Part shown: in pieces, positions 1 to 64,000 of the stretch | Position numbering within the stretch: position 1 is the first letter of the stretch | Layout of the letters: each line of letters begins with the position of its first letter | Virus record (IMG/VR): IMGVR_UViG_3300032053_005343 | Span: 1-64,000 of that record | Source of the DNA: a virus | Reading direction: 5' to 3' (one strand) | Length of the DNA: 64,000 nt | Position numbers and translations under genes: made by a program | The notes under the pieces: generated by a model | Seen by the model: the letters and a program-made list of their open reading frames with translations, nothing else | Databases searched by the model: none | What the model was told of the DNA's origin: nothing

Positions 1-2
1 AT

Positions 3-221
3 GATGCAATACTCAAATTCATGTATAATCTGGGCCTGTCTCTGTCTCAAATGTCGGAGATATTGGGCGTAGATTCAACAACAATATCGAAAAGATTCAC
101 CCTGATTGACTTCCCCACGAGAATTCTTTGTCAAGCCAAGGGTGTTAGGTACACAAAAGAAGAGTTTAAAAGATTTTTTATGAACGACAGATTTAAAGAA
201 CTTATAAGGGAAAGAGAATAG
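3..221 (+). CDS. C-terminal part of a small HTH protein, 5' end outside window
   Basis: The frame is open to the left edge, so the gene probably starts before the window; the first internal ATG is at 21 and has no visible Shine-Dalgarno sequence. The residues LSLSQMSEILGVDSTTISKRF form a helix-turn-helix of the type used by phage regulators and homing-endonuclease tails, followed by a short basic, charged tail ending in RERE. Its stop is 3 nt before the beta-helix gene. It could be a stand-alone regulator or the last domain of a homing endonuclease; the sequence cannot decide. No enzymatic motif is visible. Confidence 0.5.
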   Translation, partial: DAILKFMYNLGLSLSQMSEILGVDSTTISKRFTLIDFPTRILCQAKGVRYTKEEFKRFFMNDRFKELIRERE

Positions 222-223
222 AT

Positions 224-1201
224 ATGGCTACATATTACGTAAGTAACGCAACTGGCCTCGACACAGACTCTGGATTGACGGAGGCTCTTGCTTGGAAAAC
301 CGTGGACAAAGCCATGAATACGGTAGCGGCTGGCGACAAGGTTTGGGTCAAGGCCGACGGGAACTACGCCGAGCTTGTTACGATAGACACCGCAGGGACA
401 AATTTGAATCCCATTATATTTGAGGGTTATACTTCTGTTACCGGAGATCTTGGAATTGCCACAATAACGGGCTCAAGCAGTAGGGCAAATTGCATTACTA
501 CTGGTATCACTACCAATGCCTATTATATTTTTAAGAATTTTCGCTTTACTGCTTCAACAAGTTGTTGTGCCAACCTCGTTATTCCGCATTATGTATTTGA
601 TAATTGTCAGTTTGATAGTGCGACTGGAGATGGTGGTTGTAGTTGTGATTTTGCAATTTTTATAAATTGTAAATTTAATGATAATACCGGAGATGGATGC
701 AATACAGGAAATTTAAGTAGAACCGCATATTTTATAAAATGTCAATTTTATCGTAATAGTTTAAATGGTCTTAATAATGCGGCTGGCGGATGTGTCGCGT
801 TGTTTTGTAAATTCTTTTCCAATGGTAGCGACAATATATCTAGTGGCGGTTCTAATGATCAAGCGTTAGTTGTTGCTAATTGTACTATAGATGGAGATAG
901 CAAGGATTCTAATAATGGTATCCATTCAGTCGGTATAGGTTCAATTAGATCTATTATAGTTTTAGTAAATAGTATTATATATGATTGCGCAATTGGAGTA
1001 GGGATAGATCACGACAGGGGTAAATATCAAGTTTCTAAAAATAATTTAATAAATTCAAATACAACTGATTATTCAAGTTTTTTGGCTGGTGATAACGAAC
1101 TTACATCTGCTCCAGGGTTTACTAACGAGGTCGGAGGAGCAGATTATACCCCCGCTGCTGGAAGTCCATTAATTAATGCTGGATTTGATGGAGGTAGTTA
1201 G
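224..1201 (+). CDS. right-handed beta-helix fibre/spike protein
   Basis: 325 residues. After an N-terminal stretch typical of parallel beta-helix proteins (MATYYVSNATGLDTDSGLTE, then a 'GDKVWVKADGNY' first coil), the middle is a series of coils with repeated turns FDNCQF, FINCKF, FIKCQF, FCKFF and VANCTI, so Cys and Asn stack at the same position. It ends SPLINAG, the usual last coil of pectate-lyase-like folds. I see no catalytic site. A GGGA-type RBS lies in the end of the preceding gene. Position beside other fibre genes suggests a surface-exposed tail or head fibre that binds or degrades host glycan. The fold is well supported; the role is inferred. Confidence 0.72.
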   Translation: MATYYVSNATGLDTDSGLTEALAWKTVDKAMNTVAAGDKVWVKADGNYAELVTIDTAGTNLNPIIFEGYTSVTGDLGIATITGSSSRANCITTGITTNAYYIFKNFRFTASTSCCANLVIPHYVFDNCQFDSATGDGGCSCDFAIFINCKFNDNTGDGCNTGNLSRTAYFIKCQFYRNSLNGLNNAAGGCVALFCKFFSNGSDNISSGGSNDQALVVANCTIDGDSKDSNNGIHSVGIGSIRSIIVLVNSIIYDCAIGVGIDHDRGKYQVSKNNLINSNTTDYSSFLAGDNELTSAPGFTNEVGGADYTPAAGSPLINAGFDGGS

Positions 1202-1226
1202 AATTTTTTATTAAAAGGAGAATTAA

Positions 1227-1838
1227 ATGGCAGACCAAAAAATTAGTGCGTTGCCAGCGGTTGTAGCGGCATCCGGAACAGATGAAATTCATACTAATGA
1301 ATCTGGTGTGTCAAAAAAGGTTACGGTTGCACAAATAGCGGCTTTTATTGGAAGTAGTCCTATTACTATTAAAGCTTTAGCATCCAATCTATTGTTGGGT
1401 GGTTCAACCGTGGAAAAGGTTACGGGTTTAGATCAGGTTGTTGGGGTTGGGACATGGATTTTCAACTACTATATACGGTATAGATCGTCAACAGCTACTA
1501 CGGGAATGAAGTTTGCAGTAAATCATTCCGGCACTGTTACATCTTTCGTGGCTAATAGTCGGTGGGTAGGAGTTTCATCTTCAGATGCTACTGGCAATGC
1601 AACGCAGGATGGGGGAAATTTTGTAGTAACTTCAAGAGCCGCCCGTGCTATTAGTACTTCCGAGTGGGGTGGAACAAATAATGTAGACACAACAGACGCG
1701 GATATGCTAATGATCATCGAGGGATTAATGGTTGTTACTGTATCGGGCGATATTCAATTATATGCCGGAAATGAAATAAACAGTTCACACGTTACGGTTA
1801 TGGCAAATAGTTCTCTTATTCTAACGAAGATTGCATAA
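1227..1838 (+). CDS. phage fibre/tail protein (MADxKISxLP family)
   Basis: 203 residues. The start MADQKISALPAVVAASGTDEIHTNESGVSKKVT is the common N-terminus of phage tail-fibre and baseplate-decoration proteins ('xxKISxLPxxxxxxGxDxxxxxxxGxxxKxTxxQI'). The remainder is a beta-rich, Gly/Ser/Thr-rich C-terminal domain with no enzymatic motif. The ATG at 1227 follows a strong AAAAGGAG RBS at a spacing of about 8 nt. It sits between the beta-helix gene and a repeat fibre gene, 2 nt before the latter. Likely a trimeric fibre; the attachment point on the virion is unknown. Confidence 0.6.
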   Translation: MADQKISALPAVVAASGTDEIHTNESGVSKKVTVAQIAAFIGSSPITIKALASNLLLGGSTVEKVTGLDQVVGVGTWIFNYYIRYRSSTATTGMKFAVNHSGTVTSFVANSRWVGVSSSDATGNATQDGGNFVVTSRAARAISTSEWGGTNNVDTTDADMLMIIEGLMVVTVSGDIQLYAGNEINSSHVTVMANSSLILTKIA

Positions 1839-1840
1839 TA

Positions 1841-2647
1841 ATGTCTAGTAGAATTCTTTTAGAAAATAGTAGTATTGATGGAGAACTTCTAGAAAACGGA
1901 AGTGGAGTTATACTTCTTGAATCGTTAAATTTATTTATCCGTGCAAATAATGCAGACATCGGTGCAATACAAGTTCCAGGGATGGATATAGGGGCTGTTC
2001 AATCGACGGCTGCTGTCGCAGTAGCTTTTAGTGGAAATTTAGATTTATTCATTCATGGGTTTTCCTCGCAAACCGATAATATTAATTTAATAATTACGGG
2101 ATATGAATCTTTTAGCCAATCATTGGATCTTTTTATAAACGGAAGTATTCAAACAACAGATAACTTGGATTTAACGATTACTGGGTATGACACAAATAAT
2201 GATAGTATAATCTTGTTTGTGAATGGGGCGGATTCGGAAAACAACAATCTTGATTTATTCGTAAACGGATTTGAAACTGATAATAATGCCATAGAATTGT
2301 TTATAAACGGTAAAGAATTACAAGACAATAATTTAGATTTATTTATCAGCGGACACATTACAGAAATAGATAATTTAAATCTTTTTATACATGGCAGAGA
2401 TTCTATTACAGATAGTATTGATTTAATAATAACGGGCGAGGAAGCAAACAATCAATCTCTTAATCTCTTTATCTTAGGTTTTGATACAAGTTCTAATAAT
2501 ATAGATTTGTTTATGGATGGGGATATTTTCCCGGAAGAAGGTGATGTTCGATATGGTGTAACATATAATTATGGTTCGCAAACTGGAGTTCTTGTGCTTC
2601 CGGAAGAGGGCGATGTGCGTTTTAATGTTGGTTATGGTGTGTTATAA
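1841..2647 (+). CDS. 14-residue-repeat fibre protein (short form)
   Basis: 268 residues. Residues about 66-228 are twelve tandem 14-residue units of the form NLDLFINGxxxxxx (Leu/Ile at 2, 4 and 6, Phe at 5, Gly at 8), a pattern expected to give short repeated beta-strands and turns. The C-terminus switches to two copies of EEGDVRYGV-like sequence, the repeat that builds the next four ORFs. The same 14-residue repeat makes up most of the proteins at 9078-13646 and 32990-35581. Probably an elongated virion fibre or adhesin; similar repeats are known to me from uncharacterised phage proteins only. Confidence 0.62.
   Translation: MSSRILLENSSIDGELLENGSGVILLESLNLFIRANNADIGAIQVPGMDIGAVQSTAAVAVAFSGNLDLFIHGFSSQTDNINLIITGYESFSQSLDLFINGSIQTTDNLDLTITGYDTNNDSIILFVNGADSENNNLDLFVNGFETDNNAIELFINGKELQDNNLDLFISGHITEIDNLNLFIHGRDSITDSIDLIITGEEANNQSLNLFILGFDTSSNNIDLFMDGDIFPEEGDVRYGVTYNYGSQTGVLVLPEEGDVRFNVGYGVL
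2036..2522 (+). repeat. twelve coding 42-bp repeats
   Basis: Tandem 42-bp units in frame, each encoding one 14-residue LDLFIxG motif. Codons vary between copies (gattta/gatctt, tttata/ttcgta) while the amino acids persist. Confidence 0.8.
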
Positions 2648-2672
2648 TATTTTTTAAAAAGGAGAAGAGAGT

Positions 2673-3050
2673 ATGTCAGAATTTACAGGTACGTTTGTGG
2701 TTCCATCAGATGATGATGTGGAGTTTGGTGTTGGTTATGGAGAGAGTGGGACGGAGTTTACGGGAACCGTAACTCTTCCTGCATCGGGTAATGTTGCTGT
2801 CGGTGTTCAGTATGGTGCCGATGGAACTGAATTTACCGGAACAGAACCAACTGATTTTCCATCGAATTATGATGTTAGAGATGGTGTTACCTATCAAGGC
2901 GCATCGGAAACAGGTAATTTAACACTTCCATCTGTTGGAGATGTTGAGGCGGCTGTTGATTTCGGAGGTAGTGGAACACAGTATACAGGAACGTTCGTTG
3001 TACCTGCGGAGGGTGATGTTCGATCTGGTGTAGCGTTTGGTGCTCCGTAA
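2673..3050 (+). CDS. EFTG...DVxxGVxFG repeat protein 1
   Basis: 125 residues made of four to five copies of a unit of about 26-28 residues: EFTGTFVVPSDDDVEFGVGYG, then a short SGT linker. There is no other domain. The ATG follows a strong AAAAAGGAGAAG RBS. This unit resembles repeat segments seen in phage and environmental surface proteins, with no known function. Likely a small beta-rich virion decoration or fibre segment. The next three ORFs start with nearly the same sequence, so this is one member of a tandem family. Confidence 0.55.
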   Translation: MSEFTGTFVVPSDDDVEFGVGYGESGTEFTGTVTLPASGNVAVGVQYGADGTEFTGTEPTDFPSNYDVRDGVTYQGASETGNLTLPSVGDVEAAVDFGGSGTQYTGTFVVPAEGDVRSGVAFGAP

Positions 3051-3132
3051 TAGGAAGTTGTTTTATATATAAAAAAGGGGATCTAATTATAATAAAAGAT
3101 TTTAATATCCCTCCTTTGATTGGACAATTATA
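3051..3132 (+). other. 82-nt spacer with imperfect stem-loop
   Basis: This spacer holds a run AAAAAGGGGAT near 3072-3082 and a partly complementary ATCCCTCCTTT near 3107-3117, separated by an AT-rich loop. The loop is long (about 25 nt) and no T-tract follows, so I do not call it a terminator. No clear RBS precedes the ATG at 3133. Confidence 0.3.
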
Positions 3133-3348
3133 ATGCCATTAACATTTCCTAGTGAATACGATGTACGATCAGGAGTACAATTTGGTCCAACTACTGGTAC
3201 AGAATTTACCGGGAACTTTATACCACCATCAACTGGGGATGTGGAAAGTGGTGTTCAATTTGGCGGAAGTGGAAATGAATTCACGGGGGTGTTTATCGTT
3301 CCGTCTCCAGATGATGTTAGAGATGGCGTAGGATTTGGTGCTCCGTAG
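3133..3348 (+). CDS. EFTG...DVxxGVxFG repeat protein 2
   Basis: 71 residues, about two and a half copies of the same unit as its neighbour (YDVRSGVQFG, EFTGNFIPPSTGDVESGVQFG, EFTGVFIVPSPDDVRDGVGFG). It starts MPLTFPSEYDVRSG, in the middle of a unit, and has no good RBS, so it could be a fragment of a longer ancestral repeat gene or be translated by re-initiation. The end, GVGFGAP, matches the end of repeat protein 1 (GVAFGAP). Confidence 0.42.
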   Translation: MPLTFPSEYDVRSGVQFGPTTGTEFTGNFIPPSTGDVESGVQFGGSGNEFTGVFIVPSPDDVRDGVGFGAP

Positions 3349-3357
3349 GAGTTTATA

Positions 3358-3540
3358 ATGTCAGAATTTAATGGTATAATTATACTACCGTCAGAGAACG
3401 ATGTTGAGGCGGGTATTATGTATGGAACTAGTGGCATTGAATTTACCGGAAATATGATTCCCCCAAGTTCATCTCAAGTAATAGATGGAGTTGAATTTGG
3501 TGGTAGTGGAACAGAATTTACTGGAACTTTTACTTGTTAA
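3358..3540 (+). CDS. EFTG...DVxxGVxFG repeat protein 3
   Basis: 60 residues, two repeat units beginning MSEFNGIIILPSENDVEAGI and ending EFTGTFTC. A TAGGAG RBS overlapping the previous stop supports translation from ATG 3358. The stop comes shortly after the third EFTG motif, as if a unit were cut short. Short, but it keeps the reading frame, RBS and repeat pattern, so I treat it as real. Confidence 0.45.
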   Translation: MSEFNGIIILPSENDVEAGIMYGTSGIEFTGNMIPPSSSQVIDGVEFGGSGTEFTGTFTC

Positions 3541-3551
3541 AAAGATAAAAT

Positions 3552-4127
3552 ATGTCTGAATTTACAGGAAATATGGTTATCCCTTCTCCTTATGATGTCA
3601 GAGATGGGACACTAGTGGACGAAGGTTCTGGTAATTTTACTCTTCCTTTAATCGAACAAGTAGTTGATGGAGTTGGATTTGGTACAAGTGGGACCGAATT
3701 TTTAGGAACTTTTGTTTGTCCAGGATCGGGACAATTAACGGATAATATCAATTTATTTATTCGTGGAAATATATCTGGAACCCCATCGGTTGGAGATGAT
3801 AATTTTGGAATAGAATTAGATCAATTGTTCAAAAATGGTGATTTTAATCCACAAATTATTGGTAGATTTACAACTAATCCTTCGAGCGTGACAATAGAGG
3901 TGTGGGATGCGATAAATAATAATTCTATAGTTTCTTTATCAAGTGTTGACTGTTATGAAATAGGGAACACCGATCGGTGGGCTTTCTCTACCATTAATTT
4001 ACCACCGCTTACAAGAAGAGTGAATCAATATGTGTTTAAAATGACGGCGAATACAGCGGAAGTGTTCGAAGGAGAGTTTATATTAAAAACTAAAAAAGTG
4101 GGTAAAGAAAGAAAAAGGAGAAGGTAA
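3552..4127 (+). CDS. EFTG repeat plus Ig-like domain fibre protein
   Basis: 191 residues. Residues 1-60 are two EFTG/DVRDG-type units; residues 61-75 contain one degenerate copy of the 14-residue repeat (DNINLFIRGNISG), joining the two repeat families in one protein; residues 85-180 are an Ig-like beta-sandwich (DFNPQIIGRFTTNPSSVTIEVWDAINNNSI...). The C-terminus KVGKERKRRR is strongly basic, and its codons hold the AAAAAGGAGAAGG RBS of the next gene. Likely a virion surface protein. Confidence 0.5.
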   Translation: MSEFTGNMVIPSPYDVRDGTLVDEGSGNFTLPLIEQVVDGVGFGTSGTEFLGTFVCPGSGQLTDNINLFIRGNISGTPSVGDDNFGIELDQLFKNGDFNPQIIGRFTTNPSSVTIEVWDAINNNSIVSLSSVDCYEIGNTDRWAFSTINLPPLTRRVNQYVFKMTANTAEVFEGEFILKTKKVGKERKRRR

Positions 4128-4128
4128 T

Positions 4129-4458
4129 ATGGCTCTTGTGGAATATGAATATTCATTATTAGAACCGATTTCAATTATTGGAGATTTTACTACTGGCGAG
4201 ACAGTGAATATTGAATTGTGGCAAGACGGAATCTTACAAACTATCACCTCCAGTGGATGTACCGAGATTGATGAGACGGGAAAATTTGGCTGGTCAACTG
4301 GAAATATCGCCGTATTGACCGCGAGTAAGGTTCAATATCACTGGAAAATGCAAGATGGTTCTAGTAATTCTGTTGAGGGAGACTTTGTTTTACAATCGGT
4401 AGAAGGAGAAGATGGTGGATTCCCAAGAGATAAGGATAGTTATATTTTAAGGATTTAA
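4129..4458 (+). CDS. Ig-like domain virion protein
   Basis: 109 residues. It is homologous to the C-terminal domain of the preceding protein: both share a segment of form 'IIGDFTTGETVNIELWQDG' followed by 'TSSGCTEIDETGKFGWSTGNI', an all-beta domain. ATG 4129 follows a strong RBS inside the upstream gene and lies 1 nt after its stop, so the two are translationally coupled. No catalytic motif. Probably a small fibre or decoration subunit. Confidence 0.5.
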   Translation: MALVEYEYSLLEPISIIGDFTTGETVNIELWQDGILQTITSSGCTEIDETGKFGWSTGNIAVLTASKVQYHWKMQDGSSNSVEGDFVLQSVEGEDGGFPRDKDSYILRI

Positions 4459-4462
4459 AACG

Positions 4463-4969
4463 ATGGAAACTTGGAGAAATGTACGTGGATATGAAAATAT
4501 CTACCAAATATCGAATAAAACTTTTGTCAAAAATATAAAAACTGGTAAAATTTTGAAGCAAAGACTTACCCATAATGGATATCTGTATGTTAGGTTGTCT
4601 AAGAATGGATTGGGAACGATTAAAAATATTCATGTTTTGATGCTAGAAGCATTTATTGGTCCGAGACCAATTAATTGTGTTTGTAGACATTTGGATGGCA
4701 ATAAATTAAATAATAATATCAATAATTTGCGATGGGGAACAAGATCTGAAAATGCACAAGATTCTATTAAACATGGAACTTTTCATATTCCAGACAACAG
4801 AGGATCTAAATGTGAAACCTCTAAATTGAACGACTTACAAGTAAGTATAATTAAAAAATTATTAAAAGATAACTATTTGACACATAAAGAAATAGCAATA
4901 ATATTTGGCGTTAGTGCTCGTAATATTAGGGATATCAAAAATGATAAAATATGGAGACATATAAAATGA
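4463..4969 (+). CDS. HNH homing endonuclease (NUMOD4-HNH-HTH)
   Basis: 168 residues. Order: N-terminal NUMOD4 motif (METWRNVRGYENIYQISN), an HNH core with LEAFIGPRP, CRHLDGNKLNNNINNLRWGT and SENAQDSIKHGT, then a C-terminal helix-turn-helix (THKEIAIIFGVSARNIRDI) ending IWRHIK. This free-standing nuclease is expected to cut an allele lacking it and spread by repair. Its last codons TGG AGA CAT supply the GGAGA Shine-Dalgarno of the next gene, whose ATG overlaps the stop as ATGA at 4966-4969. Paralogues lie at 43174, 54831, 60266 and 62671. Confidence 0.88.
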   Translation: METWRNVRGYENIYQISNKTFVKNIKTGKILKQRLTHNGYLYVRLSKNGLGTIKNIHVLMLEAFIGPRPINCVCRHLDGNKLNNNINNLRWGTRSENAQDSIKHGTFHIPDNRGSKCETSKLNDLQVSIIKKLLKDNYLTHKEIAIIFGVSARNIRDIKNDKIWRHIK

Positions 4970-5502
4970 GTTGGGACGTAGACTTGGTAACTATATTGAG
5001 AGTATTGATCGGCGATTTAAATTTGCCACAAAAGAACACTGACATCTATCTCAAGAAAATTTTAATTACGGCAGGAGTTCTTGTTTCTAATGAAATAGAT
5101 TTAAGTAATAATTATGTGTTTGATATTACTGGCGTTACCATTGTCCCAGATCCGATAATATTGGGGGATATTCAAGTTCAGGCATTGTTGCCACTAAAAG
5201 CAAGTTGTCTTTTAAATCAATCTGATTTTAGAATAGCTTTGTCTCAAGGAGTAAGTATACGCGACGGAGATACCCAAATTACAACGTCTGTGAGTTTCGC
5301 AGGCTACGCCGACATCCTCAAATTAGGCCCATGTAAATCCTACGAATTATTAATTAATAAATTAACCGCCGCCTCAAGTTCATTGGTCGGTGGCGCTGTT
5401 TTGGGCGCATATCGTGGTCCTAGTGATAGTGCTATTTCTACTGTCGCGTGGTTCTACGATCAACTTGCATTACCAATTGAGAGAGTAAATAGAAGATATT
5501 AA
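4966..5502 (+). CDS. probable head-tail connector (adaptor) protein
   Basis: 178 residues from the ATG at 4966 (MSWDVDLVTILRVLIGDLNL), which I prefer to the in-frame ATG at 4951 because GGAGA at 4953-4957 is well placed and the stop of the HNH gene overlaps as ATGA. N-terminal helices of the kind seen in head-tail adaptors (gp6/gp15-like) are followed by a beta-rich centre (FDITGVTIVPDPIILGDIQ) and a long C-terminal tail ending ERVNRRY. Position just before neck-like genes supports the call; no specific motif proves it. Confidence 0.5.
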   Translation: MSWDVDLVTILRVLIGDLNLPQKNTDIYLKKILITAGVLVSNEIDLSNNYVFDITGVTIVPDPIILGDIQVQALLPLKASCLLNQSDFRIALSQGVSIRDGDTQITTSVSFAGYADILKLGPCKSYELLINKLTAASSSLVGGAVLGAYRGPSDSAISTVAWFYDQLALPIERVNRRY

Positions 5503-5511
5503 ACGTGTTTA

Positions 5512-6102
5512 ATGGCAATACTAACAAATAATTTAAATTTAAACATACGTGGATCACAACCAGCCCCAGAAATTTCTTGTCCCGCTCTTGATCCCAATGC
5601 CTCGATACAAATAAGCGATGACCTTATACAAATTTATCAGTCTCGCATAGATGCTTTAATTAATCAACTAGGAAAGAATGTCTATTTGATATTTGATCCT
5701 ATTATAGAACCATGTACAAATTGTACTTTTGACGTTGTAGGAAATAGATCAACAGGAATTTATAAGATTGGTGGACCTGTTTCCTTCTCTCGCGGACAAA
5801 AGTGTCCATATTGTAAATCTGTTGGCTTCCTTGAAAGAGAAAATGCTAAATGTATTAAAGCGTTAATTAAATGGGCTCCTGTAGAAATGAAAAATTTTGG
5901 AATTTCTGTTCAAAAAACCGAGGGAGTAGTTCGTTTGAAAACTTTCCTAACAGACGTGCCAGATCTTGTGCGATGTAAATACGCCATAGTTAACCACGAC
6001 ATAGAGGAAATTTTGAAACTTCGAGTGAGATTGATTCAGGGACCGATTCCTGTGGGGCTTCGGGAAGATCGTTACTCGATAAGTTTTTGGGAGACGCTCT
6101 AG
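5512..6102 (+). CDS. zinc-ribbon neck/tail-completion protein
   Basis: 196 residues. The N-terminus carries a single degenerate repeat (NNLNLNIRGS), then a conserved domain: CPALDPNASIQISDD, helix IYQSRIDALINQLGKNV, and two Cys pairs, CTNC and CPYC, likely binding one zinc. The same domain forms the C-terminus of the 1522-residue protein at 9078. No nuclease or protease motif is visible. Its place between connector and tail genes suggests a neck or stopper protein. The stop is immediately followed by the ATG of an HNH gene with no gap; that gene's RBS (GGGAGACG) lies in the last codons here (W-E-T-L). Confidence 0.5.
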   Translation: MAILTNNLNLNIRGSQPAPEISCPALDPNASIQISDDLIQIYQSRIDALINQLGKNVYLIFDPIIEPCTNCTFDVVGNRSTGIYKIGGPVSFSRGQKCPYCKSVGFLERENAKCIKALIKWAPVEMKNFGISVQKTEGVVRLKTFLTDVPDLVRCKYAIVNHDIEEILKLRVRLIQGPIPVGLREDRYSISFWETL

Positions 6103-6969
6103 ATGGAGAATTTAGTTGGACAAAAATTTAATAGATTAACACCAATTGAATATGTTGGCAGAACAAAAAGGGGGGTTCCTAAATGGCTTTGTTTGTGTGA
6201 TTGTGGCAATAAAACAATAGTAACAAGTGGTCATTTAAAGAATGGTCATTCCAAAAGTTGCGGATGTTTTAAAAATGAAAAAACAATACAAAGAAATAAA
6301 GCAAATGCGGGATTAAATAAAAATTGCTGGACAAAAGACGAAATGGAATTTTTAAAAATTAATTATCCGTTTCATGGCACAAGATTTTGTATGAAGAATC
6401 TTAATAGGACGAAAAGGGCTATAAGTTCAACGGCATCGAAACTGGGTTTAAAAACCGCAATAGCTTCTCAAGGAGTGCCTCAAAAAAATATAATTAAAAA
6501 AATATCGAACAGCAAGGTTTTAAGTTTGTGCCAAATTCATGGAGAAACAATACATTATTGTAGAAAAAATAAAATAATTTATTGTTTGAAGTGTCGTCAC
6601 AAAAATCCTGTTAATAATTTTGCTTCAAGAATAAGAAGTTTAATTAGACATGCTTTTAAGAAAATCTCGATTAATCATAGTTATATTCCAAGAGGGGGAT
6701 TTCGTAACTTGGATTATAGTCCAATAGAATTATATAACTATCTCGAAAATACTAGAGAACTACAAAATAATAAGTGTCCACATTGTTATACCTCTTACGA
6801 TAAATGTGAAATGAATATAGAACACGTTATTCCTCTCGCAACAGCCAAGACCGAGCAACAAGTTATAGATTTATTTTGTTTACAAAATTTGAATTTAATG
6901 TGCAAATCATGCAACTCATCAAAAAGTGACACAGATTATAAAATTTGGATGGAGAATAAATGTGTATAA
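6103..6969 (+). CDS. zinc-ribbon HNH homing endonuclease
   Basis: 288 residues. N-terminal zinc ribbon (GQKFNRLTPIEYVG...WLCLCDCGN...SKSCGCF), then a Myb/HTH-like segment (CWTKDEMEFLKINYPFHGTRFCMKNL...RTKRAI), a second Cys pair (YCLKCRHK), and an HNH site near the C-terminus (NNKCPHCYTSYDKCEMNIEHVIPLATAK...NLNLMCKSCNSSKSD). It is clearly paralogous to the gene at 14338. A free-standing mobile nuclease placed exactly at the stop of the neck gene. The following gene has its own TATGGAGATTAT RBS. Confidence 0.85.
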   Translation: MENLVGQKFNRLTPIEYVGRTKRGVPKWLCLCDCGNKTIVTSGHLKNGHSKSCGCFKNEKTIQRNKANAGLNKNCWTKDEMEFLKINYPFHGTRFCMKNLNRTKRAISSTASKLGLKTAIASQGVPQKNIIKKISNSKVLSLCQIHGETIHYCRKNKIIYCLKCRHKNPVNNFASRIRSLIRHAFKKISINHSYIPRGGFRNLDYSPIELYNYLENTRELQNNKCPHCYTSYDKCEMNIEHVIPLATAKTEQQVIDLFCLQNLNLMCKSCNSSKSDTDYKIWMENKCV

Positions 6970-6984
6970 GTATATGGAGATTAT

Positions 6985-7410
6985 ATGATAGAAGAAATAA
7001 AATTAAAAGCTAATGTACATATTATACTTCGTGGTCCTGATGGTAATATCAAACATGAAAGTGTTCATAATACCGTTACAACTGCCGGAAAAAATGGAAT
7101 AGCGGATCAAATTTTAGCATCTCCAACTTTAGGCAAACCAACACATATGGCAGTTGGAACAGGGTCTCCTTCGGCAACTGCTTTGGGGACAGAACTAGAT
7201 AGAAATGCCAATACTTCGAAAACAAGAAGTGATGCTGTTGTTACTATTATTGGAGATTGGGCTGCGGGAGATGGGACTGGAACATTAACTGAAGCTGGTA
7301 TATTTGACGCTTCGTCTAACGGTAATATGTGGATGTCTGCATCTTTTTCTGCTCTTGTTAAAGGTGCTGCGGATACTCTTCAAATTACCTGGACTCTTAC
7401 TGTGAGTTAA
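6985..7410 (+). CDS. phage virion/tail-fibre protein
   Basis: 141 residues. It begins with 'IKLKANVHIILRGPDGNIKHESVHNTVTTAGKNGIADQIL', followed by 'THMAVGTGSPSATALGTELDRNANTS' and 'LTEAGIFDASSNGNMWMSASFSALVKGAADTLQITWTLTVS'. This is a recognisable family of small structural proteins common in phages, with 'AVGTGxxxxxxxxTxLxxE' and 'EAGIFD' motifs also found in tail-collar proteins. RBS TATGGAG precedes ATG 6985. It opens a cassette of three more common small virion proteins. Confidence 0.65.
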   Translation: MIEEIKLKANVHIILRGPDGNIKHESVHNTVTTAGKNGIADQILASPTLGKPTHMAVGTGSPSATALGTELDRNANTSKTRSDAVVTIIGDWAAGDGTGTLTEAGIFDASSNGNMWMSASFSALVKGAADTLQITWTLTVS

Positions 7411-7413
7411 TAA

Positions 7414-7935
7414 ATGGCCACTCGTTTATATTTAAGTGCCGCCGCTGAAACGGTTCCTATTTCTCCTGCCCCAGATTCGGGGTGGGAAGACATATCTATT
7501 TTAGCAAGATGTTTGTGTGGAACTTCAAAACGTGGATTAGCAATGACTACAGTTTCTTTCTCGGATGCAAACTATGCCAATAAAGATATACTATTTAGGC
7601 AATATATATCCCCCCCGCTTGTCCCTGGTGTATTACTTACTTTTCCTGGCGGCGATGAAGCCGTACCCATATATGCTTCTTGTAGAGTACTTGAATCAGG
7701 ATCAAGTAATAATATGTTTTTTACACTTGGGATTAGAATAATCGCAAGCAATGGAACGACCGTTAGAAGAACACTTTTAAATGTAAAAAGAGATTATCTT
7801 GAAGCGAGCGATACTCTTTTTCAGAGTAGAGCTATTAATGATGCCGATGGTGTTTTTTGTAGTACTGGTTCTTATACAACCCAAGCTGGTGATCGTTTGG
7901 TTATTGAGATAGGTATGGGGGGTGATCCTGTCTAA
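7414..7935 (+). CDS. virion protein, N-terminal part (MATRLYLSxxxETxxxSP family)
   Basis: 173 residues, MATRLYLSAAAETVPISPAPDSGWEDISILARCLCGTSKRG..., a recognisable family of beta-rich phage/prophage proteins with 'DILFRQYISPPL' and 'GDRLVIEIG' motifs. Family members that I recall continue after this point into a segment like 'GDxxATDLxxxxxxTTxxxPWIEF'. That segment is found here in the next ORF, in another frame. The gene therefore looks split at 7935, where stop and next start overlap as TAATG. Either a two-subunit split form or a frameshifted gene. Confidence 0.62.
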   Translation: MATRLYLSAAAETVPISPAPDSGWEDISILARCLCGTSKRGLAMTTVSFSDANYANKDILFRQYISPPLVPGVLLTFPGGDEAVPIYASCRVLESGSSNNMFFTLGIRIIASNGTTVRRTLLNVKRDYLEASDTLFQSRAINDADGVFCSTGSYTTQAGDRLVIEIGMGGDPV

Positions 7936-8174
7936 TGGCTGGTTCTCATTCATCAGATATGCGACTGGGTGATGCTAGTGCAACTGATCTAGCCTTTAAT
8001 GATGTTACAACTACGGATAATAGTCCGTGGGTAGAAATAGGCATTGATATAGGATTAGTTCTTACACTGTCTTTATCTGATACTGTTACTATTACCGATA
8101 ATTCTAGTCGAGTTCTTGGGGGTCAAAGCCAAGCCCCTCGTTCGATGCATCAATTTCGTCAAAGGAGAATTTAA
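7935..8174 (+). CDS. virion protein, C-terminal part of the split family
   Basis: 79 residues. MAGSHSSDMRLGDASATDLAFNDVTTTDNSPWVEIGI matches the C-terminal segment missing from the previous ORF, followed by a tail 'LTLSLSDTVTITDNSSRVL' and a basic end. The start overlaps the upstream stop (TAATG), so re-initiation would keep both halves made together. The in-frame TGA at 7923-7925 limits any simple ribosomal frameshift to a window of about 10 nt. RBS CAAAGGAG for the next gene lies in its final codons. Confidence 0.55.
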   Translation: MAGSHSSDMRLGDASATDLAFNDVTTTDNSPWVEIGIDIGLVLTLSLSDTVTITDNSSRVLGGQSQAPRSMHQFRQRRI

Positions 8175-8951
8175 ATGGGTATGTGGTTAAAACAATCAAC
8201 ATCAGTAGATGTAGGGATTGGTCCATTTGTCGATAATACTGATGGATTTACGGCGGAAACAGCCCTTACTCTTACCCAGCCAGATATTCGTTTGAAGAAA
8301 AATAATGGAAATTGGGCACAAAAGAATGCTGCGCAGACACTCTCTCATGAAGAAAATGGTTGGTATGAACTTACACTTGATGCAACAGACACAAACACAC
8401 TTGGAATTCTTCTTGTGTCGGTTCAAGAGTCAGGTGCTCTTCCTGTTTGGCATGAATTTCAAATAGTTTCGGCCAATATTTATGATTCATTTATTGGAGG
8501 AGGAGATGTACTTGATGTAAATGCTGTTCAATGGCTGGGTACAAATTTATATGCTCCTATTTATGCTGGACTTCCTGATGTTAATCTTCTATTATATGTT
8601 GGTGGAGTGCCTAGTACTTTAATTGGTGGACGAGTGCCTGCGCATGTTGGAGCAATGGCAAATAATGTAATTACATCTGGTATTATTGCTGCCGATGCAA
8701 TTGGAGCAAGTGAACTTGCTGCGGATGCTGTAACCGAGATTGCTGATGCTATACTTAAAAGGGATATGGGTGCCGTAAGCGGAGAATCTGCTCGATCACT
8801 TTTAAATGCTATTAGAAAACTCATGAATAAATGGTCTATTTCTGGAACAGTTTTAACAGTTACTAAAGAAGATGATTCAACCACAGCATATACTCAAAAT
8901 ATAACTTCTACATCTAATGCGGATGCTATTACTGGATTGGATACAAATTAA
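8175..8951 (+). CDS. phage fibre protein (MxWLKQSTxxxVxIGPFVD family)
   Basis: 258 residues. The N-terminus MGMWLKQSTSVDVGIGPFVDNTDGFTAETALTLTQPDIRLKKNNG is the widespread phage domain that often begins tail or head fibre proteins (BppU-like beta-sandwich), through 'GWYELTLDATDTNTLGILLVSVQESGALPVWHEFQIV'. A linker with 'GIIAADAIGASELAADAVTEIADAIL' (helical, typical of fibre coiled segments) leads to a small beta C-terminal domain. RBS CAAAGGAG. Structural adhesin or fibre. Confidence 0.68.
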   Translation: MGMWLKQSTSVDVGIGPFVDNTDGFTAETALTLTQPDIRLKKNNGNWAQKNAAQTLSHEENGWYELTLDATDTNTLGILLVSVQESGALPVWHEFQIVSANIYDSFIGGGDVLDVNAVQWLGTNLYAPIYAGLPDVNLLLYVGGVPSTLIGGRVPAHVGAMANNVITSGIIAADAIGASELAADAVTEIADAILKRDMGAVSGESARSLLNAIRKLMNKWSISGTVLTVTKEDDSTTAYTQNITSTSNADAITGLDTN

Positions 8952-8952
8952 C

Positions 8953-9075
8953 ATGGATTTTATAGGATATAAAACTGGAACAATTTCTATTGGATTGTTA
9001 GGTTTATTAGATTTCATTGGATATCCTATTGTAAAAATTTCTCCTGATATAATTATAGCCACTGACGGAGAATAA
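8953..9075 (+). CDS. 40-residue protein duplicating the N-terminus of the next gene
   Basis: A short ORF in the gap before the giant repeat gene, starting ATG 8953 just after the previous stop. It encodes MDFIGYKTGTISIGLLGLLD then FIGYPIVKISPDIIIATDGE. The segment GLLDFIGYPI closely matches GILDFIGYPV at residues 7-15 of the next protein. Its last codons contain GGAGA, the RBS of the GTG start at 9078. It may be a real small protein or a duplicated leader that only carries the RBS. Confidence 0.38.
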   Translation: MDFIGYKTGTISIGLLGLLDFIGYPIVKISPDIIIATDGE

Positions 9076-9077
9076 AA

Positions 9078-12000
9078 GTGGCTATAGGATTCAAAGGTAT
9101 CCTAGATTTTATAGGATATCCTGTCGGTACACCAAGTCTTTCAATAAATAATAATTTAAATTTATCTATATGTGGACACGATTCCATAATATATAATGAA
9201 TCAAAGTTGTACTTTGCGGACGATGCTTCTGATAGGATGTGGAGATCAAACCTTGATGGAACAAATATATTATTGATCGCTTCTGGTTCTCCCGTAATAG
9301 ATGATCCTTCGAGATCTATTAATGCCAATATATTTACAGATAAAATTTATTGGATTAATACGGACGATATACTACAAATTAGAAGAGCTAATATTGATGG
9401 TAGTAATTATGAGATTTTAGTATCTGGTTCCGATACATCTAATGGCGATGGATTAAAAATTATTCCATCCAAAAATTTAATGTATTGGACGGATACTTCG
9501 GATAATAAAGTTTCTAAATCAGATTTATTAGGAAATAATATAGCAGTAATATACGATTCTTCTGGAATTTATCAACCAGATGCAATAGATTATGATCCAA
9601 TAGAAGAAAAAATATATTGGACAAATACATTTTCATTTGGATCACTGTCTTATAATATAACAAGATTTAATTTAGACGGTAGTGATGTAGAAATTATATT
9701 ATCAAATCCAGAGTTTATTCCAGGTCTTTTTGATAGCGCTCCAGTAAGCATAGCGATAGATTATATTATAAGAAAAGTATATTGGGGACAAGAACCACTT
9801 GACACTTCTCTTCCGTGTATTTTTAGGGCAAATTTAGATGGAACAAATATTGAAACTATTATTCCAAGTGGTTTTCATTCTATTGAGTCGTTGTCAATAG
9901 ACTTTTTAAATAGAAAATTGTATTGGTCAGACAGAACAGTTGTGGGAAAAATTTTAAGATCTAATATGGATGGTTCTAATATAGAAACTTTATCAATTTC
10001 TCCCCCTCTTGGTAATGAAATAGTTCCATTAACTATATATCAAAGACCATACATGAATCTTTCTATAAACGGAAAAGATACGATAAATAATTCTTGTGAC
10101 TTATTTATTAAATTTGTAGAATCTATTGATAGTAACATTAATTTATTTATAAAAGGGAAAGATTCACAAAATCAAAACCTAGACTTATTCATAAATGGAT
10201 TTGATACAGAAACCCAAAATCTAGATTTGATTATTGTCGGAAATGAAATATCTACAAATGATATAGATCTTTTCGTTGACGGAAAAGTCTCGGATAATGA
10301 AAACCTAGATTTGTTTATTGGTGGGAAAGAAGCAGAATCCAATGATTTAGATTTATTTGTTCATGGGAAAGACAGCAAGACAAACAATTTAGATCTTATT
10401 GTTTCTGGCAGGAATACGCAAGATGAGAACATTGATTTAATAATAACTGGAAATGAATCTAAAAATAATAATATTGATTTATTTATACATGGGCAAAATA
10501 CAGTAAATGAAAATATTAATCTTTTTGTAGAAGGAAAAGAAACATCAACTAATTCATTAAATTTATTTATTTATGGGCGAGATACAAATACTGATAACCT
10601 TGATCTAATAATTACAGGATATGAATCCTCAAATAAATCTCTGGATCTATTTATACGCGGATTTGAGACAGAAACTCAAAACTTAGATTTGTTTATTATT
10701 GGTCATAACAATTTTAACAATAATATAAATTTATTTATTGATGGAAAAGATTCAGAAACCCGTGGCCTAGATCTCTTTATTCGCGGTAAAGATAATCAGA
10801 CTGAACAAATTGATCTATTCATCAAGGGATTGGAGACAAATAATCAAACCATAGATCTCTTCTTGTCTGGTAAAGATACAGAATCTCAAAATCTAGATTT
10901 ATTCATTAATGGCTTAGGCGTCAATAGCAATAATATTGATTTGTTTGTTCAGGGAAAAGAAACTCAATTTGATTCTTTAGATCTATTTATACAAGGGAAA
11001 GACAGCGAGACAAACAGTCTAGATCTTATTATTTCTGGCAAAAATACACAAAACGAGAGCATTGATTTAATAATAACTGGCAGCGAATCTAAAAATAATA
11101 ATTTGGATTTAATCATAATTGGTGAACAGGCAAATACAAGTGTATTAGATCTTTTCATCCACGGTTTTGATTTCGCCAATAATAACATTGATTTATTTAT
11201 AAATGGGAAAAATACCCAGTCTAATAATTTAAATCTTTTTATATCTGGGAAAGAAACACAAACCAATTCATTAGATTTATTTATATCGGGTAAAGATTCT
11301 TCAACAAATAATATTGATCTTTTCATTAACGGAAAAGCCTCGAATAACGAAAATCTAGAGTTATTTATACATGCCCATGATTTTGTTGATACTAACATAG
11401 ACTTGTTCATTGGTGGGAAAGAAGCAGAATCAAACGATTTGAATTTCTTCATTCGTGGCAAAAATACTCAAACTCAATCAATCAATTTATTTATACCGGG
11501 AGAGGATTCACAAAGCCAAAGTCTAGACCTATTTATAAAAGGTTTCGAAGCAAACAATAAAAATATAGATTTAATAATATTTGGTAAAAATATAGAGTCG
11601 CAGGAATTAAATTTATTCGTTCATGGAAATGAAACAAAGATAGCTAATACAGATCTCTTCTTGTCTGGCAAAGATTTTGTTGCGAATATTTTCGATCTTT
11701 TTATCAAAGGATTCGAGACAAACTCTGATAGTGTAGATTTATTTATATCCGGCAAAGATTCTGAAAATCCATTTTTAAATCTATTTATATCCGGTAAAGA
11801 TTCTAAAAATAATGACATAAATTTATTCATAAGTGGCAAAAATAATCAAAACAATAGTTGTAATTTATATATTTCGGGTAAAGACACAGAAAATAAAAAT
11901 TTAGATCTTGTTGTTTTTGGTTTTGAAATAAATTCTGAAAATATAGATCTTTCTATTCGTGGTAAAGATATACGAACCGAATCACTTGATTTATTTATTT

Positions 12001-13646
12001 ATGGAAAGGGTTCGTCAACAAACAATGTTGATCTTTTTATTATAGGCAATGGGACAAAAATTAACACCGTTGATTTATTCATTTCTGGAATATCAGAACA
12101 AATAATATTTAATTCGATAGATCTTGTTCTTGTTGGAAAAGATGCCGAGAATAATAGCATAGATTTATATATTGAAGGGCTTGACACAAAAAATCAGAGT
12201 TTAGATCTTTTCATAAATGGAAGTATTCAAACAGCTAATAACATAGATCTGTTTATAACGGGGAACAATAATAAACAGCAGAAATTGGATTTATTTATAC
12301 GCGGGAGTGAAACAAATACACAAGCATTAAATCTCTTTATCGAAGGCAAGGATACAAGAACTAATAATATCGAATTATTTATTAAAGGAAAAGATGCCGA
12401 ATTTAAACAAATAGATTTAACAATAACAGGGAAAGATAGCGAGACAGAATCAATAGATCTTTTCCTGTCCGGTAAAAATACAGAAAATCAAAATCTAGAC
12501 TTATTTATAGGTGGATTTAATACAAATACAAACAATTTAGATCTTTTTGTTCATGGCAAAAATGTTGTAAATAATAATTTAACATTATTTATTATAAACA
12601 TAAATTCATCATCTAATTCTATTGATCTGTTTATCTCTGGACCAATCTCTACAAATAATAATCTTAACCTATTTATACAAGGCAAAGATCAAAATAACAA
12701 TAATATTGAACTATTTATAAATGGTTCGAATGCTTCTAATGAAAACATTGATTTGTTTATAGACGGGTTCGATTCCCAGACAAACAATTTAGATTTAATA
12801 ATAATTGGTAAAGATACAAAGTCTCAGGAATTAAGTTTATTTGTTCGCGGGAGTGAAACAAATACCGAAACCATAGATCTTTTTCTGTCTGGCAAAGAAT
12901 CTATCACAGACATTGCCGACTTTTTTATAAAAGGATTCGATACAAATTCTAATGCTTTAAATTTATTTATCCACGGCTCCAATTTTGTTGATAATGATTT
13001 AACTCTATTCATTTCTGGTCCAATTTTAATAAATGGAAATATTGATTTATTCTTAAAGGTTTTAGAAGCAAGGCCATTAGATTTATTTATAGAAGGACGA
13101 GTACAACCACCAATTGTTTCGTGTCCAATATTAGACCCAGAAGCATCTATTCAAATAAGTGATGAATTAATAGGAATTTATCAGTCGAGAATTGATGCTC
13201 TTATTAATCAATTAGGAAAGAATGTTTTATTAGAATTTGATCCGATAATAGAACCTTGCACAAATTGTTTCCAAAATATAATAGAACATAGATCGAACGG
13301 CATTTACAAGCCTGGAGGACCGATTCCCTTCGACAGAGGCCAAAAGTGCCCATATTGTAAATCTATTGGTTTTCTTGAAAGATCGGTAAATAGGTGTATT
13401 AAATCGTTAGTGCAATGGAATGGGCGTGACAATGAAAGTTACAAGATTAGCGTTCAACATGGAGGCGGGATTGTCAGATTAAAGTCGTTTTTATCGGATG
13501 GACCTTATTTGATCAAAGCTAAAAGCTGTGTCACCAATTACGATACATCTAATATTTTTAAATTGAGGGTAAAAATAATAAAGGGACCAATTATTTTAGG
13601 GTTGCGAAATGAGAGATATTTGACAACTTACTGGAAAATGATTTAA
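9078..13646 (+). CDS. giant fibre: YWTD propeller + ~70 repeats + zinc-ribbon neck domain
   Basis: 1522 residues from a GTG start with a GGAGA RBS. Residues 40-320 form a YWTD/LDL-receptor-B-type beta-propeller with six blade motifs (LYFADD, IYWINT, MYWTDT, IYWTNT, VYWGQE, LYWSDR), each followed by an xNxDGxN turn. Residues about 325-1337 are roughly seventy 14-residue units (NxLDLFIxGKDxxx). Residues about 1340-1522 copy the whole zinc-ribbon domain of the 5512 gene (CPILDPEASIQISDE, IYQSRIDALINQLGKNV, CTNC, CPYC). The C-terminus would anchor the protein at the neck or tail and the repeats would project the propeller outward. Domain calls are strong; the anchoring model is inference. Confidence 0.75.
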   Translation: MAIGFKGILDFIGYPVGTPSLSINNNLNLSICGHDSIIYNESKLYFADDASDRMWRSNLDGTNILLIASGSPVIDDPSRSINANIFTDKIYWINTDDILQIRRANIDGSNYEILVSGSDTSNGDGLKIIPSKNLMYWTDTSDNKVSKSDLLGNNIAVIYDSSGIYQPDAIDYDPIEEKIYWTNTFSFGSLSYNITRFNLDGSDVEIILSNPEFIPGLFDSAPVSIAIDYIIRKVYWGQEPLDTSLPCIFRANLDGTNIETIIPSGFHSIESLSIDFLNRKLYWSDRTVVGKILRSNMDGSNIETLSISPPLGNEIVPLTIYQRPYMNLSINGKDTINNSCDLFIKFVESIDSNINLFIKGKDSQNQNLDLFINGFDTETQNLDLIIVGNEISTNDIDLFVDGKVSDNENLDLFIGGKEAESNDLDLFVHGKDSKTNNLDLIVSGRNTQDENIDLIITGNESKNNNIDLFIHGQNTVNENINLFVEGKETSTNSLNLFIYGRDTNTDNLDLIITGYESSNKSLDLFIRGFETETQNLDLFIIGHNNFNNNINLFIDGKDSETRGLDLFIRGKDNQTEQIDLFIKGLETNNQTIDLFLSGKDTESQNLDLFINGLGVNSNNIDLFVQGKETQFDSLDLFIQGKDSETNSLDLIISGKNTQNESIDLIITGSESKNNNLDLIIIGEQANTSVLDLFIHGFDFANNNIDLFINGKNTQSNNLNLFISGKETQTNSLDLFISGKDSSTNNIDLFINGKASNNENLELFIHAHDFVDTNIDLFIGGKEAESNDLNFFIRGKNTQTQSINLFIPGEDSQSQSLDLFIKGFEANNKNIDLIIFGKNIESQELNLFVHGNETKIANTDLFLSGKDFVANIFDLFIKGFETNSDSVDLFISGKDSENPFLNLFISGKDSKNNDINLFISGKNNQNNSCNLYISGKDTENKNLDLVVFGFEINSENIDLSIRGKDIRTESLDLFIYGKGSSTNNVDLFIIGNGTKINTVDLFISGISEQIIFNSIDLVLVGKDAENNSIDLYIEGLDTKNQSLDLFINGSIQTANNIDLFITGNNNKQQKLDLFIRGSETNTQALNLFIEGKDTRTNNIELFIKGKDAEFKQIDLTITGKDSETESIDLFLSGKNTENQNLDLFIGGFNTNTNNLDLFVHGKNVVNNNLTLFIININSSSNSIDLFISGPISTNNNLNLFIQGKDQNNNNIELFINGSNASNENIDLFIDGFDSQTNNLDLIIIGKDTKSQELSLFVRGSETNTETIDLFLSGKESITDIADFFIKGFDTNSNALNLFIHGSNFVDNDLTLFISGPILINGNIDLFLKVLEARPLDLFIEGRVQPPIVSCPILDPEASIQISDELIGIYQSRIDALINQLGKNVLLEFDPIIEPCTNCFQNIIEHRSNGIYKPGGPIPFDRGQKCPYCKSIGFLERSVNRCIKSLVQWNGRDNESYKISVQHGGGIVRLKSFLSDGPYLIKAKSCVTNYDTSNIFKLRVKIIKGPIILGLRNERYLTTYWKMI
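10050..13088 (+). repeat. ~3 kb of coding 42-bp tandem repeats
   Basis: About seventy in-frame 42-bp units, one per 14-residue LDLFIxG motif. Amino-acid positions 4-8 (DLFI.G) are nearly invariant while third codon positions vary freely, so selection acts on the protein. Large non-coding ORFs on the - strand here are mirror frames of the repeat. Confidence 0.85.
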
Positions 13647-13649
13647 AAT

Positions 13650-14336
13650 ATGGCAATAATTAAAATAATTCCAGGAGCCGCATTTGACCAACAGTTGCGA
13701 ACTGGATGTCTCAAGTTCGGGAGCATCGCCTTGAACGATAGAGTTGCCTTGAATTTTAAATCAATTGCTAATAAGATAGGAGATTATTTGGTTGGCGTTT
13801 TTAACACAATAGAAGTTGTAAAATCTTTGAGAGGGCAGGGGGGGGTTGATTTGCCCGCCCACCTAGGATTAAGCGATTCTTCTGCGGAAGCATTGGTGTC
13901 AAGTATGTCTGAAATTATAAAAAATTCTGTAACAATAGGATCTCTTATCCAGGGAGATAAAAGAACGGTTACGATAAGAGCTATAGAAAGCGATTTTCAA
14001 AAATTTCTAGAACTGCCAGGAGCAAGCTACGTATCACAGCCTTCCAATATTACAATTCCGATTATGACGTGGTTAATGCTCGATCCATCCGTCGATATTG
14101 GCGCTGCGGCCTACCAAATCGTGTTTTCTGGGGACACCAACTTTCGTTCAAAAAATTCTAGGAGTGGAAGAGCGATTATGGTCAGTTTGAGTAAACTTGG
14201 AGGGTCCGCCGGGGGTGGATATATTTTGCCAGACATAATTTCTAAGACAGGAGGCCAAAATTTTATAGAAGGAACAATTGGGCAACATGGTGTAGCTCAG
14301 AAATGTGCTCAGATTGTTATTGATGAGATAAAATAA
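13650..14336 (+). CDS. probable neck/tail-completion protein
   Basis: 228 residues. Starts MAIIKIIPGAAFDQQLRTGCLKF and contains amphipathic helices (NKIGDYLVGVFNTIEVVKSL), 'DLPAHLGLSDSSAEALVSSM' and a beta-rich C-terminal half with 'MTWLMLDPSVDIGAAAYQIVF' and a Gly-rich loop SAGGGY. No enzymatic motif. Phage genes at this position, after connector/stopper genes and before the tail tube, commonly encode tail-completion proteins. It lies 3 nt after the giant fibre and 1 nt before an HNH gene. Confidence 0.45.
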   Translation: MAIIKIIPGAAFDQQLRTGCLKFGSIALNDRVALNFKSIANKIGDYLVGVFNTIEVVKSLRGQGGVDLPAHLGLSDSSAEALVSSMSEIIKNSVTIGSLIQGDKRTVTIRAIESDFQKFLELPGASYVSQPSNITIPIMTWLMLDPSVDIGAAAYQIVFSGDTNFRSKNSRSGRAIMVSLSKLGGSAGGGYILPDIISKTGGQNFIEGTIGQHGVAQKCAQIVIDEIK

Positions 14337-14337
14337 A

Positions 14338-15246
14338 ATGAATAGGTTTATAGATTTAAGGGGGCAAAGATTTGGAAGGCTTTTGGTGCTGTTGTATGTT
14401 GGAAACACCATGCTGAGATCAGCCAAATGGCTTTGTAAATGCGACTGCGGTAATGAGAAAATAATTAATGGATACTCACTTAGAAATGGAGATACAAAAA
14501 GTTGCGGATGTTTGCAGAAAGAAAAACTTGTGCAAAGAACTAAGATTAATGCCAAATTTAGAAAAGGATGTTGGCAGAAAAAAGAAGATGATATTTTAAA
14601 ACAGTTTTATCCAGATAATGGTCCTGAATATTGTTTCAAATTATTAGACAGAACAAAAAAGGCGGTAATGGGCAGAGTAAGAAAACTTGATTTAAAAGTT
14701 AAATATGCTTTTAATACTGGTTTACCAAAAAAAATCATAATTAAAAAATTGTCGAACAATAGAGTTATTTCTAGATGTGAAACGCACGGAGAAACTGAGC
14801 ACTACTATTATAACAACAAAAAGATAGCGTCTTGTATGCAATGTAAACGTCTTAATAGTAACAAATGGAGAAAACTTCCAATTAATAATTTTGCAGAAAA
14901 TTTAAGATCTTTAATTAAACATGCTTTTAAAAAAATTCACAATAAAAATGGTAAACTTATACAGGGTCGTTGCTTTAAAAATCTTGATTATACTCCAATA
15001 CAACTATACAATTATCTTAACAATATTCAAAATTTACAAAATAATAAATGTCCATATTGTGATGTCTCTTATGATAAATGTAAAATAAGCATAGATCATG
15101 TAATCCCACTTTCAACAGCTAAAACAACACAAGAAGTTATAGATTTGTTTGATTTAAAAAATCTCAATCTTATGTGCAAAAATTGTAATTCACAAAAATG
15201 GAAACATGATTATAGTCTCTGGAGTAAAACTCATGTCATTAAATAA
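14338..15246 (+). CDS. zinc-ribbon HNH homing endonuclease, paralogue of 6103
   Basis: 302 residues with the same order as the 6103 gene: zinc ribbon (GQRFGRLLVLLYVG...WLCKCDCGN...TKSCGCL), Myb/HTH-like part (CWQKKEDDILKQFYPDNGPEYCFKLLDRTKKAVMGR), Cys pair (SCMQCKR), and HNH (NNKCPYCDVSYDKCKISIDHVIPLSTAK...NLNLMCKNCNSQK). The downstream gene starts inside this ORF at 15233. The TGG AGT codons (Trp-Ser) at the end provide its GGAG RBS, so the nuclease is interlocked with the structural gene. Confidence 0.87.
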   Translation: MNRFIDLRGQRFGRLLVLLYVGNTMLRSAKWLCKCDCGNEKIINGYSLRNGDTKSCGCLQKEKLVQRTKINAKFRKGCWQKKEDDILKQFYPDNGPEYCFKLLDRTKKAVMGRVRKLDLKVKYAFNTGLPKKIIIKKLSNNRVISRCETHGETEHYYYNNKKIASCMQCKRLNSNKWRKLPINNFAENLRSLIKHAFKKIHNKNGKLIQGRCFKNLDYTPIQLYNYLNNIQNLQNNKCPYCDVSYDKCKISIDHVIPLSTAKTTQEVIDLFDLKNLNLMCKNCNSQKWKHDYSLWSKTHVIK

Positions 15247-16165
15247 TTTCAAAAGTGTGGGGGTCGGAGGCTATGCAGGTTATGAACTAACCGATCAACT
15301 GCTTTATAATATTAAAGGGTTTTTAGACTGGGGACTACTTCAAAAGGGTGGTTATAATTTCTATCTATTAAACCAAGATAGTTTCTTTGCCGAAAATGAA
15401 TCTAAGCTTCGAGTTACCCAAGACGGAAGATACCCGCCAAATTGCATGTGGGAGGGAGTTGGAGAATGGGTTTGGGAATCTGGTGTAGTTCCAATGAGTG
15501 GGGGAGTTGCACCATTTCGTCCATCGGGAGTTTACATAAACGGGAATTTTATTCCATCCTCAAGCACTGGACCAAGTAGACATCATTTTGATTTTCCCAA
15601 CGGTCGAGTGATCTTCGAGGAGAGCCAAAATGCTGACGACGATATAAGGGCGGAATATACGAGCCGTAATGTTCGTGTTAGATTTTCTGATAGTGCCGAG
15701 TTTCAAAACCTAATGCTGGAATCAATTGAGGAATTCCTCTCTAACACAGTTCCATTAGCTACGCCCTCTAAATCAAATCAAGCTTGGCTTCCCTCTGTTT
15801 TTGTGGAGGTCCAGTCAGGTTCGGGGAAGGGTCTTATGTTAGGAGGAGGACAGACAAAATTTAGGACAATAGTTCTTCACATCTTCGCAGATTCTCCAGG
15901 AGAGAGAAATCTTTTAATGGATCTTCTAGATTATAATAATAGAACCGCATTCACTATGTTCGATCTCAATAAAATTCCATTTCCATTAGATGAATTTGGA
16001 TCACCGATTCCAGGGGCAACAAATTGGATTGACCTCATGGCCCAATATCCCTGGAGAAAGTTAAGAATTCAGGACGGAAGTTGTAAAACAATAAATTCTT
16101 TAAACACAAAACTATTTAGAGGCACAGTAACTTGGAGGTGCGAGATCGACATTGGTTCAATTTAA
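15233..16165 (+). CDS. probable tail/virion structural protein
   Basis: 310 residues from ATG 15233 (MSLNNFKSVGVGGYAGYELTDQLLYNIKGFLDWGLL), chosen over an upstream in-frame start because GGAG at 15221-15224 is correctly spaced. Features: a beta-rich central part ('GVYINGNFIPSS...HHFDFPNGRVIFEES'), then 'VEVQSGSGKGLMLGGGQTKFRTIVLHIFADSPGERNLLMDLLDY', reminiscent of tail-terminator or phage stabilisation proteins. At 310 residues it is too small for a contractile sheath. Its TAA overlaps the stop of the convergent Mom-fusion gene. Confidence 0.48.
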   Translation: MSLNNFKSVGVGGYAGYELTDQLLYNIKGFLDWGLLQKGGYNFYLLNQDSFFAENESKLRVTQDGRYPPNCMWEGVGEWVWESGVVPMSGGVAPFRPSGVYINGNFIPSSSTGPSRHHFDFPNGRVIFEESQNADDDIRAEYTSRNVRVRFSDSAEFQNLMLESIEEFLSNTVPLATPSKSNQAWLPSVFVEVQSGSGKGLMLGGGQTKFRTIVLHIFADSPGERNLLMDLLDYNNRTAFTMFDLNKIPFPLDEFGSPIPGATNWIDLMAQYPWRKLRIQDGSCKTINSLNTKLFRGTVTWRCEIDIGSI

Positions 16166-18315
16166 ATAAGTGATATAGAATATTTCTTCTTAGGTAAAAG
16201 ATTTATTTTTATTAATCCTCTTTCTTTAGCCAATTCTAATTCTGTTTTATCTATTCCCTTAATTCTTCTACAATATGATTTGTGCCTAAGTTGATTTGTG
16301 TTTGGGTCAAAATAACAATAACTGGATTTGGTTTTACCCTCTTTCTTCCAACCAGACATTCGATAAACTGCGCCATCATGTCCAACATTTGGATCGGCAT
16401 ATGATATTAATTGTTTAATATTTTTACAATTTTCTTTAATATAATCTACGCACATATTTAAAAATTTAATAGTAAACGGCCTGACAACATAGTATGGTAC
16501 GCATAGGCGAGTTAATTCCCAATAATCTTTTGGCATGTTTTTATTTGCTCCTCGTCCGAAAATAGCAATTCCCGCTATTATCCCATTAATTTGAGCGGTT
16601 AAAATTATTGTATGAGGAGGAATTGTTCCTAGATAATGTTCGTATCGAATAATCCTTTTAATTTCTTCTGTTATGTTTGATGTACATACTTTTGCGTCTT
16701 GCCCATTTAATTGTCCATCTTCATTAAAAGACAAATATTGTTCTTCTGTAAAATTAAAATTTTTCAGCGCGAAATCAGGAAAAGATTGCCATATTTTCCA
16801 ATAAGGATGACAATCCCTTGATGTTTTTTCTATAACTTTGTGTTCTTCTTCTGTTATAACCAAGCCATTATCAGTATCATAAAACCTAGAATCATTTGTT
16901 AGTGCTAGTGTGAATTTTTCATTTTCTAAACATTTATGTTTTGCCAAAGAGGAATTAAAAATATTTTTAAAAGGATAAACGTGATGACATTGAATATTTT
17001 CGTCGCACCCACTTATTTCACTAGCCCTATTAGAAAGAATAAAACATTTAATTTTCCATTCGAGATAGGGTGTAGAGGTTCTAATAACTTTATTAAACGG
17101 ACTTATTCCACCTTTCCATCCAGAACTATTTTCTCCATAAAATGGTCTTATTGTAATTCCATTATCTTTTAAAATATTTCCCGCGCCAACATCGGAACAA
17201 CCGACTATTCTTGCAGCTTCAGATATAAACAGTCCAGATTTATATAAATCAATTATTTTATTTTTATTATCTTCCGGGATAAAATCTCGTCTAATTATTA
17301 TATTGTTTTTATTAAGTATTTTTCTTATGGTTATATTAGAATAATTTAAAATTTTAGCTATTTCATTTATATGTTTGCCAGACTTATATAGTTCTATAAT
17401 TTGTTTAACATCAACCTTTTTAGAGGTACGAACACCAAGCCTATAAAGAATACTAGACACTTGTTTTATAGACATATTTAATTGATGAGAAATTTGTAAC
17501 GTATTTAAGGAATTATTTTTATATAGATTTAATATAATACTTCTTATTTCGCTGTCACGTTTTTTGTGATTGATAACTTCTATATTGTTTTTAATTAAGA
17601 ATGTTTTTATAGTGTCGCTTTTACAATTATAAATTTTACTTATATAATTTAAGGTTTTGCCTTCTTTGTAAAAAGATATAATACCCTCTTTATTTTTGTT
17701 CAAAAAATTTGGTATATCTAGATGTGTAGATATAAATTTTACGTGATATTTTCTTAAAATGTTTTTAATTTCTGTCCAAGAACATCCTATTTTTTTTGAT
17801 ATCTGAGAAATGTTCATTCCGTTGTTGTAAAGATCAACAATTTTACCATGTTTTTCGCTTCTTAAAGTTTTTCTTGATCTTAACCACCCATTTTTTCTAA
17901 GTTTTATATTATTTTCAATCAATAGTTTTCTAATTAAACCTCTTGATCTATTAACTATTTCTCCTATTTCTTTTGGAGATTTTCCTCCGTTGTATAACTT
18001 TAAAATTTGATTAAAATCTATATCTCTTTTTTCTTCAAATTTCTTTTGAATCTTTCTTTTATTTAAAATACAATACAGAGATCCTGGATCTTTTATTTGA
18101 TATTTAGTAAGTATATCTTTAATAATCATTCCATTTTTATAATCTTCTATAATTGAATTTTCTTTTTCTATTGTTTCTGGCTTAAATTTATTTCTTATAA
18201 TATTATTTTTATTTAATATTTTATAGATATACCATTTTTGTATCCCAAACTGCTTCTCCAGGGTGGAAATCGGTGTATTATTTTTATAGGACTCAATAAG
18301 CGCATTTTCATTCAT
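16162..18315 (-). CDS. fusion: 8x HTH array - HNH nuclease - Mom-like GNAT domain
   Basis: 717 residues from ATG 18315 (an in-frame TTG lies 18 nt upstream; I prefer the ATG). Residues 1-392: eight tandem units of about 40-50 residues of type 'IIELYKSGKHINEIAKILN', each a predicted helix-turn-helix. Residues 393-505: an HNH region (GENSSGWKGGISPFNKVIR, QCHHVYPFKNI, NGLVITEEEHKVIEK). Residues 550-690: a Mom-family/GNAT-like domain (EIKRIIRYEHYLGTIPP, IIAGIAIFGRG, YWELTRLCVP, ISYADPNVGHDGAVYRMSGW). Mom of phage Mu modifies adenine in DNA by carbamoylmethylation. Whether this domain modifies DNA, or has been recruited to a homing nuclease for another role, is open. Confidence 0.8.
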   Translation of the reverse strand: MNENALIESYKNNTPISTLEKQFGIQKWYIYKILNKNNIIRNKFKPETIEKENSIIEDYKNGMIIKDILTKYQIKDPGSLYCILNKRKIQKKFEEKRDIDFNQILKLYNGGKSPKEIGEIVNRSRGLIRKLLIENNIKLRKNGWLRSRKTLRSEKHGKIVDLYNNGMNISQISKKIGCSWTEIKNILRKYHVKFISTHLDIPNFLNKNKEGIISFYKEGKTLNYISKIYNCKSDTIKTFLIKNNIEVINHKKRDSEIRSIILNLYKNNSLNTLQISHQLNMSIKQVSSILYRLGVRTSKKVDVKQIIELYKSGKHINEIAKILNYSNITIRKILNKNNIIIRRDFIPEDNKNKIIDLYKSGLFISEAARIVGCSDVGAGNILKDNGITIRPFYGENSSGWKGGISPFNKVIRTSTPYLEWKIKCFILSNRASEISGCDENIQCHHVYPFKNIFNSSLAKHKCLENEKFTLALTNDSRFYDTDNGLVITEEEHKVIEKTSRDCHPYWKIWQSFPDFALKNFNFTEEQYLSFNEDGQLNGQDAKVCTSNITEEIKRIIRYEHYLGTIPPHTIILTAQINGIIAGIAIFGRGANKNMPKDYWELTRLCVPYYVVRPFTIKFLNMCVDYIKENCKNIKQLISYADPNVGHDGAVYRMSGWKKEGKTKSSYCYFDPNTNQLRHKSYCRRIKGIDKTELELAKERGLIKINLLPKKKYSISLI

Positions 18316-18322
18316 ACAATAT

Positions 18323-18328
18323 ATTATA
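18323..18328 (-). promoter_or_regulatory. -10-like TATAAT upstream of the Mom fusion
   Basis: TATAAT ends 7 nt before ATG 18315, and no Shine-Dalgarno is present between the LAGLIDADG stop and this ATG. It fits the leaderless-promoter pattern with slightly longer spacing. Confidence 0.45.
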
Positions 18329-18333
18329 CGCAA

Positions 18334-19452
18334 TTAAAATGAAATTAAAGATCTATTTTGAATATATTGTGGTTTCCATTCGCAAATCCTTTTATAATTT
18401 TCGTATTTTCTATCAAGATAAATTTTTGAATTATCATATAAAAATTGAATAATTATCTTAGCTGGTGTACAGCCGTAGCTTATATGTGCAAAATTTTTAT
18501 TTAAATCTCTTTGTCTAATTTTTATTGTTTTTCCTATAAAACTCCTAAAATTTTCAACAATATCTAACGTTCCACAAAGACCAATAATAGGGTATCCCTT
18601 TTTATTAATACTAACCCATCCATCTCCGTCAACCATCCCTCTCCAAAAATGTAGATTTTTCTTTAATTGTTCTGGAACTTTTGCTGTTAAACTTTTACGT
18701 TCTGTTATTCCAAATTCTTCTAATTTATTTTGAATTTTTTTAGAATAGAACGCTATAAAAACATATTTATTATTTTTATATAATGGTTTTGTACAATTCA
18801 AGAATTTTTTTAATTTTTCTAGATGTTCCCAATCGGATTCTTGTAATCCAAAGTTGATAGAATTACTATTTCTATCCCCTTTATAAATATTTCCATCGGA
18901 TAAAGTGAACCCTATCCAATAAGCAGATTCTTCATTTATTTCATCGAATACATTTTCATTTAAATTGTATCCATATCTATCTCTTATCGCTTCAGAGTGA
19001 GTTTTAATTTCAATGTTATTTCTTTTAAGAAAATCTGTAATTGTTACATCGGCAACACCATATTTAAAACCCAGTTGTTTTGCAGATATACCATCCTTAT
19101 ATTCTAAAATAATATCATTGGCCGATTCACAATCTGGTTTCCAAATGTCGGATCTTGGCGTTCTATAATTTCTTAATTCAACATTATTTTCTAATAAAAA
19201 TTTTTCTATTCTTCCAGAACTTGATTTATATAATTTGGTAATATATTTAATACTTTTTCCCTCATTATATAAAGTGACAATCTTATTATCAAGGAAGGCT
19301 GGTGAGTTATTTTTCCTTGTTTCTATGTTTTTTGATTTTAATATTCTTGTTATAAGACCTTCCGAAACACTAAAATATCTTCCTATTGCCGAAGCCGATT
19401 CGCCATCAGCGTATCTTTGTAAGATTTCTGTATGATGTAATTTCGAAAACAT
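18334..19452 (-). CDS. LAGLIDADG homing endonuclease with 3x HTH
   Basis: 372 residues. Residues 1-150: three tandem HTH units (EILQRYADGESASAIGRYF, KIVTLYNEGKSIKYITKLY, DIILEYKDGISAKQLGFKY), the same unit type as in the next gene. Residues 175-350: a LAGLIDADG nuclease with both motif helices, AYWIGFTLSDGN (about 177-188) and FWRGMVDGDGW (about 269-279), each with its acidic residue, so one chain has a complete pseudo-dimeric active site. The start ATG lies 5 nt after a TATAAT box. It is followed 18 nt later by the Mom fusion, forming a two-gene island on the strand opposite the tail genes. Confidence 0.9.
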   Translation of the reverse strand: MFSKLHHTEILQRYADGESASAIGRYFSVSEGLITRILKSKNIETRKNNSPAFLDNKIVTLYNEGKSIKYITKLYKSSSGRIEKFLLENNVELRNYRTPRSDIWKPDCESANDIILEYKDGISAKQLGFKYGVADVTITDFLKRNNIEIKTHSEAIRDRYGYNLNENVFDEINEESAYWIGFTLSDGNIYKGDRNSNSINFGLQESDWEHLEKLKKFLNCTKPLYKNNKYVFIAFYSKKIQNKLEEFGITERKSLTAKVPEQLKKNLHFWRGMVDGDGWVSINKKGYPIIGLCGTLDIVENFRSFIGKTIKIRQRDLNKNFAHISYGCTPAKIIIQFLYDNSKIYLDRKYENYKRICEWKPQYIQNRSLISF

Positions 19453-19457
19453 ATATT

Positions 19458-19463
19458 ATTATA
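19458..19463 (-). promoter_or_regulatory. leaderless-type promoter of the homing island
   Basis: AATTAGTATAAT with exactly 5 nt between the hexamer and the ATG at 19452. The transcription start expected from a -10 box falls on or next to the start codon. No RBS is present. No TTGACA-like -35 is seen; the -35 zone is an A/T tract. Confidence 0.6.
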
Positions 19464-19561
19464 CTAATTTGACGAATAAAATTTTTTTAAAAAAATGTGT
19501 ATAAAAGATAAGTAGGACAGAATTGGAAAAATAGTGTTTAATTAAAGCGAGGTTTTAAAAA
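19464..19561. promoter_or_regulatory. divergent regulatory region before the tail-tube gene
   Basis: About 100 nt between the divergent island and the tail gene. On the + strand it contains TGTGTATAAA (TATAAA at 19500-19505), then an AAGTAGGA element and a GCGAGG RBS just before ATG 19562. The GTGTATAA/AAGTAGGA combination recurs at 24300-24330, suggesting a structural-gene promoter class with a leader. Confidence 0.4.
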
Positions 19562-20626
19562 ATGGCTCAATTTCGGCAATTTTATGCGACCCAGGCGCTT
19601 GGTTTTGCTCCGCACGATACTGTAAACCCAGACCCAAGTGGCGAATTTGAACCATCGGGATTTATTACAGCTAATGGTGTGCAAAGTGTGGGGCTTACCA
19701 CAACTTTTAATTTGGAGCAAGTGTTCGAACTCGGTCAATTAGATTTATATGAAAATATCGAAGGAATCCCGGACATCGAACTTACTGCTCAGAAGGTATT
19801 AGACGGTTATCCTCTACTTTATCATCTAGCAACGCCAGCCGCAACCTCTCCTACATTAGTCGGTCGATCTAACGAACGATGCTATGCTGCTTTGAATCTT
19901 TATCCAGACACAAACGATAATGCTTCTGGTACTCCACTACAGTCAATCGGTATGTCGGGAATGTTTGTTTCTGCGTTAACATATACGCTTAATGTAGAGG
20001 GAAATTCTACTGAAGATATTACATTAGTTGGAAACAACAAGGAATGGTTTGCATCTGGTTTGTTTGGTGGCTCGCCAATGTTTACATCAGTTGGATTTGA
20101 TGGTTTTGATAGTCCTCCTGGTAGTGGTGGGGTTCAAAGACGAGAAGATGTCCTAATGGGCTCTGGTGTAAGCGGTAGTCTATGGCCCACGGTAATTCCT
20201 GGAATTCATGCGAGCGGATGGAACGTACAGGGAGGCGACGGCGTATTTGGCGCGCATCTTCAAACAGCTACGATTTCAGTAGATCTAGGGAGAACGGATT
20301 TGTTTGAACTGGGTCGCAGAGGACCATATCATAGGTTCGTGTCCTTCCCAATAGAAGTTACATGCGCAATAGATGTTACCACAAGCGAAGGAGATCTTGT
20401 TGAGGCGCTGGCTGATCCTCCGGGCGGAACCAATCTCGTTGACCAAACAATTAAAGTATACATGAGAGAGGGGACGATTATAGACTTGGGTACAAAGAAC
20501 AAACTGGCATCAATAACGTATGGTGGAGGAGACAGTGGCGGGGGAAATGTGACAACAAGCTTCAATTTTTCGACCTTCAATCAACTTGTTGTCACGTCGC
20601 CCGCCGACCCTGCGGGATTAAGTTAG
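19562..20626 (+). CDS. probable major tail tube protein
   Basis: 354 residues, acidic, beta-rich, with no membrane segment or enzymatic motif. Features: MAQFRQFYATQALGFAPHDTVNPDPSGEFEPSG, 'TTTFNLEQVFELGQLDLYENIEGIPDIELTAQKVLDGYPLL' (a pattern typical of tail tube proteins, with strand-helix and 'PDVE' motif), and 'LQTATISVDLGRTDLFELGRRGPYHRFVSFPIEVTCAID'. It is a single-gene unit: its own promoter region upstream and a strong terminator directly after, as expected for a highly expressed major structural protein. It precedes the tail chaperone and tape-measure genes in the usual order. Confidence 0.62.
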   Translation: MAQFRQFYATQALGFAPHDTVNPDPSGEFEPSGFITANGVQSVGLTTTFNLEQVFELGQLDLYENIEGIPDIELTAQKVLDGYPLLYHLATPAATSPTLVGRSNERCYAALNLYPDTNDNASGTPLQSIGMSGMFVSALTYTLNVEGNSTEDITLVGNNKEWFASGLFGGSPMFTSVGFDGFDSPPGSGGVQRREDVLMGSGVSGSLWPTVIPGIHASGWNVQGGDGVFGAHLQTATISVDLGRTDLFELGRRGPYHRFVSFPIEVTCAIDVTTSEGDLVEALADPPGGTNLVDQTIKVYMREGTIIDLGTKNKLASITYGGGDSGGGNVTTSFNFSTFNQLVVTSPADPAGLS

Positions 20627-20653
20627 ACTTTAAAATTTAAGATATAAATTAAG

Positions 20654-20690
20654 GTGAGCCAGGAATTTAGTCCTGGTTTACTTTTTTTTA
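20654..20690 (+). terminator. rho-independent terminator after the tail-tube gene
   Basis: Stem GTGAGCCAGGA / TCCTGGTTTAC (11 bp including two G-T pairs), a 6-nt loop, then an eight-T run. Confidence 0.85.
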
Positions 20691-20711
20691 AAAAAATATG
20701 GTGTTAATTAG

Positions 20712-20717
20712 TATAAT
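20712..20717 (+). promoter_or_regulatory. leaderless-type promoter of the Zn-HNH gene
   Basis: TTAATTAGTATAAT, 5 nt before ATG 20723, identical in core and spacing to the box before 19452(-). It follows the terminator directly, and no RBS lies between box and ATG. Confidence 0.62.
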
Positions 20718-20722
20718 ATATT

Positions 20723-21430
20723 ATGGCTGCGAATAAAGAGGAATATAGTTTTAGAATTGCGCATAATCTTTGCACTCGGTGCGGAGTGACAATATCGCCC
20801 AATAAGAAAATGTGCCAAATTCATTTAGACGAAGCCTCCTTAAGGGAAAAATTAAAAAGAGAAATCAGGAAAAATAAAAGTTTATGTACTAGATGCGGTA
20901 AAAGATCCCCAAGATATAATAAAAATGATTGTCAAGAATGTTTTGAAAAGGACAGGTCTCTTTATCCATCTAAAATAAAATTATATTATAACAAAAAAAA
21001 TAATTTTAAATGCGTTAGATGTAAAATAAAAATTAAAGAAGGTGCATATTGTAATAATTGTAAAGTGCGAATGTGTGAAAAAAGCAAAGCTTTAAGAAAA
21101 AATCAAAAGCGATTAATAATAGATCGTTATGGTGGAAAGTGCTTTTGTTGCGGCGAAGAAAATATAAAATTTTTAACGATAGACCATATTAATAACGATG
21201 GAAGTATTCATAAGCGTCAATTAAAATCTCAAAAGATATCGTTATATAGATGGATAATCAAGAATAATTTTCCAAAAAATGTGTTCCAGATAGCTTGCTA
21301 TAATTGTAATTGCGCTAGAGCACTGAATAATTTTATTTGTCCTCATCAACAAAAATTAAACGAAGATCCTAGTATAATAAGTGATGGAGTACCAACACGG
21401 GAGAAAAAAGATGAAATATTGGCCAACTGA
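20723..21430 (+). CDS. multi-zinc-ribbon HNH-type nuclease
   Basis: 235 residues. Four Cys-pair segments: LCTRCGVTISPNKKMCQIH, LCTRCGKRSPRYNKNDCQEC, KCVRCKIKIKEGAYCNNC and CFCCGEENIKFLTIDHINNDG, then LYRWIIKNNFPKNVFQIACYNCNCAR. The last part is the familiar phage HNH form in which 'LTIDHINNDG' provides catalytic His/Asn and two CxxC pairs bind zinc. Its codons also hold the start and GGGAG RBS of the next small gene. Expected to be a mobile DNA endonuclease. Confidence 0.82.
   Translation: MAANKEEYSFRIAHNLCTRCGVTISPNKKMCQIHLDEASLREKLKREIRKNKSLCTRCGKRSPRYNKNDCQECFEKDRSLYPSKIKLYYNKKNNFKCVRCKIKIKEGAYCNNCKVRMCEKSKALRKNQKRLIIDRYGGKCFCCGEENIKFLTIDHINNDGSIHKRQLKSQKISLYRWIIKNNFPKNVFQIACYNCNCARALNNFICPHQQKLNEDPSIISDGVPTREKKDEILAN
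21373..21378 (+). promoter_or_regulatory. internal TATAAT 5 nt before an ATG
   Basis: CTAGTATAAT inside the HNH gene is followed after 5 nt by ATG 21384, in frame with the downstream small gene. The match to the other leaderless boxes may be real or chance, because this gene also has an RBS-linked start at 21411. Confidence 0.35.
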
Positions 21431-21590
21431 TGTTAGTGGTGAATACATTAGAGAGGACGGTCTTCTTCTTCCTATTAGTATAATATTAAAAAAAGATTTA
21501 AGTCCACAGATTATTTATGATGAAGATATACAAATGCCGAAAGCTGTTAACCGAACCCTAGAGAAAATTATGATAGGATCTCCTCGATAA
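21411..21590 (+). CDS. small hypothetical protein
   Basis: 59 residues, MKYWPTDVSGEYIREDGLLLP..., from ATG 21411 preceded by GGGAG at suitable spacing; an in-frame ATG at 21384 just after a TATAAT box is the alternative. Acidic N-terminal half, then 'LKKDLSPQIIYDEDIQMPKAVNRTLEKIMIGSPR'. No recognised domain, signal or membrane segment. It overlaps the nuclease gene by 20 nt and ends before the lipoprotein promoter. Confidence 0.5.
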   Translation: MKYWPTDVSGEYIREDGLLLPISIILKKDLSPQIIYDEDIQMPKAVNRTLEKIMIGSPR

Positions 21591-21622
21591 AAATAATTAT
21601 AAAAAATTTAATAACTTTTGGG

Positions 21623-21628
21623 TATAAT
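21623..21628 (+). promoter_or_regulatory. promoter of the lipoprotein gene
   Basis: TTTTGGGTATAAT about 40 nt before the GTG start at 21670, with a TTTAAAGGAG RBS between. This is a conventional leadered unit, unlike the TATAAT-N5-ATG genes. Confidence 0.5.
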
Positions 21629-21669
21629 CAATAGTTGGTTTAGCGTATTCTTTTTTAAAGGAGAAAATT

Positions 21670-21948
21670 GTGAAGAAAATTTTTGGTTATGTTCTATGTC
21701 TAGGTCTATTATTCGGCACGGGCTGTGCCTCAAAAACCGTGGTTGGCTTCGACAAGGTTCAACTTGGTGTACGAACCGCCGCACACGCATGGCAAAATCC
21801 ATCGGCGACACACGATGCCGCCACGGGTGAGTCACGGGTTAATCTTGGCCTTGTTGACCTTGGCGTTATTGGACAAGTTGTTGATCCTGTTCAGGCTGTA
21901 ACATTTACAAGCCAAACGGGTGATACGGCTACTGTAGACGGTAGTTGA
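21670..21948 (+). CDS. small lipoprotein
   Basis: 92 residues from a GTG start with a strong AAAGGAG RBS 7 nt upstream. The N-terminus MKKIFGYVLCLGLLFGTGCAS is a classic lipoprotein signal: two lysines, a hydrophobic core and the lipobox F-G-T-G-C with Cys19 as the lipid-bearing residue. The mature part (SKTVVGFDKVQLGVRTAAHAW...) is short, with no recognised domain. Candidate roles: outer-membrane spanin, superinfection exclusion or envelope decoration. It implies a host with lipoprotein processing. No lysis enzyme is seen nearby. Confidence 0.7.
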   Translation: MKKIFGYVLCLGLLFGTGCASKTVVGFDKVQLGVRTAAHAWQNPSATHDAATGESRVNLGLVDLGVIGQVVDPVQAVTFTSQTGDTATVDGS

Positions 21949-21952
21949 AAAG

Positions 21953-22055
21953 GTGTATAAGTAAGTAAGCGGGCGTCGGTACGCCACTCATTCGCGTTGG
22001 ACGCATCTCGCTATTTTAGGCCGAAAGAGACCCTGCTTTGCAGGGTTTCTTTTAC
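21953..22055 (+). ncRNA. candidate structured RNA / 3' leader ending in terminator
   Basis: About 100 nt without an ORF, visibly GC-richer than its surroundings. Three hairpins follow GTGTATAA: GGCGT-CGGT-ACGCC (about 21971-21984), GCGT-TGG-ACGC (about 21996-22006) and the terminal CCCTGC/GCAGGG stem with its T-tract. It could be a small RNA with its own promoter or the structured 3' end of the lipoprotein mRNA. Confidence 0.42.
22022..22054 (+). terminator. rho-independent terminator
   Basis: Stem GAGACCCTGC / GCAGGGTTTC with a 3-nt loop, followed by TTTTA. It ends the lipoprotein unit just before the next promoter. Confidence 0.8.
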
Positions 22056-22077
22056 TGGAATTTAAATAAGTTTTTGG

Positions 22078-22083
22078 TATAAT
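22078..22083 (+). promoter_or_regulatory. leaderless-type promoter of the phosphoribosyltransferase
   Basis: TTTTTGGTATAAT: TATAAT 5 nt before ATG 22089, with an extended -10 TGG immediately upstream. No RBS lies between. Confidence 0.62.
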
Positions 22084-22088
22084 ATAAC

Positions 22089-22637
22089 ATGATAAGGCTG
22101 CAAGACGAAATAAAGGGCGGTAAACTACAATTATTATTAGATCATAATAGTATTCAAAATAGGATTAGGGGATTAGCAAAAGAAATAATTCATTTTTATG
22201 AGTGGGAGAGAAATTGTCAATTAGTTTTAATAGCTGTAATGGATGGGGCGGGAATGTTTTTATATGATTTAATCAAACTTTTGCCTTTTAAGATTAAGTT
22301 GTATTGCATAAAAATAAATACCTATAAAAATCAAAGTAAAATTAAGAATTCTATAGTTGAAATCAATGAACTTACCGATATAGAGAATAATAATATACTA
22401 ATTATAGACACTGTATTAGATTCTGGAGAAACTTTAAATTCCGTTATTAAATCTGTAGAGACGATGAAACCAAAGACTTTAAAAACCGCAATATTATTGT
22501 GTAAAAATAGAAAGAGAGAATTTGATATTAAACCAGATTTTTGTGGTTTCAATATTGCCGATAAATGGATAATTGGTTACGGGATGGATATAGATGGATT
22601 TTATAGAAATTTGAAGGATATTTATGAAGTAAAATAA
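22089..22637 (+). CDS. hypoxanthine/purine phosphoribosyltransferase-like
   Basis: 182 residues. Type I phosphoribosyltransferase fold: 'QLVLIAVMDGAGMFLYDLI' (PPi-binding loop region), then the PRPP-binding motif ILIIDTVLDSGETLNSVI, and 'FNIADKWIIGYGMDIDGFYRNLKDIY', which matches the C-terminal purine-binding part of HPRT enzymes (PDFxGFxIPDxxVVGYGLDYxxxYRxL). It should convert hypoxanthine or guanine plus PRPP to the nucleotide, salvaging purines for phage DNA synthesis. Both Asp residues of the PRPP motif are present. The stop overlaps the next HNH start as TAATG. Confidence 0.8.
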   Translation: MIRLQDEIKGGKLQLLLDHNSIQNRIRGLAKEIIHFYEWERNCQLVLIAVMDGAGMFLYDLIKLLPFKIKLYCIKINTYKNQSKIKNSIVEINELTDIENNNILIIDTVLDSGETLNSVIKSVETMKPKTLKTAILLCKNRKREFDIKPDFCGFNIADKWIIGYGMDIDGFYRNLKDIYEVK

Positions 22638-23284
22638 TGAAAGATTTAACGGGACAACGATTTGGAAAACTTGTTGTAGATAAATATATTGGCAAAAACA
22701 AATACGGACAATCTATATGGTTATGTAAATGTGACTGTGGAAACATTGAAAAAATTCTTGGCAATAGTCTCAAATCTAATAGAACCAAAAGTTGTGGATG
22801 CTTATATATGAAGCATGGCCATTCAACAAGAGGTAAAGTGTCGAGAACATATCGTATATGGCAAGATATGAAAAAGAGATGTACTAATATAAATCATCCT
22901 TCTTATAAAGATTATGGTGGACGTGGAATTACAATTTGCGAGAGATGGATAAATAAAAAGAATGGATATAAGAATTTCTTAAAAGATATTGGAGAAATAC
23001 CACAAGGATTAACTTTGGATAGAATAGACAACAATAAATTGGTAAATGGTTATTCTCCTGAAAATTGTAGGTTGGCAACACCAAAAGAACAGGGAAGAAA
23101 TAAAAGAAATAATAAACTATATTATTATGATGGTGAAGAACAATGTGTTTCTGCTCTGGTAGAAGAATACGAGATTGGTCGCTCTACACTAAATTATAGA
23201 TTAAGGGGTGGACAATCAATAGAAGAAGCTTTAACAACCCCAGTAAGATATAAAAAAAATAATAAACAAGGGGATGTAACTTGA
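22637..23284 (+). CDS. zinc-ribbon + HNH/AP2-type endonuclease
   Basis: 215 residues. The N-terminal zinc ribbon (GQRFGKLVVDKYIGKNKYG, WLCKCDCGN, TKSCGCL) is the same module as in the nucleases at 6103 and 14338. The rest belongs to a different phage nuclease family: 'RTYRIWQDMKKRCTNINHPSYKDYGGRGITICERW', 'GLTLDRIDNNKLVNGYSPENCRLATPKEQGRNKRNN', with HNH-like D-R-I-D-N-N and E-N-C-R. The C-terminal HTH (VSALVEEYEIGRSTLNYRLRGG) probably reads DNA. The gene overlaps both neighbours, and its last codons carry the AAGGGGA RBS of the TTG-start gene that follows. Confidence 0.82.
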   Translation: MKDLTGQRFGKLVVDKYIGKNKYGQSIWLCKCDCGNIEKILGNSLKSNRTKSCGCLYMKHGHSTRGKVSRTYRIWQDMKKRCTNINHPSYKDYGGRGITICERWINKKNGYKNFLKDIGEIPQGLTLDRIDNNKLVNGYSPENCRLATPKEQGRNKRNNKLYYYDGEEQCVSALVEEYEIGRSTLNYRLRGGQSIEEALTTPVRYKKNNKQGDVT

Positions 23285-23622
23285 GCAAGTTTTACTGCGC
23301 CAGTGGCTCTTTCAAAAATATCTGTGATGCTCCAAACGCATTAGCTGCCGCAAAAAAAACTATACAAAAAATTCTAGAGAGCGAAACTGATCTCGGTTTG
23401 TTGATTTTGATAAACGAGAGAGGGTTTGGTAGTAAAACAGAAAATTTAATAAGTCCCACAATTCCCCTTCTTAAACTTATGGATTATCCGGTGGGAAATG
23501 ATTTTGAATTAGAACAATTGATTTGTATCTCTCTTAAAATAAAGAGAGAAAATATCAGCGACAAGGAGATGCACTGGCTACTTTCGGGAGATTTAGAGGA
23601 TGGAGAAGAACAATGTCATTGA
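23281..23622 (+). CDS. hypothetical protein (TTG start)
   Basis: 113 residues. TTG 23281 overlaps the upstream stop (TTGA) and is preceded by AAGGGGATG, so the non-ATG start looks genuine. Sequence: MSKFYCASGSFKNICDAPNALAAAKKTIQKILESETDLGLLILINERGF..., mixed alpha/beta, no signal or membrane part. No recognised domain. It overlaps the next gene by 10 nt, indicating an operon from the phosphoribosyltransferase promoter onward. Confidence 0.55.
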   Translation: MSKFYCASGSFKNICDAPNALAAAKKTIQKILESETDLGLLILINERGFGSKTENLISPTIPLLKLMDYPVGNDFELEQLICISLKIKRENISDKEMHWLLSGDLEDGEEQCH

Positions 23623-23891
23623 AGATTAATGATGGGAATAATTTTATTGAGATTTTATTTGATTATACAACAGATAAATATTTTGGTAAATTTACAATAA
23701 GTACAATAAGATTGAATAATAGACCGATAGCTCTAGGTTCCGCTGTATGTAGTTTGAAAGACAACTTCTGCAAAAGTATTGGAAGGAAAATCTCCTTAAC
23801 CAGAGCCATTGAAACCGCAAAAAAGAATAAAGAAATAGATAAAAATATGAGTAAAAGAATTTGGCAAGAATATTTGGCAAACTGTAAATAA
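23613..23891 (+). CDS. hypothetical protein
   Basis: 92 residues, MSLKINDGNNFIEILFDYTT..., with a beta-rich N-terminus and a basic helical C-terminus (TRAIETAKKNKEIDKNMSKRIWQEYLANCK). The ATG follows GGAGAAG in the upstream gene. The C-terminal half, with regular positive charges, could bind nucleic acid. No family recognised. Confidence 0.55.
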   Translation: MSLKINDGNNFIEILFDYTTDKYFGKFTISTIRLNNRPIALGSAVCSLKDNFCKSIGRKISLTRAIETAKKNKEIDKNMSKRIWQEYLANCK

Positions 23892-23903
23892 GAGAAGAAT
23901 AAA

Positions 23904-24080
23904 ATGAATAAACAAAGAAAATTTAAAAAAGCCGAAGTAAATGAGGAAATTTTATCTTCGATTAGTTCTCCAAATCCATGGAAAAGGGAGGACGAGGATC
24001 TTTGGTTAAAACAACCATCATCGGAATTAAGAAGAAGATTCCCACCCATGTCGAAACCCAGACACATAAATTACACATAA
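23904..24080 (+). CDS. 58-residue basic protein
   Basis: A short ORF not overlapping any larger gene, starting ATG 23904 after AAGAGAAG: MNKQRKFKKAEVNEEILSSI, then SSPNPWKREDEDLWLKQPSS and ELRRRFPPMSKPRHINYT. The composition is charged with Pro/Arg-rich ends and no membrane segment. It continues the operon with a 12-nt gap and stops 18 nt before the next lipoprotein. Function unknown. Confidence 0.5.
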   Translation: MNKQRKFKKAEVNEEILSSISSPNPWKREDEDLWLKQPSSELRRRFPPMSKPRHINYT

Positions 24081-24098
24081 ACCCAAAAGGAGATTCTA

Positions 24099-24245
24099 AT
24101 GAAGTTAAAATTAATTACAGCAACTTTAATCGCCGTATTATTGTGTGGATGCACAATAGGGGGATACGACCTATCCGCGTGCAATGGGCATCTGGGCGTT
24201 TGCACCGAACTGTTTTGGGATAATAGGGATCAGATCGTCAAATAG
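24099..24245 (+). CDS. 48-residue Cys-rich lipoprotein
   Basis: ATG 24099 is preceded by AAAAGGAG, among the best RBSs in the region. MKLKLITATLIAVLLCGCTI is a lipoprotein signal with lipobox L-C-G-C (Cys18), and the mature chain of about 30 residues (GGYDLSACNGHLGVCTELFW plus a charged tail) has two more Cys. A terminator follows 27 nt later. Size and layout resemble o-spanins (Rz1-like) or entry-exclusion lipoproteins; the choice is open. Confidence 0.6.
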   Translation: MKLKLITATLIAVLLCGCTIGGYDLSACNGHLGVCTELFWDNRDQIVK

Positions 24246-24271
24246 ATAAAAAATACCATTTCTTCTTTTAC

Positions 24272-24298
24272 AAAGCCGGGTTCTCCGGCTTTATTTTT
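24272..24298 (+). terminator. rho-independent terminator
   Basis: Perfect 8-bp stem AAAGCCGG / CCGGCTTT, 5-nt loop, then ATTTTTG. It closes the operon of small genes. Confidence 0.85.
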
Positions 24299-24301
24299 GT
24301 G

Positions 24302-24307
24302 TATAAT
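24302..24307 (+). promoter_or_regulatory. promoter of the tail-chaperone/tape-measure operon
   Basis: TTTTTGTGTATAAT directly after the terminator, then about 50 nt of leader with AAGTAAGTAGGA before the first gene. It shares GTGTATAA and AAGTAGGA with the region before the tail-tube gene, so both may be late structural promoters. Confidence 0.5.
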
Positions 24308-24364
24308 TAACTAGGAAAGTAAGTAGGATAAATCGGCACCTATTTTTGCGTGTTGGGAATTATA

Positions 24365-25456
24365 ATGGATTCATTCCAAATAGAAAAATTAATTGATTTT
24401 ATATCTTGTGATAAAATTATTACAGAACAAAGATTGAGCAATGGTGCATTAATTGAATTATTACTTTATAACCCCTCTGCAATAGATAAAAAACGATCTT
24501 TTCTTGTTTATGAAAAAGCATATGATATAGCTATAGAAATGGGTCTTTTAACAGAAGAAGAGTTAAAAATATTTTTTATTGAAAATGGACTTTGGGGTAT
24601 AGAAAAAGAAGTACGAATAGAAACCATTAGAAGCGATATTAATAAAATAACTAAGGGTTTACTTGGTTTAATATTTCAAAAAAATAAATTAAATATCGCA
24701 AAATTAATGCTTAGAAAAGCAGAAAAAGAATTAATGAATTTAATTGTAGAAAAAAATATATTATTAAAAAATAGTGCCGAAAATTATGGTTTATCACAAA
24801 AACAAAAATACATTATCTCAAGAATTGTTTATAATGAAAACGAAGAAAGATTTTGGAGATCAATTCGTGATTTTGAAAACGAACAAAATGTATCACTTAT
24901 TAATAAATTGTGTAGCTTATTTTTTGAGGAATCTAGATTAAATAATAAAACTATAAGAAAAATAGCAAGATCCTATCAATGGAAAACTATCTGGTGTATA
25001 TCTAAAAATTCTGGAAATTTATTTGTTGAGTTGCCGATTAATTGGACAGAAAATCAGGTAAGTTTAGCTTATTGGTCTTACGTTTATGATATGGTTGCGG
25101 AATCGTACGAAAGACCGTCTACAGATATTATAAGTGATGACGATTTATTAGATTCATGGTTAATCAATCAAAATGATAAAATTGAAGAGAAATGCAAAGG
25201 AAATAAAATAGATAATATAAAAAATAAAAAGAATGGTAAACAAGAAGTTTTTGTTCTTGCCGATAAGGATGGCGCAAAGGATGTTTATGGATTAAATGAT
25301 GGTTTAAATAGATTAAAAATTCAAGCTAAACAAAAAACGATAAATTCAAAAGGTAGTGTTAAAGAACAAAATTTGCCAGACAGTCAAATAGAGATGAGAG
25401 AGCAGTTGGCGAATCAAATGAAGAGTAAAATGAGCGACATTAGGAAAGGAAGGTAA
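24365..25456 (+). CDS. probable tail assembly chaperone
   Basis: 363 residues from ATG 24365 (MDSFQIEKLIDF); an in-frame GTG 15 nt upstream is the alternative. It is highly charged and helical. Residues 200-285 contain 'SYQWKTIWCISKNSGNLF', 'NQVSLAYWSYVYDMVAES' and 'DIISDDDLLDSWLINQNDKIEEK', then a low-complexity basic linker and 'EVFVLADKDGAKDVYGLNDG'. This pattern is familiar to me from proteins just before tape-measure genes in large siphophages. It lacks any enzymatic motif. Position between tail tube and tape measure is the main support. Confidence 0.5.
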   Translation: MDSFQIEKLIDFISCDKIITEQRLSNGALIELLLYNPSAIDKKRSFLVYEKAYDIAIEMGLLTEEELKIFFIENGLWGIEKEVRIETIRSDINKITKGLLGLIFQKNKLNIAKLMLRKAEKELMNLIVEKNILLKNSAENYGLSQKQKYIISRIVYNENEERFWRSIRDFENEQNVSLINKLCSLFFEESRLNNKTIRKIARSYQWKTIWCISKNSGNLFVELPINWTENQVSLAYWSYVYDMVAESYERPSTDIISDDDLLDSWLINQNDKIEEKCKGNKIDNIKNKKNGKQEVFVLADKDGAKDVYGLNDGLNRLKIQAKQKTINSKGSVKEQNLPDSQIEMREQLANQMKSKMSDIRKGR

Positions 25457-25458
25457 TT

Positions 25459-25815
25459 ATGGATCAACTTGATCGTCTAGCTGATTTGAGAAAACAACAA
25501 CTTAATGAGTCTAAGATAAATAGAAATGAAAAAAATAAAGATAGATTTAAAAATATATGTAAAAAGAAATTTCAGACATCTTTTATTTTCCCTATTGCGG
25601 AATTTGAAGAAACATTTGGGAAAGAGTTGTGGGGATTGGGATTAGAAGAAGAGGAACTAACGAACGAACAAAAATTAAATAAAATAAAATGGAATCAACT
25701 TAGAAAAAATATTTTAGATAAGGGGAATGGGCAATTGAGAGCCTTTTTAAATGAAATAGAACTTTACTGTATAAGTTATACTGGCTATAAAACTAATTTT
25801 TTGGGAGTAAAATAA
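25459..25815 (+). CDS. tail-operon hypothetical protein
   Basis: 118 residues, strongly charged: MDQLDRLADLRKQQLNESKI..., a probable N-terminal coiled coil, then 'FIFPIAEFEETFGKELWGLGLEEEELTNEQKLNKIKWNQLRKNIL'. RBS GGAAAGGAAGG. It is coupled to the next gene through TAATG and lies in the tail-assembly operon, so a chaperone-like accessory role is plausible. No family recognised. Confidence 0.55.
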   Translation: MDQLDRLADLRKQQLNESKINRNEKNKDRFKNICKKKFQTSFIFPIAEFEETFGKELWGLGLEEEELTNEQKLNKIKWNQLRKNILDKGNGQLRAFLNEIELYCISYTGYKTNFLGVK

Positions 25816-26651
25816 TGGAAAATACCAAGGAATGTTTAACTATTAAAAACGAGGATGGGGTGGATGTTGAAATCTGTGTTGTTTCCCCAACACATAAAAT
25901 GATCCAGGATGCAAACTTAATTTATAATATGAAAGTAGCTTCCTGTATTAGAGATGGGCAAGTATCTGGCGAAAGATTGCTTCTTCGGGCAGAGGTTGAA
26001 GATTATTTAGTAAAGACTAATGTTTGGTCGAATGCGGATAAATTAAGGATGGAAGAACTTGGAATAAACATTCGAGCAAGGGAACTTATGCTTAGAAAAG
26101 GTGGTTTAAAAATATCTGAGGGTAGACAAATTGCCATAGAAATGAATGAATTAAGAAATCAGATGCTTCAACTTTATACAAAAAGACAACAATTAGATTC
26201 TGCTACTATAGAATCTGCGGCAGAAAATCATAGATTTAATTTCCTTGCCAGTAAATGTATTCTTAACAAACTAACAGAGAAACCTTGTTATAAAGATTTT
26301 AATGATTATTTAAATAAATCTCATGAGATTGTTGCAATAGAAGGCTCAAAAAAACTTGCAAAAATGCTATATGGCTTAGAGGAAAGTATTAAATCTAGTC
26401 TTTTTGAGATCAAATGGCTTAGAAATGCGGGATTTATAAACGAAGAAGGAAAATATACGGACAGAAGTGGAAAATTGACAGATAAAGATGGTCGTCATAT
26501 TGACGAAAACGGAAGATATATAAACGAAGAGGGAAATTTAATAGATAGAAGTGGAAATTTGGTTGATCCAAAAGGCGATTTTATGGTTGAATCAAAGCCT
26601 TTTGTTGATGATGAAACAGGCGTCCCGGTAGAGTTTAAAGTGGGTGATTAA
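25815..26651 (+). CDS. tail-operon protein with heptapeptide G-x-x-x-D repeats
   Basis: 278 residues. Residues 1-205 are mostly helical ('HKMIQDANLIYNMKVASCIRDGQV', 'IAIEMNELRNQMLQLYTKRQQL'). Residues about 209-262 are seven-residue repeats, GKYTDRS, GKLTDKD, GRHIDEN, GRYINEE, GNLIDRS, GNLVDPK, each starting with Gly and with Asp/Asn at position 5. The periodicity suggests a regular turn-rich stalk, possibly metal-binding. RBS TTGGGAG; start overlaps the upstream stop. Directly precedes the tape measure, so probably tail assembly. Confidence 0.55.
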   Translation: MENTKECLTIKNEDGVDVEICVVSPTHKMIQDANLIYNMKVASCIRDGQVSGERLLLRAEVEDYLVKTNVWSNADKLRMEELGINIRARELMLRKGGLKISEGRQIAIEMNELRNQMLQLYTKRQQLDSATIESAAENHRFNFLASKCILNKLTEKPCYKDFNDYLNKSHEIVAIEGSKKLAKMLYGLEESIKSSLFEIKWLRNAGFINEEGKYTDRSGKLTDKDGRHIDENGRYINEEGNLIDRSGNLVDPKGDFMVESKPFVDDETGVPVEFKVGD

Positions 26652-26653
26652 TA

Positions 26654-29600
26654 GTGGCACAATTTGTTCTTGATGTAAATTTACAAATCCAAAAAGTCCT
26701 TGGATTAGAAGAAGTAAAAGCCCAACTTGCTTCCGTTGCTGGTTCTACGGCGGGCATTACCGTTGGTTCTCCACAGGGATTAAATCAATTAACATCTTCT
26801 TTAACAACTATGCAAGCAGCATCGACTGCTGCTGGTGTAAATCTTAAGCAATTTACAGTATCTTCTAATCAGGCAACAGGAGCATTAAAAATTGCCGGGA
26901 GTACGGCGGCTGTTGCTGGCGGTCTTTTTGATAATTATGGAACTAGAGTAGCGTTAGCCGGAGCAAGATATTCTGCATTCCTTGCTGCAACCGCAATTCC
27001 ATTTGCTGGACTAGCCGCCCTTGGTGCCGCAACACAATCTATTATAGAATTCGATGCTGCTATGGTTAAACTATCTCAAATATTACAACAACCACAAGCA
27101 GATATAGATGCATTAAGAGAAAAAATACTTCAATTATCTACGGCAACAGGAACATCAATAAAAGAAATATCTGGTGCTGCTTCGATTCTTGCACAGGCCG
27201 GTTTATTAAAGGGAGCAGAAGATTTTACAAAATTTTTAGAACCCCTTTCCAAAATTCCGCTGCTTCCTACTTTTAAGAACATAGAAGAGGCAACAGAAGG
27301 TGTTATTGCTGCACTGGGTCAATTTGGTAAAGCCGGCCTTGAACCAATTGAGATACTTGATAAATTAACTAGGGTTGCAGATAAATTCGCCGTAGAATCT
27401 GCGGACTTAAACACGGCATTACAAATAGCAGGAGGAACATTTGCTCAACTTGGTGGAAATATAGATGAATTTTTAGCCATATTTACTACTATAAGACAAA
27501 CAACAAGAGAAAGTGCGTCGTCCATTGCTACAGCATTGAAAATGATTGCTACTAGGTTGGCTCAGCCAACGACCATTGGATTCCTAGAAGGTATAGGCGT
27601 CTCTGTTAGAGACCAAAAGGGCGAATTATTGGGTCTGCTTGATGTGTTTAAAAATGTACAAGAGGTATTTGAGGCTTCTGGAAAAGAGCAACAAGCAGTG
27701 ATAGGAACAGCCCTTGGCGGCGTCAGGCACGTTGGTCGCGTTTTTGCAGGTCTTAGAAATACCGAGTTAACACAAGAAGTTTTAACAGCTTCTCAGACGG
27801 CTACCGGAGCGGTTGCACAAAGTGCTGAAAAAGCAATGGAAAAGCTGAGTGTACAAATAGATATATTAAAGGCGAAATTTATCGAATTAGCACAATCACT
27901 AGCAGAACCAGTTTTTGCCCCAATCATAAAATCGGCACTAGCGGCTGGTGAAGCTTTTATTTTTGTAATTGATGCCCTTAAGCCAGTATTACCTTTGCTT
28001 GTACAATTAACAGCACTCGGTGTTGGATTAAAAGTATTCTCTTTCGCAGCCTCCTCTATTGGTAGTCTTGCTAAAGCTTTAGCTGCCGTTAATCTTGGTG
28101 GACTTGCTGGACTGGGAAAAAATGGTGCTGGTGGCGCTGGCGCACAAGGAGTACTTCCTTTTGCGCAACCAACCGCTGGTCAACAAGCTAAAAATTTAGC
28201 AGGTTCTCAGGTTGGTCAACTTGGTATATTACTTGGGATTAATTTAGCTGCATCGCACCTAGCTTCTGCTTTTGAGAAAACCGATGGAAGTGTTACTAAG
28301 CTTGGTCTCCAGGCGGCAGGAACCGCAACAGCACTTCTTGCACTCGCATCATTGGCGTCTGGCAGGTCTGTGTCCGGCTTATTTACAGCATTAGGACCGG
28401 CTGCCGGAGTAGGACTTGGCGTTGGTGTTGCTGCGGCGGCAGGGCTTACTGCGGTAGCGACACAAACTGAAATAGATATAAATGAACTAGTACAAAAAGC
28501 CGCAAAGAAAATTAATGAACTAAAAATAGAGATAACTCCTGGTAATGAACAACAATTTCAGGAAGCTACCAATAAATTATTCGAACCAATAGGAGAAGCA
28601 TTTGCTGGTTTGGCGGAAGAGTTTGATCCATCGACATTTTCAGGATTTATGAATAGAGTTGCCAAAAATTTTAGTAAAATAATTTCTCTGGATTTTAGTG
28701 GCATATTTGATTTATCTGCGTTAACGGGAAAAGAAGTTGAAAAATTAGTAAAAGAGATGTTTGGAACCAGTGGAATAAGTGGTTCTAAGCTTTTGACAGA
28801 AGCAATTAATGAATTCGGTCTTGATTTTTCCGAAGGATTAGAAAGTAAATTACAAAAAGCCCTTGCTCCATTTGCCGGTATGGGTTTTAATGTTCAAAAA
28901 TTAGTAGATACAGCAAGGAAACAAATTACGGAAGGGGCGGGTGGTATAAAGGGTATCATAAATCTCAAGGAACAGGCGGATAAAGAAGCTGCGAATAGAG
29001 CGGTTATAGCATCTACTCAAAAAATTGCTAATGATTTGAAAAGTATTGTAATTCCACAACAAATTGGTGGAGAATTAAAAAATTTAGCAGAAGCTATACA
29101 AAGAACTGTAAGTTCTATAGATAATTCTGTTAGTGTTTTTCAATCACTTACATCAGGACTTGGAAAAATAGAAACACCAAAAATACCAACCACATTTACC
29201 GGAGAAGCTGTAAGAAAATCACTTGCTGGTGCGACTCCAGAAACATTCGGCGGAGAATTTCCAAATCTTAGTAAGGCTACTCAACAGGTTCTCCAAGTAA
29301 ATCAGGCGATTAAAGATTTTACGACTTCTTTTGAAATAGAACTTGGTAAAGTTTCAGAAGAACTTGGTGGAGCAAAAGTAGATGCTAGTACATTATTTGA
29401 ACCATTTCTCAAAGAATTTTTGGCCAATACAAAAGATTTACCACCAGAAGCAAGGGGAGCTCTCGAAAAGGCTGGCGCGGAAATTGCTGCAAAAATGACA
29501 GAGGCTACTGCGAGCGGTGAATTTGGATTAAAATCCGAAGAAGCACTAGAAATAATAAAAAGAGGTTTTGGAAATTTATCTACAATTTCTGATACTATGG

Positions 29601-31312
29601 TTGAAGAAGCCAAGAAATTTTTTGAGGCTAGTGCAAGACTTATAAATACACAAAATGCGGCACTAGATATACGAAGAAACATTCTCCAGGAATCCTCTTT
29701 GCCACAAACTCAATTAGAAAATTTAGAGGCTAATTTAAGAGATTTGGGATATACTGTTTTGCCTATGAATAGTGCTGTTGGTGACGCCGCTGATGGGTTT
29801 GCGTCATTTGGCACAGATATACAATTGGCAGAAAATTTGTTAGAACAATATGGAGTAGCGCTAAAGGCAGAAGGAGAAGCCCTTGCAAAATTAAGCGATA
29901 TAAGTACAGAAGATGCTTCGGGAAGATTGAAAGCAATAGGAATATATCAGGTTGCGACGGCTAATGTTAGAGATCTTGAATCGGCAATTGCAGGAGTAGG
30001 AAAGGCTGCTGAAGCAGCCAAGGGTTTATCAATAGAGGGAGAAGACCCAGGAATCAAACAGGATAGACAGAATCTCGCCGATATTGTAAAAGATATAGTT
30101 ACTACATTTGCAAAATTAAAACAAATCAGTGTGGCTGAAGATACGTCCCGTATTTTTGTTAGTGCCCAAGAAAGATTTAGTACAAGCGTAGACTTATTGG
30201 GTACGCATCTTGTAACACTTACTACGACACAAACACAAACTCTTGCCGATATTCAAAGTATGGCGAATGTTATCAAAAGTGGTAAATTTCTTCCAGAACC
30301 AACTTTTGCAGAAGGGGCTAAGGAAACTGCGGTTGGTTCACGAATTGATAAGATGGCCGCAGAAGCTAATAGAATATTTCAAAAACAGTTTGAAGGTGTT
30401 ATGTGGGCACTACCAACTCCTAAACAAGCAAAAGCAAATACCTTCGATCAACTTCGACAGCAAAATATTACTAATCCAGAGAATCCCTTTGCTCCTTTTG
30501 GAACAACTGGAACTGAGCTTAATAAAAATATTAAACTTACTATTGATCCAGCAGATGAAAATAAATTGTTATTAAAATTATCCCCGGAGGCGCAACAGCT
30601 TATTGAAAAACTTATACAAATTCCAGCAGCACCTATATCATTGCCCCCCCCTCCCCTAGCCGGATTGCCCCCACTGTTTCCGGAACCTTCACCATTCCCA
30701 GGGGCGGATCTGGGAGTTCCCATAGTTGGTTTAGACGAAGCTTCAAAAACATTTCTTGAAGGATCTAATATATTTACGGGCGCAATTGATCAATTGATAA
30801 ATGCTACAATTCCATTACAAAATGTTGCTGATGCAACACAAAATAATGATCAGCAAGCCGTAACAGAAAATAATACCTTCCTACAAGACATTTCTAATAA
30901 AATTGCAGAACTAGTTGCGTCAATACAATCTAATTTAGAACTACAACAAGAAATTGCTACAACAACAGAAGAAAAAGATCCAACGAATGAATTATTAGCC
31001 TCGTCGGTCGAGGCCACTGCTCAAAATACAGAAGTATTGGCAGGTGTAACAACTGCTAGTGCGGATTTATCCGCACAATTATCTCAAACCGCCGATGCTA
31101 TTCAACAAGGAGTAGGTGTAAAAGTAGAGGCAATTCAAAACGTTAATATAGATATTCAGGGAGAAGCTGCGGCCATAGAGGGTGTTGGAGAAAGACTTGC
31201 TGATATAGCCAGAATTATTGCAAGAGATGTTGTTAATCAAGCATTAGATCAATTAGCGGCTAGTGCTGGTGATACGGAAACTTCGAATGCTTTTAATAGT
31301 GCTAAAGTTTAA
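26654..31312 (+). CDS. tail tape measure protein
   Basis: 1552 residues from GTG 26654. Residues about 125-400 are the TP901-1-type tape-measure core (FDAAMVKLSQILQQP..., GTSIKEISGAASILAQAGL, TTIRQTTRESASSIATALKMIATRL, QQAVIGTALGGVRHVGRVFAGL). Hydrophobic stretches follow (around 430-480 and 555-600), then long helical regions and a low-complexity PAAPISLPPPPLAGLPP linker around residue 1320. It sets tail length and is ejected with DNA. By the common rule of about 0.15 nm per residue, the tail would be roughly 230 nm long, which is inference. Confidence 0.92.
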   Translation: MAQFVLDVNLQIQKVLGLEEVKAQLASVAGSTAGITVGSPQGLNQLTSSLTTMQAASTAAGVNLKQFTVSSNQATGALKIAGSTAAVAGGLFDNYGTRVALAGARYSAFLAATAIPFAGLAALGAATQSIIEFDAAMVKLSQILQQPQADIDALREKILQLSTATGTSIKEISGAASILAQAGLLKGAEDFTKFLEPLSKIPLLPTFKNIEEATEGVIAALGQFGKAGLEPIEILDKLTRVADKFAVESADLNTALQIAGGTFAQLGGNIDEFLAIFTTIRQTTRESASSIATALKMIATRLAQPTTIGFLEGIGVSVRDQKGELLGLLDVFKNVQEVFEASGKEQQAVIGTALGGVRHVGRVFAGLRNTELTQEVLTASQTATGAVAQSAEKAMEKLSVQIDILKAKFIELAQSLAEPVFAPIIKSALAAGEAFIFVIDALKPVLPLLVQLTALGVGLKVFSFAASSIGSLAKALAAVNLGGLAGLGKNGAGGAGAQGVLPFAQPTAGQQAKNLAGSQVGQLGILLGINLAASHLASAFEKTDGSVTKLGLQAAGTATALLALASLASGRSVSGLFTALGPAAGVGLGVGVAAAAGLTAVATQTEIDINELVQKAAKKINELKIEITPGNEQQFQEATNKLFEPIGEAFAGLAEEFDPSTFSGFMNRVAKNFSKIISLDFSGIFDLSALTGKEVEKLVKEMFGTSGISGSKLLTEAINEFGLDFSEGLESKLQKALAPFAGMGFNVQKLVDTARKQITEGAGGIKGIINLKEQADKEAANRAVIASTQKIANDLKSIVIPQQIGGELKNLAEAIQRTVSSIDNSVSVFQSLTSGLGKIETPKIPTTFTGEAVRKSLAGATPETFGGEFPNLSKATQQVLQVNQAIKDFTTSFEIELGKVSEELGGAKVDASTLFEPFLKEFLANTKDLPPEARGALEKAGAEIAAKMTEATASGEFGLKSEEALEIIKRGFGNLSTISDTMVEEAKKFFEASARLINTQNAALDIRRNILQESSLPQTQLENLEANLRDLGYTVLPMNSAVGDAADGFASFGTDIQLAENLLEQYGVALKAEGEALAKLSDISTEDASGRLKAIGIYQVATANVRDLESAIAGVGKAAEAAKGLSIEGEDPGIKQDRQNLADIVKDIVTTFAKLKQISVAEDTSRIFVSAQERFSTSVDLLGTHLVTLTTTQTQTLADIQSMANVIKSGKFLPEPTFAEGAKETAVGSRIDKMAAEANRIFQKQFEGVMWALPTPKQAKANTFDQLRQQNITNPENPFAPFGTTGTELNKNIKLTIDPADENKLLLKLSPEAQQLIEKLIQIPAAPISLPPPPLAGLPPLFPEPSPFPGADLGVPIVGLDEASKTFLEGSNIFTGAIDQLINATIPLQNVADATQNNDQQAVTENNTFLQDISNKIAELVASIQSNLELQQEIATTTEEKDPTNELLASSVEATAQNTEVLAGVTTASADLSAQLSQTADAIQQGVGVKVEAIQNVNIDIQGEAAAIEGVGERLADIARIIARDVVNQALDQLAASAGDTETSNAFNSAKV

Positions 31313-31329
31313 TTAAAGGGGTACAGATA

Positions 31330-32145
31330 ATGGCAATTACAACATTAGATCAAATTATTGCGGGGATGCAACCCCCAGAAGATTTTATGAAAACTGTTGG
31401 GACAATTGGAGGGGCGGGAGTTCATTATTCGCCATTTTATATTGCTGGTCGTCCAAAAATAGCCACAGCGCCTACTGGATTAGATGGAACAGCCCTTACA
31501 TCTTATACTGGCCAAATTCCCTTTAGCAATCCGGTAAGTGGAAATTCTTATTTAGCCAGATTAGAAGTTTCAAGCAATATTGCGGGAACCCTACTTTTAT
31601 GCGATAGGTTATGGCATAATGGAAGTATAGTATCTACTACTACTACGGAGCAAGCTATTACCCATCCGGGTTTACCGGCAAGATGTCCTCCGGCAACAGG
31701 AAGTACTCCGGATGCCAGTGGGAATAGTATTTTGTGTGGAATAGAAGTTTCTGCTCCCGGAGGCGCTAGCGCAATAACAAACACAACACTTAATTATACG
31801 AACCAAGCAGGATCAGGAAGTAAAACTGGCACAATAGCATCTTTTCCACCTACTCCGGTGGTCGGTACATTTGTTCCATTTCAACTAGCTGCGGGAGATA
31901 CTGGTGTTCGATCTATTCAAGGAATTACACTGGGAACTTCTTATGCTGCGGCGGTTATTCATTTGGTACAGTATCGTATTCTTGCTCGCGTTGAAGTTTC
32001 AGACATAAAAAAGGGGGGTGTAATTGATGCTATAAGTGGAGGTTTCCCTCGTTTGTATGATAACACCGTCCCGTTTTTGCTTTGGTTGCCTGAGAGTACC
32101 ACTGGTCCAATTTTACATGGAAAAATGATTGTTTCACAAGGTTAA
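31330..32145 (+). CDS. distal tail/virion protein, duplicated copy A
   Basis: 271 residues, MAITTLDQIIAGMQPPEDFMK..., Gly/Thr-rich and beta-rich, with 'LLLCDRLWHNGSIVSTTTTEQ', 'PGLPARCPPATG', 'TLNYTNQAGSGSKTGTI' and 'RLYDNTVPFLLWLPESTT'. This is a family I recognise from phage tail modules, without a defined function. RBS AAAGGGG. The next gene is a clear duplicate. Position immediately after the tape measure suggests a distal tail or tail-tip component. Confidence 0.6.
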   Translation: MAITTLDQIIAGMQPPEDFMKTVGTIGGAGVHYSPFYIAGRPKIATAPTGLDGTALTSYTGQIPFSNPVSGNSYLARLEVSSNIAGTLLLCDRLWHNGSIVSTTTTEQAITHPGLPARCPPATGSTPDASGNSILCGIEVSAPGGASAITNTTLNYTNQAGSGSKTGTIASFPPTPVVGTFVPFQLAAGDTGVRSIQGITLGTSYAAAVIHLVQYRILARVEVSDIKKGGVIDAISGGFPRLYDNTVPFLLWLPESTTGPILHGKMIVSQG

Positions 32146-32164
32146 TTTTTAGGAGTAAAGAATA

Positions 32165-32986
32165 ATGGCAATTACAACATTAGATCAAATTATTGCGGGG
32201 ATGCAACCCCCAGAAAGTTTTTTTAAAATTGGTGCTACAATGGAGGCAACAGGTGTTCACTATTCGCCTTTTTATGTAAGTGGTCGGCCAGGAGCCGCCG
32301 TAGCACCAACTCCGGGATTGAATGGGGCTGCTCTTACTAGTTATGCTGGTCAAATTCCTTTTAGGAATCCAGCTAGTGATAATTCTTACTTGGCAAGATT
32401 TGCAGTCTCGTGTTCTCTTGCGGGAACCCTACTTTTATGTGATAGGTTATGGCACAATAGTAGCATAGTGTCCTCAACCACTACAGAACAACCTATTACT
32501 CATCCGGGTTTACCGGCACGTTGTCCTCCGGCAACAGGAAATACTCCCGATGCTAGTGGAAATACTATTTTGTGTGGAATAGAAGTTTCTACCGCAACGA
32601 CCAATGGTAGTGTAATTACAAATACAACACTTAATTATACAAACCAAGCGGGATCGGGGAGTAAAACTGGTACAATATCTAGTTTTCCGTCAACGGCACT
32701 TGCCGGTACATTCGTTCCATTTCAACTAGCTGCGGGAGATACTGGTATTCAATCTATTCAAGGAATTACACTGGGAACTTCTTATGGTACAGGAGTAGTT
32801 CATTTGGTTCAATATCGTATTTTGGCTCGTGTTGGAATCATAGATACAAGTATAGGAAATGCAATTGATGCTATAGATAGTGGTTTCCCCCGTTTATATG
32901 ATAATACTGTCCCGTTTTTACTTTGGTTGCCTTCGGCAACAACAGCAGTGACCATACACGGACAAATGATCGTTTCTCAGGGATAA
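32165..32986 (+). CDS. distal tail/virion protein, duplicated copy B
   Basis: 273 residues, collinear with the preceding gene over the full length. The first 51 nt of the two coding sequences are identical, and long blocks around LLLCDRLWHN, GLPARCPPATG and NTTLNYTNQAGSGSKTG also match, while the N-terminal third and a loop (ATTNGS) have diverged. RBS TTAGGAG. A tandem duplication whose copies probably form different positions in one structure or bind different ligands. Confidence 0.6.
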   Translation: MAITTLDQIIAGMQPPESFFKIGATMEATGVHYSPFYVSGRPGAAVAPTPGLNGAALTSYAGQIPFRNPASDNSYLARFAVSCSLAGTLLLCDRLWHNSSIVSSTTTEQPITHPGLPARCPPATGNTPDASGNTILCGIEVSTATTNGSVITNTTLNYTNQAGSGSKTGTISSFPSTALAGTFVPFQLAAGDTGIQSIQGITLGTSYGTGVVHLVQYRILARVGIIDTSIGNAIDAIDSGFPRLYDNTVPFLLWLPSATTAVTIHGQMIVSQG

Positions 32987-32989
32987 TAC

Positions 32990-35581
32990 ATGGCTACGAC
33001 TGGACGTGGTGATTTTCCGTTTTCTTCTACGTGGCCTACGATAAAAGGTCTTGTTAAGGAGCAAAGATGGGGGAACACCGACCAAGCACTTAAACAAGCT
33101 TTAAATAATTGGTTTTTTAATACACCTGCCATTAACAATAATATCAATTTATTTATTAATGGTAAAAATTCTGAAAACGATAATTTAAATCTTTTCGCTA
33201 ATGGTAAAGATAATCAAAACCAAGAATTAGATTTATTTATTCACGGATTTGTTGCGCAAGCCGGCAATCTTAATTTATTTATTGCTGGACCAATACAAAT
33301 AACTGATAATCTTGATTTATTTATTCGTGGGTTTGCTACAGAAACTGATAGTATAAATTTAACAATTACTGGGCACGAATCTTTTAATCAATCACTAGAT
33401 CTTTTTATTAACGGGTTTGCTACGCAAACTGATAATATTACCCTGTTTATAAGTAGTATTAATCTTATTTCTTCTGGTTTAGATCTTTTCGTACATGGAA
33501 AAATTTCTTTAACAAACAACTTAGATTTATTGATTAAAGGAAATGAATCTTTTAATCAATCCCTGGACCTTTTTATTAAAGGCAAAGATACTGTAAACCA
33601 AGACATAGATCTGTTTATCAATGGCCCAGAACCAATTAATAATCAGATAGATTTATTTATTATTGCTCCCACACCAATATCAGAATCTATTAATTTATTT
33701 ATTTCTGGTCCTATCCCAAACATAGTTAAAGCTGATATTACTCAGGTAGTTATATCTTCTGGCTTACAAAATATTATAATTCCAGATTTTGGTGTTGTAA
33801 AGGCTGTTATTTTTATAGCCGGTAATCCTACTGCAACAGGGATTCAAGAGAGTGGAATACAATATTCTGTAGGATTTACAGATGGAATAAAATCTAGGTC
33901 AATAGGATTTTCTTCTGAAGATAATGTACCAGATTCCAAGACATGGTGCGTTGGTAGCGAAAATCATCTATTCATGTTAATAGATAAATCTAGTGGTAAT
34001 ATTTTTTCATCCGCAATATTTGATGACTGGATACAAGACGGTATAAGAATAAATTCTGATGTTGCTCCTTCTGGAAATTATTTATTAACTGCTATATTCT
34101 TTGGTGGAAACAAATTAGATGTATTAGTAGATACTTTTGTTACGCCATCCACCACAGGCAATTTTATAGATGTTGATACGGTTTTTGAACCAGATCAGCT
34201 TATTGGTATATCAAACGGTTTTACACTTGACGAAATGGTTCAAGGTCTTGGAAGACTATGTATAGGATTCGCCGACAATGGAGATAGTTTAAGTCAGGGA
34301 TCTATAACATATTTTAGTTCAGACGGTGCCACAATAGGCAGTCCCGCAAGTATAATTAGTAGTGGCATTTTCCAACGCCGAATTACTTTGTCTAGCATAG
34401 TTAATTCTGTTCAAATATCAGGATTTACTTCTTCTGGATTTATTGCCGAAACCGTTACAAGCAATGGTTCTACAAGTGTAGGATTTTTAGCACTTAAATA
34501 TAATGACAACAGGGATCATTTTGTTGGATTTGTTGATTCACCAACAACAAGTGGTTTAAAGGAATTTACAAACCCCAACTTTCATCCATTAATAGCTTTT
34601 CAACTATTGACACAATTAGAATCTTTAGATGCCCTGGTTTCATTTAATAAAGCTGGTGCTCACGGACTATCTGTTTTTACAGAAGATAAGGAATTCTGTC
34701 ATAGTTTCTCCGAAAGATCATCCTCTATAATGATCAATGATACATTATTTGATGATCAAGCTATTAATTTTCCAAACCATAGTGGTTTAACATCCTTTAT
34801 GGCCCCATTTGATTCGATGACCACAAGTGGATGGAAATTAAATTTCACATCAATTGATGGAACTACTAAAAAATGGTTGGCCCTAGCAATAGAAGATCCA
34901 ATAATAATCACTTCGTCTGGTCAGATAGGATTATTTATATCCGGACAAGGAGAAACAAATTATTGGAATCTATTTTTAAGAACTCCAGATAATGATATAG
35001 CCACAAGTAGATCTTTGCATATTTATGGATCTCCAAGTGGCGTAGATTTAAATTTTGCTGGACAAGAAATTGATCTGTTTGTAAAAAGTAGTTTAGGGGA
35101 CAGCATTTATCCTCCTGTGGCTAGTGGGTACAGTTCTCTTTTTATGGGAGTAGAATCTGGTAATGAATCTAGTAGTGGTTACTGGTCGTTATTTTTAAAA
35201 TCGGATGCATCTATTAGTAATAGTATAGATCTTTATATAAGTACTCATGAAAAAATTGCAAGTGGATTTATTGATTTATTTATTGCGAGAATTCCTGATT
35301 TTCCTGGGGAGGAAGGGTTCACGCCAATCAATGCATATCAAACACTGTTTCTTAAAACGATTATCGGTGAAACAGATACTTTAGATTTATTTATTTCTGG
35401 ATTTGTTGTTACGGTTAATAGTAATATTGATTGTTTTATAGAGGGAGTTTTTACAATCAATGACAATTTAAATCTTGTGCTTTTTGGCATCTCCGGAATT
35501 ATTGACAATAATTTGGATTTATTTATTTACGGGATTGATAACCCAAATAGTAATGTAGAATTTTTCATAAGAGGGTATTAA
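32990..35581 (+). CDS. 14-residue-repeat fibre with beta-sandwich domains
   Basis: 863 residues. Residues 1-48: N-terminal cap (MATTGRGDFPFSSTWPTIKG). Residues about 51-246: fourteen tandem LDLFIxG units. Residues 250-640: large beta-rich domain(s) ('VVKAVIFIAGNPTATGIQESGIQYSVGF', 'TWCVGSENHLFMLIDKSSG', 'GLTSFMAPFDSM'), plausibly a lectin-like module. Residues 645-863: more divergent repeats and five C-terminal LDLFIxG units. Probably a tail fibre or tip adhesin sharing its stalk with the proteins at 1841 and 9078. Confidence 0.62.
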   Translation: MATTGRGDFPFSSTWPTIKGLVKEQRWGNTDQALKQALNNWFFNTPAINNNINLFINGKNSENDNLNLFANGKDNQNQELDLFIHGFVAQAGNLNLFIAGPIQITDNLDLFIRGFATETDSINLTITGHESFNQSLDLFINGFATQTDNITLFISSINLISSGLDLFVHGKISLTNNLDLLIKGNESFNQSLDLFIKGKDTVNQDIDLFINGPEPINNQIDLFIIAPTPISESINLFISGPIPNIVKADITQVVISSGLQNIIIPDFGVVKAVIFIAGNPTATGIQESGIQYSVGFTDGIKSRSIGFSSEDNVPDSKTWCVGSENHLFMLIDKSSGNIFSSAIFDDWIQDGIRINSDVAPSGNYLLTAIFFGGNKLDVLVDTFVTPSTTGNFIDVDTVFEPDQLIGISNGFTLDEMVQGLGRLCIGFADNGDSLSQGSITYFSSDGATIGSPASIISSGIFQRRITLSSIVNSVQISGFTSSGFIAETVTSNGSTSVGFLALKYNDNRDHFVGFVDSPTTSGLKEFTNPNFHPLIAFQLLTQLESLDALVSFNKAGAHGLSVFTEDKEFCHSFSERSSSIMINDTLFDDQAINFPNHSGLTSFMAPFDSMTTSGWKLNFTSIDGTTKKWLALAIEDPIIITSSGQIGLFISGQGETNYWNLFLRTPDNDIATSRSLHIYGSPSGVDLNFAGQEIDLFVKSSLGDSIYPPVASGYSSLFMGVESGNESSSGYWSLFLKSDASISNSIDLYISTHEKIASGFIDLFIARIPDFPGEEGFTPINAYQTLFLKTIIGETDTLDLFISGFVVTVNSNIDCFIEGVFTINDNLNLVLFGISGIIDNNLDLFIYGIDNPNSNVEFFIRGY
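33140..33721 (+). repeat. fourteen coding 42-bp repeats
   Basis: In-frame units of the LDLFIxG family. One stretch (ESFNQSLDLFINGFATQTDN) is almost the same as ESFSQSLDLFINGSIQTTDN in the 1841 gene, pointing to exchange of repeat blocks between genes. Confidence 0.75.
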
Positions 35582-35621
35582 TTATGTTTCATTATAAAAC
35601 ATATAGAATGGGGTGTTCGAT

Positions 35622-37340
35622 ATGGCCAGAGTAATATATTTTGGTCAGGCGATAATTCCCGCTCCACTTATCGGTATTACAAAAAATTATATCAAAGCGG
35701 GAGACGGCACAAAATTAGGTATAAACTATGGTATTACCATTACGGGCACTCTTCTGCCATTTATGGGATCACCTAGTGGTACGTTTACTTCACCAGCAGA
35801 CGCCTTTTGGACATTATCTGGAGATCCTCCGGACGAATCTTTTGCAAATAATGATGCCGCATTTTCAAGTCTTGTCAAAAAGCAAGAAGCTATTAGATAT
35901 TTATTTAGCCAAGAAGGAAAATTATTAGAAATATATTCGGGTGCTTCTCCTGCTATTATAAGATGTAATCCAAGAATTATTTCAATAGATTTTCAACAGG
36001 GTCAATGGGTTGATCGTTTAGAATACACAATAACGTTAGAAGCTGACTGGGTGTTTATTGCTGGTTTATCAACAGATACAGAAGATAGTTTTGAGGTCGA
36101 ACTAATTGATACTGGACAAGAGAATTGGTCGTTTACAGAAACCGCTGGCCAAGGCGGTAGTGGCTATACTGTTTCGCATACTATTTCTGCCCATGGCGTT
36201 GCGGGATATGATGAAACTGGTATACCATTTTCTGGGGCCGGAGAAGTAGCGGGTGGAGAGGCGTGGAAACACGCAAAAACATGGTGCGACAATAGGGCGG
36301 TCGGAGTAGTTGATCCGGATATAATGTTTGCTATTATTGGAATATCTGGATTGATTGGTGGATCATATGCAAAGAATACCAATTTGACGCATTTCAGTGG
36401 CGACTATTCGATTACAGAAACGTGGATTTTATCCCAAGATAATTTCTTTATACAAAAATCATTTACTTCAAACAAGAACACAGAAGGAAAAATAGATGCT
36501 TCTTATACTGGAAAAATTACCGGAATATCAGAAGGAGAAAAAACTGGTGGTACATTAGCTATAGCTAACGCCAAAGCTGCTATTCCAACAAATTCCCAAG
36601 CAAAAATAGATACAGAGAATGCACTTGGGGATCTACTAGAGACCTTCGTGTTGGGAGCCGCTCCTTCAACAAAAAATGTGTCAATTAATAATGCGGACGC
36701 CACAGTTAATTTTTCCTTTACTTGGTCAACTGATGAAGAGGAAACATTTACTAGAAGTTGTGAAGCCTCGATTGATTTCGACGAAGGCAACGGAACATAC
36801 AATCTTTCATTGTCGTGCGACATACAAGGAAAGGGTGATACCGTTGCTATAAAACTTGTTAACGCCAAGGCTGCTATTCTTAACGAGGTGGACGCAAGAT
36901 CAAAAGCTATTGAATTGGTTGGAGATCAGCTTCCCGACGGGGTTGAAATAGCAACAGATTTTTCGTCCAAGTCTGTATCAATAAACGAGACCAGGGGGAG
37001 CGTTAGATTTACTTATACATGGAAAAATACGACGACAGGATTTGATAATTTTGAGATTTCTATTGATATTCAATTGCCAAATAAAGTGATAGCAATAATA
37101 CCAGTACCGGGAAGGGTTGGCGGACCAATCATACAGGATATGGAAACGACGACCCAACAGATAGTTACTGTCTCGCTTAGTAGTCCGGGAAATGACATAA
37201 AGCCAGATAATTTGACTGTTATTGGAATTATTGAGGATGCTGCTGGTTTTATTAATACATGGATACTAGAAAGTGATAAAGAGACTTATTCACCAACGAA
37301 TAAAAAGTATACAAGAACAAGATCTTATATTGTTGACTAG
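35622..37340 (+). CDS. tail-tip/baseplate protein with paired Ig-like modules
   Basis: 572 residues from ATG 35622 (MARVIYFGQAIIPAPLIGITKNYIKAGDG); an in-frame GTG 9 nt upstream is the alternative. The N-terminal domain ('RCNPRIISIDFQQGQWVDRLEYTITLEADWVF') resembles distal-tail/hub proteins of siphophages. Two tandem modules follow: 'ANAKAAIPTNSQAKI...SKNVSINNADATVNFSFTW' and 'VNAKAAILNEVDARS...SKSVSINETRGSVRFTYTW'. They are internal duplicates. The C-terminus is beta-rich. Likely part of the tail tip, next to the very large protein that follows. Confidence 0.55.
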   Translation: MARVIYFGQAIIPAPLIGITKNYIKAGDGTKLGINYGITITGTLLPFMGSPSGTFTSPADAFWTLSGDPPDESFANNDAAFSSLVKKQEAIRYLFSQEGKLLEIYSGASPAIIRCNPRIISIDFQQGQWVDRLEYTITLEADWVFIAGLSTDTEDSFEVELIDTGQENWSFTETAGQGGSGYTVSHTISAHGVAGYDETGIPFSGAGEVAGGEAWKHAKTWCDNRAVGVVDPDIMFAIIGISGLIGGSYAKNTNLTHFSGDYSITETWILSQDNFFIQKSFTSNKNTEGKIDASYTGKITGISEGEKTGGTLAIANAKAAIPTNSQAKIDTENALGDLLETFVLGAAPSTKNVSINNADATVNFSFTWSTDEEETFTRSCEASIDFDEGNGTYNLSLSCDIQGKGDTVAIKLVNAKAAILNEVDARSKAIELVGDQLPDGVEIATDFSSKSVSINETRGSVRFTYTWKNTTTGFDNFEISIDIQLPNKVIAIIPVPGRVGGPIIQDMETTTQQIVTVSLSSPGNDIKPDNLTVIGIIEDAAGFINTWILESDKETYSPTNKKYTRTRSYIVD

Positions 37341-37348
37341 GAGAAAAA

Positions 37349-40300
37349 ATGTCTGACAAACTTAGTGAAATGATATCGGCAGACCAAAGACAGATTTTTG
37401 GTTTAACTATTCAAAGAATTAATATAGATATTGGGCCTTTCGGAGGAGAAAATACATATACGTTTACACTAATCAAAGAACCGGGTCAGACCTTCCATCT
37501 TCAAGATGTTACTTTTAGAGATGGGGTGGCCCCTTTTATTAATTTAACATTTGCTGAACTTGATGTTTTTGCTTCTGTCATTTCGTGGAAAGAGACTATT
37601 GCTGATATAGGGGGTAACTCTATTTATACGGTAGTATTAGCACAATATAATAGAGTTTTTTTACAGCATTTTCAATTCCAGGAGATTAATCATTTAATTA
37701 TATTTGACCCAATAACACACAAAAATGTATTAAATGAAGATTTGGTTGCGCAGGGTGCAATAGTTGATGAAGAAGGTATTTTGCAAGAAGTGTTTCTGTG
37801 GGATGATATTGTTTATATTCCCGAAAAGATGATTCTACCACCATCCGTGTTTATGCAGAACCGATCAGCCGCTATTTTTGGTCCACCTATTACGAAAATT
37901 TTTGACGCATTTAAAGATAAAATTTTTAATATAGGGGGTGTAAGTCTGTTATTTAATTTTGATGGACTATTAATAGACAATGGTGTTGAACAGCCAATCC
38001 GCATACGACTATTTCGCGGATATAATCGAACAACTTTATTTACTGTTATTGAAGATTATGCTGTGGACAATAATTTTGAATATTCATCAAGAGTTAAAAG
38101 AATTAATGAAGGTGAAAATACTGGTATTTATGAAGTTTCTTTTTATAAACATATCGTTCCAGATGGAATAAATGGCTTCGCAACAGAGAATGACAGTGTT
38201 TTAAATGTTTTAGCGGCAATGCATAATGGTGAAATCATTAATCATGAAAGAGGTTATGCAGTTGCCAAAGATTTTACTACAAGGACAAGTTTTAGTGTCA
38301 AAGAGAGAGACTTTATTCCCCCTGGTTACGTGGTTGTTCCGGTTGATCCTGAAAATTTGGTAGATAAAGTATTTGTTACAAAAGGAATTACTGAATTTAT
38401 AGATTTTACTTCTAAAAAGATTGTCCACATAGTTCGTGGTGGACTTCAATCGAATTTTCTTAATTTTACTGCTGGCGATATTCACCAATTTTGGGGTTTT
38501 AAATCCCCAGGTGTTCTTAAAGATCCACCATCAACTAGTGATTTGTCAAAGATGAATAAAATATTAGATAACGAAGATATAATAGGCGATGATGAGCATC
38601 TTCGGGAATTTATGAATCTTTGGGGAAGACAATTTGTTGTTAATAGTACTCACTTAACAGAATTTTTACCTCTTACGCCAGAACAAGAGGCGGCTATAGC
38701 AGAAGAAGAACAGGCAATAATAGACCTTATTGAAGCTTTGTTAGCACATTTTAATTCTTTGCCAAGAAGAAAACTGGGGGATCATTATAGAAATGGCGAG
38801 GAAATATTTAGAGGTTTTCTTCTTCAATATAAAAACGATCATCCTGAAATATTTGATAATAAGCCAACAAATATATATGGGGGATTATCCGATTTTAGGA
38901 ATGGCTTTGATTTTGAGCCCGGAATTATGATGGTATTATTTGATACCGCATTAAATTCTTTGTCTCCCCATTATCCTTCTGTTGATGAAATATTGGGATC
39001 TGTGGGAGAAGCAGAATTTTATCAATCTCAAGGATATGTAGGCTTATCATTAATTTCTACCCAAATTTCTTTAGAACAAGAAAGAATACTTCGACAAATT
39101 CCAGCAAGCATAAGAGCCAAAGGCATGTGTTTTCCTTCTGTAGATCATCCACTTTCCAGAATATCAAAAGCAATCGCTAATTTTAGATCTTCCATCGGGC
39201 AGTGGCCTTCTTATATTAAATTACCGAAAGTACCGCCAAAGAAGGGGAATACTGAACATGTGTGGGGGTCAAAAATAATATCGACGATTAATCATGTAGG
39301 AACCACTAAAATAGATCCAAAAACAAAATTTAAAATTAAATCGGACTATGTTAGAGTTGATGTAAAACAGTATAATAATTTTTATATTATTACATTACCG
39401 GGACAAATGTTGCAAATTCAAACAACTACATCGAAATCCACCGATAATCCAGATGGCTGTCTAGAAAGGGACTTAAAAATAATAGAGCGTTTAAATGATG
39501 CATTTATTGCAACCGAAGACGCCCAGAAGCGATATGGGCCATTCGTTGTTTCAGAAGGACGAACATTAGATGAGAACAACAAAGAATATAGTGATATTAT
39601 AAATAATCCTTCAGAATATGTAATTAAAAATATTGTTAATGATAGATTGGTCCCAGAAAATTTTAACCCAGATGGCAAATTAAGTTATTTAGAATCTATT
39701 GAAGAAATGAAAAAATTTATTACGCAGAATTTAAGTGCGATTGATGTGCCAAAGGTTCAGTCAAATCAATTTGGTTCAATAACGGTAGCGGGACTGCCGG
39801 TGGAACAAGCTTTTTTGCCCATACTTTATGCGGGTTTTAGTCGTATAGCAAGAATCAATATTAATTTTGATATAAATGGTATAAAAACCACTTATTATAC
39901 AGAAATACCACAAAGAGAAGATATTCAAAATGATGTTGAGATTTCGGATAGACTCGAACCACTTGAAGAAAAACTTGATAAAATAATAGCCAAAAAACCC
40001 AAGAATAAAGTGGTAGACATTAATGAACCAAAACTAGAATCTGACCCAAAACAAAATACACTTAGTGACGAAGAATTAAAATACATATATAAAAAACCAG
40101 AAGGAGGACAGGGTATAATAGTGGATGTTGAAACAGGAGGTCCATTTTATACTGTTAGAAGAGTAAACTATGCGGATATTGACCCCCAAACCTTTGCGGG
40201 AGGATTGAATATTACAGAAAGTTATTTTGCAGCAGAATGGAAACATGTAAGAAATTTGTCTGAGCCAGATGATAGTCCTGGATATTTATTGCCAGAAACA

Positions 40301-40399
40301 AAAGTAAATGTTAGTATTTTTTCTGACAGTGAGTTTGGTCCTTTTGTGCCATATATAGAACAAAGTCCACAGGTATTTATGCCTCCGTTAGAGGCTTAA
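37349..40399 (+). CDS. large tail-tip/baseplate hub protein
   Basis: 1016 residues, RBS AGGAG. It begins 'LTIQRINIDIGPFGGENTYTFTLIKEPGQTFHLQDVTFRD' and contains many beta segments, an acidic helical insertion ('PLTPEQEAAIAEEEQAIIDLIEALLAHF') and a proline/charge-rich late region ('LEPLEEKLDKIIAKKPKNKVVDINEP'). No lysozyme or peptidase motif is visible. Size and place after the distal-tail-like gene argue for a tail hub or receptor-binding platform. Family not recognised. Confidence 0.5.
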   Translation: MSDKLSEMISADQRQIFGLTIQRINIDIGPFGGENTYTFTLIKEPGQTFHLQDVTFRDGVAPFINLTFAELDVFASVISWKETIADIGGNSIYTVVLAQYNRVFLQHFQFQEINHLIIFDPITHKNVLNEDLVAQGAIVDEEGILQEVFLWDDIVYIPEKMILPPSVFMQNRSAAIFGPPITKIFDAFKDKIFNIGGVSLLFNFDGLLIDNGVEQPIRIRLFRGYNRTTLFTVIEDYAVDNNFEYSSRVKRINEGENTGIYEVSFYKHIVPDGINGFATENDSVLNVLAAMHNGEIINHERGYAVAKDFTTRTSFSVKERDFIPPGYVVVPVDPENLVDKVFVTKGITEFIDFTSKKIVHIVRGGLQSNFLNFTAGDIHQFWGFKSPGVLKDPPSTSDLSKMNKILDNEDIIGDDEHLREFMNLWGRQFVVNSTHLTEFLPLTPEQEAAIAEEEQAIIDLIEALLAHFNSLPRRKLGDHYRNGEEIFRGFLLQYKNDHPEIFDNKPTNIYGGLSDFRNGFDFEPGIMMVLFDTALNSLSPHYPSVDEILGSVGEAEFYQSQGYVGLSLISTQISLEQERILRQIPASIRAKGMCFPSVDHPLSRISKAIANFRSSIGQWPSYIKLPKVPPKKGNTEHVWGSKIISTINHVGTTKIDPKTKFKIKSDYVRVDVKQYNNFYIITLPGQMLQIQTTTSKSTDNPDGCLERDLKIIERLNDAFIATEDAQKRYGPFVVSEGRTLDENNKEYSDIINNPSEYVIKNIVNDRLVPENFNPDGKLSYLESIEEMKKFITQNLSAIDVPKVQSNQFGSITVAGLPVEQAFLPILYAGFSRIARININFDINGIKTTYYTEIPQREDIQNDVEISDRLEPLEEKLDKIIAKKPKNKVVDINEPKLESDPKQNTLSDEELKYIYKKPEGGQGIIVDVETGGPFYTVRRVNYADIDPQTFAGGLNITESYFAAEWKHVRNLSEPDDSPGYLLPETKVNVSIFSDSEFGPFVPYIEQSPQVFMPPLEA

Positions 40400-40416
40400 G
40401 AATAGGAAAGAATAAA

Positions 40417-42207
40417 ATGATTGCTTTTTTAGAGTCTCCCGCAATTATTTCTTTAGTTAATGGTTATATACCATTTATGCCAGACGCCGGTATTTATTGT
40501 GGGGGATATCAAGGTCCACTATACCCGAATCCACTTGTTTTTAAAGATGGTCTTAATATCAATTTATATCTAGAGGCCAGATATCCGATTGCGCTTGATT
40601 ATATAATGAAAAATGATGGGGATATATATAATTCAGGATTTCCCAAAGGATGTCCTGGAATAGAATACACTAACCCCGGACATTTATTGGGATTAATAGA
40701 TACTTATACAAGAATGTTATATGGATTAGGGATTATTAAACTTGCTAGAGAAGGACATTTAGGCTTTAACATATCTCCAATTATAAATGTCGAGAATATT
40801 CCGGCGAAGAGACTTGGGGGGAATACTTATACGGACATTAAAATATCGGATATTTATCCAGAATCATCAGAGATACCGTCTGATTATTTAAAGGAATTTA
40901 TAGATATTGATGGAAATTTAATTTTAGATCCTAAGACTAATTTGCCGTTCATTTTTACGGATAAATATAAACCATCAACAGGAAAAATTAATTGGAAAAA
41001 TTTATTTTTAAATGTCGATTTGAATTCCTATTTTGGTATACCAGAATTTTTTGAAAATATTATTAATGCTGTCCATGAATCTATATCTGATTTTAATGAA
41101 AAAAAAATAATTGATTTAGATCCAGAACAAGCTCCCTGGTCTACAAATGGGTTGGTAGATTCTTTGCCAAATCCAATCATTGACCCAGCCATATTTCCTC
41201 ATGGCCTTGAAAATTTAGACGAAAATTTACCTTCTGGGGGATTTTATGGTCTTTCTAATTATGGACAATTACAGTATTTAACTAAATCTCACGTATTAAA
41301 TTCTCAACAATCACTAAAATTAATGACAGGATCAGAAAATTTCCATAGAATAAATATACCTAAAGATCCGACAACAAGATATGAATATAGATCGTTGAAT
41401 GAATTAAATTCCTTTATTAATGCTGTGCCAATACAAACGCATGGCATGAAATATAATGTTAATATAGAAACTGTTGGTGGTGGATCGCCGGTTTTTATCG
41501 GCAAAACGAATTACTACAACACTTCCCATGCGCAATATCTGGCACTATTAGCATCGAGTCCAAATTGCGCAGTGAGCGCGCCTGATGGGTTTTGGGAGCC
41601 CATGTGTGAACTAGTCGGGAAAAAGGAAGGAGTAAGATGTAGTTTTGCCTTATTGTGTTTTGATCAGTTAGAGCATGGTGTTTATACGACATTTCCATAC
41701 GTAGGAGGTGTCTTGTATACTTCCTTTTTTATTACTGATATTTGTTTTACTACACTTATTAACAATCCAGTAACCATTAATGTTACAGGGAAATTTATAG
41801 CAAACGAGGATATTAATGGTACATTTTTTCCAAGACAAAATTTATTAAGACAAATGATAGTTAAATCTTCTCAAACAAACAGGTTTATATGGGATAGAAA
41901 ATGGTACGATTTAGAAAATGAAGAAGATATAAGTGTCAAAACCATAGATGAATTTCTGGTATCTCCCGGAATTCTTAACGCCGTACCAGAACTTGAATCA
42001 GTATTAATGACGCAAGAATCTGAATTTTTAGAATCAATAATTTTGCCTGCCCACGATTATTCTAGGACAATAAGAACCAGGATTATAATAAAATCTAGGG
42101 TTTTAACCGACTTGTCACAACCATTCTTCCAGGGGTACGAGAACATAAGTCTACAATTAAATATAGAAACGGGGGGGTCGAATATTTTATATAATTATGA
42201 ACAATAG
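40417..42207 (+). CDS. tail/baseplate protein
   Basis: 596 residues, RBS ATAGGAAAG. It begins MIAFLESPAIISLVNGYIPF and contains 'GDIYNSGFPKGCPGIEYTNPGHLLGLIDTY', 'DPEQAPWSTNGLVDSLPNPI' and a beta-rich C-terminus ('VLTDLSQPFFQGYENISLQLNIETGGSNILYNYE'). No enzymatic motif. It is the last large protein of the tail module before a pair of fibre paralogues. Confidence 0.5.
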   Translation: MIAFLESPAIISLVNGYIPFMPDAGIYCGGYQGPLYPNPLVFKDGLNINLYLEARYPIALDYIMKNDGDIYNSGFPKGCPGIEYTNPGHLLGLIDTYTRMLYGLGIIKLAREGHLGFNISPIINVENIPAKRLGGNTYTDIKISDIYPESSEIPSDYLKEFIDIDGNLILDPKTNLPFIFTDKYKPSTGKINWKNLFLNVDLNSYFGIPEFFENIINAVHESISDFNEKKIIDLDPEQAPWSTNGLVDSLPNPIIDPAIFPHGLENLDENLPSGGFYGLSNYGQLQYLTKSHVLNSQQSLKLMTGSENFHRINIPKDPTTRYEYRSLNELNSFINAVPIQTHGMKYNVNIETVGGGSPVFIGKTNYYNTSHAQYLALLASSPNCAVSAPDGFWEPMCELVGKKEGVRCSFALLCFDQLEHGVYTTFPYVGGVLYTSFFITDICFTTLINNPVTINVTGKFIANEDINGTFFPRQNLLRQMIVKSSQTNRFIWDRKWYDLENEEDISVKTIDEFLVSPGILNAVPELESVLMTQESEFLESIILPAHDYSRTIRTRIIIKSRVLTDLSQPFFQGYENISLQLNIETGGSNILYNYEQ

Positions 42208-42235
42208 TGTATTAATTAAATAGGAGATTGTTTTA

Positions 42236-42859
42236 ATGTCTATTTCAGTTTATGTCGGCGAAGATCAGTTATTACCGAGTAGTTCCGGTCTTGGTTTCTA
42301 TGGTAATGATGGATTTGGTGCCCCAATACTTATTGGAGCATATAATGGTAGAACCTTCGTCACAGATCAAAATGGTATTATAGAAGGTTTTGAATGTAAT
42401 AATAATAAAAAAATATCTACAACTGGTGTAATTAATGGGCAAACCGGGTTAGGTATTCAATTAATTAGTCTTCCCAATAATTTGGCTACCATTAACATAA
42501 GATTTGAATATCTATCAGAGGTTAGAACACTTACTAGTAAATTTTATATTTTTGATGGAACAACAACTAGTGGTACACCAAATATAAATAATGATCCGAG
42601 CGGACTAACGTGTTATTGTGCAGAAACAAGGCATCAAAGTGTTATCCAAGATCCCGATGGATTGGGTGATACGGATTGGTTTAATACACACGGATCGACA
42701 TTTTTAGAATTAATTAGTTCGCCCGGAGAAAGCGGACTAAGACCATTGGGTTCGTTAACTTCAGATGTAAGGCACGATTGGTACGTTGCAATTAGTTCTA
42801 CTCCCGTTACTTTTGGAAATAAAATGTTCGGACTATATTTTGAGACAGAATTTCTATAA
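42236..42859 (+). CDS. small fibre/decoration protein, copy 1
   Basis: 207 residues. Beta-rich with 'GLGFYGNDGFGAPILIGAYNGRTFVTDQNGIIEGFECNNNKKIST', ending 'SDVRHDWYVAISSTPVTFGNKMFGLYFETEFL'. It is paralogous to the gene at 43957: same start pattern, the TFVT(D/N)xNG motif, the (T/S)xRHDxYxAxSxxP motif and the final E(F/Y)L. RBS ATAGGAG. Its 3' end overlaps a convergent HTH gene by 53 nt. Confidence 0.6.
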   Translation: MSISVYVGEDQLLPSSSGLGFYGNDGFGAPILIGAYNGRTFVTDQNGIIEGFECNNNKKISTTGVINGQTGLGIQLISLPNNLATINIRFEYLSEVRTLTSKFYIFDGTTTSGTPNINNDPSGLTCYCAETRHQSVIQDPDGLGDTDWFNTHGSTFLELISSPGESGLRPLGSLTSDVRHDWYVAISSTPVTFGNKMFGLYFETEFL

Positions 42860-43181
42860 GAGAATTAATAAGTTCTTGTTCATTAAATGGTAAATATTGT
42901 TTTTTAGATATTTGCAATTTTATTTTACCTTTAATTTTTAAATCCTTATTTTTATAATCAATTTTAATATCTTTTTTAATTGTTCCTTTCCTCTTAGATA
43001 AAAGTTCTTGTTTTTGTTCTTCTGATAATATTATATCTTTTGTGTAATTTCTTGCTGATGAAGTTGATATGTTCAATTTTTTACCAATATCTATTAATGA
43101 CCAACCTAGCACTCTTAATCTTCTAGCCTCTTCTTTTGGACAACATTTGATTACTAAAGATAATTTGGAATTTTTATTCAT
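42807..43181 (-). CDS. small HTH protein linked to a homing nuclease
   Basis: 124 residues. N-terminal HTH of the form 'KEEARRLRVLGWSLIDIGKKLNISTSSARNYTKDI', then a basic linker (KRKGTIKKDIKIDYKNKDLKIKGKIKLQ) and a helical C-terminus (FNEQELINSLIEIL). No nuclease site. The start overlaps the upstream HNH gene by 8 nt. Its last 53 nt lie antisense to the fibre gene. It may be a regulator of the nuclease or a decayed nuclease that kept its HTH. Confidence 0.55.
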   Translation of the reverse strand: MNKNSKLSLVIKCCPKEEARRLRVLGWSLIDIGKKLNISTSSARNYTKDIILSEEQKQELLSKRKGTIKKDIKIDYKNKDLKIKGKIKLQISKKQYLPFNEQELINSLIEILSQNIVRTFYFQK

Positions 43182-43842
43182 CGAAATATGTCCATCTTTT
43201 CTTGTTTTTAATCATAGAAACTGATGGTTGGCTAATATTAAACATTTTTCCAATTTCTTTTTGTGTGAATTTGCCTTCTTCGGCCAATCTCTTAATATCT
43301 ACAACCTGTTTATCGTTAACTTTCGAAGATCCATGTCTTGATCCACGATTATCTGTACCATGCACAATTCTATCTGCTTGATTTTCTTTGGGCGTGCCCC
43401 AACATAAATTATCCAACCTATTATTTTGTGGGTTTCCATCAAGATGACGACACTCCATTCCCGGAGGACAGGGGCCAACGAATGTTTCTAATATTAATCT
43501 GTGTACTTTATGCTTTTTACGAACGCCATTTTTGCATAAAGTAATCTCTAGGTGCCCATAAATACCATATTTGCCCGTTTTTAATATTTTTTCTCTATTT
43601 AAATATTTTTGTGGATTTTTTCTTATATTCGCTATGTGGGTTTCACTTATCCCTGTTTGTTTAGCTATTTTTATTACTGACAAATTTTTATTAATTAATA
43701 ATATTATTGTCGTTATTTGATTTCTGTTAACACCTGTATTAAAACTTCTCGTTCTCCCGAAAGTAGAACTTTGATAAAACCCCTCGTACCCAGGTATATC
43801 TTTCCAAATTTCCTCTGTGTTTTTACAATATTCTTCGCACAT
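43174..43842 (-). CDS. HNH homing endonuclease (NUMOD4-HNH-HTH)
   Basis: 222 residues from ATG 43842 (MCEEYCKNTEEIWKDIPGYEGFYQS). The frame is open to a GTG at 43860, but that codon overlaps the TATAAT box and is unlikely. Order: NUMOD4 (IWKDIPGYEGFYQ), an extra HTH-like insertion (ITTIILLINKNLSVIKIAKQTGISETHIANIRK), HNH (LETFVGPCPPGMECRHLDGNPQNNRLDNLCWGT), and a C-terminal HTH (FTQKEIGKMFNISQPSVSMI). Inserted opposite to the two fibre paralogues that flank it. Confidence 0.86.
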   Translation of the reverse strand: MCEEYCKNTEEIWKDIPGYEGFYQSSTFGRTRSFNTGVNRNQITTIILLINKNLSVIKIAKQTGISETHIANIRKNPQKYLNREKILKTGKYGIYGHLEITLCKNGVRKKHKVHRLILETFVGPCPPGMECRHLDGNPQNNRLDNLCWGTPKENQADRIVHGTDNRGSRHGSSKVNDKQVVDIKRLAEEGKFTQKEIGKMFNISQPSVSMIKNKKRWTYFDE

Positions 43843-43851
43843 ATCTGTAAT

Positions 43852-43857
43852 ATTATA
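43852..43857 (-). promoter_or_regulatory. TATAAT before the HNH/HTH pair
   Basis: AAGTGTATAAT lies 9 nt before ATG 43842, with no RBS between. A candidate start for a very short-leader or leaderless mRNA. Confidence 0.42.
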
Positions 43858-43956
43858 CACTTTTGTCTATTATAATTTTTGAGAAAATAAATAATAATGT
43901 GTATTTATATGTGGATGATTAAATTAATTTTAAAGTTTAAAGAAAGGAATTAAAGT

Positions 43957-44583
43957 ATGGCTGCTGATATTTCGTTTTTCCATGGTAACGGAACAACTGC
44001 ATTAGGTGCATCGGGAATCGGATTCTTTGGGAGTACGTTCGGGAGTTCTGTTCAAGTGGGTTCGTTTCAGGACAGCACCTTCGTTACAAATTCAAACGGC
44101 ACGGTCAACGGAGGAGCCCTTAACAACAATAAATATGTAGGAACATCGTCTGGTGTTCAGGTGAACGGTGATTCTACCGTAAATCTTAACACTGTTGCCC
44201 TTGCGTCTGGTTCATTGAATGTGCGATTTACATTCGATTCGGTTGTAATGACACAAAACGGTCAATTTAGAATTATGGATAGGGTCGATGCTGATGCTCC
44301 AGCGAGCGGTGTAACTTCCGAGGTAGCTCAATTGTGTAACGGTGGTTCTGGCGTAAATCAATCTACTGGCGCTGCACAAGCTGGTCATAACGGCTGGTTA
44401 CAATTGGCCGGAAGCGGCACTACGATGACGCTCCTATCAAGTCCTGGTAGCGGAGGATTGAGTCCTAATGGGACGGGGACAACCGATACAAGACATGATT
44501 TTTATCTTGCTCTAAGTGCATCCCCCTCCAGCATTGGCAGTAAAACATCGTTCGGTGGGTACCTGCAACTCGAATATTTATAA
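43957..44583 (+). CDS. small fibre/decoration protein, copy 2
   Basis: 208 residues, MAADISFFHGNGTTALGASGIGFFGSTFGSSVQVGSFQDSTFVTNSNGTVNGG..., Gly/Ser-rich beta protein ending 'TDTRHDFYLALSASPSSIGSKTSFGGYLQLEYL'. RBS AAAGGAATTAAAG. It is collinear with copy 1 but more GC-rich in codon use, so the two did not arise by very recent duplication. A strong terminator follows. Likely trimer-forming tip or decoration protein. Confidence 0.6.
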   Translation: MAADISFFHGNGTTALGASGIGFFGSTFGSSVQVGSFQDSTFVTNSNGTVNGGALNNNKYVGTSSGVQVNGDSTVNLNTVALASGSLNVRFTFDSVVMTQNGQFRIMDRVDADAPASGVTSEVAQLCNGGSGVNQSTGAAQAGHNGWLQLAGSGTTMTLLSSPGSGGLSPNGTGTTDTRHDFYLALSASPSSIGSKTSFGGYLQLEYL

Positions 44584-44621
44584 GAGCTTTAATTAGTAAA
44601 GTAAAAATTTAAACAAGGAAG

Positions 44622-44648
44622 AAAAGTCGGAGAAATCCGGCTTTTTTC
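44622..44648 (+). terminator. rho-independent terminator after the tail module
   Basis: Stem AAAAGTCGGA / TCCGGCTTTT (one G-T pair) with a GAAA tetraloop and a T-run. Confidence 0.85.
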
Positions 44649-44678
44649 ATTTTTAAAAATAAATTAGGATTAAATTAG

Positions 44679-44684
44679 TATAAT
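44679..44684 (+). promoter_or_regulatory. leaderless-type promoter of the AP2-HNH gene
   Basis: TAAATTAGTATAAT, 5 nt before ATG 44690, no RBS. Core and spacing equal those before 20723 and 19452(-). Confidence 0.62.
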
Positions 44685-44689
44685 AAAAT

Positions 44690-45571
44690 ATGGCAACTTC
44701 TTCTCACAAAGGTATTTATTATAAAAATGATCTAAAGCGACGAAAACGATGGAACGCCAGCGTTGTAATAAAAAACAAGTATTATTTTATTGGAAATTTT
44801 TTAACAGAGCAAGAAGCAATTGAAGAATATAAAAAATTTATAGAGAAAAATAAGGACAGCCTATCAAATAATGCTAAAAAACTAATTAAAAGACAATCAA
44901 ATTTTCCAAGAAATAAAGATGGATTAATAGAAAGAATTTGTTCGGACTGCGGAAAGACTAGTTATTTTAAAAAAATTCCCACTTTTGATCATTGTCAATC
45001 TTGTGGGATGAAAGAGTCTTTTAAACATAGACCCGGAATTGGTACAAAAGAAATAAACATCACATCCGCATACAAAGATTATAAATCTGGTATGTCATTA
45101 GAAAATGTGAGTAAAAACTATGGACTTTCAAACGAGGGGCTTAGATATAAATTTAATAAAAATGGATATAAAAGAAGAAGTCGCAAAGAAGTTTCCATAT
45201 TAATAAGTGCAAAAAGACAGGGAATAAATGTTAATAAGTGGCAAAAATTTATAACCAAAGATAATGTTTTGATATATTTATCCCCAGAATATAAAAAATG
45301 GCGTCAATATATCTTGAAAAGAGATAATTGTATTTGTCAATTATGTAATCAAAAAGGAAAACACGCCCATCATATTAAGACCAAGGCCAAAAGACAGGAT
45401 TTGGTTTTTGATACAAACAATGGAATAACTCTTTGTAAAACATGTCACGGGAAAATTCATTATAAAGAAGAACAATACGAACAATTCTTCCTAGACCTAT
45501 TGTGTATAAAACATAGGAGATCATTATATGAACCAACGAACCTACTGCATGGACGGCGTTACATTGTGTGA
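44690..45571 (+). CDS. AP2 - zinc finger - HTH - HNH endonuclease
   Basis: 293 residues. Order: AP2-like DNA-binding domain (SSHKGIYYKNDLKRRKRWNASVVIKNKYYFIGNFLTEQEAI), a Cys4 zinc site (CSDCGKTSYFKKIPTFDHCQSC), an HTH (SAYKDYKSGMSLENVSKNYG), and a C-terminal HNH (EYKKWRQYILKRDNCICQLCNQ, HAHHIKTKAK, NNGITLCKTCHGKIH). A complete mobile endonuclease with three DNA-contacting modules. Its last 44 nt overlap the next nuclease gene in another frame and include that gene's AGGAGA RBS. Confidence 0.86.
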   Translation: MATSSHKGIYYKNDLKRRKRWNASVVIKNKYYFIGNFLTEQEAIEEYKKFIEKNKDSLSNNAKKLIKRQSNFPRNKDGLIERICSDCGKTSYFKKIPTFDHCQSCGMKESFKHRPGIGTKEINITSAYKDYKSGMSLENVSKNYGLSNEGLRYKFNKNGYKRRSRKEVSILISAKRQGINVNKWQKFITKDNVLIYLSPEYKKWRQYILKRDNCICQLCNQKGKHAHHIKTKAKRQDLVFDTNNGITLCKTCHGKIHYKEEQYEQFFLDLLCIKHRRSLYEPTNLLHGRRYIV

Positions 45572-45866
45572 CTCAATCCAAGAATCAAAAATAGCGGACT
45601 GGCTTTACCTAAATAGTATTAAGTTCGAAGCCCACAAAAAATTACCCAAACCCTCTACCCAAAAGTGTGATTTCTTTTTACCCGAATACAATCTTTGGTT
45701 AGAATGGGATGGCGTTCGTGAAGTTAGAGCTTTAAGTTCAGATCACGCAGACACGAGACAACAAAAAAAATATAATTTTTATGAAAAACACAATATGAAA
45801 TATCTTGTTTTAAAAAGAGATAATAATTGGGAAGATAAATTGTACGAAGCTATCTTTTCTTCATAA
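45528..45866 (+). CDS. small PD-(D/E)XK-type endonuclease
   Basis: 112 residues. 'DSIQESKIADWLYLNSIKFEAHKKLP' followed by 'KCDFFLPEYNLWLEWDG' and 'KYNFYEKHNMKYLVLKRDNNWEDKL'. The E...D-F-(F/Y)-L-P-x3-L-x-(I/L)-E-(Y/W) pattern is the core of Vsr/DUF559-like restriction-fold nucleases used by phages as homing or repair enzymes. Catalytic Asp, Glu and a following Lys are present. ATG 45528 follows AGGAGATCATT inside the HNH gene, so two unrelated nucleases are interlocked. Confidence 0.72.
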   Translation: MNQRTYCMDGVTLCDSIQESKIADWLYLNSIKFEAHKKLPKPSTQKCDFFLPEYNLWLEWDGVREVRALSSDHADTRQQKKYNFYEKHNMKYLVLKRDNNWEDKLYEAIFSS

Positions 45867-45876
45867 GAAGGGTGAT

Positions 45877-46170
45877 ATGTCAGGTAAAATATTTTTCAAT
45901 TCTCACAAAGTATTAACAGTATTATTAGGAAGCTTACTCGGACTGGTTGGCGGCGTAGCTGCTGCGTCTTATAGTGTTGGGGTTGAAAAAACTAAAATTA
46001 CATTAAAATTAGAAAGTTATGATGAAAAATTAATAGAAATTGCTAACTTGGTCCATGAAAACAGTACTTCAACAAATGAAGCCGTTATAAAAATCAATGA
46101 AGCAATTCAAAAAATACAAATTAGTATAGCTATATTAGAATCTAATTCCAGTCATATACAATCTCGATAG
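45877..46170 (+). CDS. single-span membrane protein with coiled coil
   Basis: 97 residues. Residues about 12-32 are a transmembrane helix (VLTVLLGSLLGLVGGVAAASY) after a short N-terminus, and residues 40-92 form a charged, heptad-like helix (LESYDEKLIEIANLVHENSTSTNEAVIKINEAIQKI). The topology resembles i-spanins or small phage membrane proteins; holin is less likely with one span. RBS AAGAAGGGTG. The 3' end overlaps a convergent gene by 29 nt. Confidence 0.6.
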   Translation: MSGKIFFNSHKVLTVLLGSLLGLVGGVAAASYSVGVEKTKITLKLESYDEKLIEIANLVHENSTSTNEAVIKINEAIQKIQISIAILESNSSHIQSR

Positions 46171-46606
46171 CCCGACGCAAAAGTATTTGTAAAATCATTC
46201 CTTCGCCATCGGTTATGCTGTGCTTTATCGCTACTGGTTCTGATCCCTCTTTTTTGACACTGATCCCAAAATAATATCCTGACTTATCTGCTTTTTGGAA
46301 TTTCAATACCGCGTTGTTGTTCCCGGACGAGTGGAACAATCCTTTATCCGCATACCCAACGCTACTTTTGATACCGTCTAGAACACACAGGATTTCTGCA
46401 ATATCTGGTGGTCCTAATTTGAATATGATCTTGTTGTTTTTCCAGTCGAATAAAGAATTTCCCTCCCCATCTCTGTCTGGCATTTGAGGAGCGGATTCGA
46501 TGAAAATACACCGCTTCTCATGCGACCAGCAAAATTGTGATGCGGCCCCATTATTGGTTTTATTCGGCTTGTATATCTTACAATTATCCGTAAATTTCTT
46601 TTCCAC
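46142..46606 (-). CDS. PC4/Whirly-like ssDNA-binding protein (putative)
   Basis: 154 residues from a GTG start with an AGAGG RBS. The core 'LFDWKNNKIIFKLGPPDIAEILCVLDGIKSSVGYADKGLFHSSGNNNAVLKFQKADKSGYYFGISVKKEG' and 'HSITDGEGMILQILLRRAIEIVYDW' match a phage family that I associate with PC4/Whirly/MRP-type ssDNA-binding proteins: a beta-sheet with a long C-terminal helix. It lies last in the DNA-metabolism operon, next to a Rad52-like gene. Role in replication or recombination is inferred. Confidence 0.5.
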   Translation of the reverse strand: MEKKFTDNCKIYKPNKTNNGAASQFCWSHEKRCIFIESAPQMPDRDGEGNSLFDWKNNKIIFKLGPPDIAEILCVLDGIKSSVGYADKGLFHSSGNNNAVLKFQKADKSGYYFGISVKKEGSEPVAIKHSITDGEGMILQILLRRAIEIVYDWN

Positions 46607-46611
46607 TATTT

Positions 46612-47487
46612 TTACCTCTTTAATTTCTCAGGAACATGATCTTCTTGCCTCATATTATTTAAACGATTCAACGCAATAAGTGCTTCACTATATTTTAAAG
46701 ATTTTAAATCTACTACGCCGTCCTTTATTATACAGGCAATTTCTAAATCATCAAGTAGTTTTTTAATAGATATACTCGATCTTTCGGCAAGAAGTCTAAT
46801 AGCTGTTATTTGCCCTGTATTAATTAACTTATTTGGGTTTTCCGTTTCTTCATTATTAACACCCACCTCCTCTGCCGCCACAATTCTTTTAAGATTTAAT
46901 GCGGAACGATAGGCGCGACCCCTGGCGCGAGTTTCTGCCATTGCTGTCAAATATGGAGAAAATTCTTTTTGACAATTGTTGCAATTAGCATCTGCTAATG
47001 ATTCAAAGCGTTTGCCATTTTCGAAAATAATTATAGATTTTACCCCCACTGTCATTTCGTTTTCAACACTGGGAGCAAAAATTAGTTCACATCTTTCCTC
47101 TAGGACTTCTCCCAACAACAATCCAGCAATACGTCGCAACCCCTCTACTCTTGGAAATTCTCCATCCATCTCGTCGTCTTGAAGTAGCGAAAGCGCATAT
47201 TGTGTGAAACCGACATCTGTAGGAACCGGGGGATTAGACAAAGCTAGTGGTCTATCATCATCAATCTTTGTTACCACAACATCTTTTTTAGGCACAGGAA
47301 CAGCAATAATAGTTTCTTCGATTTCTTTCACTTGGTCCAATAAAATCAAGGAATCTTCTCCAGAATTCTCTTCGTCTAGCATAGTTTTTAATTGTGAAAC
47401 TTTCAAACCAGCGAGTTCTTCTTCTTTACATCCTTTTAATATTAATTGTTCAACTATTTCGGCTTTTTTCAACTTTAAGATCTCCAA
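46612..47487 (-). CDS. Rad52-like single-strand annealing protein with SAP-like N-terminus
   Basis: 291 residues; the start is a TTG with a weak RBS and is uncertain. N-terminal SAP-like DNA-binding motif (LKKAEIVEQLILKGCKEEELAGLKVSQLKTML), an acidic linker, then 'VEGLRRIAGLLLGEVLEERCEL' and the diagnostic 'SPYLTAMAETRARGRAYRSALNLKRIVAAEEVG', the helix common to phage Rad52/Sak-type annealing proteins. The C-terminus 'INTGQITAIRLLAERSSISIKKLLDDL...YSEALIALNRLNNMR' resembles the tails of such proteins. Likely pairs single strands in phage recombination. Confidence 0.65.
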   Translation of the reverse strand: MEILKLKKAEIVEQLILKGCKEEELAGLKVSQLKTMLDEENSGEDSLILLDQVKEIEETIIAVPVPKKDVVVTKIDDDRPLALSNPPVPTDVGFTQYALSLLQDDEMDGEFPRVEGLRRIAGLLLGEVLEERCELIFAPSVENEMTVGVKSIIIFENGKRFESLADANCNNCQKEFSPYLTAMAETRARGRAYRSALNLKRIVAAEEVGVNNEETENPNKLINTGQITAIRLLAERSSISIKKLLDDLEIACIIKDGVVDLKSLKYSEALIALNRLNNMRQEDHVPEKLKR

Positions 47488-47926
47488 CCATCAATTTTAT
47501 TATTTCAATTAAATCTAGTTTATCAAAATACCTAACTCTTGAATCATCTATTTTTTCTATTTCATTATACGTAAAACAGTATATAACTTTTGAGCGAGAC
47601 GAGAGTGCTGTTTGAAGTGTAGATTTATTTACTGCTATTAATGGGTAGGTCCAACTATGGATATACTTTAAATCCAAAAGTGGTGCTAACAAAAAAATAA
47701 AACACTCCCCAAGATTATGAGCAAAGACATTAATATCGACCCCGACAAAATTGTTAAAGACAGTGTTAATTCCATTTAATAAATTAACATTTATATCCGA
47801 TTTTAAAAGATTTTCAAAAATAATCCCAATAGAAATCAGGTCCGAATTTAAAGAAAGGCCAAGTTTGTTGAGATTGGCCTCTGCCTCTCTTTTACGATTC
47901 TCTGCTTGTTTTTTCTTGTCTTCCAT
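47450..47926 (-). CDS. hypothetical protein
   Basis: 158 residues from ATG 47926 (MEDKKKQAENRKREAEANLNKLGL), 1 nt after the upstream stop; an upstream in-frame TTG/ATG start would overlap the previous gene. A basic N-terminal helix is followed by an alpha/beta body with 'GINTVFNNFVGVDINVFAHNLGECFIFLLAPLLDL' and 'VIYCFTYNEIEKIDDSRVRYFDKLD'. It does not match a family I know. It sits between glycosyltransferases and the Rad52-like gene. Confidence 0.5.
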   Translation of the reverse strand: MEDKKKQAENRKREAEANLNKLGLSLNSDLISIGIIFENLLKSDINVNLLNGINTVFNNFVGVDINVFAHNLGECFIFLLAPLLDLKYIHSWTYPLIAVNKSTLQTALSSRSKVIYCFTYNEIEKIDDSRVRYFDKLDLIEIIKLMVGDLKVEKSRNS

Positions 47927-47927
47927 A

Positions 47928-48692
47928 CTACACCACAATATCTAACGGGTAAGAAAGAGAAATTCCTGTGCCAATCTCTTCTTCTTTTAAAATTTCATAA
48001 AAAGTCTTTGGGGCTTCTCTTGGTTCCGTCAGTTTCTTATAACTACTAGTAATATATAGTCCGAAAACGGTCTGTAATGGTAAAATACTTGTCGATGCTA
48101 ATTTATTCATAAAAGGCCAATAAATGAACCTTGTGTCTCTGTTTATTTCATTGATCATTATTTCATTATCTCTACCTGATAGAATTACACTACTTGGTAT
48201 TACTATAAAATATTTTTCTTTTACCAATTTAGAAGTACGATAAATAGTTTTTGCGGGTTTTTCTTCCTCTCCGCTTACAAGAACGTCCAACTTAACCACA
48301 TCTTTATGTTGTTGAAATAATTTAATAACTTGAGACCTATCTTTTTTATTAGTTGTATCAGCAACTATAATTTGTTTCAAAGGATTGTAAAATTTGTTGG
48401 TTGAAGATAAAGCGGGGCAAGAGTTGTATAAGAGATTATTTTCTAGTGTTTTAAAGTGGTCGTTGTTGTTATGTATAATAATAAGGTCATATGATAATTC
48501 TGATTCCTTTTTCGCCAATTGAATTAGAGATATATCTTGAGACGGTTTTTGATTTTCTCCCCAGGGCATAGAACGATAAAACCGACAGAATCCGGGCGCA
48601 TATGAACCTTTTTTAGTAGAAATATAAAATTGATTGGCCAAACATTTGCCGTTCTCTATATGGCAACAATGGTCACAAACGGATGCGATCAT
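47928..48692 (-). CDS. glycosyltransferase-like protein with Cys-rich N-terminus
   Basis: 254 residues. The N-terminus has a Cys/His cluster (CDHCCHIENGKCLANQF...GFCRFYRSMPWGE), likely metal-binding. The rest resembles a GT-A nucleotide-sugar fold: 'LSYDLIIIHNNNDHFKTLENNLLYNSCPALSSTNKFYNPLKQIIVADTTNKKDRSQVIKLFQQH' and 'KYFIVIPSSVILSG'. No clear DxD motif is visible. In an operon with two GT4-type enzymes. Confidence 0.5.
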   Translation of the reverse strand: MIASVCDHCCHIENGKCLANQFYISTKKGSYAPGFCRFYRSMPWGENQKPSQDISLIQLAKKESELSYDLIIIHNNNDHFKTLENNLLYNSCPALSSTNKFYNPLKQIIVADTTNKKDRSQVIKLFQQHKDVVKLDVLVSGEEEKPAKTIYRTSKLVKEKYFIVIPSSVILSGRDNEIMINEINRDTRFIYWPFMNKLASTSILPLQTVFGLYITSSYKKLTEPREAPKTFYEILKEEEIGTGISLSYPLDIVV

Positions 48693-48702
48693 TTTATTTT
48701 CC

Positions 48703-49716
48703 TTAACTTGTTAATAGACTGCATGGTTTATCAATCGTTTCATAGAACAAAGAATTATACTTATTTATAAATATATTTTTATTGAATTTTTCTACCATTG
48801 TTTTACGTCCTGCTTCTCCAATCCTTTTAGCAAGATCCTTGTCGTTTATAAGCATTTTACAATATTTAATGATTTCCTCTGGGTCGTTACTTAAAAATCC
48901 GTTGATCCCATGTTCAATGTAATCCGCTATATCACACGACTTACTGCTCACAATTGGACACCCAACAGCCATTGCCTCCAGTAATTCTATGGGGCAACTT
49001 AACCAACAGGAGGTATTTAAAAAAACAGAAGCGTTTCTATATTTACAAACAAGGTCATCAAGATCTTTTGCGGGACTGGAGATGCCGGGATTAATTCCAA
49101 TAAGATCTATTGGTAATTGTTTATTTATTTGTTCTAATAATTTAAATCCAGTAATGTTTGCTTTATTCTGATAATAATCTACATTAATTAGAACTTTATT
49201 GTCACCCCCTACCCACCCATCGAATATTTCTGTGTCAACACATTTTGGAATTATTACCACATCTTCTTCTGATAATCCCCATGAATTTGCAACAAATTTC
49301 GATGAAAATACTTGCGCGTTATGGATTTGGTCAGCTAAAGATTGCACATAAAAATTATTCATTTCTGGAAAAGGTAAAAAATTATTTATTCCGAGCAGGG
49401 GGCATGACAAATGTGTTGCTAGTTTTGACAAAATGATATAGTCTCGGCTTCTATTTTGACAGACTATAAGGTCCAGGGCTACGTCATTTACTTGCTCAGA
49501 AAGATCTCCTGCTTTTAATAGAACGCAATTGTCCGGCTTCTCACGGATTTGAATATTCCACGGTGGGGAATTCGGGTTGTTAATGAAATAAAAGTTGTGT
49601 CCTGTTTTTGCGAGCAACCATTGTAACTTCTCGTCATTGTTGATTGTGAGGATGTTTAATTTATCGTTTTCTTGTCTGTTCACTCCTTTTAAAATACTCG
49701 AAAATGTTGTAGTCAT
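48703..49716 (-). CDS. GT4-type glycosyltransferase
   Basis: 337 residues. GT-B fold signs: 'VFSSKFVANSWGLSEEDVVIIPKCVDTEIFDGW' (end of the N-terminal domain), 'ASVFLNTSCWLSCPIELLEAMAVGCPIVSSKSCDIADYIEHGINGFL', with the E-x7-E donor motif (ELLEAMAVG), and a C-terminal helix 'RIGEAGRKTMVEKF'. It transfers an activated sugar to an unknown acceptor. Its start shares one base with the upstream stop (TAATG), so it is coupled to the next glycosyltransferase. Confidence 0.8.
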   Translation of the reverse strand: MTTTFSSILKGVNRQENDKLNILTINNDEKLQWLLAKTGHNFYFINNPNSPPWNIQIREKPDNCVLLKAGDLSEQVNDVALDLIVCQNRSRDYIILSKLATHLSCPLLGINNFLPFPEMNNFYVQSLADQIHNAQVFSSKFVANSWGLSEEDVVIIPKCVDTEIFDGWVGGDNKVLINVDYYQNKANITGFKLLEQINKQLPIDLIGINPGISSPAKDLDDLVCKYRNASVFLNTSCWLSCPIELLEAMAVGCPIVSSKSCDIADYIEHGINGFLSNDPEEIIKYCKMLINDKDLAKRIGEAGRKTMVEKFNKNIFINKYNSLFYETIDKPCSLLTS

Positions 49717-50897
49717 TAGTTTATATCCCCAATTAAGTCTTTAACAATCTTTTCAACACCTTCGTAGGAAAACGCCTTAATTCTTTCTTTCGCTGCCAAA
49801 CCCCTTTTGCTCAATGATCCATCTTTCCATTCACAATATGTCTTTTGCAATATTTTTATACAATGTGGTAAACAAATATCAAACCAGAGTTCTTTCCCGG
49901 TGTACATTTCTCCAGTACCGTTTAACTGACCAAAACAATTCGATAATTGGCCATCAATCAACCAACCACAATCCACTTCTCCAGGATGCCGGAACATTTC
50001 TTTGTCTGGTTCCCAATATTTTTCGGCTTGGCAATACATTAATTCAGGATGAAACCCCCAGTTACTTAGAATAACAGGATTCCCAAAACCCATTGCATCC
50101 ATTGCTCCTAGATTTCCTCCTTCGCCATGTGAGCATGACACAAAAATATTGGAGGAGATGTGTAATTGTGCCAATTGTTCTTCTGTCATGTAATCCGTTA
50201 AAATAACTATTGGAGGATAGTCTTTTTCGTTCGGGTGAATATGTACCGCCTTTTTAATATCAGAAATAAATTTTTGCATCATTTGCATCGTTTGCGCCGA
50301 AGAATGCCCAGGAGAACTTGTTTTAATAACTAAGATTACATTTTCTTTTCCTGTGAAAGCCGCATAATACGCTCTTATTAGTCCAGCTATATTCTTGCGC
50401 CGTGAATTCTCCCCTATAAAATAAAAAACACATTTATCTTTTAAAATTGGAATATCTAATGATTTTGGTTTGTTGTTGAATTTTTTAATGTCTATAGAAC
50501 AGGGTAGGATTTTAACAGGAACAGTTATTCCTGAATTGATACATGCAAACTTTTGTTGGATACACGACACCCAAATTTCTGATAAAGTGTTGCACGAATT
50601 AACCCATGTTGTACAAACAGTATTTGTTTCCCAAAAAAAACGTCCTACCGTTTTAACATTATTCTTTTTTTCAAAAGTATGCGGTAGATTCGTTTCTATA
50701 ATTAGATCTATATTTTTAAGATCTTTTTTCTCTAGGTGTTCAACAGGACATTTTTGTTTTATCTTAGGGTTAGACATACGAACACTTCTACATACCACAT
50801 CATATCCAGCCTTTTCAATTGCAAGAATATCATTAAGGGCGGCTTCTGCGTATCCGGTTTGATCACGGAAAGGGGCAATGTATAATATCTTTTTCAT
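49716..50897 (-). CDS. GT4-type glycosyltransferase
   Basis: 393 residues, MKKILYIAPFRDQTGYAEAAL..., with the N-terminal 'GY(A/S)' loop of this phage GT family. Motifs: 'WETNTVCTTWVNSCNTLSEIWVSC', 'VKILPCSIDIKKFN', 'CVFYFIGENSRRKNIAGLIRAYYAAF', 'LYMT-like ILTDYMTEEQLAQLHISSNIFVSCSHGEGGNLGAMDAMGFGNPVIL' (the donor-binding region). RBS GAGGTAATG. Part of the four-gene glycosyltransferase run. Confidence 0.8.
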   Translation of the reverse strand: MKKILYIAPFRDQTGYAEAALNDILAIEKAGYDVVCRSVRMSNPKIKQKCPVEHLEKKDLKNIDLIIETNLPHTFEKKNNVKTVGRFFWETNTVCTTWVNSCNTLSEIWVSCIQQKFACINSGITVPVKILPCSIDIKKFNNKPKSLDIPILKDKCVFYFIGENSRRKNIAGLIRAYYAAFTGKENVILVIKTSSPGHSSAQTMQMMQKFISDIKKAVHIHPNEKDYPPIVILTDYMTEEQLAQLHISSNIFVSCSHGEGGNLGAMDAMGFGNPVILSNWGFHPELMYCQAEKYWEPDKEMFRHPGEVDCGWLIDGQLSNCFGQLNGTGEMYTGKELWFDICLPHCIKILQKTYCEWKDGSLSKRGLAAKERIKAFSYEGVEKIVKDLIGDIN

Positions 50898-50898
50898 A

Positions 50899-53799
50899 TT
50901 ACATTACCTCAAAATTAAGACCATTATTCTTATTTGGATTCAACAATTTTACCCTATGCTCTTCCGCCATATTCTGTTGATTTACCAGACCAAGAAAATG
51001 ATTGCCAATATATTGTCTATCTACGGTAATTTTGTTAGAACCAACGATACGAAAACCTTGGTTAAGATATCTAACCCATTCAAGTGCAAAAAAGCTATTT
51101 ACCATTTCCGGTTTACGCCAAATCTCTTTTATAATATAGTTGACGCATTCTACACTATCTAAATTTTGCGGGGGTTCTGATAAATTAGGTTTTATTAATT
51201 GTGGAGTTGGATTAAGCCATGTTAAATTAGGATCTTTGATTTCTGTCTCTCGTAAAACGTTGGCCCAAATCGCCGCTGTTCTGGACCAACTAAACCTAGG
51301 AAGCTTCTCCGTTTGCCCGTAGACCTCTGCGGGTTCAATCGCATACGCTCTAATCTTTTTAGATATTTCTTTTCTTTTTTCTTCACTCATTTTAACGAAA
51401 TTGTCTAATTTTTGTACAAAGTCATCGTTATTTGGTAGAGCGCGTTTTTGTTCAGTTTCAATAACGGATTCATAAAAGAAACGGCCTACTTCTATGGGAA
51501 TATTTCCTGGAACCGCAATGTGGTCTTCCATCGCCGAATAACGAACCGCTGCAACTGGAGTTCCACAGGCGTTTGCGTCACGACACCCCATCGAAAATCC
51601 CTCGCACACGCTATAATTTATATATAAATCAAATAATTTCATTATCTCTGCAAGAACTTCTCTTGACGGAGAGCTATTGGCATTCGGGGGATGTGCTGTT
51701 TTATTCTTACATCTTCGACAAACAGCCCATTCTCCCTGGAAGAAACTAGGATAAACGGTGCCGCATGACTGACACATATATGTTAATAAAACTTTTGTTC
51801 CAACTTTAAATTCTTGAATTGCTCTACCAATATCATAACCAACATCCGGATAACTTGTGTGTAAATATAAAAATGTTTTCTTGACTAGATCAATGTGGCC
51901 CTTTGTTTTTGCTTTATAAATCCATTTGGAAAAGGCCTCTACTAGATCGTAAAACAGCTTCCTTTTTTGGTTCCTGTTTATAGTGCCAATAATTATCGTA
52001 TTAGGATCAATCCCAAGTTTTGTTTTATGTGCTCTTTTATCTTCTGCGGGTTTGAACATGTCCAAATCAGAACCAGGGGATGCGATTGGGCCTAATGGAA
52101 TTTTATCTCCACCCTCTTTCCTTAATATTCTTTGTCCAAAATCACTATAAGTCAATATTTTATCTCTTCTTGACATACTATCTAACCATACGGCGCGTTG
52201 GGGCGAACCGTCACAACATGCCATATGAATAAATTTAAAGAAATTTCTGAAAGGAGTATTGTCTATCCACGACACCATCCATTCGTCTCTTATATCACAA
52301 TTATGTACTATGAATCCTGTGACATAAGTATTGTTATCTTCTACTTCCAAATTATAGACTTGACCTTTGTAATGACATTCTTTGTGAATAGTTTTAACTC
52401 TTGCGACAAAATAATTGCCTTCAAACCATCCAAGTCCATCCGAATCAAATTCAAGATGTTCTTCCGGCAATATGGTTTCTTTTTGTACAATAGAATGTAA
52501 TTGTTGTGCATAATTATTTATAATAGAGATCATAAATATTTCAGAATTATTTTTAGTTTGTCCATCGCTTTTTCTTATATATGTTCTTGAAGGATTTTTA
52601 TAAATACAATTTTTTATACTAAGTCTAAAAAATAAATTTCGCAATTGCATTGCCAATTGTTCAGACACACTACTGTATGTTATGTCAGATCCATTATAAC
52701 ACCCATCTCCTCTTACCAACCCCTTAATAAAACTTTTAATTATATTTTCGCTATTGTTGTCAAATATAAAAAGAGGGATGTATTTATTGAACGCTCCATT
52801 CCCGGCAAGTTTTTCAAAAAAGGCACCTAAAATTATACAATCTACTCTTATTCGTGATCTACTTCCGTCTTGGCTTATGGTACATTTAATATTAAAAATA
52901 TTTTTTAATAAATTTTCTACATCATTGACAAATTGTTTTTCTCTATCGCTACAACCAAAAGTAAAATGAACACCGTGCCTATCTGTATGACCCTCCGCAC
53001 AATAATATCCGAACAATCTGGCTAAATCATTGTCTATATTTATATAATTATTTATATATTTAGCATTTGGTCTACCACTAGCCATAATCAAGCTATTGTC
53101 ATCGGATAGTATAAATTGATGTAAAAAATCAGATATTTTAATATTACTATATTGATTGTTTGACATATTTTTGGGAATTAAAACATAATCTCCAGTACCA
53201 ACATTTTTAGCGGATATAAATATTGCGTCTTTTATAAAATGTCTTTCTGAAACTTTCCTGCCTTTGGAATGTCGTCGAACATTTTTAATAACAAGCACGG
53301 GGTGATCTTCTGTTAAAGTATATTCTCTACTATCAGTACCTATTTTAATTTTTACGACATTTCCTTTATACTGTTTCTTGAAAGTTTGTAATACTTTTTT
53401 AGGTTCTCCGGTATGAGATATAACTTCATCTCCTACTTTTATATCTTGTATATTTACAATCCCGCATGGGGTTTGCACTTTAGTCCATGGGGGGACACAA
53501 ACTATATCAGGTTTACAATCCAAACAAACGGAATCGAAACGCATTTTTCCAAATTGGTTAATAGGATCATTTCTATATATTCTTTGTCCCTCTTCGTCGT
53601 TTTTATTCGGAGCCGCCGCGTAGAATTTCCACGGTATGGAGTTTATTCTTTGGTCTCCGTCTTCTACGTATGCGCCCAACTCGAAAAGTTCGAATTCATT
53701 AGTTGCATAAAGTCTTTTTAAAACTTCGTTTCCATACGTGGCGAATCCGGTCGCCAGATAACTTCCCTCATTAACAAAAAGAATACGTTTTTTTCTCAT
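50899..53799 (-). CDS. glycosyltransferase interrupted by an intein
   Basis: 966 residues. The extein (residues 1-100 and 501-966, 566 in all) is a GT4-like enzyme: 'FVNEGSYLATGFATYGNEVLKRL' at the N-terminus, 'GPIASPGSDLDMFKP', 'IIIGTINRNQKRKLFYDLVEAF', an unusual zinc ribbon 'CQSCGTVYPSFFQGEWAVCRRC', and 'YSVCEGFSMGCRDANACGTPVAAVRYSAMEDHI' with the donor-site Glu. Residues 101-500 are an intein inserted between KPDIV and CDIRDEW. After splicing the enzyme should join the other glycosyltransferases of the operon. Confidence 0.85.
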   Translation of the reverse strand: MRKKRILFVNEGSYLATGFATYGNEVLKRLYATNEFELFELGAYVEDGDQRINSIPWKFYAAAPNKNDEEGQRIYRNDPINQFGKMRFDSVCLDCKPDIVCVPPWTKVQTPCGIVNIQDIKVGDEVISHTGEPKKVLQTFKKQYKGNVVKIKIGTDSREYTLTEDHPVLVIKNVRRHSKGRKVSERHFIKDAIFISAKNVGTGDYVLIPKNMSNNQYSNIKISDFLHQFILSDDNSLIMASGRPNAKYINNYINIDNDLARLFGYYCAEGHTDRHGVHFTFGCSDREKQFVNDVENLLKNIFNIKCTISQDGSRSRIRVDCIILGAFFEKLAGNGAFNKYIPLFIFDNNSENIIKSFIKGLVRGDGCYNGSDITYSSVSEQLAMQLRNLFFRLSIKNCIYKNPSRTYIRKSDGQTKNNSEIFMISIINNYAQQLHSIVQKETILPEEHLEFDSDGLGWFEGNYFVARVKTIHKECHYKGQVYNLEVEDNNTYVTGFIVHNCDIRDEWMVSWIDNTPFRNFFKFIHMACCDGSPQRAVWLDSMSRRDKILTYSDFGQRILRKEGGDKIPLGPIASPGSDLDMFKPAEDKRAHKTKLGIDPNTIIIGTINRNQKRKLFYDLVEAFSKWIYKAKTKGHIDLVKKTFLYLHTSYPDVGYDIGRAIQEFKVGTKVLLTYMCQSCGTVYPSFFQGEWAVCRRCKNKTAHPPNANSSPSREVLAEIMKLFDLYINYSVCEGFSMGCRDANACGTPVAAVRYSAMEDHIAVPGNIPIEVGRFFYESVIETEQKRALPNNDDFVQKLDNFVKMSEEKRKEISKKIRAYAIEPAEVYGQTEKLPRFSWSRTAAIWANVLRETEIKDPNLTWLNPTPQLIKPNLSEPPQNLDSVECVNYIIKEIWRKPEMVNSFFALEWVRYLNQGFRIVGSNKITVDRQYIGNHFLGLVNQQNMAEEHRVKLLNPNKNNGLNFEVM
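52300..53499 (-). mobile_element. LAGLIDADG intein in a glycosyltransferase
   Basis: 400-residue intein. Block A begins Cys (CVPPWTKVQTPCGIVNIQDIKVGDEV), block B TLTEDHPVLV has the Thr-x-x-His signature, LAGLIDADG helices are LFGYYCAEGHT and FIKGLVRGDGC, and the C-terminal block VYNLEVEDNNTYVTGFIVHN ends His-Asn before extein Cys+1. All splicing residues (Cys1, block B His, His-Asn, Cys+1) are present, so it should be active. Confidence 0.9.
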
Positions 53800-54348
53800 T
53801 TAATATGCCGCTAATTTATCTTTTATTCTTTTGAGCATCCTGCATTTTGTGATTCTATTACCTACCACTTCGTTTGTTAAAAATAAACTCATTTCTTCTT
53901 CCGATAATCTGTCGTCAATTTCTAATAAATCTATTGGATATTTTTCATCTTTAATATCTGTATATATTTCGCACATAGACATTGAAATTCGTTTTAGTTC
54001 TTGTAATCTTCCATGAGATATATTTAAAAGTTTACAAACATCGTTTTCTGTTTTACCATTATTTAAATAGTTTCTAATTTTTATTGACAAATTTTTATCC
54101 AAAAAAGGAGCATAAAATGCTCCTGTGCTTTTGATAGCCTCATTTATTATAGCATAAAATATGGCCGTTCTAACGTATGGTCCAAAGTCACCCTTTTCTT
54201 TTTTCCATTTATTTTCAGATTTCCAGAAAGCAATTAAACCTATTTGAACATAATCATCATAATTTAAATAACTATTATAATAAATTCGAGAGATTTTATG
54301 CGACAAATATTTAATAAACTTGATATATCCATTATCCTTGAATATCAT
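53800..54348 (-). CDS. sigma-70-type RNA polymerase sigma factor
   Basis: 182 residues. Residues about 15-75 match sigma region 2: 'IYYNSYLNYDDYVQIGLIAFWKSENKWKKEKGDFGPYVRTAIFYAIINEA', the core-binding and -10-reading helix pattern (YxDxxQxGxIxxWxxxxKW...F..Y....I..AI). Residues 95-125 hold an HTH ('NGKTENDVCKLLNISHGRLQEL') that could be region 3/4-like. Probably redirects host RNA polymerase to phage promoters. It lies between SSB and the intein-bearing glycosyltransferase, all tightly coupled. Confidence 0.72.
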   Translation of the reverse strand: MIFKDNGYIKFIKYLSHKISRIYYNSYLNYDDYVQIGLIAFWKSENKWKKEKGDFGPYVRTAIFYAIINEAIKSTGAFYAPFLDKNLSIKIRNYLNNGKTENDVCKLLNISHGRLQELKRISMSMCEIYTDIKDEKYPIDLLEIDDRLSEEEMSLFLTNEVVGNRITKCRMLKRIKDKLAAY

Positions 54349-54350
54349 TT

Positions 54351-54815
54351 TTAGAACGGTATTTCATCATTATCTTCAACTTCACTTACCGCTACCGACA
54401 CTGGTTGTGGTTCTTTCTTCGCTTGTTTATTTTTTGGCGGCGAAACAACTGTCTTCCCTGGATTTGTAGACTCTATCTTGTTTTCTCCGTTCAGTTTTTG
54501 AACAATTTCAAAGTTCGTTAGATTTAAAACCAAAGAAGTTCTTTTTTCTCCTTCTTTTGTTTGCCATGAATCCATTTTTATATATCCATCACAATATATT
54601 GGAACCCCTTTCTTTGCAAATTGTACAAATTTCTCCGCTTTTGGTCCAAAGATTTGGGCCTTAACATATGATGTTTCCTTCTGCCATGCCCCCTCTCTAT
54701 CTTTAAAACTGCGATTAAAAGCTAAATTGACTGAACCGACTCCGCCACCATTTTCAAAAGATTTAAATTCTGCGTCTGCCACTACAACGCCAACTCCGTA
54801 GGTTCTAAGCTCCAT
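54351..54815 (-). CDS. ssb: single-stranded DNA-binding protein
   Basis: 154 residues. OB fold: 'GVVVADAEFKSFENGGGVGSVNLAFNRSFKDREGAWQKETSYVKAQIFGPKAEKFVQFAKKGVPIYCDGYIKMDSWQTKEGEKRTSLVLNLTNFEIV', then a flexible linker and the acidic tip DNDEIPF, the standard SSB tail that contacts partner proteins. RBS AAAAGGAG. Coats ssDNA in replication. Its position just downstream of an HNH gene follows the DnaE half. Confidence 0.92.
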   Translation of the reverse strand: MELRTYGVGVVVADAEFKSFENGGGVGSVNLAFNRSFKDREGAWQKETSYVKAQIFGPKAEKFVQFAKKGVPIYCDGYIKMDSWQTKEGEKRTSLVLNLTNFEIVQKLNGENKIESTNPGKTVVSPPKNKQAKKEPQPVSVAVSEVEDNDEIPF

Positions 54816-54830
54816 TTAATTCTCCTTTTC

Positions 54831-55379
54831 TTATTTTACGTGTTTCCATGTTTGATAATTAACAATTCTCCACACAGAGAGTTTTTTTATTCCATAAATG
54901 TTTGCAATTTCCTCTTGGGTTAAATTACCTTCTTGCCATAATCTTCTAATTTCCATTACTTTATTATCATTGACTTTGGCTAGATGTTGTTTGGAACCTC
55001 TGGCTTTGTTAAACTTTGTCCCATGTTTTATCTGATCATTCATATTTCTTTTGCGTGTATCCCATCTTAAATTCCCAACAAAATTATTTGATGGATTTCC
55101 GTCGTTATGACATCCCTCTTTACCGAAATGGCAAGGTCCAATAAATGTTTCTAGAACAAGTTTGTGTATCAAAAATCTTTTGGGCTTATTATTTTTATAT
55201 AAAGCTACCTGTAGATATCCGTATTTATTAATTTGATGAAGTTTTAAAATTTGTTCTTTTCTAGTCCTATTAAAATTAAGACTTTTTACCCTGCCCCAGT
55301 TAGAAATCATATATAAACCAACATACCCGGCTATATCTTTCCAAATTTCTTCTATGTTTTTATAATATTTTTCGTCCAT
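54831..55379 (-). CDS. HNH homing endonuclease (NUMOD4-HNH-HTH)
   Basis: 182 residues: NUMOD4 'EEIWKDIAGYVGLYMISNWGRVKSLN', HNH 'LETFIGPCHFGKEGCHNDGNPSNNFVGNLRWDTRKRNMNDQIKHGT', C-terminal HTH 'LTQEEIANIYGIKKLSVWRI' ending TWKHVK. The first HNH His lies in GCHNDGN where paralogues have CRHLDGN, a variation at Arg that may not affect catalysis. Has its own promoter and lies between dnaE and ssb. Confidence 0.86.
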   Translation of the reverse strand: MDEKYYKNIEEIWKDIAGYVGLYMISNWGRVKSLNFNRTRKEQILKLHQINKYGYLQVALYKNNKPKRFLIHKLVLETFIGPCHFGKEGCHNDGNPSNNFVGNLRWDTRKRNMNDQIKHGTKFNKARGSKQHLAKVNDNKVMEIRRLWQEGNLTQEEIANIYGIKKLSVWRIVNYQTWKHVK

Positions 55380-55385
55380 ACAACT

Positions 55386-55391
55386 ATTATA
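55386..55391 (-). promoter_or_regulatory. leaderless-type promoter of the HNH-ssb unit
   Basis: AATTATGGTATAAT, 6 nt before ATG 55379, with the extended -10 TGG. No RBS. It may also drive ssb and the sigma factor. Confidence 0.58.
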
Positions 55392-55409
55392 CCATAATTT
55401 TAATTATTT

Positions 55410-58121
55410 TTAAATTAATTTTTGTAAATTTTGAACAATAATACTTCCATTTTTCTTATATCCGGTCACAAGGCAAATTAATCCATCTTTACATAACCCG
55501 TGCATTTTTTCATAAACATCCGGGAATACTACGGAATGGTCGATTGAATAACTAGAATCTGACATTGTAAGAAAACACATTGGAGCGCCGGGATTTTTCC
55601 CTTTTTTAGTCTTTGTATGTTTTACAGAATCTATTACGACAACAGATGAAAACGACTCGCCATTTAAACATTTCATTAAATCAAGACAGTTGTGAGTTGC
55701 CGAACTATCGTCAACATCATCTGCTGGCGAACAACTCAGGGCAATACCAAGAAAATATTTTTCAGCTACAGATTTAGCCAAGTTGGTGTCTATCTCATTT
55801 ATTTTTAATTGCTCCAATTTATTTTTGATAATTTGTAATCTTTTACCAACAATACATGATTTCATTGATTCTTCATTATATCCATTTTCTTTTAATCTAT
55901 TTGTTATATCTATTTTTGTCATACCGGAGAAATCAAATTGTTCTCCAAGAATTTTTTTAGACCAATTAACAATATCTTCTTTTTTGAGGGATGATAAAGA
56001 TTTCCCAGGACTATTTTCAGCCTGTTGAACCATTTCAAATAAAACATCCTTTATTGATCTATTATCAATTAATTTATTAAAAAACCACGCTCGTTCTTTT
56101 TCTGTCAAGCCCCGTATTTCCTCATTTTTTCCTTCTTTATTTTTAATAGTTGTCCCAAATACAATCTCTAATTCTTTTGCCATTTGAGATCTTTCCATAT
56201 TGTAACAATCACAGGCTCCAGATTTTATTAAAGCAATTCCAGTACCACGATGGAGAATAGACAGAGATTTCAAAAATTCATTAAATGTAGATAAAGATTT
56301 ACTTTGTTCTATAATTTTAGTTATAGAGGATTGACCAATGCCTCTTATGTTAGAAAGACCAAATTTTATTTCATCTTCTATCATTTTAAAATGTATATTA
56401 CATGTTTTAATATCTGGGGGAAGAATATTTATTCCAAACAATCTTGCATCTTGGACTAATTCATATACCTCTTGTTTTGGATCTCCCTTATAGTTGGAAA
56501 ATGTTAAATAACTTGTAAAGAACTCGTGTGGGAAATGGGTCTTTAAATAACTCGTGGTATAACTTAACATCCCATAACTTACGGCGTGGCTGTAATTAAA
56601 TTGGTAACGCTGACTTTTTTCTATCCAACCAAAGATTTGTTCAGAAATTTCTTTAGATAATCCACTATTTTTTTGACATCCTTCTATAAATCTATTCTTA
56701 AGAGATGCCATCAAATCGACTTTCTTTTTTCCAATTGCAACTCTTAGTTGATCTGCATCCTCTAAAGAAAATCCTGCTATTTCTTGAGCTATTTTTAGGC
56801 TCTGCTCTTGGTAAATTAAAGTTCCATATGTATCCTTTAAAATGTTTTCTAATTTAGAATGTAAATATGATTGTTGCTTTTTGCCAAATTTTATATCAAC
56901 ATACTCTTCCGCTTGACCAGAATTATGAACTATGAAATCTCCTGCTATATAATTATGGTTTGGACCTTCTACTTGTATATCATAAGTCTCTTCTTCTCCA
57001 CAGTCTTCTATGTCAATAATTTGAACATATTTGAAATCTTTAGAAAAATGCAATCTATATTTTTCTCTTTGTTTTTTGATTTCGTCAGCAGATATTTGGT
57101 TTTCTGTACACATCCTATGGTGATTTGGGCATAGCCAAACCAAATTATCTTTGTTGTTGTCTATATATCTCGTATTATATATATGGTGTACATCTAAAGA
57201 TGTTTGGTTCCAGTCACAAAATATACAACTATACTCATAATGATAAAATGCTATATTCTTAAAATTTTTCCATCCGTCGCTATGTTTATTTTTACTGCGA
57301 TATTTGCCAGACCATTTGTTTATTGTTGCTACGTAGTCCCCAGGTTTAATGTCTTTGAGTTTTTTCCATCCATTTTTTGTAAGAAATAAGTGTTCTCCTG
57401 TCGCATTTATATTAAAATTTCTTTCTTTGTGTTTTAATATTTTATAGCTATTCCTTATTTTTAATTTATATGTTTTTTGTGTTCCGTTTTTAATCACACT
57501 TATAATTTTATTATTAAATAATTCTTTGGTTTCCTCGTTTAAAGAAATGATCCCAAGCTTTCTTGTTACTTCTTTATTTTTTGTTTTCCTAAAAGATTTA
57601 TGTAGTTTAATTCTACTAATTGATGGTTGTTTAACACCATATATTCTTCCTATTTCTTTTTGTGTCAATTCGCCAAGAACTAATAATTTTCTAATTTCTT
57701 CCCTTGTTTCCTCTTTGTACAATGGTTGTTTAGAGTGCAATAATCCTTCTCGCATTTTTATATAGTGTTTTTGTAAAGCCAAATATTCATTATATAATTC
57801 TTTTATGGTACAGTATTCGTAATGATATCTCTTTCTTCCATTTTGATAATATCTTCTCCTGAGTATTTTGGTGTCCCCACCTAAACATTCAAGTGCTGAC
57901 GGCCTAATGATTGCCGTTAGCGCCGCAAGTTCTTTTATGTTCGAAGGTTTGACCTTCCTAGCCCACTCACTCCCAAGCCGAGTTTCTAATTGAAAAACCC
58001 CCTTAGTAAAACCAGATGATATAAGGTTCCAGGTAGCAGGGCAATCCAAGGGAATATTATTAACATCAAACTTGCCTTTTTCTACTTCGCAATTACAATT
58101 AGAAAATTTAATCATATCCAT
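55410..58121 (-). CDS. dnaE: DNA polymerase III alpha, C-terminal half, with intein
   Basis: 903 residues; extein of 581. It begins where DnaE proteins have 'IPLDDxxTxxLLxxGxTxGVFQLES' (here IPLDCPATWNLISSGFTKGVFQLET), then 'ELAALTAIIRPSALE / SGQAEEYVDIKFGKKQ', 'TYGTLIYQEQSLKIAQEIAGFSLEDADQLRVAIGKKK', 'YQFNYSHAVSYGMLSYTTSYLKTHFPHEF', the HhH 'FGLSNIRGIGQSSI', and a C-terminal OB domain. The PHP domain and the palm Asp motifs (PDxDxDF and the FDFLGL strand) are absent. It has its own promoter, so the N-terminal half must be encoded elsewhere or be lost. Confidence 0.85.
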   Translation of the reverse strand: MDMIKFSNCNCEVEKGKFDVNNIPLDCPATWNLISSGFTKGVFQLETRLGSEWARKVKPSNIKELAALTAIIRPSALECLGGDTKILRRRYYQNGRKRYHYEYCTIKELYNEYLALQKHYIKMREGLLHSKQPLYKEETREEIRKLLVLGELTQKEIGRIYGVKQPSISRIKLHKSFRKTKNKEVTRKLGIISLNEETKELFNNKIISVIKNGTQKTYKLKIRNSYKILKHKERNFNINATGEHLFLTKNGWKKLKDIKPGDYVATINKWSGKYRSKNKHSDGWKNFKNIAFYHYEYSCIFCDWNQTSLDVHHIYNTRYIDNNKDNLVWLCPNHHRMCTENQISADEIKKQREKYRLHFSKDFKYVQIIDIEDCGEEETYDIQVEGPNHNYIAGDFIVHNSGQAEEYVDIKFGKKQQSYLHSKLENILKDTYGTLIYQEQSLKIAQEIAGFSLEDADQLRVAIGKKKVDLMASLKNRFIEGCQKNSGLSKEISEQIFGWIEKSQRYQFNYSHAVSYGMLSYTTSYLKTHFPHEFFTSYLTFSNYKGDPKQEVYELVQDARLFGINILPPDIKTCNIHFKMIEDEIKFGLSNIRGIGQSSITKIIEQSKSLSTFNEFLKSLSILHRGTGIALIKSGACDCYNMERSQMAKELEIVFGTTIKNKEGKNEEIRGLTEKERAWFFNKLIDNRSIKDVLFEMVQQAENSPGKSLSSLKKEDIVNWSKKILGEQFDFSGMTKIDITNRLKENGYNEESMKSCIVGKRLQIIKNKLEQLKINEIDTNLAKSVAEKYFLGIALSCSPADDVDDSSATHNCLDLMKCLNGESFSSVVVIDSVKHTKTKKGKNPGAPMCFLTMSDSSYSIDHSVVFPDVYEKMHGLCKDGLICLVTGYKKNGSIIVQNLQKLI
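56922..57887 (-). mobile_element. HNH intein in DnaE, with HTH between splicing blocks A and B
   Basis: 322-residue intein (residues 79-400). Block A starts CLGGDTKILRRR; an HTH module at about 139-178 (EIRKLLVLGELTQKEIGRIYGVKQPSISRI) precedes block B (INATGEHLFLTKNGW); an HNH nuclease follows (YSCIFCDWNQTSLDVHHIYNTRYIDNNKDNLVWLCPNHHRMC); the C-terminal block YDIQVEGPNHNYIAGDFIVHN precedes Ser+1. Splicing residues are present. Confidence 0.88.
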
Positions 58122-58126
58122 ATAAT

Positions 58127-58132
58127 ATTATA
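58127..58132 (-). promoter_or_regulatory. leaderless-type promoter of the dnaE C-half
   Basis: CTTTGTGGTATAAT, 5 nt before ATG 58121, extended -10 TGG, no RBS. Independent transcription supports the C-half being an intended gene rather than a decayed end. Confidence 0.6.
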
Positions 58133-58151
58133 CCACAAAGAAGTATTAAAA

Positions 58152-58358
58152 TTATCCGTCATAAACACCAAGCATTCTAAACCCGCCCCGTCTATCTCTA
58201 ACATAATCTTTGCCAGGGCATCCTAGTGGATAGAACTCTTTTGTGACACCACAATTTTTTGAACATTTTATAATAAGTCTATCTCCATTAGATTTATCGT
58301 GGTCTATTACAAAAATACTACCACACGGACATCTATATTTATATATCTGTTTTCTCAT
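58152..58358 (-). CDS. small zinc-ribbon protein
   Basis: 68 residues: YRCPCGSIFVIDHDKSNGDRLIIKCSKNCG, a four-Cys zinc ribbon of rubredoxin-like size, then a basic tail (KDYVRDRRGGFRMLG). It overlaps the previous gene by 4 nt (ATGA). Small Cys4 proteins like this are frequent in phage operons and may bind nucleic acid or polymerase; no specific role is visible. Confidence 0.6.
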   Translation of the reverse strand: MRKQIYKYRCPCGSIFVIDHDKSNGDRLIIKCSKNCGVTKEFYPLGCPGKDYVRDRRGGFRMLGVYDG

Positions 58359-59290
58359 TTTATTGTCTCCATTAATTTATTTTCGTCAAATACTCCGTCT
58401 TTATTGATTTCTATTATGTCTTTTATGTCTTTTGAAAAATTATTCCAATGAAAAATCCAAGGGGTTGTTAACTTAATAGCATCTGTCAAATAATTTGCCA
58501 TTAATGAAAATGATCCTTGTCCATTAACAAATATGTCTGCTTTGGTGAGATGATAAAATGTTGAAAAAAGATCCTCGTCTATATGGAATTCCATATTTAA
58601 ATCTTTTATATTTTTGAAAGCAATTATTTTTTTTAATTCTTCTTTTGATATTTTTGATGTGTATATATGATACATAAATGGTCTGGCGAAATTGATTTCT
58701 ATTTTTTCTAAATTCTCAATTATTGATAAGTAATAATCCAGACTTTTCCATCTATCGTATTGCGCATTTTCTGTAACGTCTTCTCTTCTTAAATGTATTG
58801 CACAATTAAGATAATTTTTAGAAAAATAATTTTTGAAATTTTTGACTAGCAAAGAATTATTATATTTGATCTTTAAATCATTGTTCCCATAGAATTTCCA
58901 GTCAATTTCTATAAATTGTCCGTTGTCATTTTCGCTTATTTCATATAGGATGTTTAGTTTGTCATTTTGTGCAAAATCTGAATTTAATAACGCTGCAAAT
59001 TGTGGGTGAAACCATTTAGCCTCTTTCCTTTGCACCCACGGGATATTTATCTTTATACAGTGAGATAAATTTTCTATAGTTAATTCATTTTCTCCAAAAT
59101 TTAAAAAATCATTCCATTTTTTAATCGGAGCCATTTGATAAATATGTGACTCGTCTTTATTAACAATCGGCTGATAAACATATTTTAAATTATATCTATT
59201 TGCCAAGATGAGTGGAACGATAAAATTGGAGAAGCGATGTCCGATACCCGCATTTAATTCGTGAACTTTTACGGTAATATATTTATTCAT
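58355..59290 (-). CDS. fucosyltransferase-like glycosyltransferase, copy 2
   Basis: 311 residues. 'GIGHRFSNFIVPLILANRYNLKYVYQP' (N-terminal acceptor half), 'YLNCAIHLRREDV' (the HxRR-(G/E)-D motif for GDP-sugar binding in fucosyltransferases of the GT11/GT23/NodZ type), and 'DEDLFSTFYHLTKADIFVNGQGSFSLMANYLTDAIKL' (the donor-site region with the 'SSFS' loop). Paralogous over its length to the upstream gene and overlapping it by 8 nt. Probably transfers fucose or a related GDP-deoxyhexose. Confidence 0.72.
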   Translation of the reverse strand: MNKYITVKVHELNAGIGHRFSNFIVPLILANRYNLKYVYQPIVNKDESHIYQMAPIKKWNDFLNFGENELTIENLSHCIKINIPWVQRKEAKWFHPQFAALLNSDFAQNDKLNILYEISENDNGQFIEIDWKFYGNNDLKIKYNNSLLVKNFKNYFSKNYLNCAIHLRREDVTENAQYDRWKSLDYYLSIIENLEKIEINFARPFMYHIYTSKISKEELKKIIAFKNIKDLNMEFHIDEDLFSTFYHLTKADIFVNGQGSFSLMANYLTDAIKLTTPWIFHWNNFSKDIKDIIEINKDGVFDENKLMETIK

Positions 59291-60269
59291 TTTTATATAT
59301 CACCACTCCTCTTAATTTGTTTTCGTCAAAACTAGAGTCTGGATTCACCTCTACAATATCATTTATATCTTTTGGAAAAGCGTCCCAATAAACAATAGTT
59401 TTACCATTTATAAATTCTTTCCATGGGGTTGTTAATTTAACTGCGTCTGTTAGATAATTTGCTAAAAGAGAAAGCGATCCTTGGCCACAAACAAATATAT
59501 CGGCCCTGGTAAAATGATAAAAAGTGGAAAAAACGTCTTCATCATTATGCACCTCTATATTTATATTATTTTTATCTTTAAATTCGGTTATTTGTTTAAG
59601 TTCTTCTTCTGGCATATCAAACATATACATATGATATATTAGTGGTTTGTTAAATTTGATTCTATCAACATTTTCTATTATTTTTAGATAATATTGTAAA
59701 TCCATCCATCTTCTATATCCGTTTTCTTTTGTAACGTCCCCTCTTCGGATATGAATTGCAATATTTATCTTGTCTTTATTGAAATAGCATTTGAAATTTT
59801 TAATCTGTTTGGAGTTGTTATATTTTTGTTTTAGATCATTGTTTTTATAAAAATCCCAATCCATATCAATAAATTGTCCGTCTCCACAATCGTTTACTTT
59901 AAACAAAATATCAAGATTATCGAATTCAGGATTTATTTTCATGGCGTCTGTAAATTGTGGACGGTCCCACGTAACTCGTCCTTGTGTTAACATTGGAAGT
60001 TGTATCTCGCTAAATCTTTCTGGCAAATCTTTTAGAGTTAACTCCCCTTCTCCAAAATTCAAAAAATCATTCCATAATTTTACCGGCACCGTTATTTGAT
60101 AAAAATTTGTTCCTTTTCTTTCAAGCGTTCCATCGGTTTCTCCTACGAACGGCTGATAAACAAATTTTAAATTATATTTTTTACTTAAAATATATGGCAC
60201 TAAAAAATTGGTGAACTGGTGGCCCACTCCCGCACAACCCCCGCAAGGTTTTACCGTAATATATTTCAC
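59283..60269 (-). CDS. fucosyltransferase-like glycosyltransferase, copy 1
   Basis: About 328 residues from GTG 60269, preferred to ATG 60281 because GGAGA precedes it, it overlaps the HNH stop as GTGA, and it gives MKYITVK, matching the start of copy 2 (MNKYITVK). Motifs: 'CAGVGHQFTNFLVPYIL', 'INIAIHIRRGDVTKENGYRRWMDLQYYL' (HxRRGD), 'NDEDVFSTFYHFTRADIFVCGQGSLSLLANYLTDAVKL'. The canonical RGD here is RED in copy 2. Confidence 0.75.
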   Translation of the reverse strand: MKYITVKPCGGCAGVGHQFTNFLVPYILSKKYNLKFVYQPFVGETDGTLERKGTNFYQITVPVKLWNDFLNFGEGELTLKDLPERFSEIQLPMLTQGRVTWDRPQFTDAMKINPEFDNLDILFKVNDCGDGQFIDMDWDFYKNNDLKQKYNNSKQIKNFKCYFNKDKINIAIHIRRGDVTKENGYRRWMDLQYYLKIIENVDRIKFNKPLIYHMYMFDMPEEELKQITEFKDKNNINIEVHNDEDVFSTFYHFTRADIFVCGQGSLSLLANYLTDAVKLTTPWKEFINGKTIVYWDAFPKDINDIVEVNPDSSFDENKLRGVVIYKNE

Positions 60270-60787
60270 GCATGTCTCCATGTAATATTTAATCTAATCC
60301 TGCTTATTGTGCTTTTACTAACATTAAAAATTTTACCTATTTTAATATCTGACAGACCATCTTTTATTAATTGTCTAATTTTTGGTATGTCTTCTTCTTT
60401 TAATTTAGATGCTGGATTTTTAGATCCTGTCATTATTGGAGGAACCCCATTGTTTCTGCCATGTTTTCTTCTATCATCAATATTTTCTACGTGAGATCCC
60501 CAGACAAGATTATCTATTCTGTTATTGTGTCGATTCCCGTCTAAGTGTCTGCACTCCATACCCTTGGGGCACGGACCAACAAAAGCAAACAAAATCAATC
60601 TATGTAATCTACACATTTTGCTGTTATTATTTTTACACAAATGAACGTTGAAATACCCATTATTATGATCTATTAATTTTAATATTCTGTATTTATTATT
60701 TTTTAATAATCTTCTTATGTTTCCAAAATTAGAAGCTTGATACAACCCTTCATAGTCGGGAATATCTTTGTATATTTCAATCGACAT
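60266..60787 (-). CDS. HNH homing endonuclease (NUMOD4-HNH-HTH)
   Basis: 173 residues from ATG 60787 (MSIEIYKDIPDYEGLYQASNFGNIRRL); in-frame ATGs at 60802 and further up overlap the previous gene and the TATAAC box. HNH: 'LILFAFVGPCPKGMECRHLDGNRHNNRIDNLVWGS', with HTH 'LSDIKIGKIFNVSKSTISRI', ending TWRHA. TGG AGA in the last codons gives the RBS of the downstream fucosyltransferase gene, exactly as in the 4463 gene. Confidence 0.85.
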   Translation of the reverse strand: MSIEIYKDIPDYEGLYQASNFGNIRRLLKNNKYRILKLIDHNNGYFNVHLCKNNNSKMCRLHRLILFAFVGPCPKGMECRHLDGNRHNNRIDNLVWGSHVENIDDRRKHGRNNGVPPIMTGSKNPASKLKEEDIPKIRQLIKDGLSDIKIGKIFNVSKSTISRIRLNITWRHA

Positions 60788-60793
60788 ATCAAT

Positions 60794-60799
60794 GTTATA
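60794..60799 (-). promoter_or_regulatory. TATAAC box before the HNH gene
   Basis: AATGTATAAC ends 6 nt before ATG 60787, inside the last codons of the FkbM gene. A weaker version of the leaderless pattern. Confidence 0.38.
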
Positions 60800-61478
60800 C
60801 ATTTTTATTTTCAAATAAAACATTACATGAATTAACACATATTTTTTTGAAGTTTGGCAATAGTTCTTCTAATGTTTGTTCGTAAACACCATTTTCCCAC
60901 AGATTTCCAGTACACTCCGTATATAAATATTTCGTTCTTTTTAGAGTTTCTTTTGCCCCCTCAAGAAATTTGCGTTCTGCGCCATTAACATCTGCCCATA
61001 TTAAATCTATATCTTTTATTCCTCTTTGTTCTGTGAAAGTGTCTAGTCTTCTACCAAAAATATTGATTCCTTTTCCAAAAGGAAGATCTGGATGCGCCTT
61101 CAGATGTTCTTTTGGTTTGTTTAAAGATCCAGAACCGCTCCAGTCTGTTATTTTGGTTTCCGTAAGCCAAGTTGGAATTCCGTGACTTTCATAAAAAATA
61201 GTTGGTCCATCAACATTGGATATTGCTTCTTCTATTAACTTATATCTATTACCGCAACCCCATAACGTGGACTGGTTTTCTGGCAATTCCTTAATCATTT
61301 TTATATTTCTTGGGTCTGGTTCAAAACTGAACACCTTGGATTTCGGAAAAACATTAAGAAAATTTCTTGTGTCTTTTCCGTCATAAGCCCCTATTTCTAT
61401 AATCAACGGATCATCTTTGCCAATTAACCCACTTATATATTTAATTATATCTAGATTCATATTATGATTTTCGTTCAT
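60795..61478 (-). CDS. FkbM-family methyltransferase
   Basis: 227 residues. SAM-binding motif 'PLIIEIGAYDGKDTRNFLNVFPKSKVFSFEPDPRNIKMI', 'EEAISNVDGPTIFYES', then the FkbM-type 'IKDIDLIWADVNGAERKFLEGAKETLKRTKYLYTEC'. Such enzymes O-methylate sugars or related groups. Overlaps the preceding methyltransferase by one base (TAATG). In a sugar operon the likely substrate is a glycan residue. Confidence 0.82.
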   Translation of the reverse strand: MNENHNMNLDIIKYISGLIGKDDPLIIEIGAYDGKDTRNFLNVFPKSKVFSFEPDPRNIKMIKELPENQSTLWGCGNRYKLIEEAISNVDGPTIFYESHGIPTWLTETKITDWSGSGSLNKPKEHLKAHPDLPFGKGINIFGRRLDTFTEQRGIKDIDLIWADVNGAERKFLEGAKETLKRTKYLYTECTGNLWENGVYEQTLEELLPNFKKICVNSCNVLFENKNV

Positions 61479-62029
61479 TATTTTTCACACTCTATGTTTA
61501 AACTGAGACATGTTCCATTTTTAAAATCCATGTGGGATAAAAAAGCAAAACTACAATCATCTATATCGGCATGTTCTGTTTTAAATTGATCATACCTTTT
61601 TATATTTTTAAATCCTAGATTTTCCAATAAGCTTTTTAAATTTGTATAGTCGTAAATGGTTTTATGGTAAATTGTTTTTCCCCCCGATTTCATCTTTCCG
61701 TAAACAGGACCGAGAAAACTCTCAAGACCATATTTTCCGCTATAATATAATTCTGCTATAATTTTAAAGTCCGGGACAGCAAGACGAAGAGTAGCACCCG
61801 GTTTTAATACCCTTTTCCATTCCAATAATAAATTTTTGACTTCTTCTCTGTCGAAATAAGAAATTACATGGGATGCGTAGATTATATCAACAGAATTATC
61901 AGGATAAGGAAGATTAATAATATTACGTCCTGTTAAATGGGGATAGTCACTCGCGTCAAAACTTTTCCAGTCGGGACCAAGATCTACTTTCCCGCACCCT
62001 AAAGACAACCTTATTATTTTATTATTCAT
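61478..62029 (-). CDS. class I SAM-dependent methyltransferase
   Basis: 183 residues. 'IRLSLGCGKVDLGPDWKSFDASDYPHLTGRNIINLPYPDNSVDIIYASHVISYFDREEVKNLLLEWKRVLKPGATLRLAVPDF' is the standard methyltransf_11 pattern (motif I GCG, acidic loop, DxIYxxHVxxY, LKPGG-type). The C-terminus is beta/alpha with 'LKSLLENLGFKNIKRYDQ'. Probably sugar or lipid-carrier methylation, coupled to FkbM. Confidence 0.82.
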   Translation of the reverse strand: MNNKIIRLSLGCGKVDLGPDWKSFDASDYPHLTGRNIINLPYPDNSVDIIYASHVISYFDREEVKNLLLEWKRVLKPGATLRLAVPDFKIIAELYYSGKYGLESFLGPVYGKMKSGGKTIYHKTIYDYTNLKSLLENLGFKNIKRYDQFKTEHADIDDCSFAFLSHMDFKNGTCLSLNIECEK

Positions 62030-62030
62030 T

Positions 62031-62255
62031 TTATATGCGCCATTCTAAATTATCCGCGCAATTATTTTCCTTGTTTCTATCTTTGTGCCATGGTTTATGT
62101 TGGGGTGATGGTTGTGGACCAATGAAAGTTTCAAGAACGAGTTGCGCTATCATATGTTTATGAAATTTTCCTTTTTTATCTTTTAAATATACAAAAAGAT
62201 GACCGTCCGACCCCATATGGTTTTTAAGATATTCTTCTTTTCCTTTTTTCATCAA
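62031..62255 (-). pseudogene. truncated HNH endonuclease
   Basis: 74 residues. Middle of an HNH protein of the NUMOD4 group: 'HLFVYLKDKKGKFHKHMIAQLVLETFIGPQPSPQHKPWHKDRNKENNCADNLEWRI'. The N-terminal NUMOD4 and the C-terminal HTH are missing. It still has an intact start (ATGA overlap with the cupin gene) and the next gene begins 2 nt after its stop. Either a remnant or a minimal nuclease. Confidence 0.65.
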
Positions 62256-62665
62256 ACGAACTCCTTATCCAACTCCTGCCCACGATAAGGGCCGATTTTT
62301 ATCTCGTACACCAACGTATCCTCACTCAATGCCACGTAGTTGTGCCCTCCCTCTATTGTCGCAGAAAAATCACCTGGGAATAATTCAATTTCCTCTAAAA
62401 TAGTGTTATCAATGTCATAAAGAATCGCCCTTACTTTTCCTCTTACAACTATCCAACTTTCGTTCGCAATTTTTAATCCATTATAATAATTCCAAATGTG
62501 TCGGTGACTACGAAAGGTTTGATTATTTTTCAATGGTATCGTAGCAATTTGTAGGAAATTGTCCGGAGGAATAATGTCCTCCCTTTTATCTTTTACCTCT
62601 AATAGTCTATGAATAATATGTAATAATCTAGTTGGTTGGATTTTACTGTAAATGTAACGAGCCAT
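62252..62665 (-). CDS. cupin-fold protein (WbuC-like)
   Basis: 137 residues. Cupin metal-site region 'FRSHRHIWNYYNGLKIANESWIVVRGKVRAILYDIDNTILEEIELFPGDFSATIEGGHNYVALSEDTLVYEIKIGPYRG'. It has the two histidines of motif 1 and the G(D/E)...H of motif 2, and the end 'GPYRGQELDKEFV' typical of cupins found in nucleotide-sugar clusters. Perhaps an isomerase or sugar-binding protein. Confidence 0.72.
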   Translation of the reverse strand: MARYIYSKIQPTRLLHIIHRLLEVKDKREDIIPPDNFLQIATIPLKNNQTFRSHRHIWNYYNGLKIANESWIVVRGKVRAILYDIDNTILEEIELFPGDFSATIEGGHNYVALSEDTLVYEIKIGPYRGQELDKEFV

Positions 62666-62670
62666 TTAAT

Positions 62671-63339
62671 TTACTCCAAATGTGTCCAAGTTTTATAATT
62701 CACTATAGAACAAATTGTTGTTATATTGACATTAAATCTGATAGATAATTCCTTTTGAGACACACCTTCGGCATATGATTTTCTTATTTCTCTAATTTTA
62801 TTGTCATTTAATTTCGATAATCCGTTTTTAATTCCATTATTTATGGGCTGATATCTTGTTCCATGCCTTATCGAGTCTTTAGCATTTTCTGATCTTGTAC
62901 CCCATATAATATTATAAGGTAAACTATTTGCCGGATTCCCGTCTAGGTGTCTGCACACCGCTTCGGGGAAGGGTTTTGGTCCCACAAAATGTATTAACAT
63001 TAGTTCATGTATAAAAAATCTTTTATATTTATGATCTTTGTATAAGTCAACATAAGAATATCCTCCTGGGTGAATTCTTGGTTTTAATAGTGTCCATCTA
63101 TCTTTATATGATTTTAAATTTCTTTTAATTTTTGATATTGTGGTTTGGGAAATATCAAATTCCTTAGCTATTTTATACCCCCTTATTTTATTCTCTATCC
63201 TTTTTATAATTTCGGTTATTTTTCTTGGATCTATTTTCATTCTATAATTAAATGATTTTATTTCCATCAAATTAGATATCTCATATAATCCTTCATAATC
63301 AGTTATAGGTTTCCAAGTTTCTATTATTGTATTTAGCAT
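62671..63339 (-). CDS. HNH homing endonuclease (NUMOD4-HNH-HTH)
   Basis: 222 residues: NUMOD4 'ETWKPITDYEGLYEISNLMEIKSFN', an inserted HTH-like part ('IKRIENKIRGYKIAKEFDISQTTISKIKR'), HNH 'LMLIHFVGPKPFPEAVCRHLDGNPANSLPYNIIWGTRSENAKDSIRHGT', C-terminal HTH 'VSQKELSIRFNVNITTICSIV' ending TWTHLE. The ATG at 63339 overlaps the dehydratase stop by 7 nt; the final TTG GAG codons give the RBS of the cupin gene. Confidence 0.86.
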   Translation of the reverse strand: MLNTIIETWKPITDYEGLYEISNLMEIKSFNYRMKIDPRKITEIIKRIENKIRGYKIAKEFDISQTTISKIKRNLKSYKDRWTLLKPRIHPGGYSYVDLYKDHKYKRFFIHELMLIHFVGPKPFPEAVCRHLDGNPANSLPYNIIWGTRSENAKDSIRHGTRYQPINNGIKNGLSKLNDNKIREIRKSYAEGVSQKELSIRFNVNITTICSIVNYKTWTHLE

Positions 63340-64000
63340 GTTAAAATTCCCTTAGATAATTTGTTTTGCATAGACTCTATCATAGAATCAATTAATTGTT
63401 CGAAATTGAATTCTGGTTTCCACCCCAATGTTTTTCTAATTTTTGTACTATCTCCTTTGAGCATTTTTAGTTCTTCTGATCTATAAAATTTTGGATCAAT
63501 TTCTACATAATCTTTATAGTTCATTCCAAGTTTTTTAAATACGATACTACAAAATTCTTCTATCGAATGCGTTTCTCCACTTGCTACAACGAAATCATCC
63601 GCTTCTTTATGGTTAATAATCATATTCATAGCTCTGACCATATCTCTTGCGTCGGACCAGTCACGACTAGCATTTAAATTTCCTAAGACTAATTTTTTAC
63701 TTAATCCTAAACTTATCTCAACGGCACCCTTTACTATTTTTTGGGTTACAAAATTAGCTCCCCTACGCGAGCCCTCGTGGTTAAAGCACACGGAATTACA
63801 GGCGTGTAAATTATATGCTCGTCTATAATATCTTGTCATGCTATATCCGAATAATTTTGTACAACCGTAAACGCTTACGGGGTGCATCGGAGTAGTTTCT
63901 CTTTGAAATCCGTCATCGTCATAACAATTTCCAAACATTTCCGAGCTTGACGCCTGTATAAATCTGGCGTTTGGTGCAAATTTTCGATAAGTTTCCAGGA
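63333..64000 (-). CDS. gmd: GDP-mannose 4,6-dehydratase, C-terminal part, runs off window
   Basis: At least 221 residues: the frame is open to the window's right end and reads 'RFIQASSSEMFGN' there, the catalytic Ser/Glu region of GMD. 'PVSVYGCTKLFGY' supplies the YxxxK pair; 'FNHEGSRRGANFVTQKIVKG', 'LGNLNASRDWSDARDMVRAM' and 'KFYRSEELKMLKGDSTKIRKTLGWKPEFNFEQLI' are GMD-specific. It makes GDP-4-keto-6-deoxymannose, the precursor of GDP-fucose or GDP-rhamnose. The rest of the gene lies beyond the window. Confidence 0.9.
   Translation of the reverse strand, partial: LETYRKFAPNARFIQASSSEMFGNCYDDDGFQRETTPMHPVSVYGCTKLFGYSMTRYYRRAYNLHACNSVCFNHEGSRRGANFVTQKIVKGAVEISLGLSKKLVLGNLNASRDWSDARDMVRAMNMIINHKEADDFVVASGETHSIEEFCSIVFKKLGMNYKDYVEIDPKFYRSEELKMLKGDSTKIRKTLGWKPEFNFEQLIDSMIESMQNKLSKGILTC

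Follow-up and report, generated by a model that had tools for sequence, protein, structure and literature searches.

The open reading frame at positions 9078 to 13646 of the window, by which we mean the entire stretch of 64,000 nucleotides analysed (positions 1 to 64,000 of IMG/VR record IMGVR_UViG_3300032053_005343), raises the question of what a protein of an uncultured bacterial virus that joins a receptor-like propeller, a very long repeat region and a cysteine-containing C-terminal domain may do. The sequence was read as a single intact frame of 1522 aa with a GTG start at 9078 and no internal stops, and its layout and neighbourhood are collected in Table 1. We consider it rather likely that the gene product is a neck-rooted adhesion fibre with an exchangeable head. 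The domain identities, the fold match of the anchor, the gene order, the gain and loss of the stalk on the stopper and the exchange of heads described below were obtained by calculation. Pfam matches of the full protein to DUF211, DUF4154, CARD and similar families were located on the repeats and set aside as probable repeat artefacts.

Table 1. Features of the stalked stopper gene and its surroundings in the window
Feature	Coordinates	Strand	Basis or remark
Further protein bearing the stalk's 14-residue repeats, 13 PSSM matches	1841..2647	+	
Domain of ~110 aa, another type of anchor; in relatives it forms the C-terminus of a further set of long proteins, partly stalked	4129..4458	+	
Conserved gene 5' of stopper, putative head-tail adaptor (position-based name)	4951..5502	+	synteny
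Stand-alone stopper paralogue, 196 aa, stalkless, one LxLxIxG strand at start	5512..6102	+	alignment
GGAG, Shine-Dalgarno-like, 7 nt 5' of GTG start, good	9067..9070	+	sequence read
Leader, 27 codons (VAIGFKGILDFIGYPVG...)	9078..9158	+	DNA identical in near-identical phage L002, different head behind
Six-bladed YWTD (LDL-receptor class B) beta-propeller head, residues about 40-325	9195..10052	+	
Stalk, 71-72 repeats in 14-residue register, residues about 340-1345	10095..13112	+	
C-terminal head-closure (stopper) domain, most likely, residues about 1359-1522	13152..13643	+	fold and alignment
Tetra-cysteine loop of stopper domain, CxNC...CPYC, presumed zinc site	13257..13358	+	zinc by analogy with phage 812 as described (PMC12886913)
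Conserved gene 3 nt 3' of stopper; putative neck or tail-terminator protein	13650..14336	+	synteny
Next conserved neck/tail gene in block	15206..16165	+	synteny
Tail-region protein, 863 aa, same repeats, 21 PSSM matches, 3' of tape measure gene	32990..35581	+	

The first-pass annotation, made from the letters alone, had called the N-terminal domain a six-bladed YWTD propeller, and this was borne out by profile, sequence and structure comparison as well as by the strand motifs. Pfam Ldl_recept_b (PF00058) matched the domain alone at E 7e-13 (49.2 bits against a curated cut-off of 21), phmmer against PDB chains matched it to LRP4 at E 7e-57, and YW-type strands at residues 43, 89, about 134, 178, 233 and 280 gave a blade count of six. 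The structure prediction that the annotation had proposed was run with AF2 and returned the YWTD fold (pLDDT mostly 73-97, with one block at 56), superposing on LRP4 over 256 aa with a VIA Z of 35.8 and an rmsd of 1.6; the top 39 VIA rows were all of the LDLR/LRP/nidogen class. The propellers of LRP4, LRP6, LDLR and nidogen have the six-bladed YWTD fold in common with it, at 16-26% identity and rmsd 1.6-2.0 in the best rows. Unlike the propellers of the LDL-receptor family, the phage propeller belongs to a structural-type protein and adjoins the stalk repeats, and the Pfam scan found no EGF-like modules beside it, so the protein is not a member of that family.

At the other end, the C-terminal domain most probably belongs to the head-closure (“stopper”) proteins, because its fold matches, it carries a tetra-cysteine loop and the gene order around it is conserved; these same features uphold the neck-type anchor of the annotation. 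The domain is 57-59% identical to the product of 5512-6102 and thus does exist as a stand-alone protein, as had been claimed, but the label of zinc ribbon is better replaced by that of a stopper with a tetra-cysteine loop. The neck beta-barrel fold with an N-terminal helix was present in the anchor, with VIA, which covers only chains ranked by Foldseek, giving Z values of 9.8 for lambda 8xow_f, 9.4 for Chi 8vhx_F, 8.2 for Pam3, 8.1 for the T1 stopper, 8.0 for the 812 stopper, 7.2 for SPP1 and 7.1 for XM1. Among the anchor rows, 19 of 22 were titled phage or phage-like. The best three Foldseek matches were T4 neck complexes, although weak (E 0.02-0.15), and BFVD matches included named head closure, head completion and neck proteins. 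A PDB-sequence profile search with the anchor returned no relative, and the 25 stopper members had no convincing match in Pfam or PHROG (best E 0.0053 and 0.0016). A free zinc ribbon or DnaJ-like domain was discarded, the DnaJ_CXXCXGXG family touching 12 of the 25 members at E 0.019 or worse.

The closest known counterpart of the loop is in the stopper of phage 812 and other Herelleviridae (gp97; ORF46 in phage K), a beta-barrel neck protein with the same order of helix, strand and tetra-cysteine loop, including CP.C.G.G. In the window family the loop follows the first helix, and its C, N, C and C, P, C residues are invariant in 25 of 25 aligned members; the first cysteine pair is CxNC here as against CPC in the Herelleviridae, and the phage K stopper bears neither stalk nor propeller, unlike the window protein. 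Comparison of the two families by hhalign gave E 2e-4, with a probability of only 46, over the helix and the tetra-cysteine loop (E 0.0057 and probability 6 with the smaller A6 alignment), against E 0.24 for a neighbouring phage K protein used as control. The loop of the phage 812 stopper is described as binding zinc and its N- and C-termini as contacting decoration proteins on the outer neck surface, and the same source states that conservation of the tetra-cysteine pattern does not extend to other phage groups (PMC12886913). If our assignment is true, the tetra-cysteine stopper would extend beyond Herelleviridae.

The order adaptor-like gene, stopper, g13650, g15206 and g19562 was conserved across loci. 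As the adaptor-like gene had no database match and the product of g13650 none in Pfam or PHROG, the assignment of these neighbours to the neck is positional. Even L038 and L039, whose distant 169-aa stoppers are without the stalk-side start, retain this order for the adaptor-like gene, g15206 and g19562, and there the g13650 slot is taken by a gene of ~205 aa that has no match. Among isolated phages (INPHARED, tblastn) there was no relative of the stopper, the propeller or the adaptor-like gene; the L038 stopper likewise matched none, and that of L039 gave only a doubtful hit to a haloarchaeal virus (E 0.02). A 266-aa repeat stretch had no match either in this search, in which the BLAST low-complexity filter may mask repeats. 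The viral_contigs scan with the anchor alone yielded zero matches, whereas alignment-based scans succeeded. Two stopper-bearing MAG contigs titled Phycisphaerales and Nitrosospira were not taken as pointing to a host, since MAG binning is not host evidence.

Between propeller and anchor, the annotation had counted about 70 short repeats over about 1000 residues, and motif, PSSM and autocorrelation agree on 71-72 units with the consensus (L/I)DLFIxGKDTxxNN. There were 71 motif starts, and 67 of the 70 spacings equalled 14, the others being 28 (a missed unit), 16 and 12, once each. The PSSM matched the protein 70 times as against 0.3 in the shuffled protein, and identity autocorrelation at lag 14 was 0.39, whereas none of 200 shuffles exceeded 0.12. 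Repeat positions 1, 3 and 5 are hydrophobic and positions 10, 12 and 14 almost uncharged, a sequence pattern that favours a two-faced, solenoid-like coil. A coiled-coil stalk was rejected: 14 residues equal two heptads, yet most residues at positions 8 and 11 are charged or polar, and neither AF2 model has a helix in the stalk, nor is there a heptad pattern of the fibritin type. It is possible that several intertwined chains make up the stalk instead of a single-chain solenoid, as in a trimeric or dimeric bundle whose interface is the outward-facing Phe at position 4. Many phage fibres are trimers, and 97% of 69 units have a hydrophobic residue at position 4, which lies on the strand side opposite to 1, 3 and 5; on the other hand, a hexameric stopper would provide six separate roots.

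In related records the same stopper occurs with or without a stalk and with YWTD, RCC1 or LamG heads, domains that are typically ligand binders. The window phage and L002 have flanking DNA 88-96% identical and an identical leader, but a YWTD propeller in the one and an RCC1 propeller in the other; L023 and L024 differ in the same way between flanks of 80-84% identity. Such exchange of heads across the family fits a binding fibre. The regular stalk and the propeller as a display head, both read in the annotation, are supported. Diversification by a retroelement was not indicated, RVT_1 being found in 0 of 9 records, including the phage's own genome, though the records are perhaps incomplete. 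The propeller of phage phi11 sits in a tail-tip device and differs in class from YWTD. It is described in the receptor-binding part of the host-recognition device (PMC4901313).

The protein would be carried on the virion, its C-terminal domain serving as a stopper subunit, with a presumed ring copy number, in the ring below the portal/adaptor. The stalk of ~72 beta repeats would extend outward from the N-terminus of that subunit and carry the six-bladed propeller near its tip, where the head may bind a surface ligand, be it a host or environmental glycan or protein. Binding would let the phage take hold first at long range, at a site other than the tail tip. Heads (YWTD, RCC1, LamG and others) would swap between phages as cassettes and stalk blocks would be reshuffled, so that the bound target changes while the anchor stays constant. 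If so, a neck gate protein would also anchor long binding fibres, opening an attachment route separate from the tail tip, and phage virions would carry YWTD propellers like those of animal receptors. Phages that are nearly identical but differ in their heads would then be natural variants for reading how the head affects the choice of target. More tentatively, the neck as a whole may be a modular display collar, in which all or a fixed share of the gate-ring stoppers bear giant stalks with swappable propeller or lectin heads, the g4129 anchor bears more of them, and evolution proceeds as cassettes are exchanged; a ligand bound at the tip might then exert a direct pull on the gate.

T4 fibritin whiskers are likewise neck-attached fibres. 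Fibritin is a separate coiled-coil trimer, whereas the window protein has a beta-repeat stalk without a heptad pattern, fused to a stopper. Anabaena phage A-1(L) similarly has long neck fibres with a distal binding-type module, gp82-gp81-gp80, but these are described as three separate proteins, trimeric and rooted on the gp5 ring (PMC10966104); in the window protein root, stalk and head are parts of a single chain, with the stopper as root. The annotation had called the design unprecedented, which agrees with the lack of matches among INPHARED phages but does not hold for neck fibres as such, which were already known; searches of the open-access literature listed no paper describing phage virions with YWTD propellers or fibre-fused stoppers. 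As the distal carbohydrate module of the A-1(L) neck fibre is reported not to bind the host, neck fibres need not be adhesins, and for T4 whiskers an action on the long tail fibres has been proposed (PMC10966104). A stopper-rooted whisker that serves assembly or environment sensing, as suggested for T4 whiskers, or sticking to particles, mucus or surfaces, and not host recognition, is therefore conceivable but somewhat unlikely. The several stalked proteins per phage speak for it, as they seem beyond the need of one host receptor; against it, the swapping of YWTD, RCC1 and LamG heads between close relatives is what would be expected for changing targets.

In the adhesion fibre proposed here the long protein would be part of the ring. 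Only stalked stoppers were found in 8 of 29 records, including G014 (179.6 kb), G025 (166.4 kb) and G027 (167.6 kb, with two stalked), so that, judging from gene content, the neck ring can probably be built from stalked stoppers. A short stopper stands beside a long one in 10 of the 29 records (in two of them as an intein-split 572-aa copy), and as the window phage is such a case, the long form may be a minor or alternative subunit. The long domain could also merely dock on the neck or the short stopper, or be an evolutionary leftover, with the short form alone making the ring; long and short stoppers of the L003/L010/L033 group are indeed separate, well supported lineages. This is improbable in view of the long-only records and of the tetra-cysteine motif and other invariant positions, which are kept in long and short forms alike. 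The long/short label switches at least 3 times on supported branches, and 7 times by parsimony.

The stalk may be the rod of beta rungs imagined in the annotation, a model that the repeat pattern favours but on which the predictions differ in confidence. The proposed modelling of repeats was run with AF2 and gave beta structure in both models, with fair confidence in the first (pLDDT 62-86; mean 66-72 in the remaining four replicas of model 1) and low confidence in the second (38-50), and AF2 has been reported to over-predict solenoids, such that repeat solenoids can be spurious (PMC11795689). Matches of the stalk to GlmU/LpxD in VIA had an rmsd of about 10 and were little informative. That the repeats form a flexible, largely unstructured tether would suit the second model, this AF2 bias and the stalk composition (Asn 147 of 1008 residues, net charge -83), but it is unlikely given the first model, the positional pattern described above and a register that across divergent phages is 14 in 476 of 680 intervals and 28 in a further 96.

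The gene at 9078-13646 has a GTG start preceded by GGAG, is intact, and ends 3 nt ahead of the next gene. Its 1522-residue product, the stalked (long) stopper, is composed of a propeller head, a repeat stalk and a C-terminal anchor (table). Pfam, PDB sequence search and fold search jointly identified the head as a six-bladed YWTD propeller, in agreement with the first-pass annotation. It is nearest to those of LRP4, LRP6 and LDLR, but lacks the EGF module present in LDLR-type receptors, and had no match in INPHARED phages at E 1e-3.

The anchor is 57-59% identical to the stand-alone 196-residue product of 5512-6102 (the short stopper), which bears out their proposed kinship. Pfam, PHROG and PDB sequence searches gave no family match for it. 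In an AF2 model from a 36-row alignment most of the anchor had pLDDT 84-95, and 22 of the 50 rows of the VIA table fell on it (Z up to 9.8), 19 of them titled phage or phage-like and nearly all of these being head-to-tail connector, neck or stopper entries. Foldseek was weak on its own, its top three rows being T4 neck complexes, and some BFVD matches carried the names head closure, head completion or neck. The text consulted from PMC12886913 describes the phage 812 stopper as a beta-barrel carrying a gating loop and a tetra-cysteine loop that binds zinc, with N- and C-termini touching outer decoration proteins; per its authors, the cysteine pattern is kept in Herelleviridae but other groups of phages do not conserve it. 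In the phage K homologue the order is helix, FINDRGIKVLW, CPC...CPRCHGKG, and the anchor shows the same order with helix, LINQLGKNV, CPNC...CPYCKGxG. When a profile of 25 anchors was aligned with one of 8 phage K-type stoppers, E was 2e-4 and probability 46, over the helix-to-tetra-cysteine stretch alone, against E 0.24 for a control, a phage K neighbour protein. Together, the fold matches, BFVD names, tetra-cysteine order and profile comparison lead us to read the anchor as a putative head-closure/stopper protein. The cysteine motif earlier called a zinc ribbon is there, and from the phage 812/K comparison would be the tetra-cysteine loop of a stopper.

Domains of the long stopper and positions of other features
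Feature	Position	Detail
Leader and one repeat-like unit	long stopper, N-terminus	leader of 27 residues
YWTD propeller	long stopper, residues about 40-325	
Stalk	long stopper, residues about 340-1345	71-72 repeats, 14-residue register
C-terminal domain (anchor)	long stopper, behind linker	about 165 residues
40-residue ORF MDFIGYKTGTISIGLLGLLDFIGYPI...	window 8953-9075	just ahead of long stopper; carries its leader motif GILDFIGYPVG
(x)LLENGSGVILLE-like and MDIGAVQ/MDIGPFQ N-termini	window 1841-2647; L001 7256; also L023 1130, L024 2790	
HNH-type homing endonuclease look-alikes	window 4463-4969, 6103-6969, 14338-15246	among neck genes; sequence reading
Endonuclease and HTH hits	window 16162-18333, 18334-19452	minus strand
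DNA polymerase	window 55410-58121	minus strand; HNH-type insert near residues 267-363
Small ORFs in a row	window 2673-3050, 3133-3348, 3358-3540, 3552-4127	common repeat EFTGTFVVPSDDDVxxGVxYG
Adjacent, very similar proteins (MAITTLDQIIAGMQPPE...)	window 31330-32145, 32165-32986	behind tape measure gene

The stalk repeats are far above chance, with 70 PSSM hits against 0.3 in shuffles and a lag-14 identity of 0.39 against at most 0.12 across 200 shuffles; the earlier count of about 70 units thus holds. In the repeat-bearing proteins of unique loci, 680 intervals were no longer than 40 residues; spacing was 14 in 476 of them and 28 in 96, despite widely differing sequences. In the 69 window units that are 14 residues long, hydrophobic residues fill positions 1, 3 and 5 in 99-100%, Phe predominates at position 4 and Gly stands at position 7 in 66 units; Ser, Thr and Asn make up most of positions 10, 12 and 14 (charged in 0, 6 and 12%), and the charged residues fall at 2, 6, 8, 9, 11 and 13. 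Such a parity switch is what one would expect of a coil that has two faces and 14 residues per turn, and the position-4 Phe may form a greasy outer stripe, perhaps a stalk-stalk interface. Spurious AF2 solenoids are described in the cited part of PMC11795689 as having buried charges, whereas the window repeats lack them. The two AF2 models disagree in their confidence over the repeats, one giving pLDDT 62-86 and the other 38-50. At one 4.8 A rung per unit, 72 units would extend about 35 nm.

Other long proteins of the gene block end in a second type of anchor, a domain resembling the product of 4129-4458. Some of them bear YWTD propellers and repeats (e.g. L006 4455-9035, 1526 aa), and proteins with this anchor also occur in short-stopper-only loci such as L004, L006, L011 and L012. 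Because the repeats occur on these proteins and in window ORFs 1841-2647 and 32990-35581, the stalk appears to be a general building part of this phage and its relatives. Two N-terminal motifs recurring among several stalked proteins (table) are possible assembly tags.

Two viral_contigs scans yielded related loci L001-L020 and L023-L039, several being near-duplicates, and the unique ones were analysed. In close relatives the sequence of adaptor-like gene (4951-5502 in the window), stopper(s), g13650, g15206 and g19562 is preserved as far as contigs extend. In the distant L038 and L039 the adaptor-like gene is followed by a stopper, by a gene of about 205 aa that had no match, and by g15206 and g19562; their single 169-residue stopper starts at the helix and has no LFING strand, the element out of which the stalk extends. 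Among 29 whole records, 8 had the stalked form only (G005, G007, G008, G014, G017, G019, G025, G027; G005 and G007 seem to be duplicates of a single phage and G017 is a 40-kb fragment), 10 had both, and 11 the short only, several of these on incomplete contigs, among which the L002 contig breaks off within the long gene. As three stalked-only records (166-180 kb) match the larger records of the set in size, the stalked form itself would have to supply their stopper, barring a short gene in sequence absent from the record. The stopper tree (39 sequences, 38 distinct, an intein-split copy left out) needs 7 long/short changes, at least 3 on supported branches, and places L009 (short) and L019 (long) as sisters at 100/97. 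These changes show that the same putative neck protein has gained or lost stalks.

In L016 (11981-13699) and likewise L018, the short stopper is split by an intein-like insert just past the first cysteine pair (CPNC / ... HQYVVNGIASQN / CNFD), inside the tetra-cysteine loop. Stoppers L053 and L054 come from contigs placed in MAGs titled Phycisphaerales and Nitrosospira; in L054 a 1448-aa stalked ORF (2637-6983) adjoins a 195-aa short one (7008-7595). The L001 short stopper begins with a leader resembling the GILDFIGYPVG type.

In L002, a near-identical relative, identity to the window is 96% across 2278-6593 and 88% across 6700-9161. Its short stopper is identical, and the leader of its long gene does not differ by a single base up to and including codon 27. 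After the leader, L002 carries an RCC1 propeller (RCC1_2 E 6e-58) where the window has YWTD, and a YWTD propeller occurs further along its stalk. The stalk blocks are common but reordered, the best fits being window units 33-37 to L002 units 67-71 and 38-45 to 15-22. The long genes of L023 and L024 differ by a YWTD/RCC1 swap in their second head; the flanks agree at 80-84%, and the stretch they enclose gave no blastn match. Heads have thus been exchanged between relatives. L009 has LamG at its start (E 3e-16) and an RCC1-like part, and heads of several other loci gave no Pfam match. Head domains on the same stopper anchor also occur at L003 4371, L010 6723, L016 7016 and L033 6891, those of L003, L016 and L033 having no Pfam hit; H-rich loops (GGxxHxH-type), in at least L003, L010 and L016, are reminiscent of tail-collar or receptor-binding tips.

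Most likely, these genes encode neck-rooted fibres of one chain each, in which the stopper would form the base, a beta-repeat stalk would bear the binding head at or near its tip, and the target would be changed by exchanging the head. Neck fibres are known in T4 and A-1(L); according to the portion of PMC10966104 consulted, gp82-81-80 of A-1(L) make 100-nm fibres whose distal module showed no binding to the host. The A-1(L) fibres sit on another neck ring, whereas those proposed here would be rooted on the stopper. The proposed fibres differ from both in being fused directly to the stopper, in their propeller heads and in the class of their repeats.

Polymerase similarity lies on either side of the HNH-type insert in the DNA polymerase, a possible intein. 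The row of small ORFs, retained in L002, looks as if a single long repeat protein had been split into separate genes.

What the first reader, a model, noticed from the sequence alone, without database searches (positions are those of the whole stretch)
16162..18315. Eight-HTH array fused to an HNH nuclease and a Mom-like domain
One 717-residue chain joins a long tandem HTH array, an HNH-type cleavage domain and a C-terminal segment with Mom-family signatures (YWELTRL, ISYADPNVGHDGAVYRMSGW). Mom modifies adenine in phage DNA so that it resists restriction. A cutter and a modifier in one protein could act as a self-protecting mobile element: mark its own locus, cut unmarked ones. Alternatively the GNAT domain has been recycled as a DNA-binding or dead module; I recall phage homing nucleases with related C-terminal domains, so novelty is uncertain.
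Basis: partly seen in the sequence, partly recalled or inferred. Interest (0 to 1): 0.82.

Follow-up and report, generated by a model that had tools for sequence, protein, structure and literature searches.

The report
Mom-tailed phage HNH homing endonuclease
This is a mobile DNA-cutting gene of an uncultured phage whose protein also carries a well-kept copy of a DNA-modifying (Mom) domain, which may let the selfish gene mark DNA as well as cut it, although one residue that phage Mu Mom needs for activity is replaced.

Summary
A 717-residue minus-strand ORF carries eight three-helix HTH units, a zinc-less HNH domain and a Mom-family GNAT domain. The Mom assignment is firm: Pfam Mom 55 bits against a cut-off of 27; AlphaFold model pLDDT 89; best PDB match is phage Mu Mom 8bv8.

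The same HTH-HNH-Mom chain occurs in nine other IMG/VR loci, always just after one conserved gene (probably major capsid). That site is empty in some close relatives and holds an HTH-HNH protein without Mom in others. In the window's phage the gene lies elsewhere, and a syntenic relative is empty there. So it is a free-standing homing-endonuclease-like mobile gene. The Mom domain is its best conserved part.

Self-protection is only partly supported. Other Mom signature residues persist, but the position whose S124A mutation inactivates Mu Mom is Ser or Thr in 84 of 84 other Moms, Cys in 8 of 9 distinct HNH-Moms, and Ile in the window copy. Activity may be altered or lost.

Nuclease-Mom fusion is not new in kind: Hef-like homing endonucleases (REase type) with a related C-terminus are common in phages. 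The HNH version and its swapping at one site look undescribed: a new variant of a known kind.

The parts
16162..18315 (-). CDS of the HTH-HNH-Mom protein, 717 aa plus stop (an upstream TTG at 18333 would give 723 aa)
   Evidence: homologues of the same order
17140..18315 (-). eight tandem HTH units, residues 1-392
   Evidence: Pfam HTH families; predicted three-helix units
16816..17118 (-). HNH nuclease domain, residues ~400-500; H444/H445, N483, H492; no zinc cysteine pairs
   Evidence: alignments A3 and A6; HNH_2 match of homologue L080; strand-strand-helix core in the model
16264..16665 (-). Mom-family GNAT domain core, residues 551-684 (domain continues to the C-terminus); H560, Y561, E600, R603, D641, G645, H646, G648, Y651 kept; Ile616 at the Mu S124 position
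18334..19452 (-). neighbouring LAGLIDADG_3 protein with HTH units, in the same 3.4-kb insertion
   Evidence: LAGLIDADG_3 24.2 bits, cut-off 22.5; absent together with the HNH-Mom gene from L154
15206..16165 (+). left flanking gene, function unknown; its L154 homologue directly precedes the right flanking gene
   Evidence: 61% identity to L154 5011-5943
19562..20626 (+). right flanking gene, function unknown
   Evidence: 78% identity to L154 6001-7047

Best explanation
A free-standing phage homing endonuclease gene. The HTH array reads a long DNA target and the HNH domain cuts alleles that lack the gene. Repair from the carrying phage copies the gene in. SHOWN: the domain order, presence/absence at one fixed site, a second site in the window's phage, and strong conservation of the Mom domain. 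INFERRED: cleavage, homing and target choice. ALSO INFERRED, less surely: the Mom-derived domain still binds a CoA-type cofactor and modifies adenines at or near the site to which the HTH array brings it, so that the carrier's own target or ends are shielded from its own or rival nucleases or from host restriction. The replaced S124 residue means the chemistry may differ from that of Mu Mom.
For: Same chain in nine other loci, always right after the same conserved gene. That site is empty in L075, L076, L085, L086, L091, L094, L097 and L102, and holds HTH-HNH without Mom in L079, L080, L082, L084, L087, L088, L092, L093, L095 and L105. Supported sister pair L089 (occupied) and L091 (empty): 1,554 nt in one stand for 44 nt in the other, with flanks 88-89% identical. 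Occupancy scatters on the capsid-gene tree about as shuffled labels do (10 changes, shuffled mean 11.2). In the window the gene lies between two genes that are adjacent in L154 with a 57-nt gap. Element G+C 26.8%, flanking genes 41-46%, genome 32.6%. One homologue is broken by a stop codon (L032), as expected of decaying homing genes. The Mom domain is conserved at least about as well as the nuclease, dN 0.09-0.15 in the closer pairs. The H, Y, E, R, D, G, H, G, Y signature residues are invariant in all HNH-Moms. The model fits Mu Mom best.
Against: S124, mutated in the 'inactive mutant' structure 8bv8, is Ser or Thr in 84/84 other Moms but Cys in 8/9 HNH-Moms and Ile in the window copy. The N-x-E-S loop is also changed. 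HTH-HNH proteins without Mom hold the same site, so Mom is not needed for spread. No cleavage, homing or DNA modification has been observed. The capsid-gene tree is poorly resolved. Synonymous sites are saturated in many pairs, so dN/dS is only approximate.
Confidence: 0.45

Rival explanations
1. The same mobile homing endonuclease, but the Mom domain no longer modifies DNA. It has been recycled as a DNA-binding or docking module and is kept for that.
For: Replacement of S124 by Cys or Ile against Ser/Thr in 84/84 others; Ser is also not fixed in Hef-like relatives at the probable equivalent position (G in PA5oct, N in L069; my reading of the sequences, alignment uncertain there); sites occupied without Mom.
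Against: All other signature residues stay invariant, including D and Y, more than a mere binding surface would seem to need; the Mom domain is conserved about as well as the nuclease or better.
Confidence: 0.3
2. A single-chain restriction-modification or anti-restriction device. Mom marks the whole phage genome and HNH attacks unmarked host or rival DNA, as proposed for REase-Mom fusions of jumbo phages (PMC7824862).
For: Published proposal for REase-Mom fusions; cutter and modifier in one chain.
Against: Eight HTH units point to a long, rare target rather than many sites; close relatives without HNH-Mom gave no Mom hit elsewhere in their contigs, and carriers have a single copy; patchy presence at one site looks like a homing gene, not a genome-protection core gene.
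Confidence: 0.13
3. A mom cargo gene fused to a homing endonuclease, kept because general anti-restriction benefits the phage; the nuclease merely spreads it.
For: Mom is known anti-restriction; the module is joined to nucleases of different types (L175, Hef-like).
Against: Same S124 objection; relatives exist without it; HTH-guided placement would then serve only the nuclease.
Confidence: 0.07
4. A resident, domesticated gene near the capsid genes with a packaging or regulatory role.
For: Eight distinct relatives keep it at the same site; an HTH gene follows it.
Against: Empty and swapped alleles in close relatives; different location and strand in the window's phage.
Confidence: 0.04

Closest known systems
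Hef and Hef-like phage homing endonucleases (phage U5 Hef; PA5oct EST35_0196)
   Same: Free-standing phage homing genes with a nuclease and a C-terminal Mom-like GNAT domain (PF25680 31.5 bits in L052); 974 places in 412 phage records.
   Different: Nuclease is of the Vsr/REase type, not HNH; the Mom-like domain lacks the Tyr and the GH of the signature; no HTH array.
Phage Mu Mom (PDB 8bv8)
   Same: Best structural and profile match of the C-terminal domain; H, Y, E, R, D, G, G, Y residues shared.
   Different: Stand-alone modifier; essential S124 replaced here by Ile (Cys in relatives).
HTH-HNH homing-type endonucleases without Mom (L080, L105 and others; PHROG 8446)
   Same: Homologous HTH units and HNH domain at the very same insertion site as HNH-Mom.
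   Different: No Mom domain; the L105 type has HTH units after the HNH instead.
L175, HTH array plus PD-(D/E)XK-like nuclease plus Mom
   Same: Nearest relative of the Mom domain outside HNH-Mom, 37% over 180 aa; same overall plan.
   Different: Different nuclease (my reading of the sequence; no Pfam hit); keeps Thr at the S124 position.
REase-Mom fusions of jumbo phages (PMC7824862)
   Same: Cutter and Mom in one chain; PA5oct is named with five momylating enzymes, which matches the five Hef-like places found in it.
   Different: Interpreted there as restriction systems; a Mom-HNH fusion is not mentioned in the passages read.

Membership tests
Mom DNA modification family (PF25680) | profile score above the curated cut-off | tested here: met
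   55.4 bits, cut-off 27.1
Mom DNA modification family (PF25680) | GNAT fold closest to Mu Mom | tested here: met
   8bv8 first of PDB matches, E 6e-8
Mom DNA modification family (PF25680) | signature residues H58, Y59, E108, R111, D149, G153, G156, Y159 of Mu Mom | tested here: met
   invariant in all HNH-Moms
Mom DNA modification family (PF25680) | Ser/Thr at Mu position 124, essential in Mu | tested here: not met
   Ile616 in the window, Cys in eight relatives; Ser/Thr in 84/84 others. Filed as a Mom-derived domain, not as an active Mom enzyme
Mom DNA modification family (PF25680) | methylcarbamoylation of adenine | not testable with these tools
   needs biochemistry
free-standing HNH homing endonuclease | HNH catalytic residues | tested here: met
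   HH, N, H invariant
free-standing HNH homing endonuclease | own gene in intergenic site with empty alleles in relatives | tested here: met
free-standing HNH homing endonuclease | cleaves the empty allele and is inherited preferentially | not testable with these tools
   needs crosses and cleavage assays
Hef-like homing endonuclease | Vsr/REase-type nuclease domain | tested here: not met
   nuclease is HNH
REase-Mom single-chain restriction-modification | REase-fold nuclease | tested here: not met
   nuclease is HNH

The most novel reading that the evidence does not exclude
A self-marking homing endonuclease: one chain finds a long target with its HTH array, modifies adenine there with the Mom domain, and cuts only unmarked alleles. 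The gene would thus have a built-in epigenetic immunity, independent of disrupting its own site, and possibly a new adenine adduct because the active-site Ser is a Cys in most copies.
Probability: 0.18. Interest if true: 0.85.

Novelty: new variant of a known kind. Interest (0 to 1): 0.58.

Why it matters
Homing genes are thought to avoid self-cleavage by interrupting or altering their target. A homing nuclease that carries its own modifier would be a new immunity principle. The natural series at one site (empty, HTH-HNH, HTH-HNH-Mom) makes this directly testable. It also suggests that the 'momylating restriction systems' reported in jumbo phages are largely homing endonucleases.

Tried and rejected
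Whole-protein tblastn in annotated phages and whole-protein pattern search in IMG/VR found nothing, nor did HNH-Mom in bacterial and archaeal genomes; domain-wise searches were needed. The host remains unknown. A first tree suggested separate recruitment of Mom by HNH and by Hef nucleases. With L175 and more Moms added, the nuclease-fused Moms fall on one side of a 93/90 branch, so one origin with nuclease swaps is at least as likely; I dropped the claim of separate origins. GTATAAT lies just before both inserted ORFs in the window, but by my estimate it is no more frequent in the window than chance (33 hits, about 32 expected from base composition), so I make no promoter claim. The full-length model is poor; only its helices are used. 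The flanking 'capsid' gene has no Pfam, PHROG or annotated-phage hit; that name rests on gene order alone. The Pfam Mom search of Mom-less relatives rang nowhere in that call, but the same search rang in the window's record and in two carriers.

Full report
OBSERVATION. The minus-strand ORF 16162-18333 gives a 717-residue chain from the ATG at 18315. Residues 1-392 hold eight HTH units, seen as eight successive three-helix groups in the AlphaFold2 model and as Pfam HTH hits. Residues about 400-500 are an HNH domain without the zinc cysteines: CHHVYPF, then DNG, then EEHKVIE. Pfam does not call it. The homologue L080, alignable through this part, has a sub-threshold HNH_2 match (19.0 bits, cut-off 21, E=0.0013), and a 321-residue model (pLDDT 88.7) has strands at the HH and N motifs and a helix at the last H. 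Residues 551-684 hit Pfam Mom (55.4 bits, cut-off 27.1) and PHROG Mom-like. The best PDB fold match is phage Mu Mom, 8bv8, and a profile of the family finds 8bv8 at 5e-26. The record is a 137-kb virus contig with this single Mom.

RELATIVES AND MOBILITY. Nine IMG/VR loci encode HNH plus Mom at 46-51% identity; two of them (L024, L025) are near-identical. All have HTH units in front, about three to six by eye. Eight of the nine are intact; L032 has a stop codon after the HNH. All sit directly after one conserved 342-aa gene (capsid by gene order only) and before a small HTH gene or, in L089, the gene after it. A search with that 342-aa protein gave close relatives in which the same interval is empty (eight loci) or holds an HTH-HNH protein without Mom (ten loci). 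L089 (occupied) and L091 (empty) are sisters at 100/99 support; 1,554 nt in one replace 44 nt in the other between flanks that are 88-89% identical. On the tree of the 342-aa protein the three states change 10 times, close to the shuffled mean of 11.2, though the tree is poorly resolved.

In the window's phage the gene is at a different place, on the strand opposite to its structural neighbours, next to a LAGLIDADG gene. In the syntenic contig L154 the two flanking genes (61% and 78% identical) are 57 nt apart, so about 3.4 kb holding both nuclease genes is an insertion in the window's phage relative to L154. The element has 26.8% G+C, its neighbours 41-46%. Presence/absence at fixed intergenic sites, interchange of nucleases at one site, a second location and a decayed copy are the marks of free-standing homing genes. 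The window phage is rich in such genes: 29 further HNH ORFs of two families, 13.7% of the contig (families checked on examples).

THE MOM DOMAIN. Pairwise dN values in pairs of the capsid-site group are 0.09-0.30 for Mom, 0.10-0.35 for HNH and 0.25-0.63 for the HTH array, so the Mom part is under about as strong constraint as the nuclease or stronger. Against 84 other Mom sequences (some duplicate contigs), HNH-Moms keep H58, Y59, E108, R111, D149, G153, H/R154, G156 and Y159 (Mu numbering) without exception. Position 124 is Ser or Thr in all 84 but Cys in eight HNH-Moms and Ile616 in the window. Mu Mom S124A is called inactive in the title of 8bv8, and the numbering was checked against its sequence. 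The domain therefore looks selected and cofactor-site-like, yet lacks one residue that Mu Mom needs. Cys could substitute chemically; Ile could not. The window copy may thus be impaired even if its relatives are active.

KNOWN COUSINS. Hef-like homing endonucleases end in a related domain: 974 places in 412 phage records, and L052 passes the Pfam Mom cut-off. Hef of phage U5 cleaves nrdB (PMC2988022). A 2021 survey reads jumbo-phage REase-Mom fusions as restriction systems and counts five momylating enzymes in PA5oct (PMC7824862). PA5oct has five places matching the Hef-like query, and one is annotated Hef-like homing endonuclease between structural genes. I infer that those fusions are largely homing genes. 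L175 adds a third plan: HTH array, PD-(D/E)XK-like nuclease (my reading of the sequence) and Mom. In the wider tree all nuclease-fused Moms lie on one side of a 93/90 branch.

MECHANISM AND VERDICT. Likely: the array finds a rare site, HNH cuts alleles lacking the gene, and recombination copies it. The role of Mom is inference. Local DNA marking is my first choice; a recycled binding domain comes close behind because of position 124. Genome-wide restriction-modification is less likely, because the array predicts few sites and relatives do without Mom. Interest comes from the clean natural series at one site and the testable idea of a homing gene with its own modifier; novelty is limited by the Hef-like precedents.

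Noticed in passing
whole contig of the window, e.g. 4463-4969, 14338-15246, 22637-23284, 43174-43860: About 29 further HNH homing-type ORFs of two families (PHROG 374-like and NUMOD4/HNH_3), 13.7% of 137 kb; an unusually heavy load compared with 5 and 0 in two related contigs.
   Followed up: partly
L175 1307-3001: HTH array plus PD-(D/E)XK-like nuclease plus Mom domain (114 bits) in one chain; third nuclease type joined to Mom.
   Followed up: partly
9078-13646: 1522-aa protein with dozens of imperfect repeats of the kind 'LDLFISGKDTEN', also found in relatives; role unknown.
   Followed up: no
L032 3506-4957: HNH-Mom homologue interrupted by one in-frame stop between HNH and Mom; the Mom part stays conserved.
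   Followed up: partly
18334-19452: LAGLIDADG_3 protein with HTH units similar to those of the HNH-Mom array (34% over residues 101-253): similar array shared by two nuclease types in one insertion.
   Followed up: partly
Prevotella phage Lak-A2 MK250019.1 376070-376249: A 60-aa stretch 38% identical to the HNH part of the window protein.
   Followed up: no
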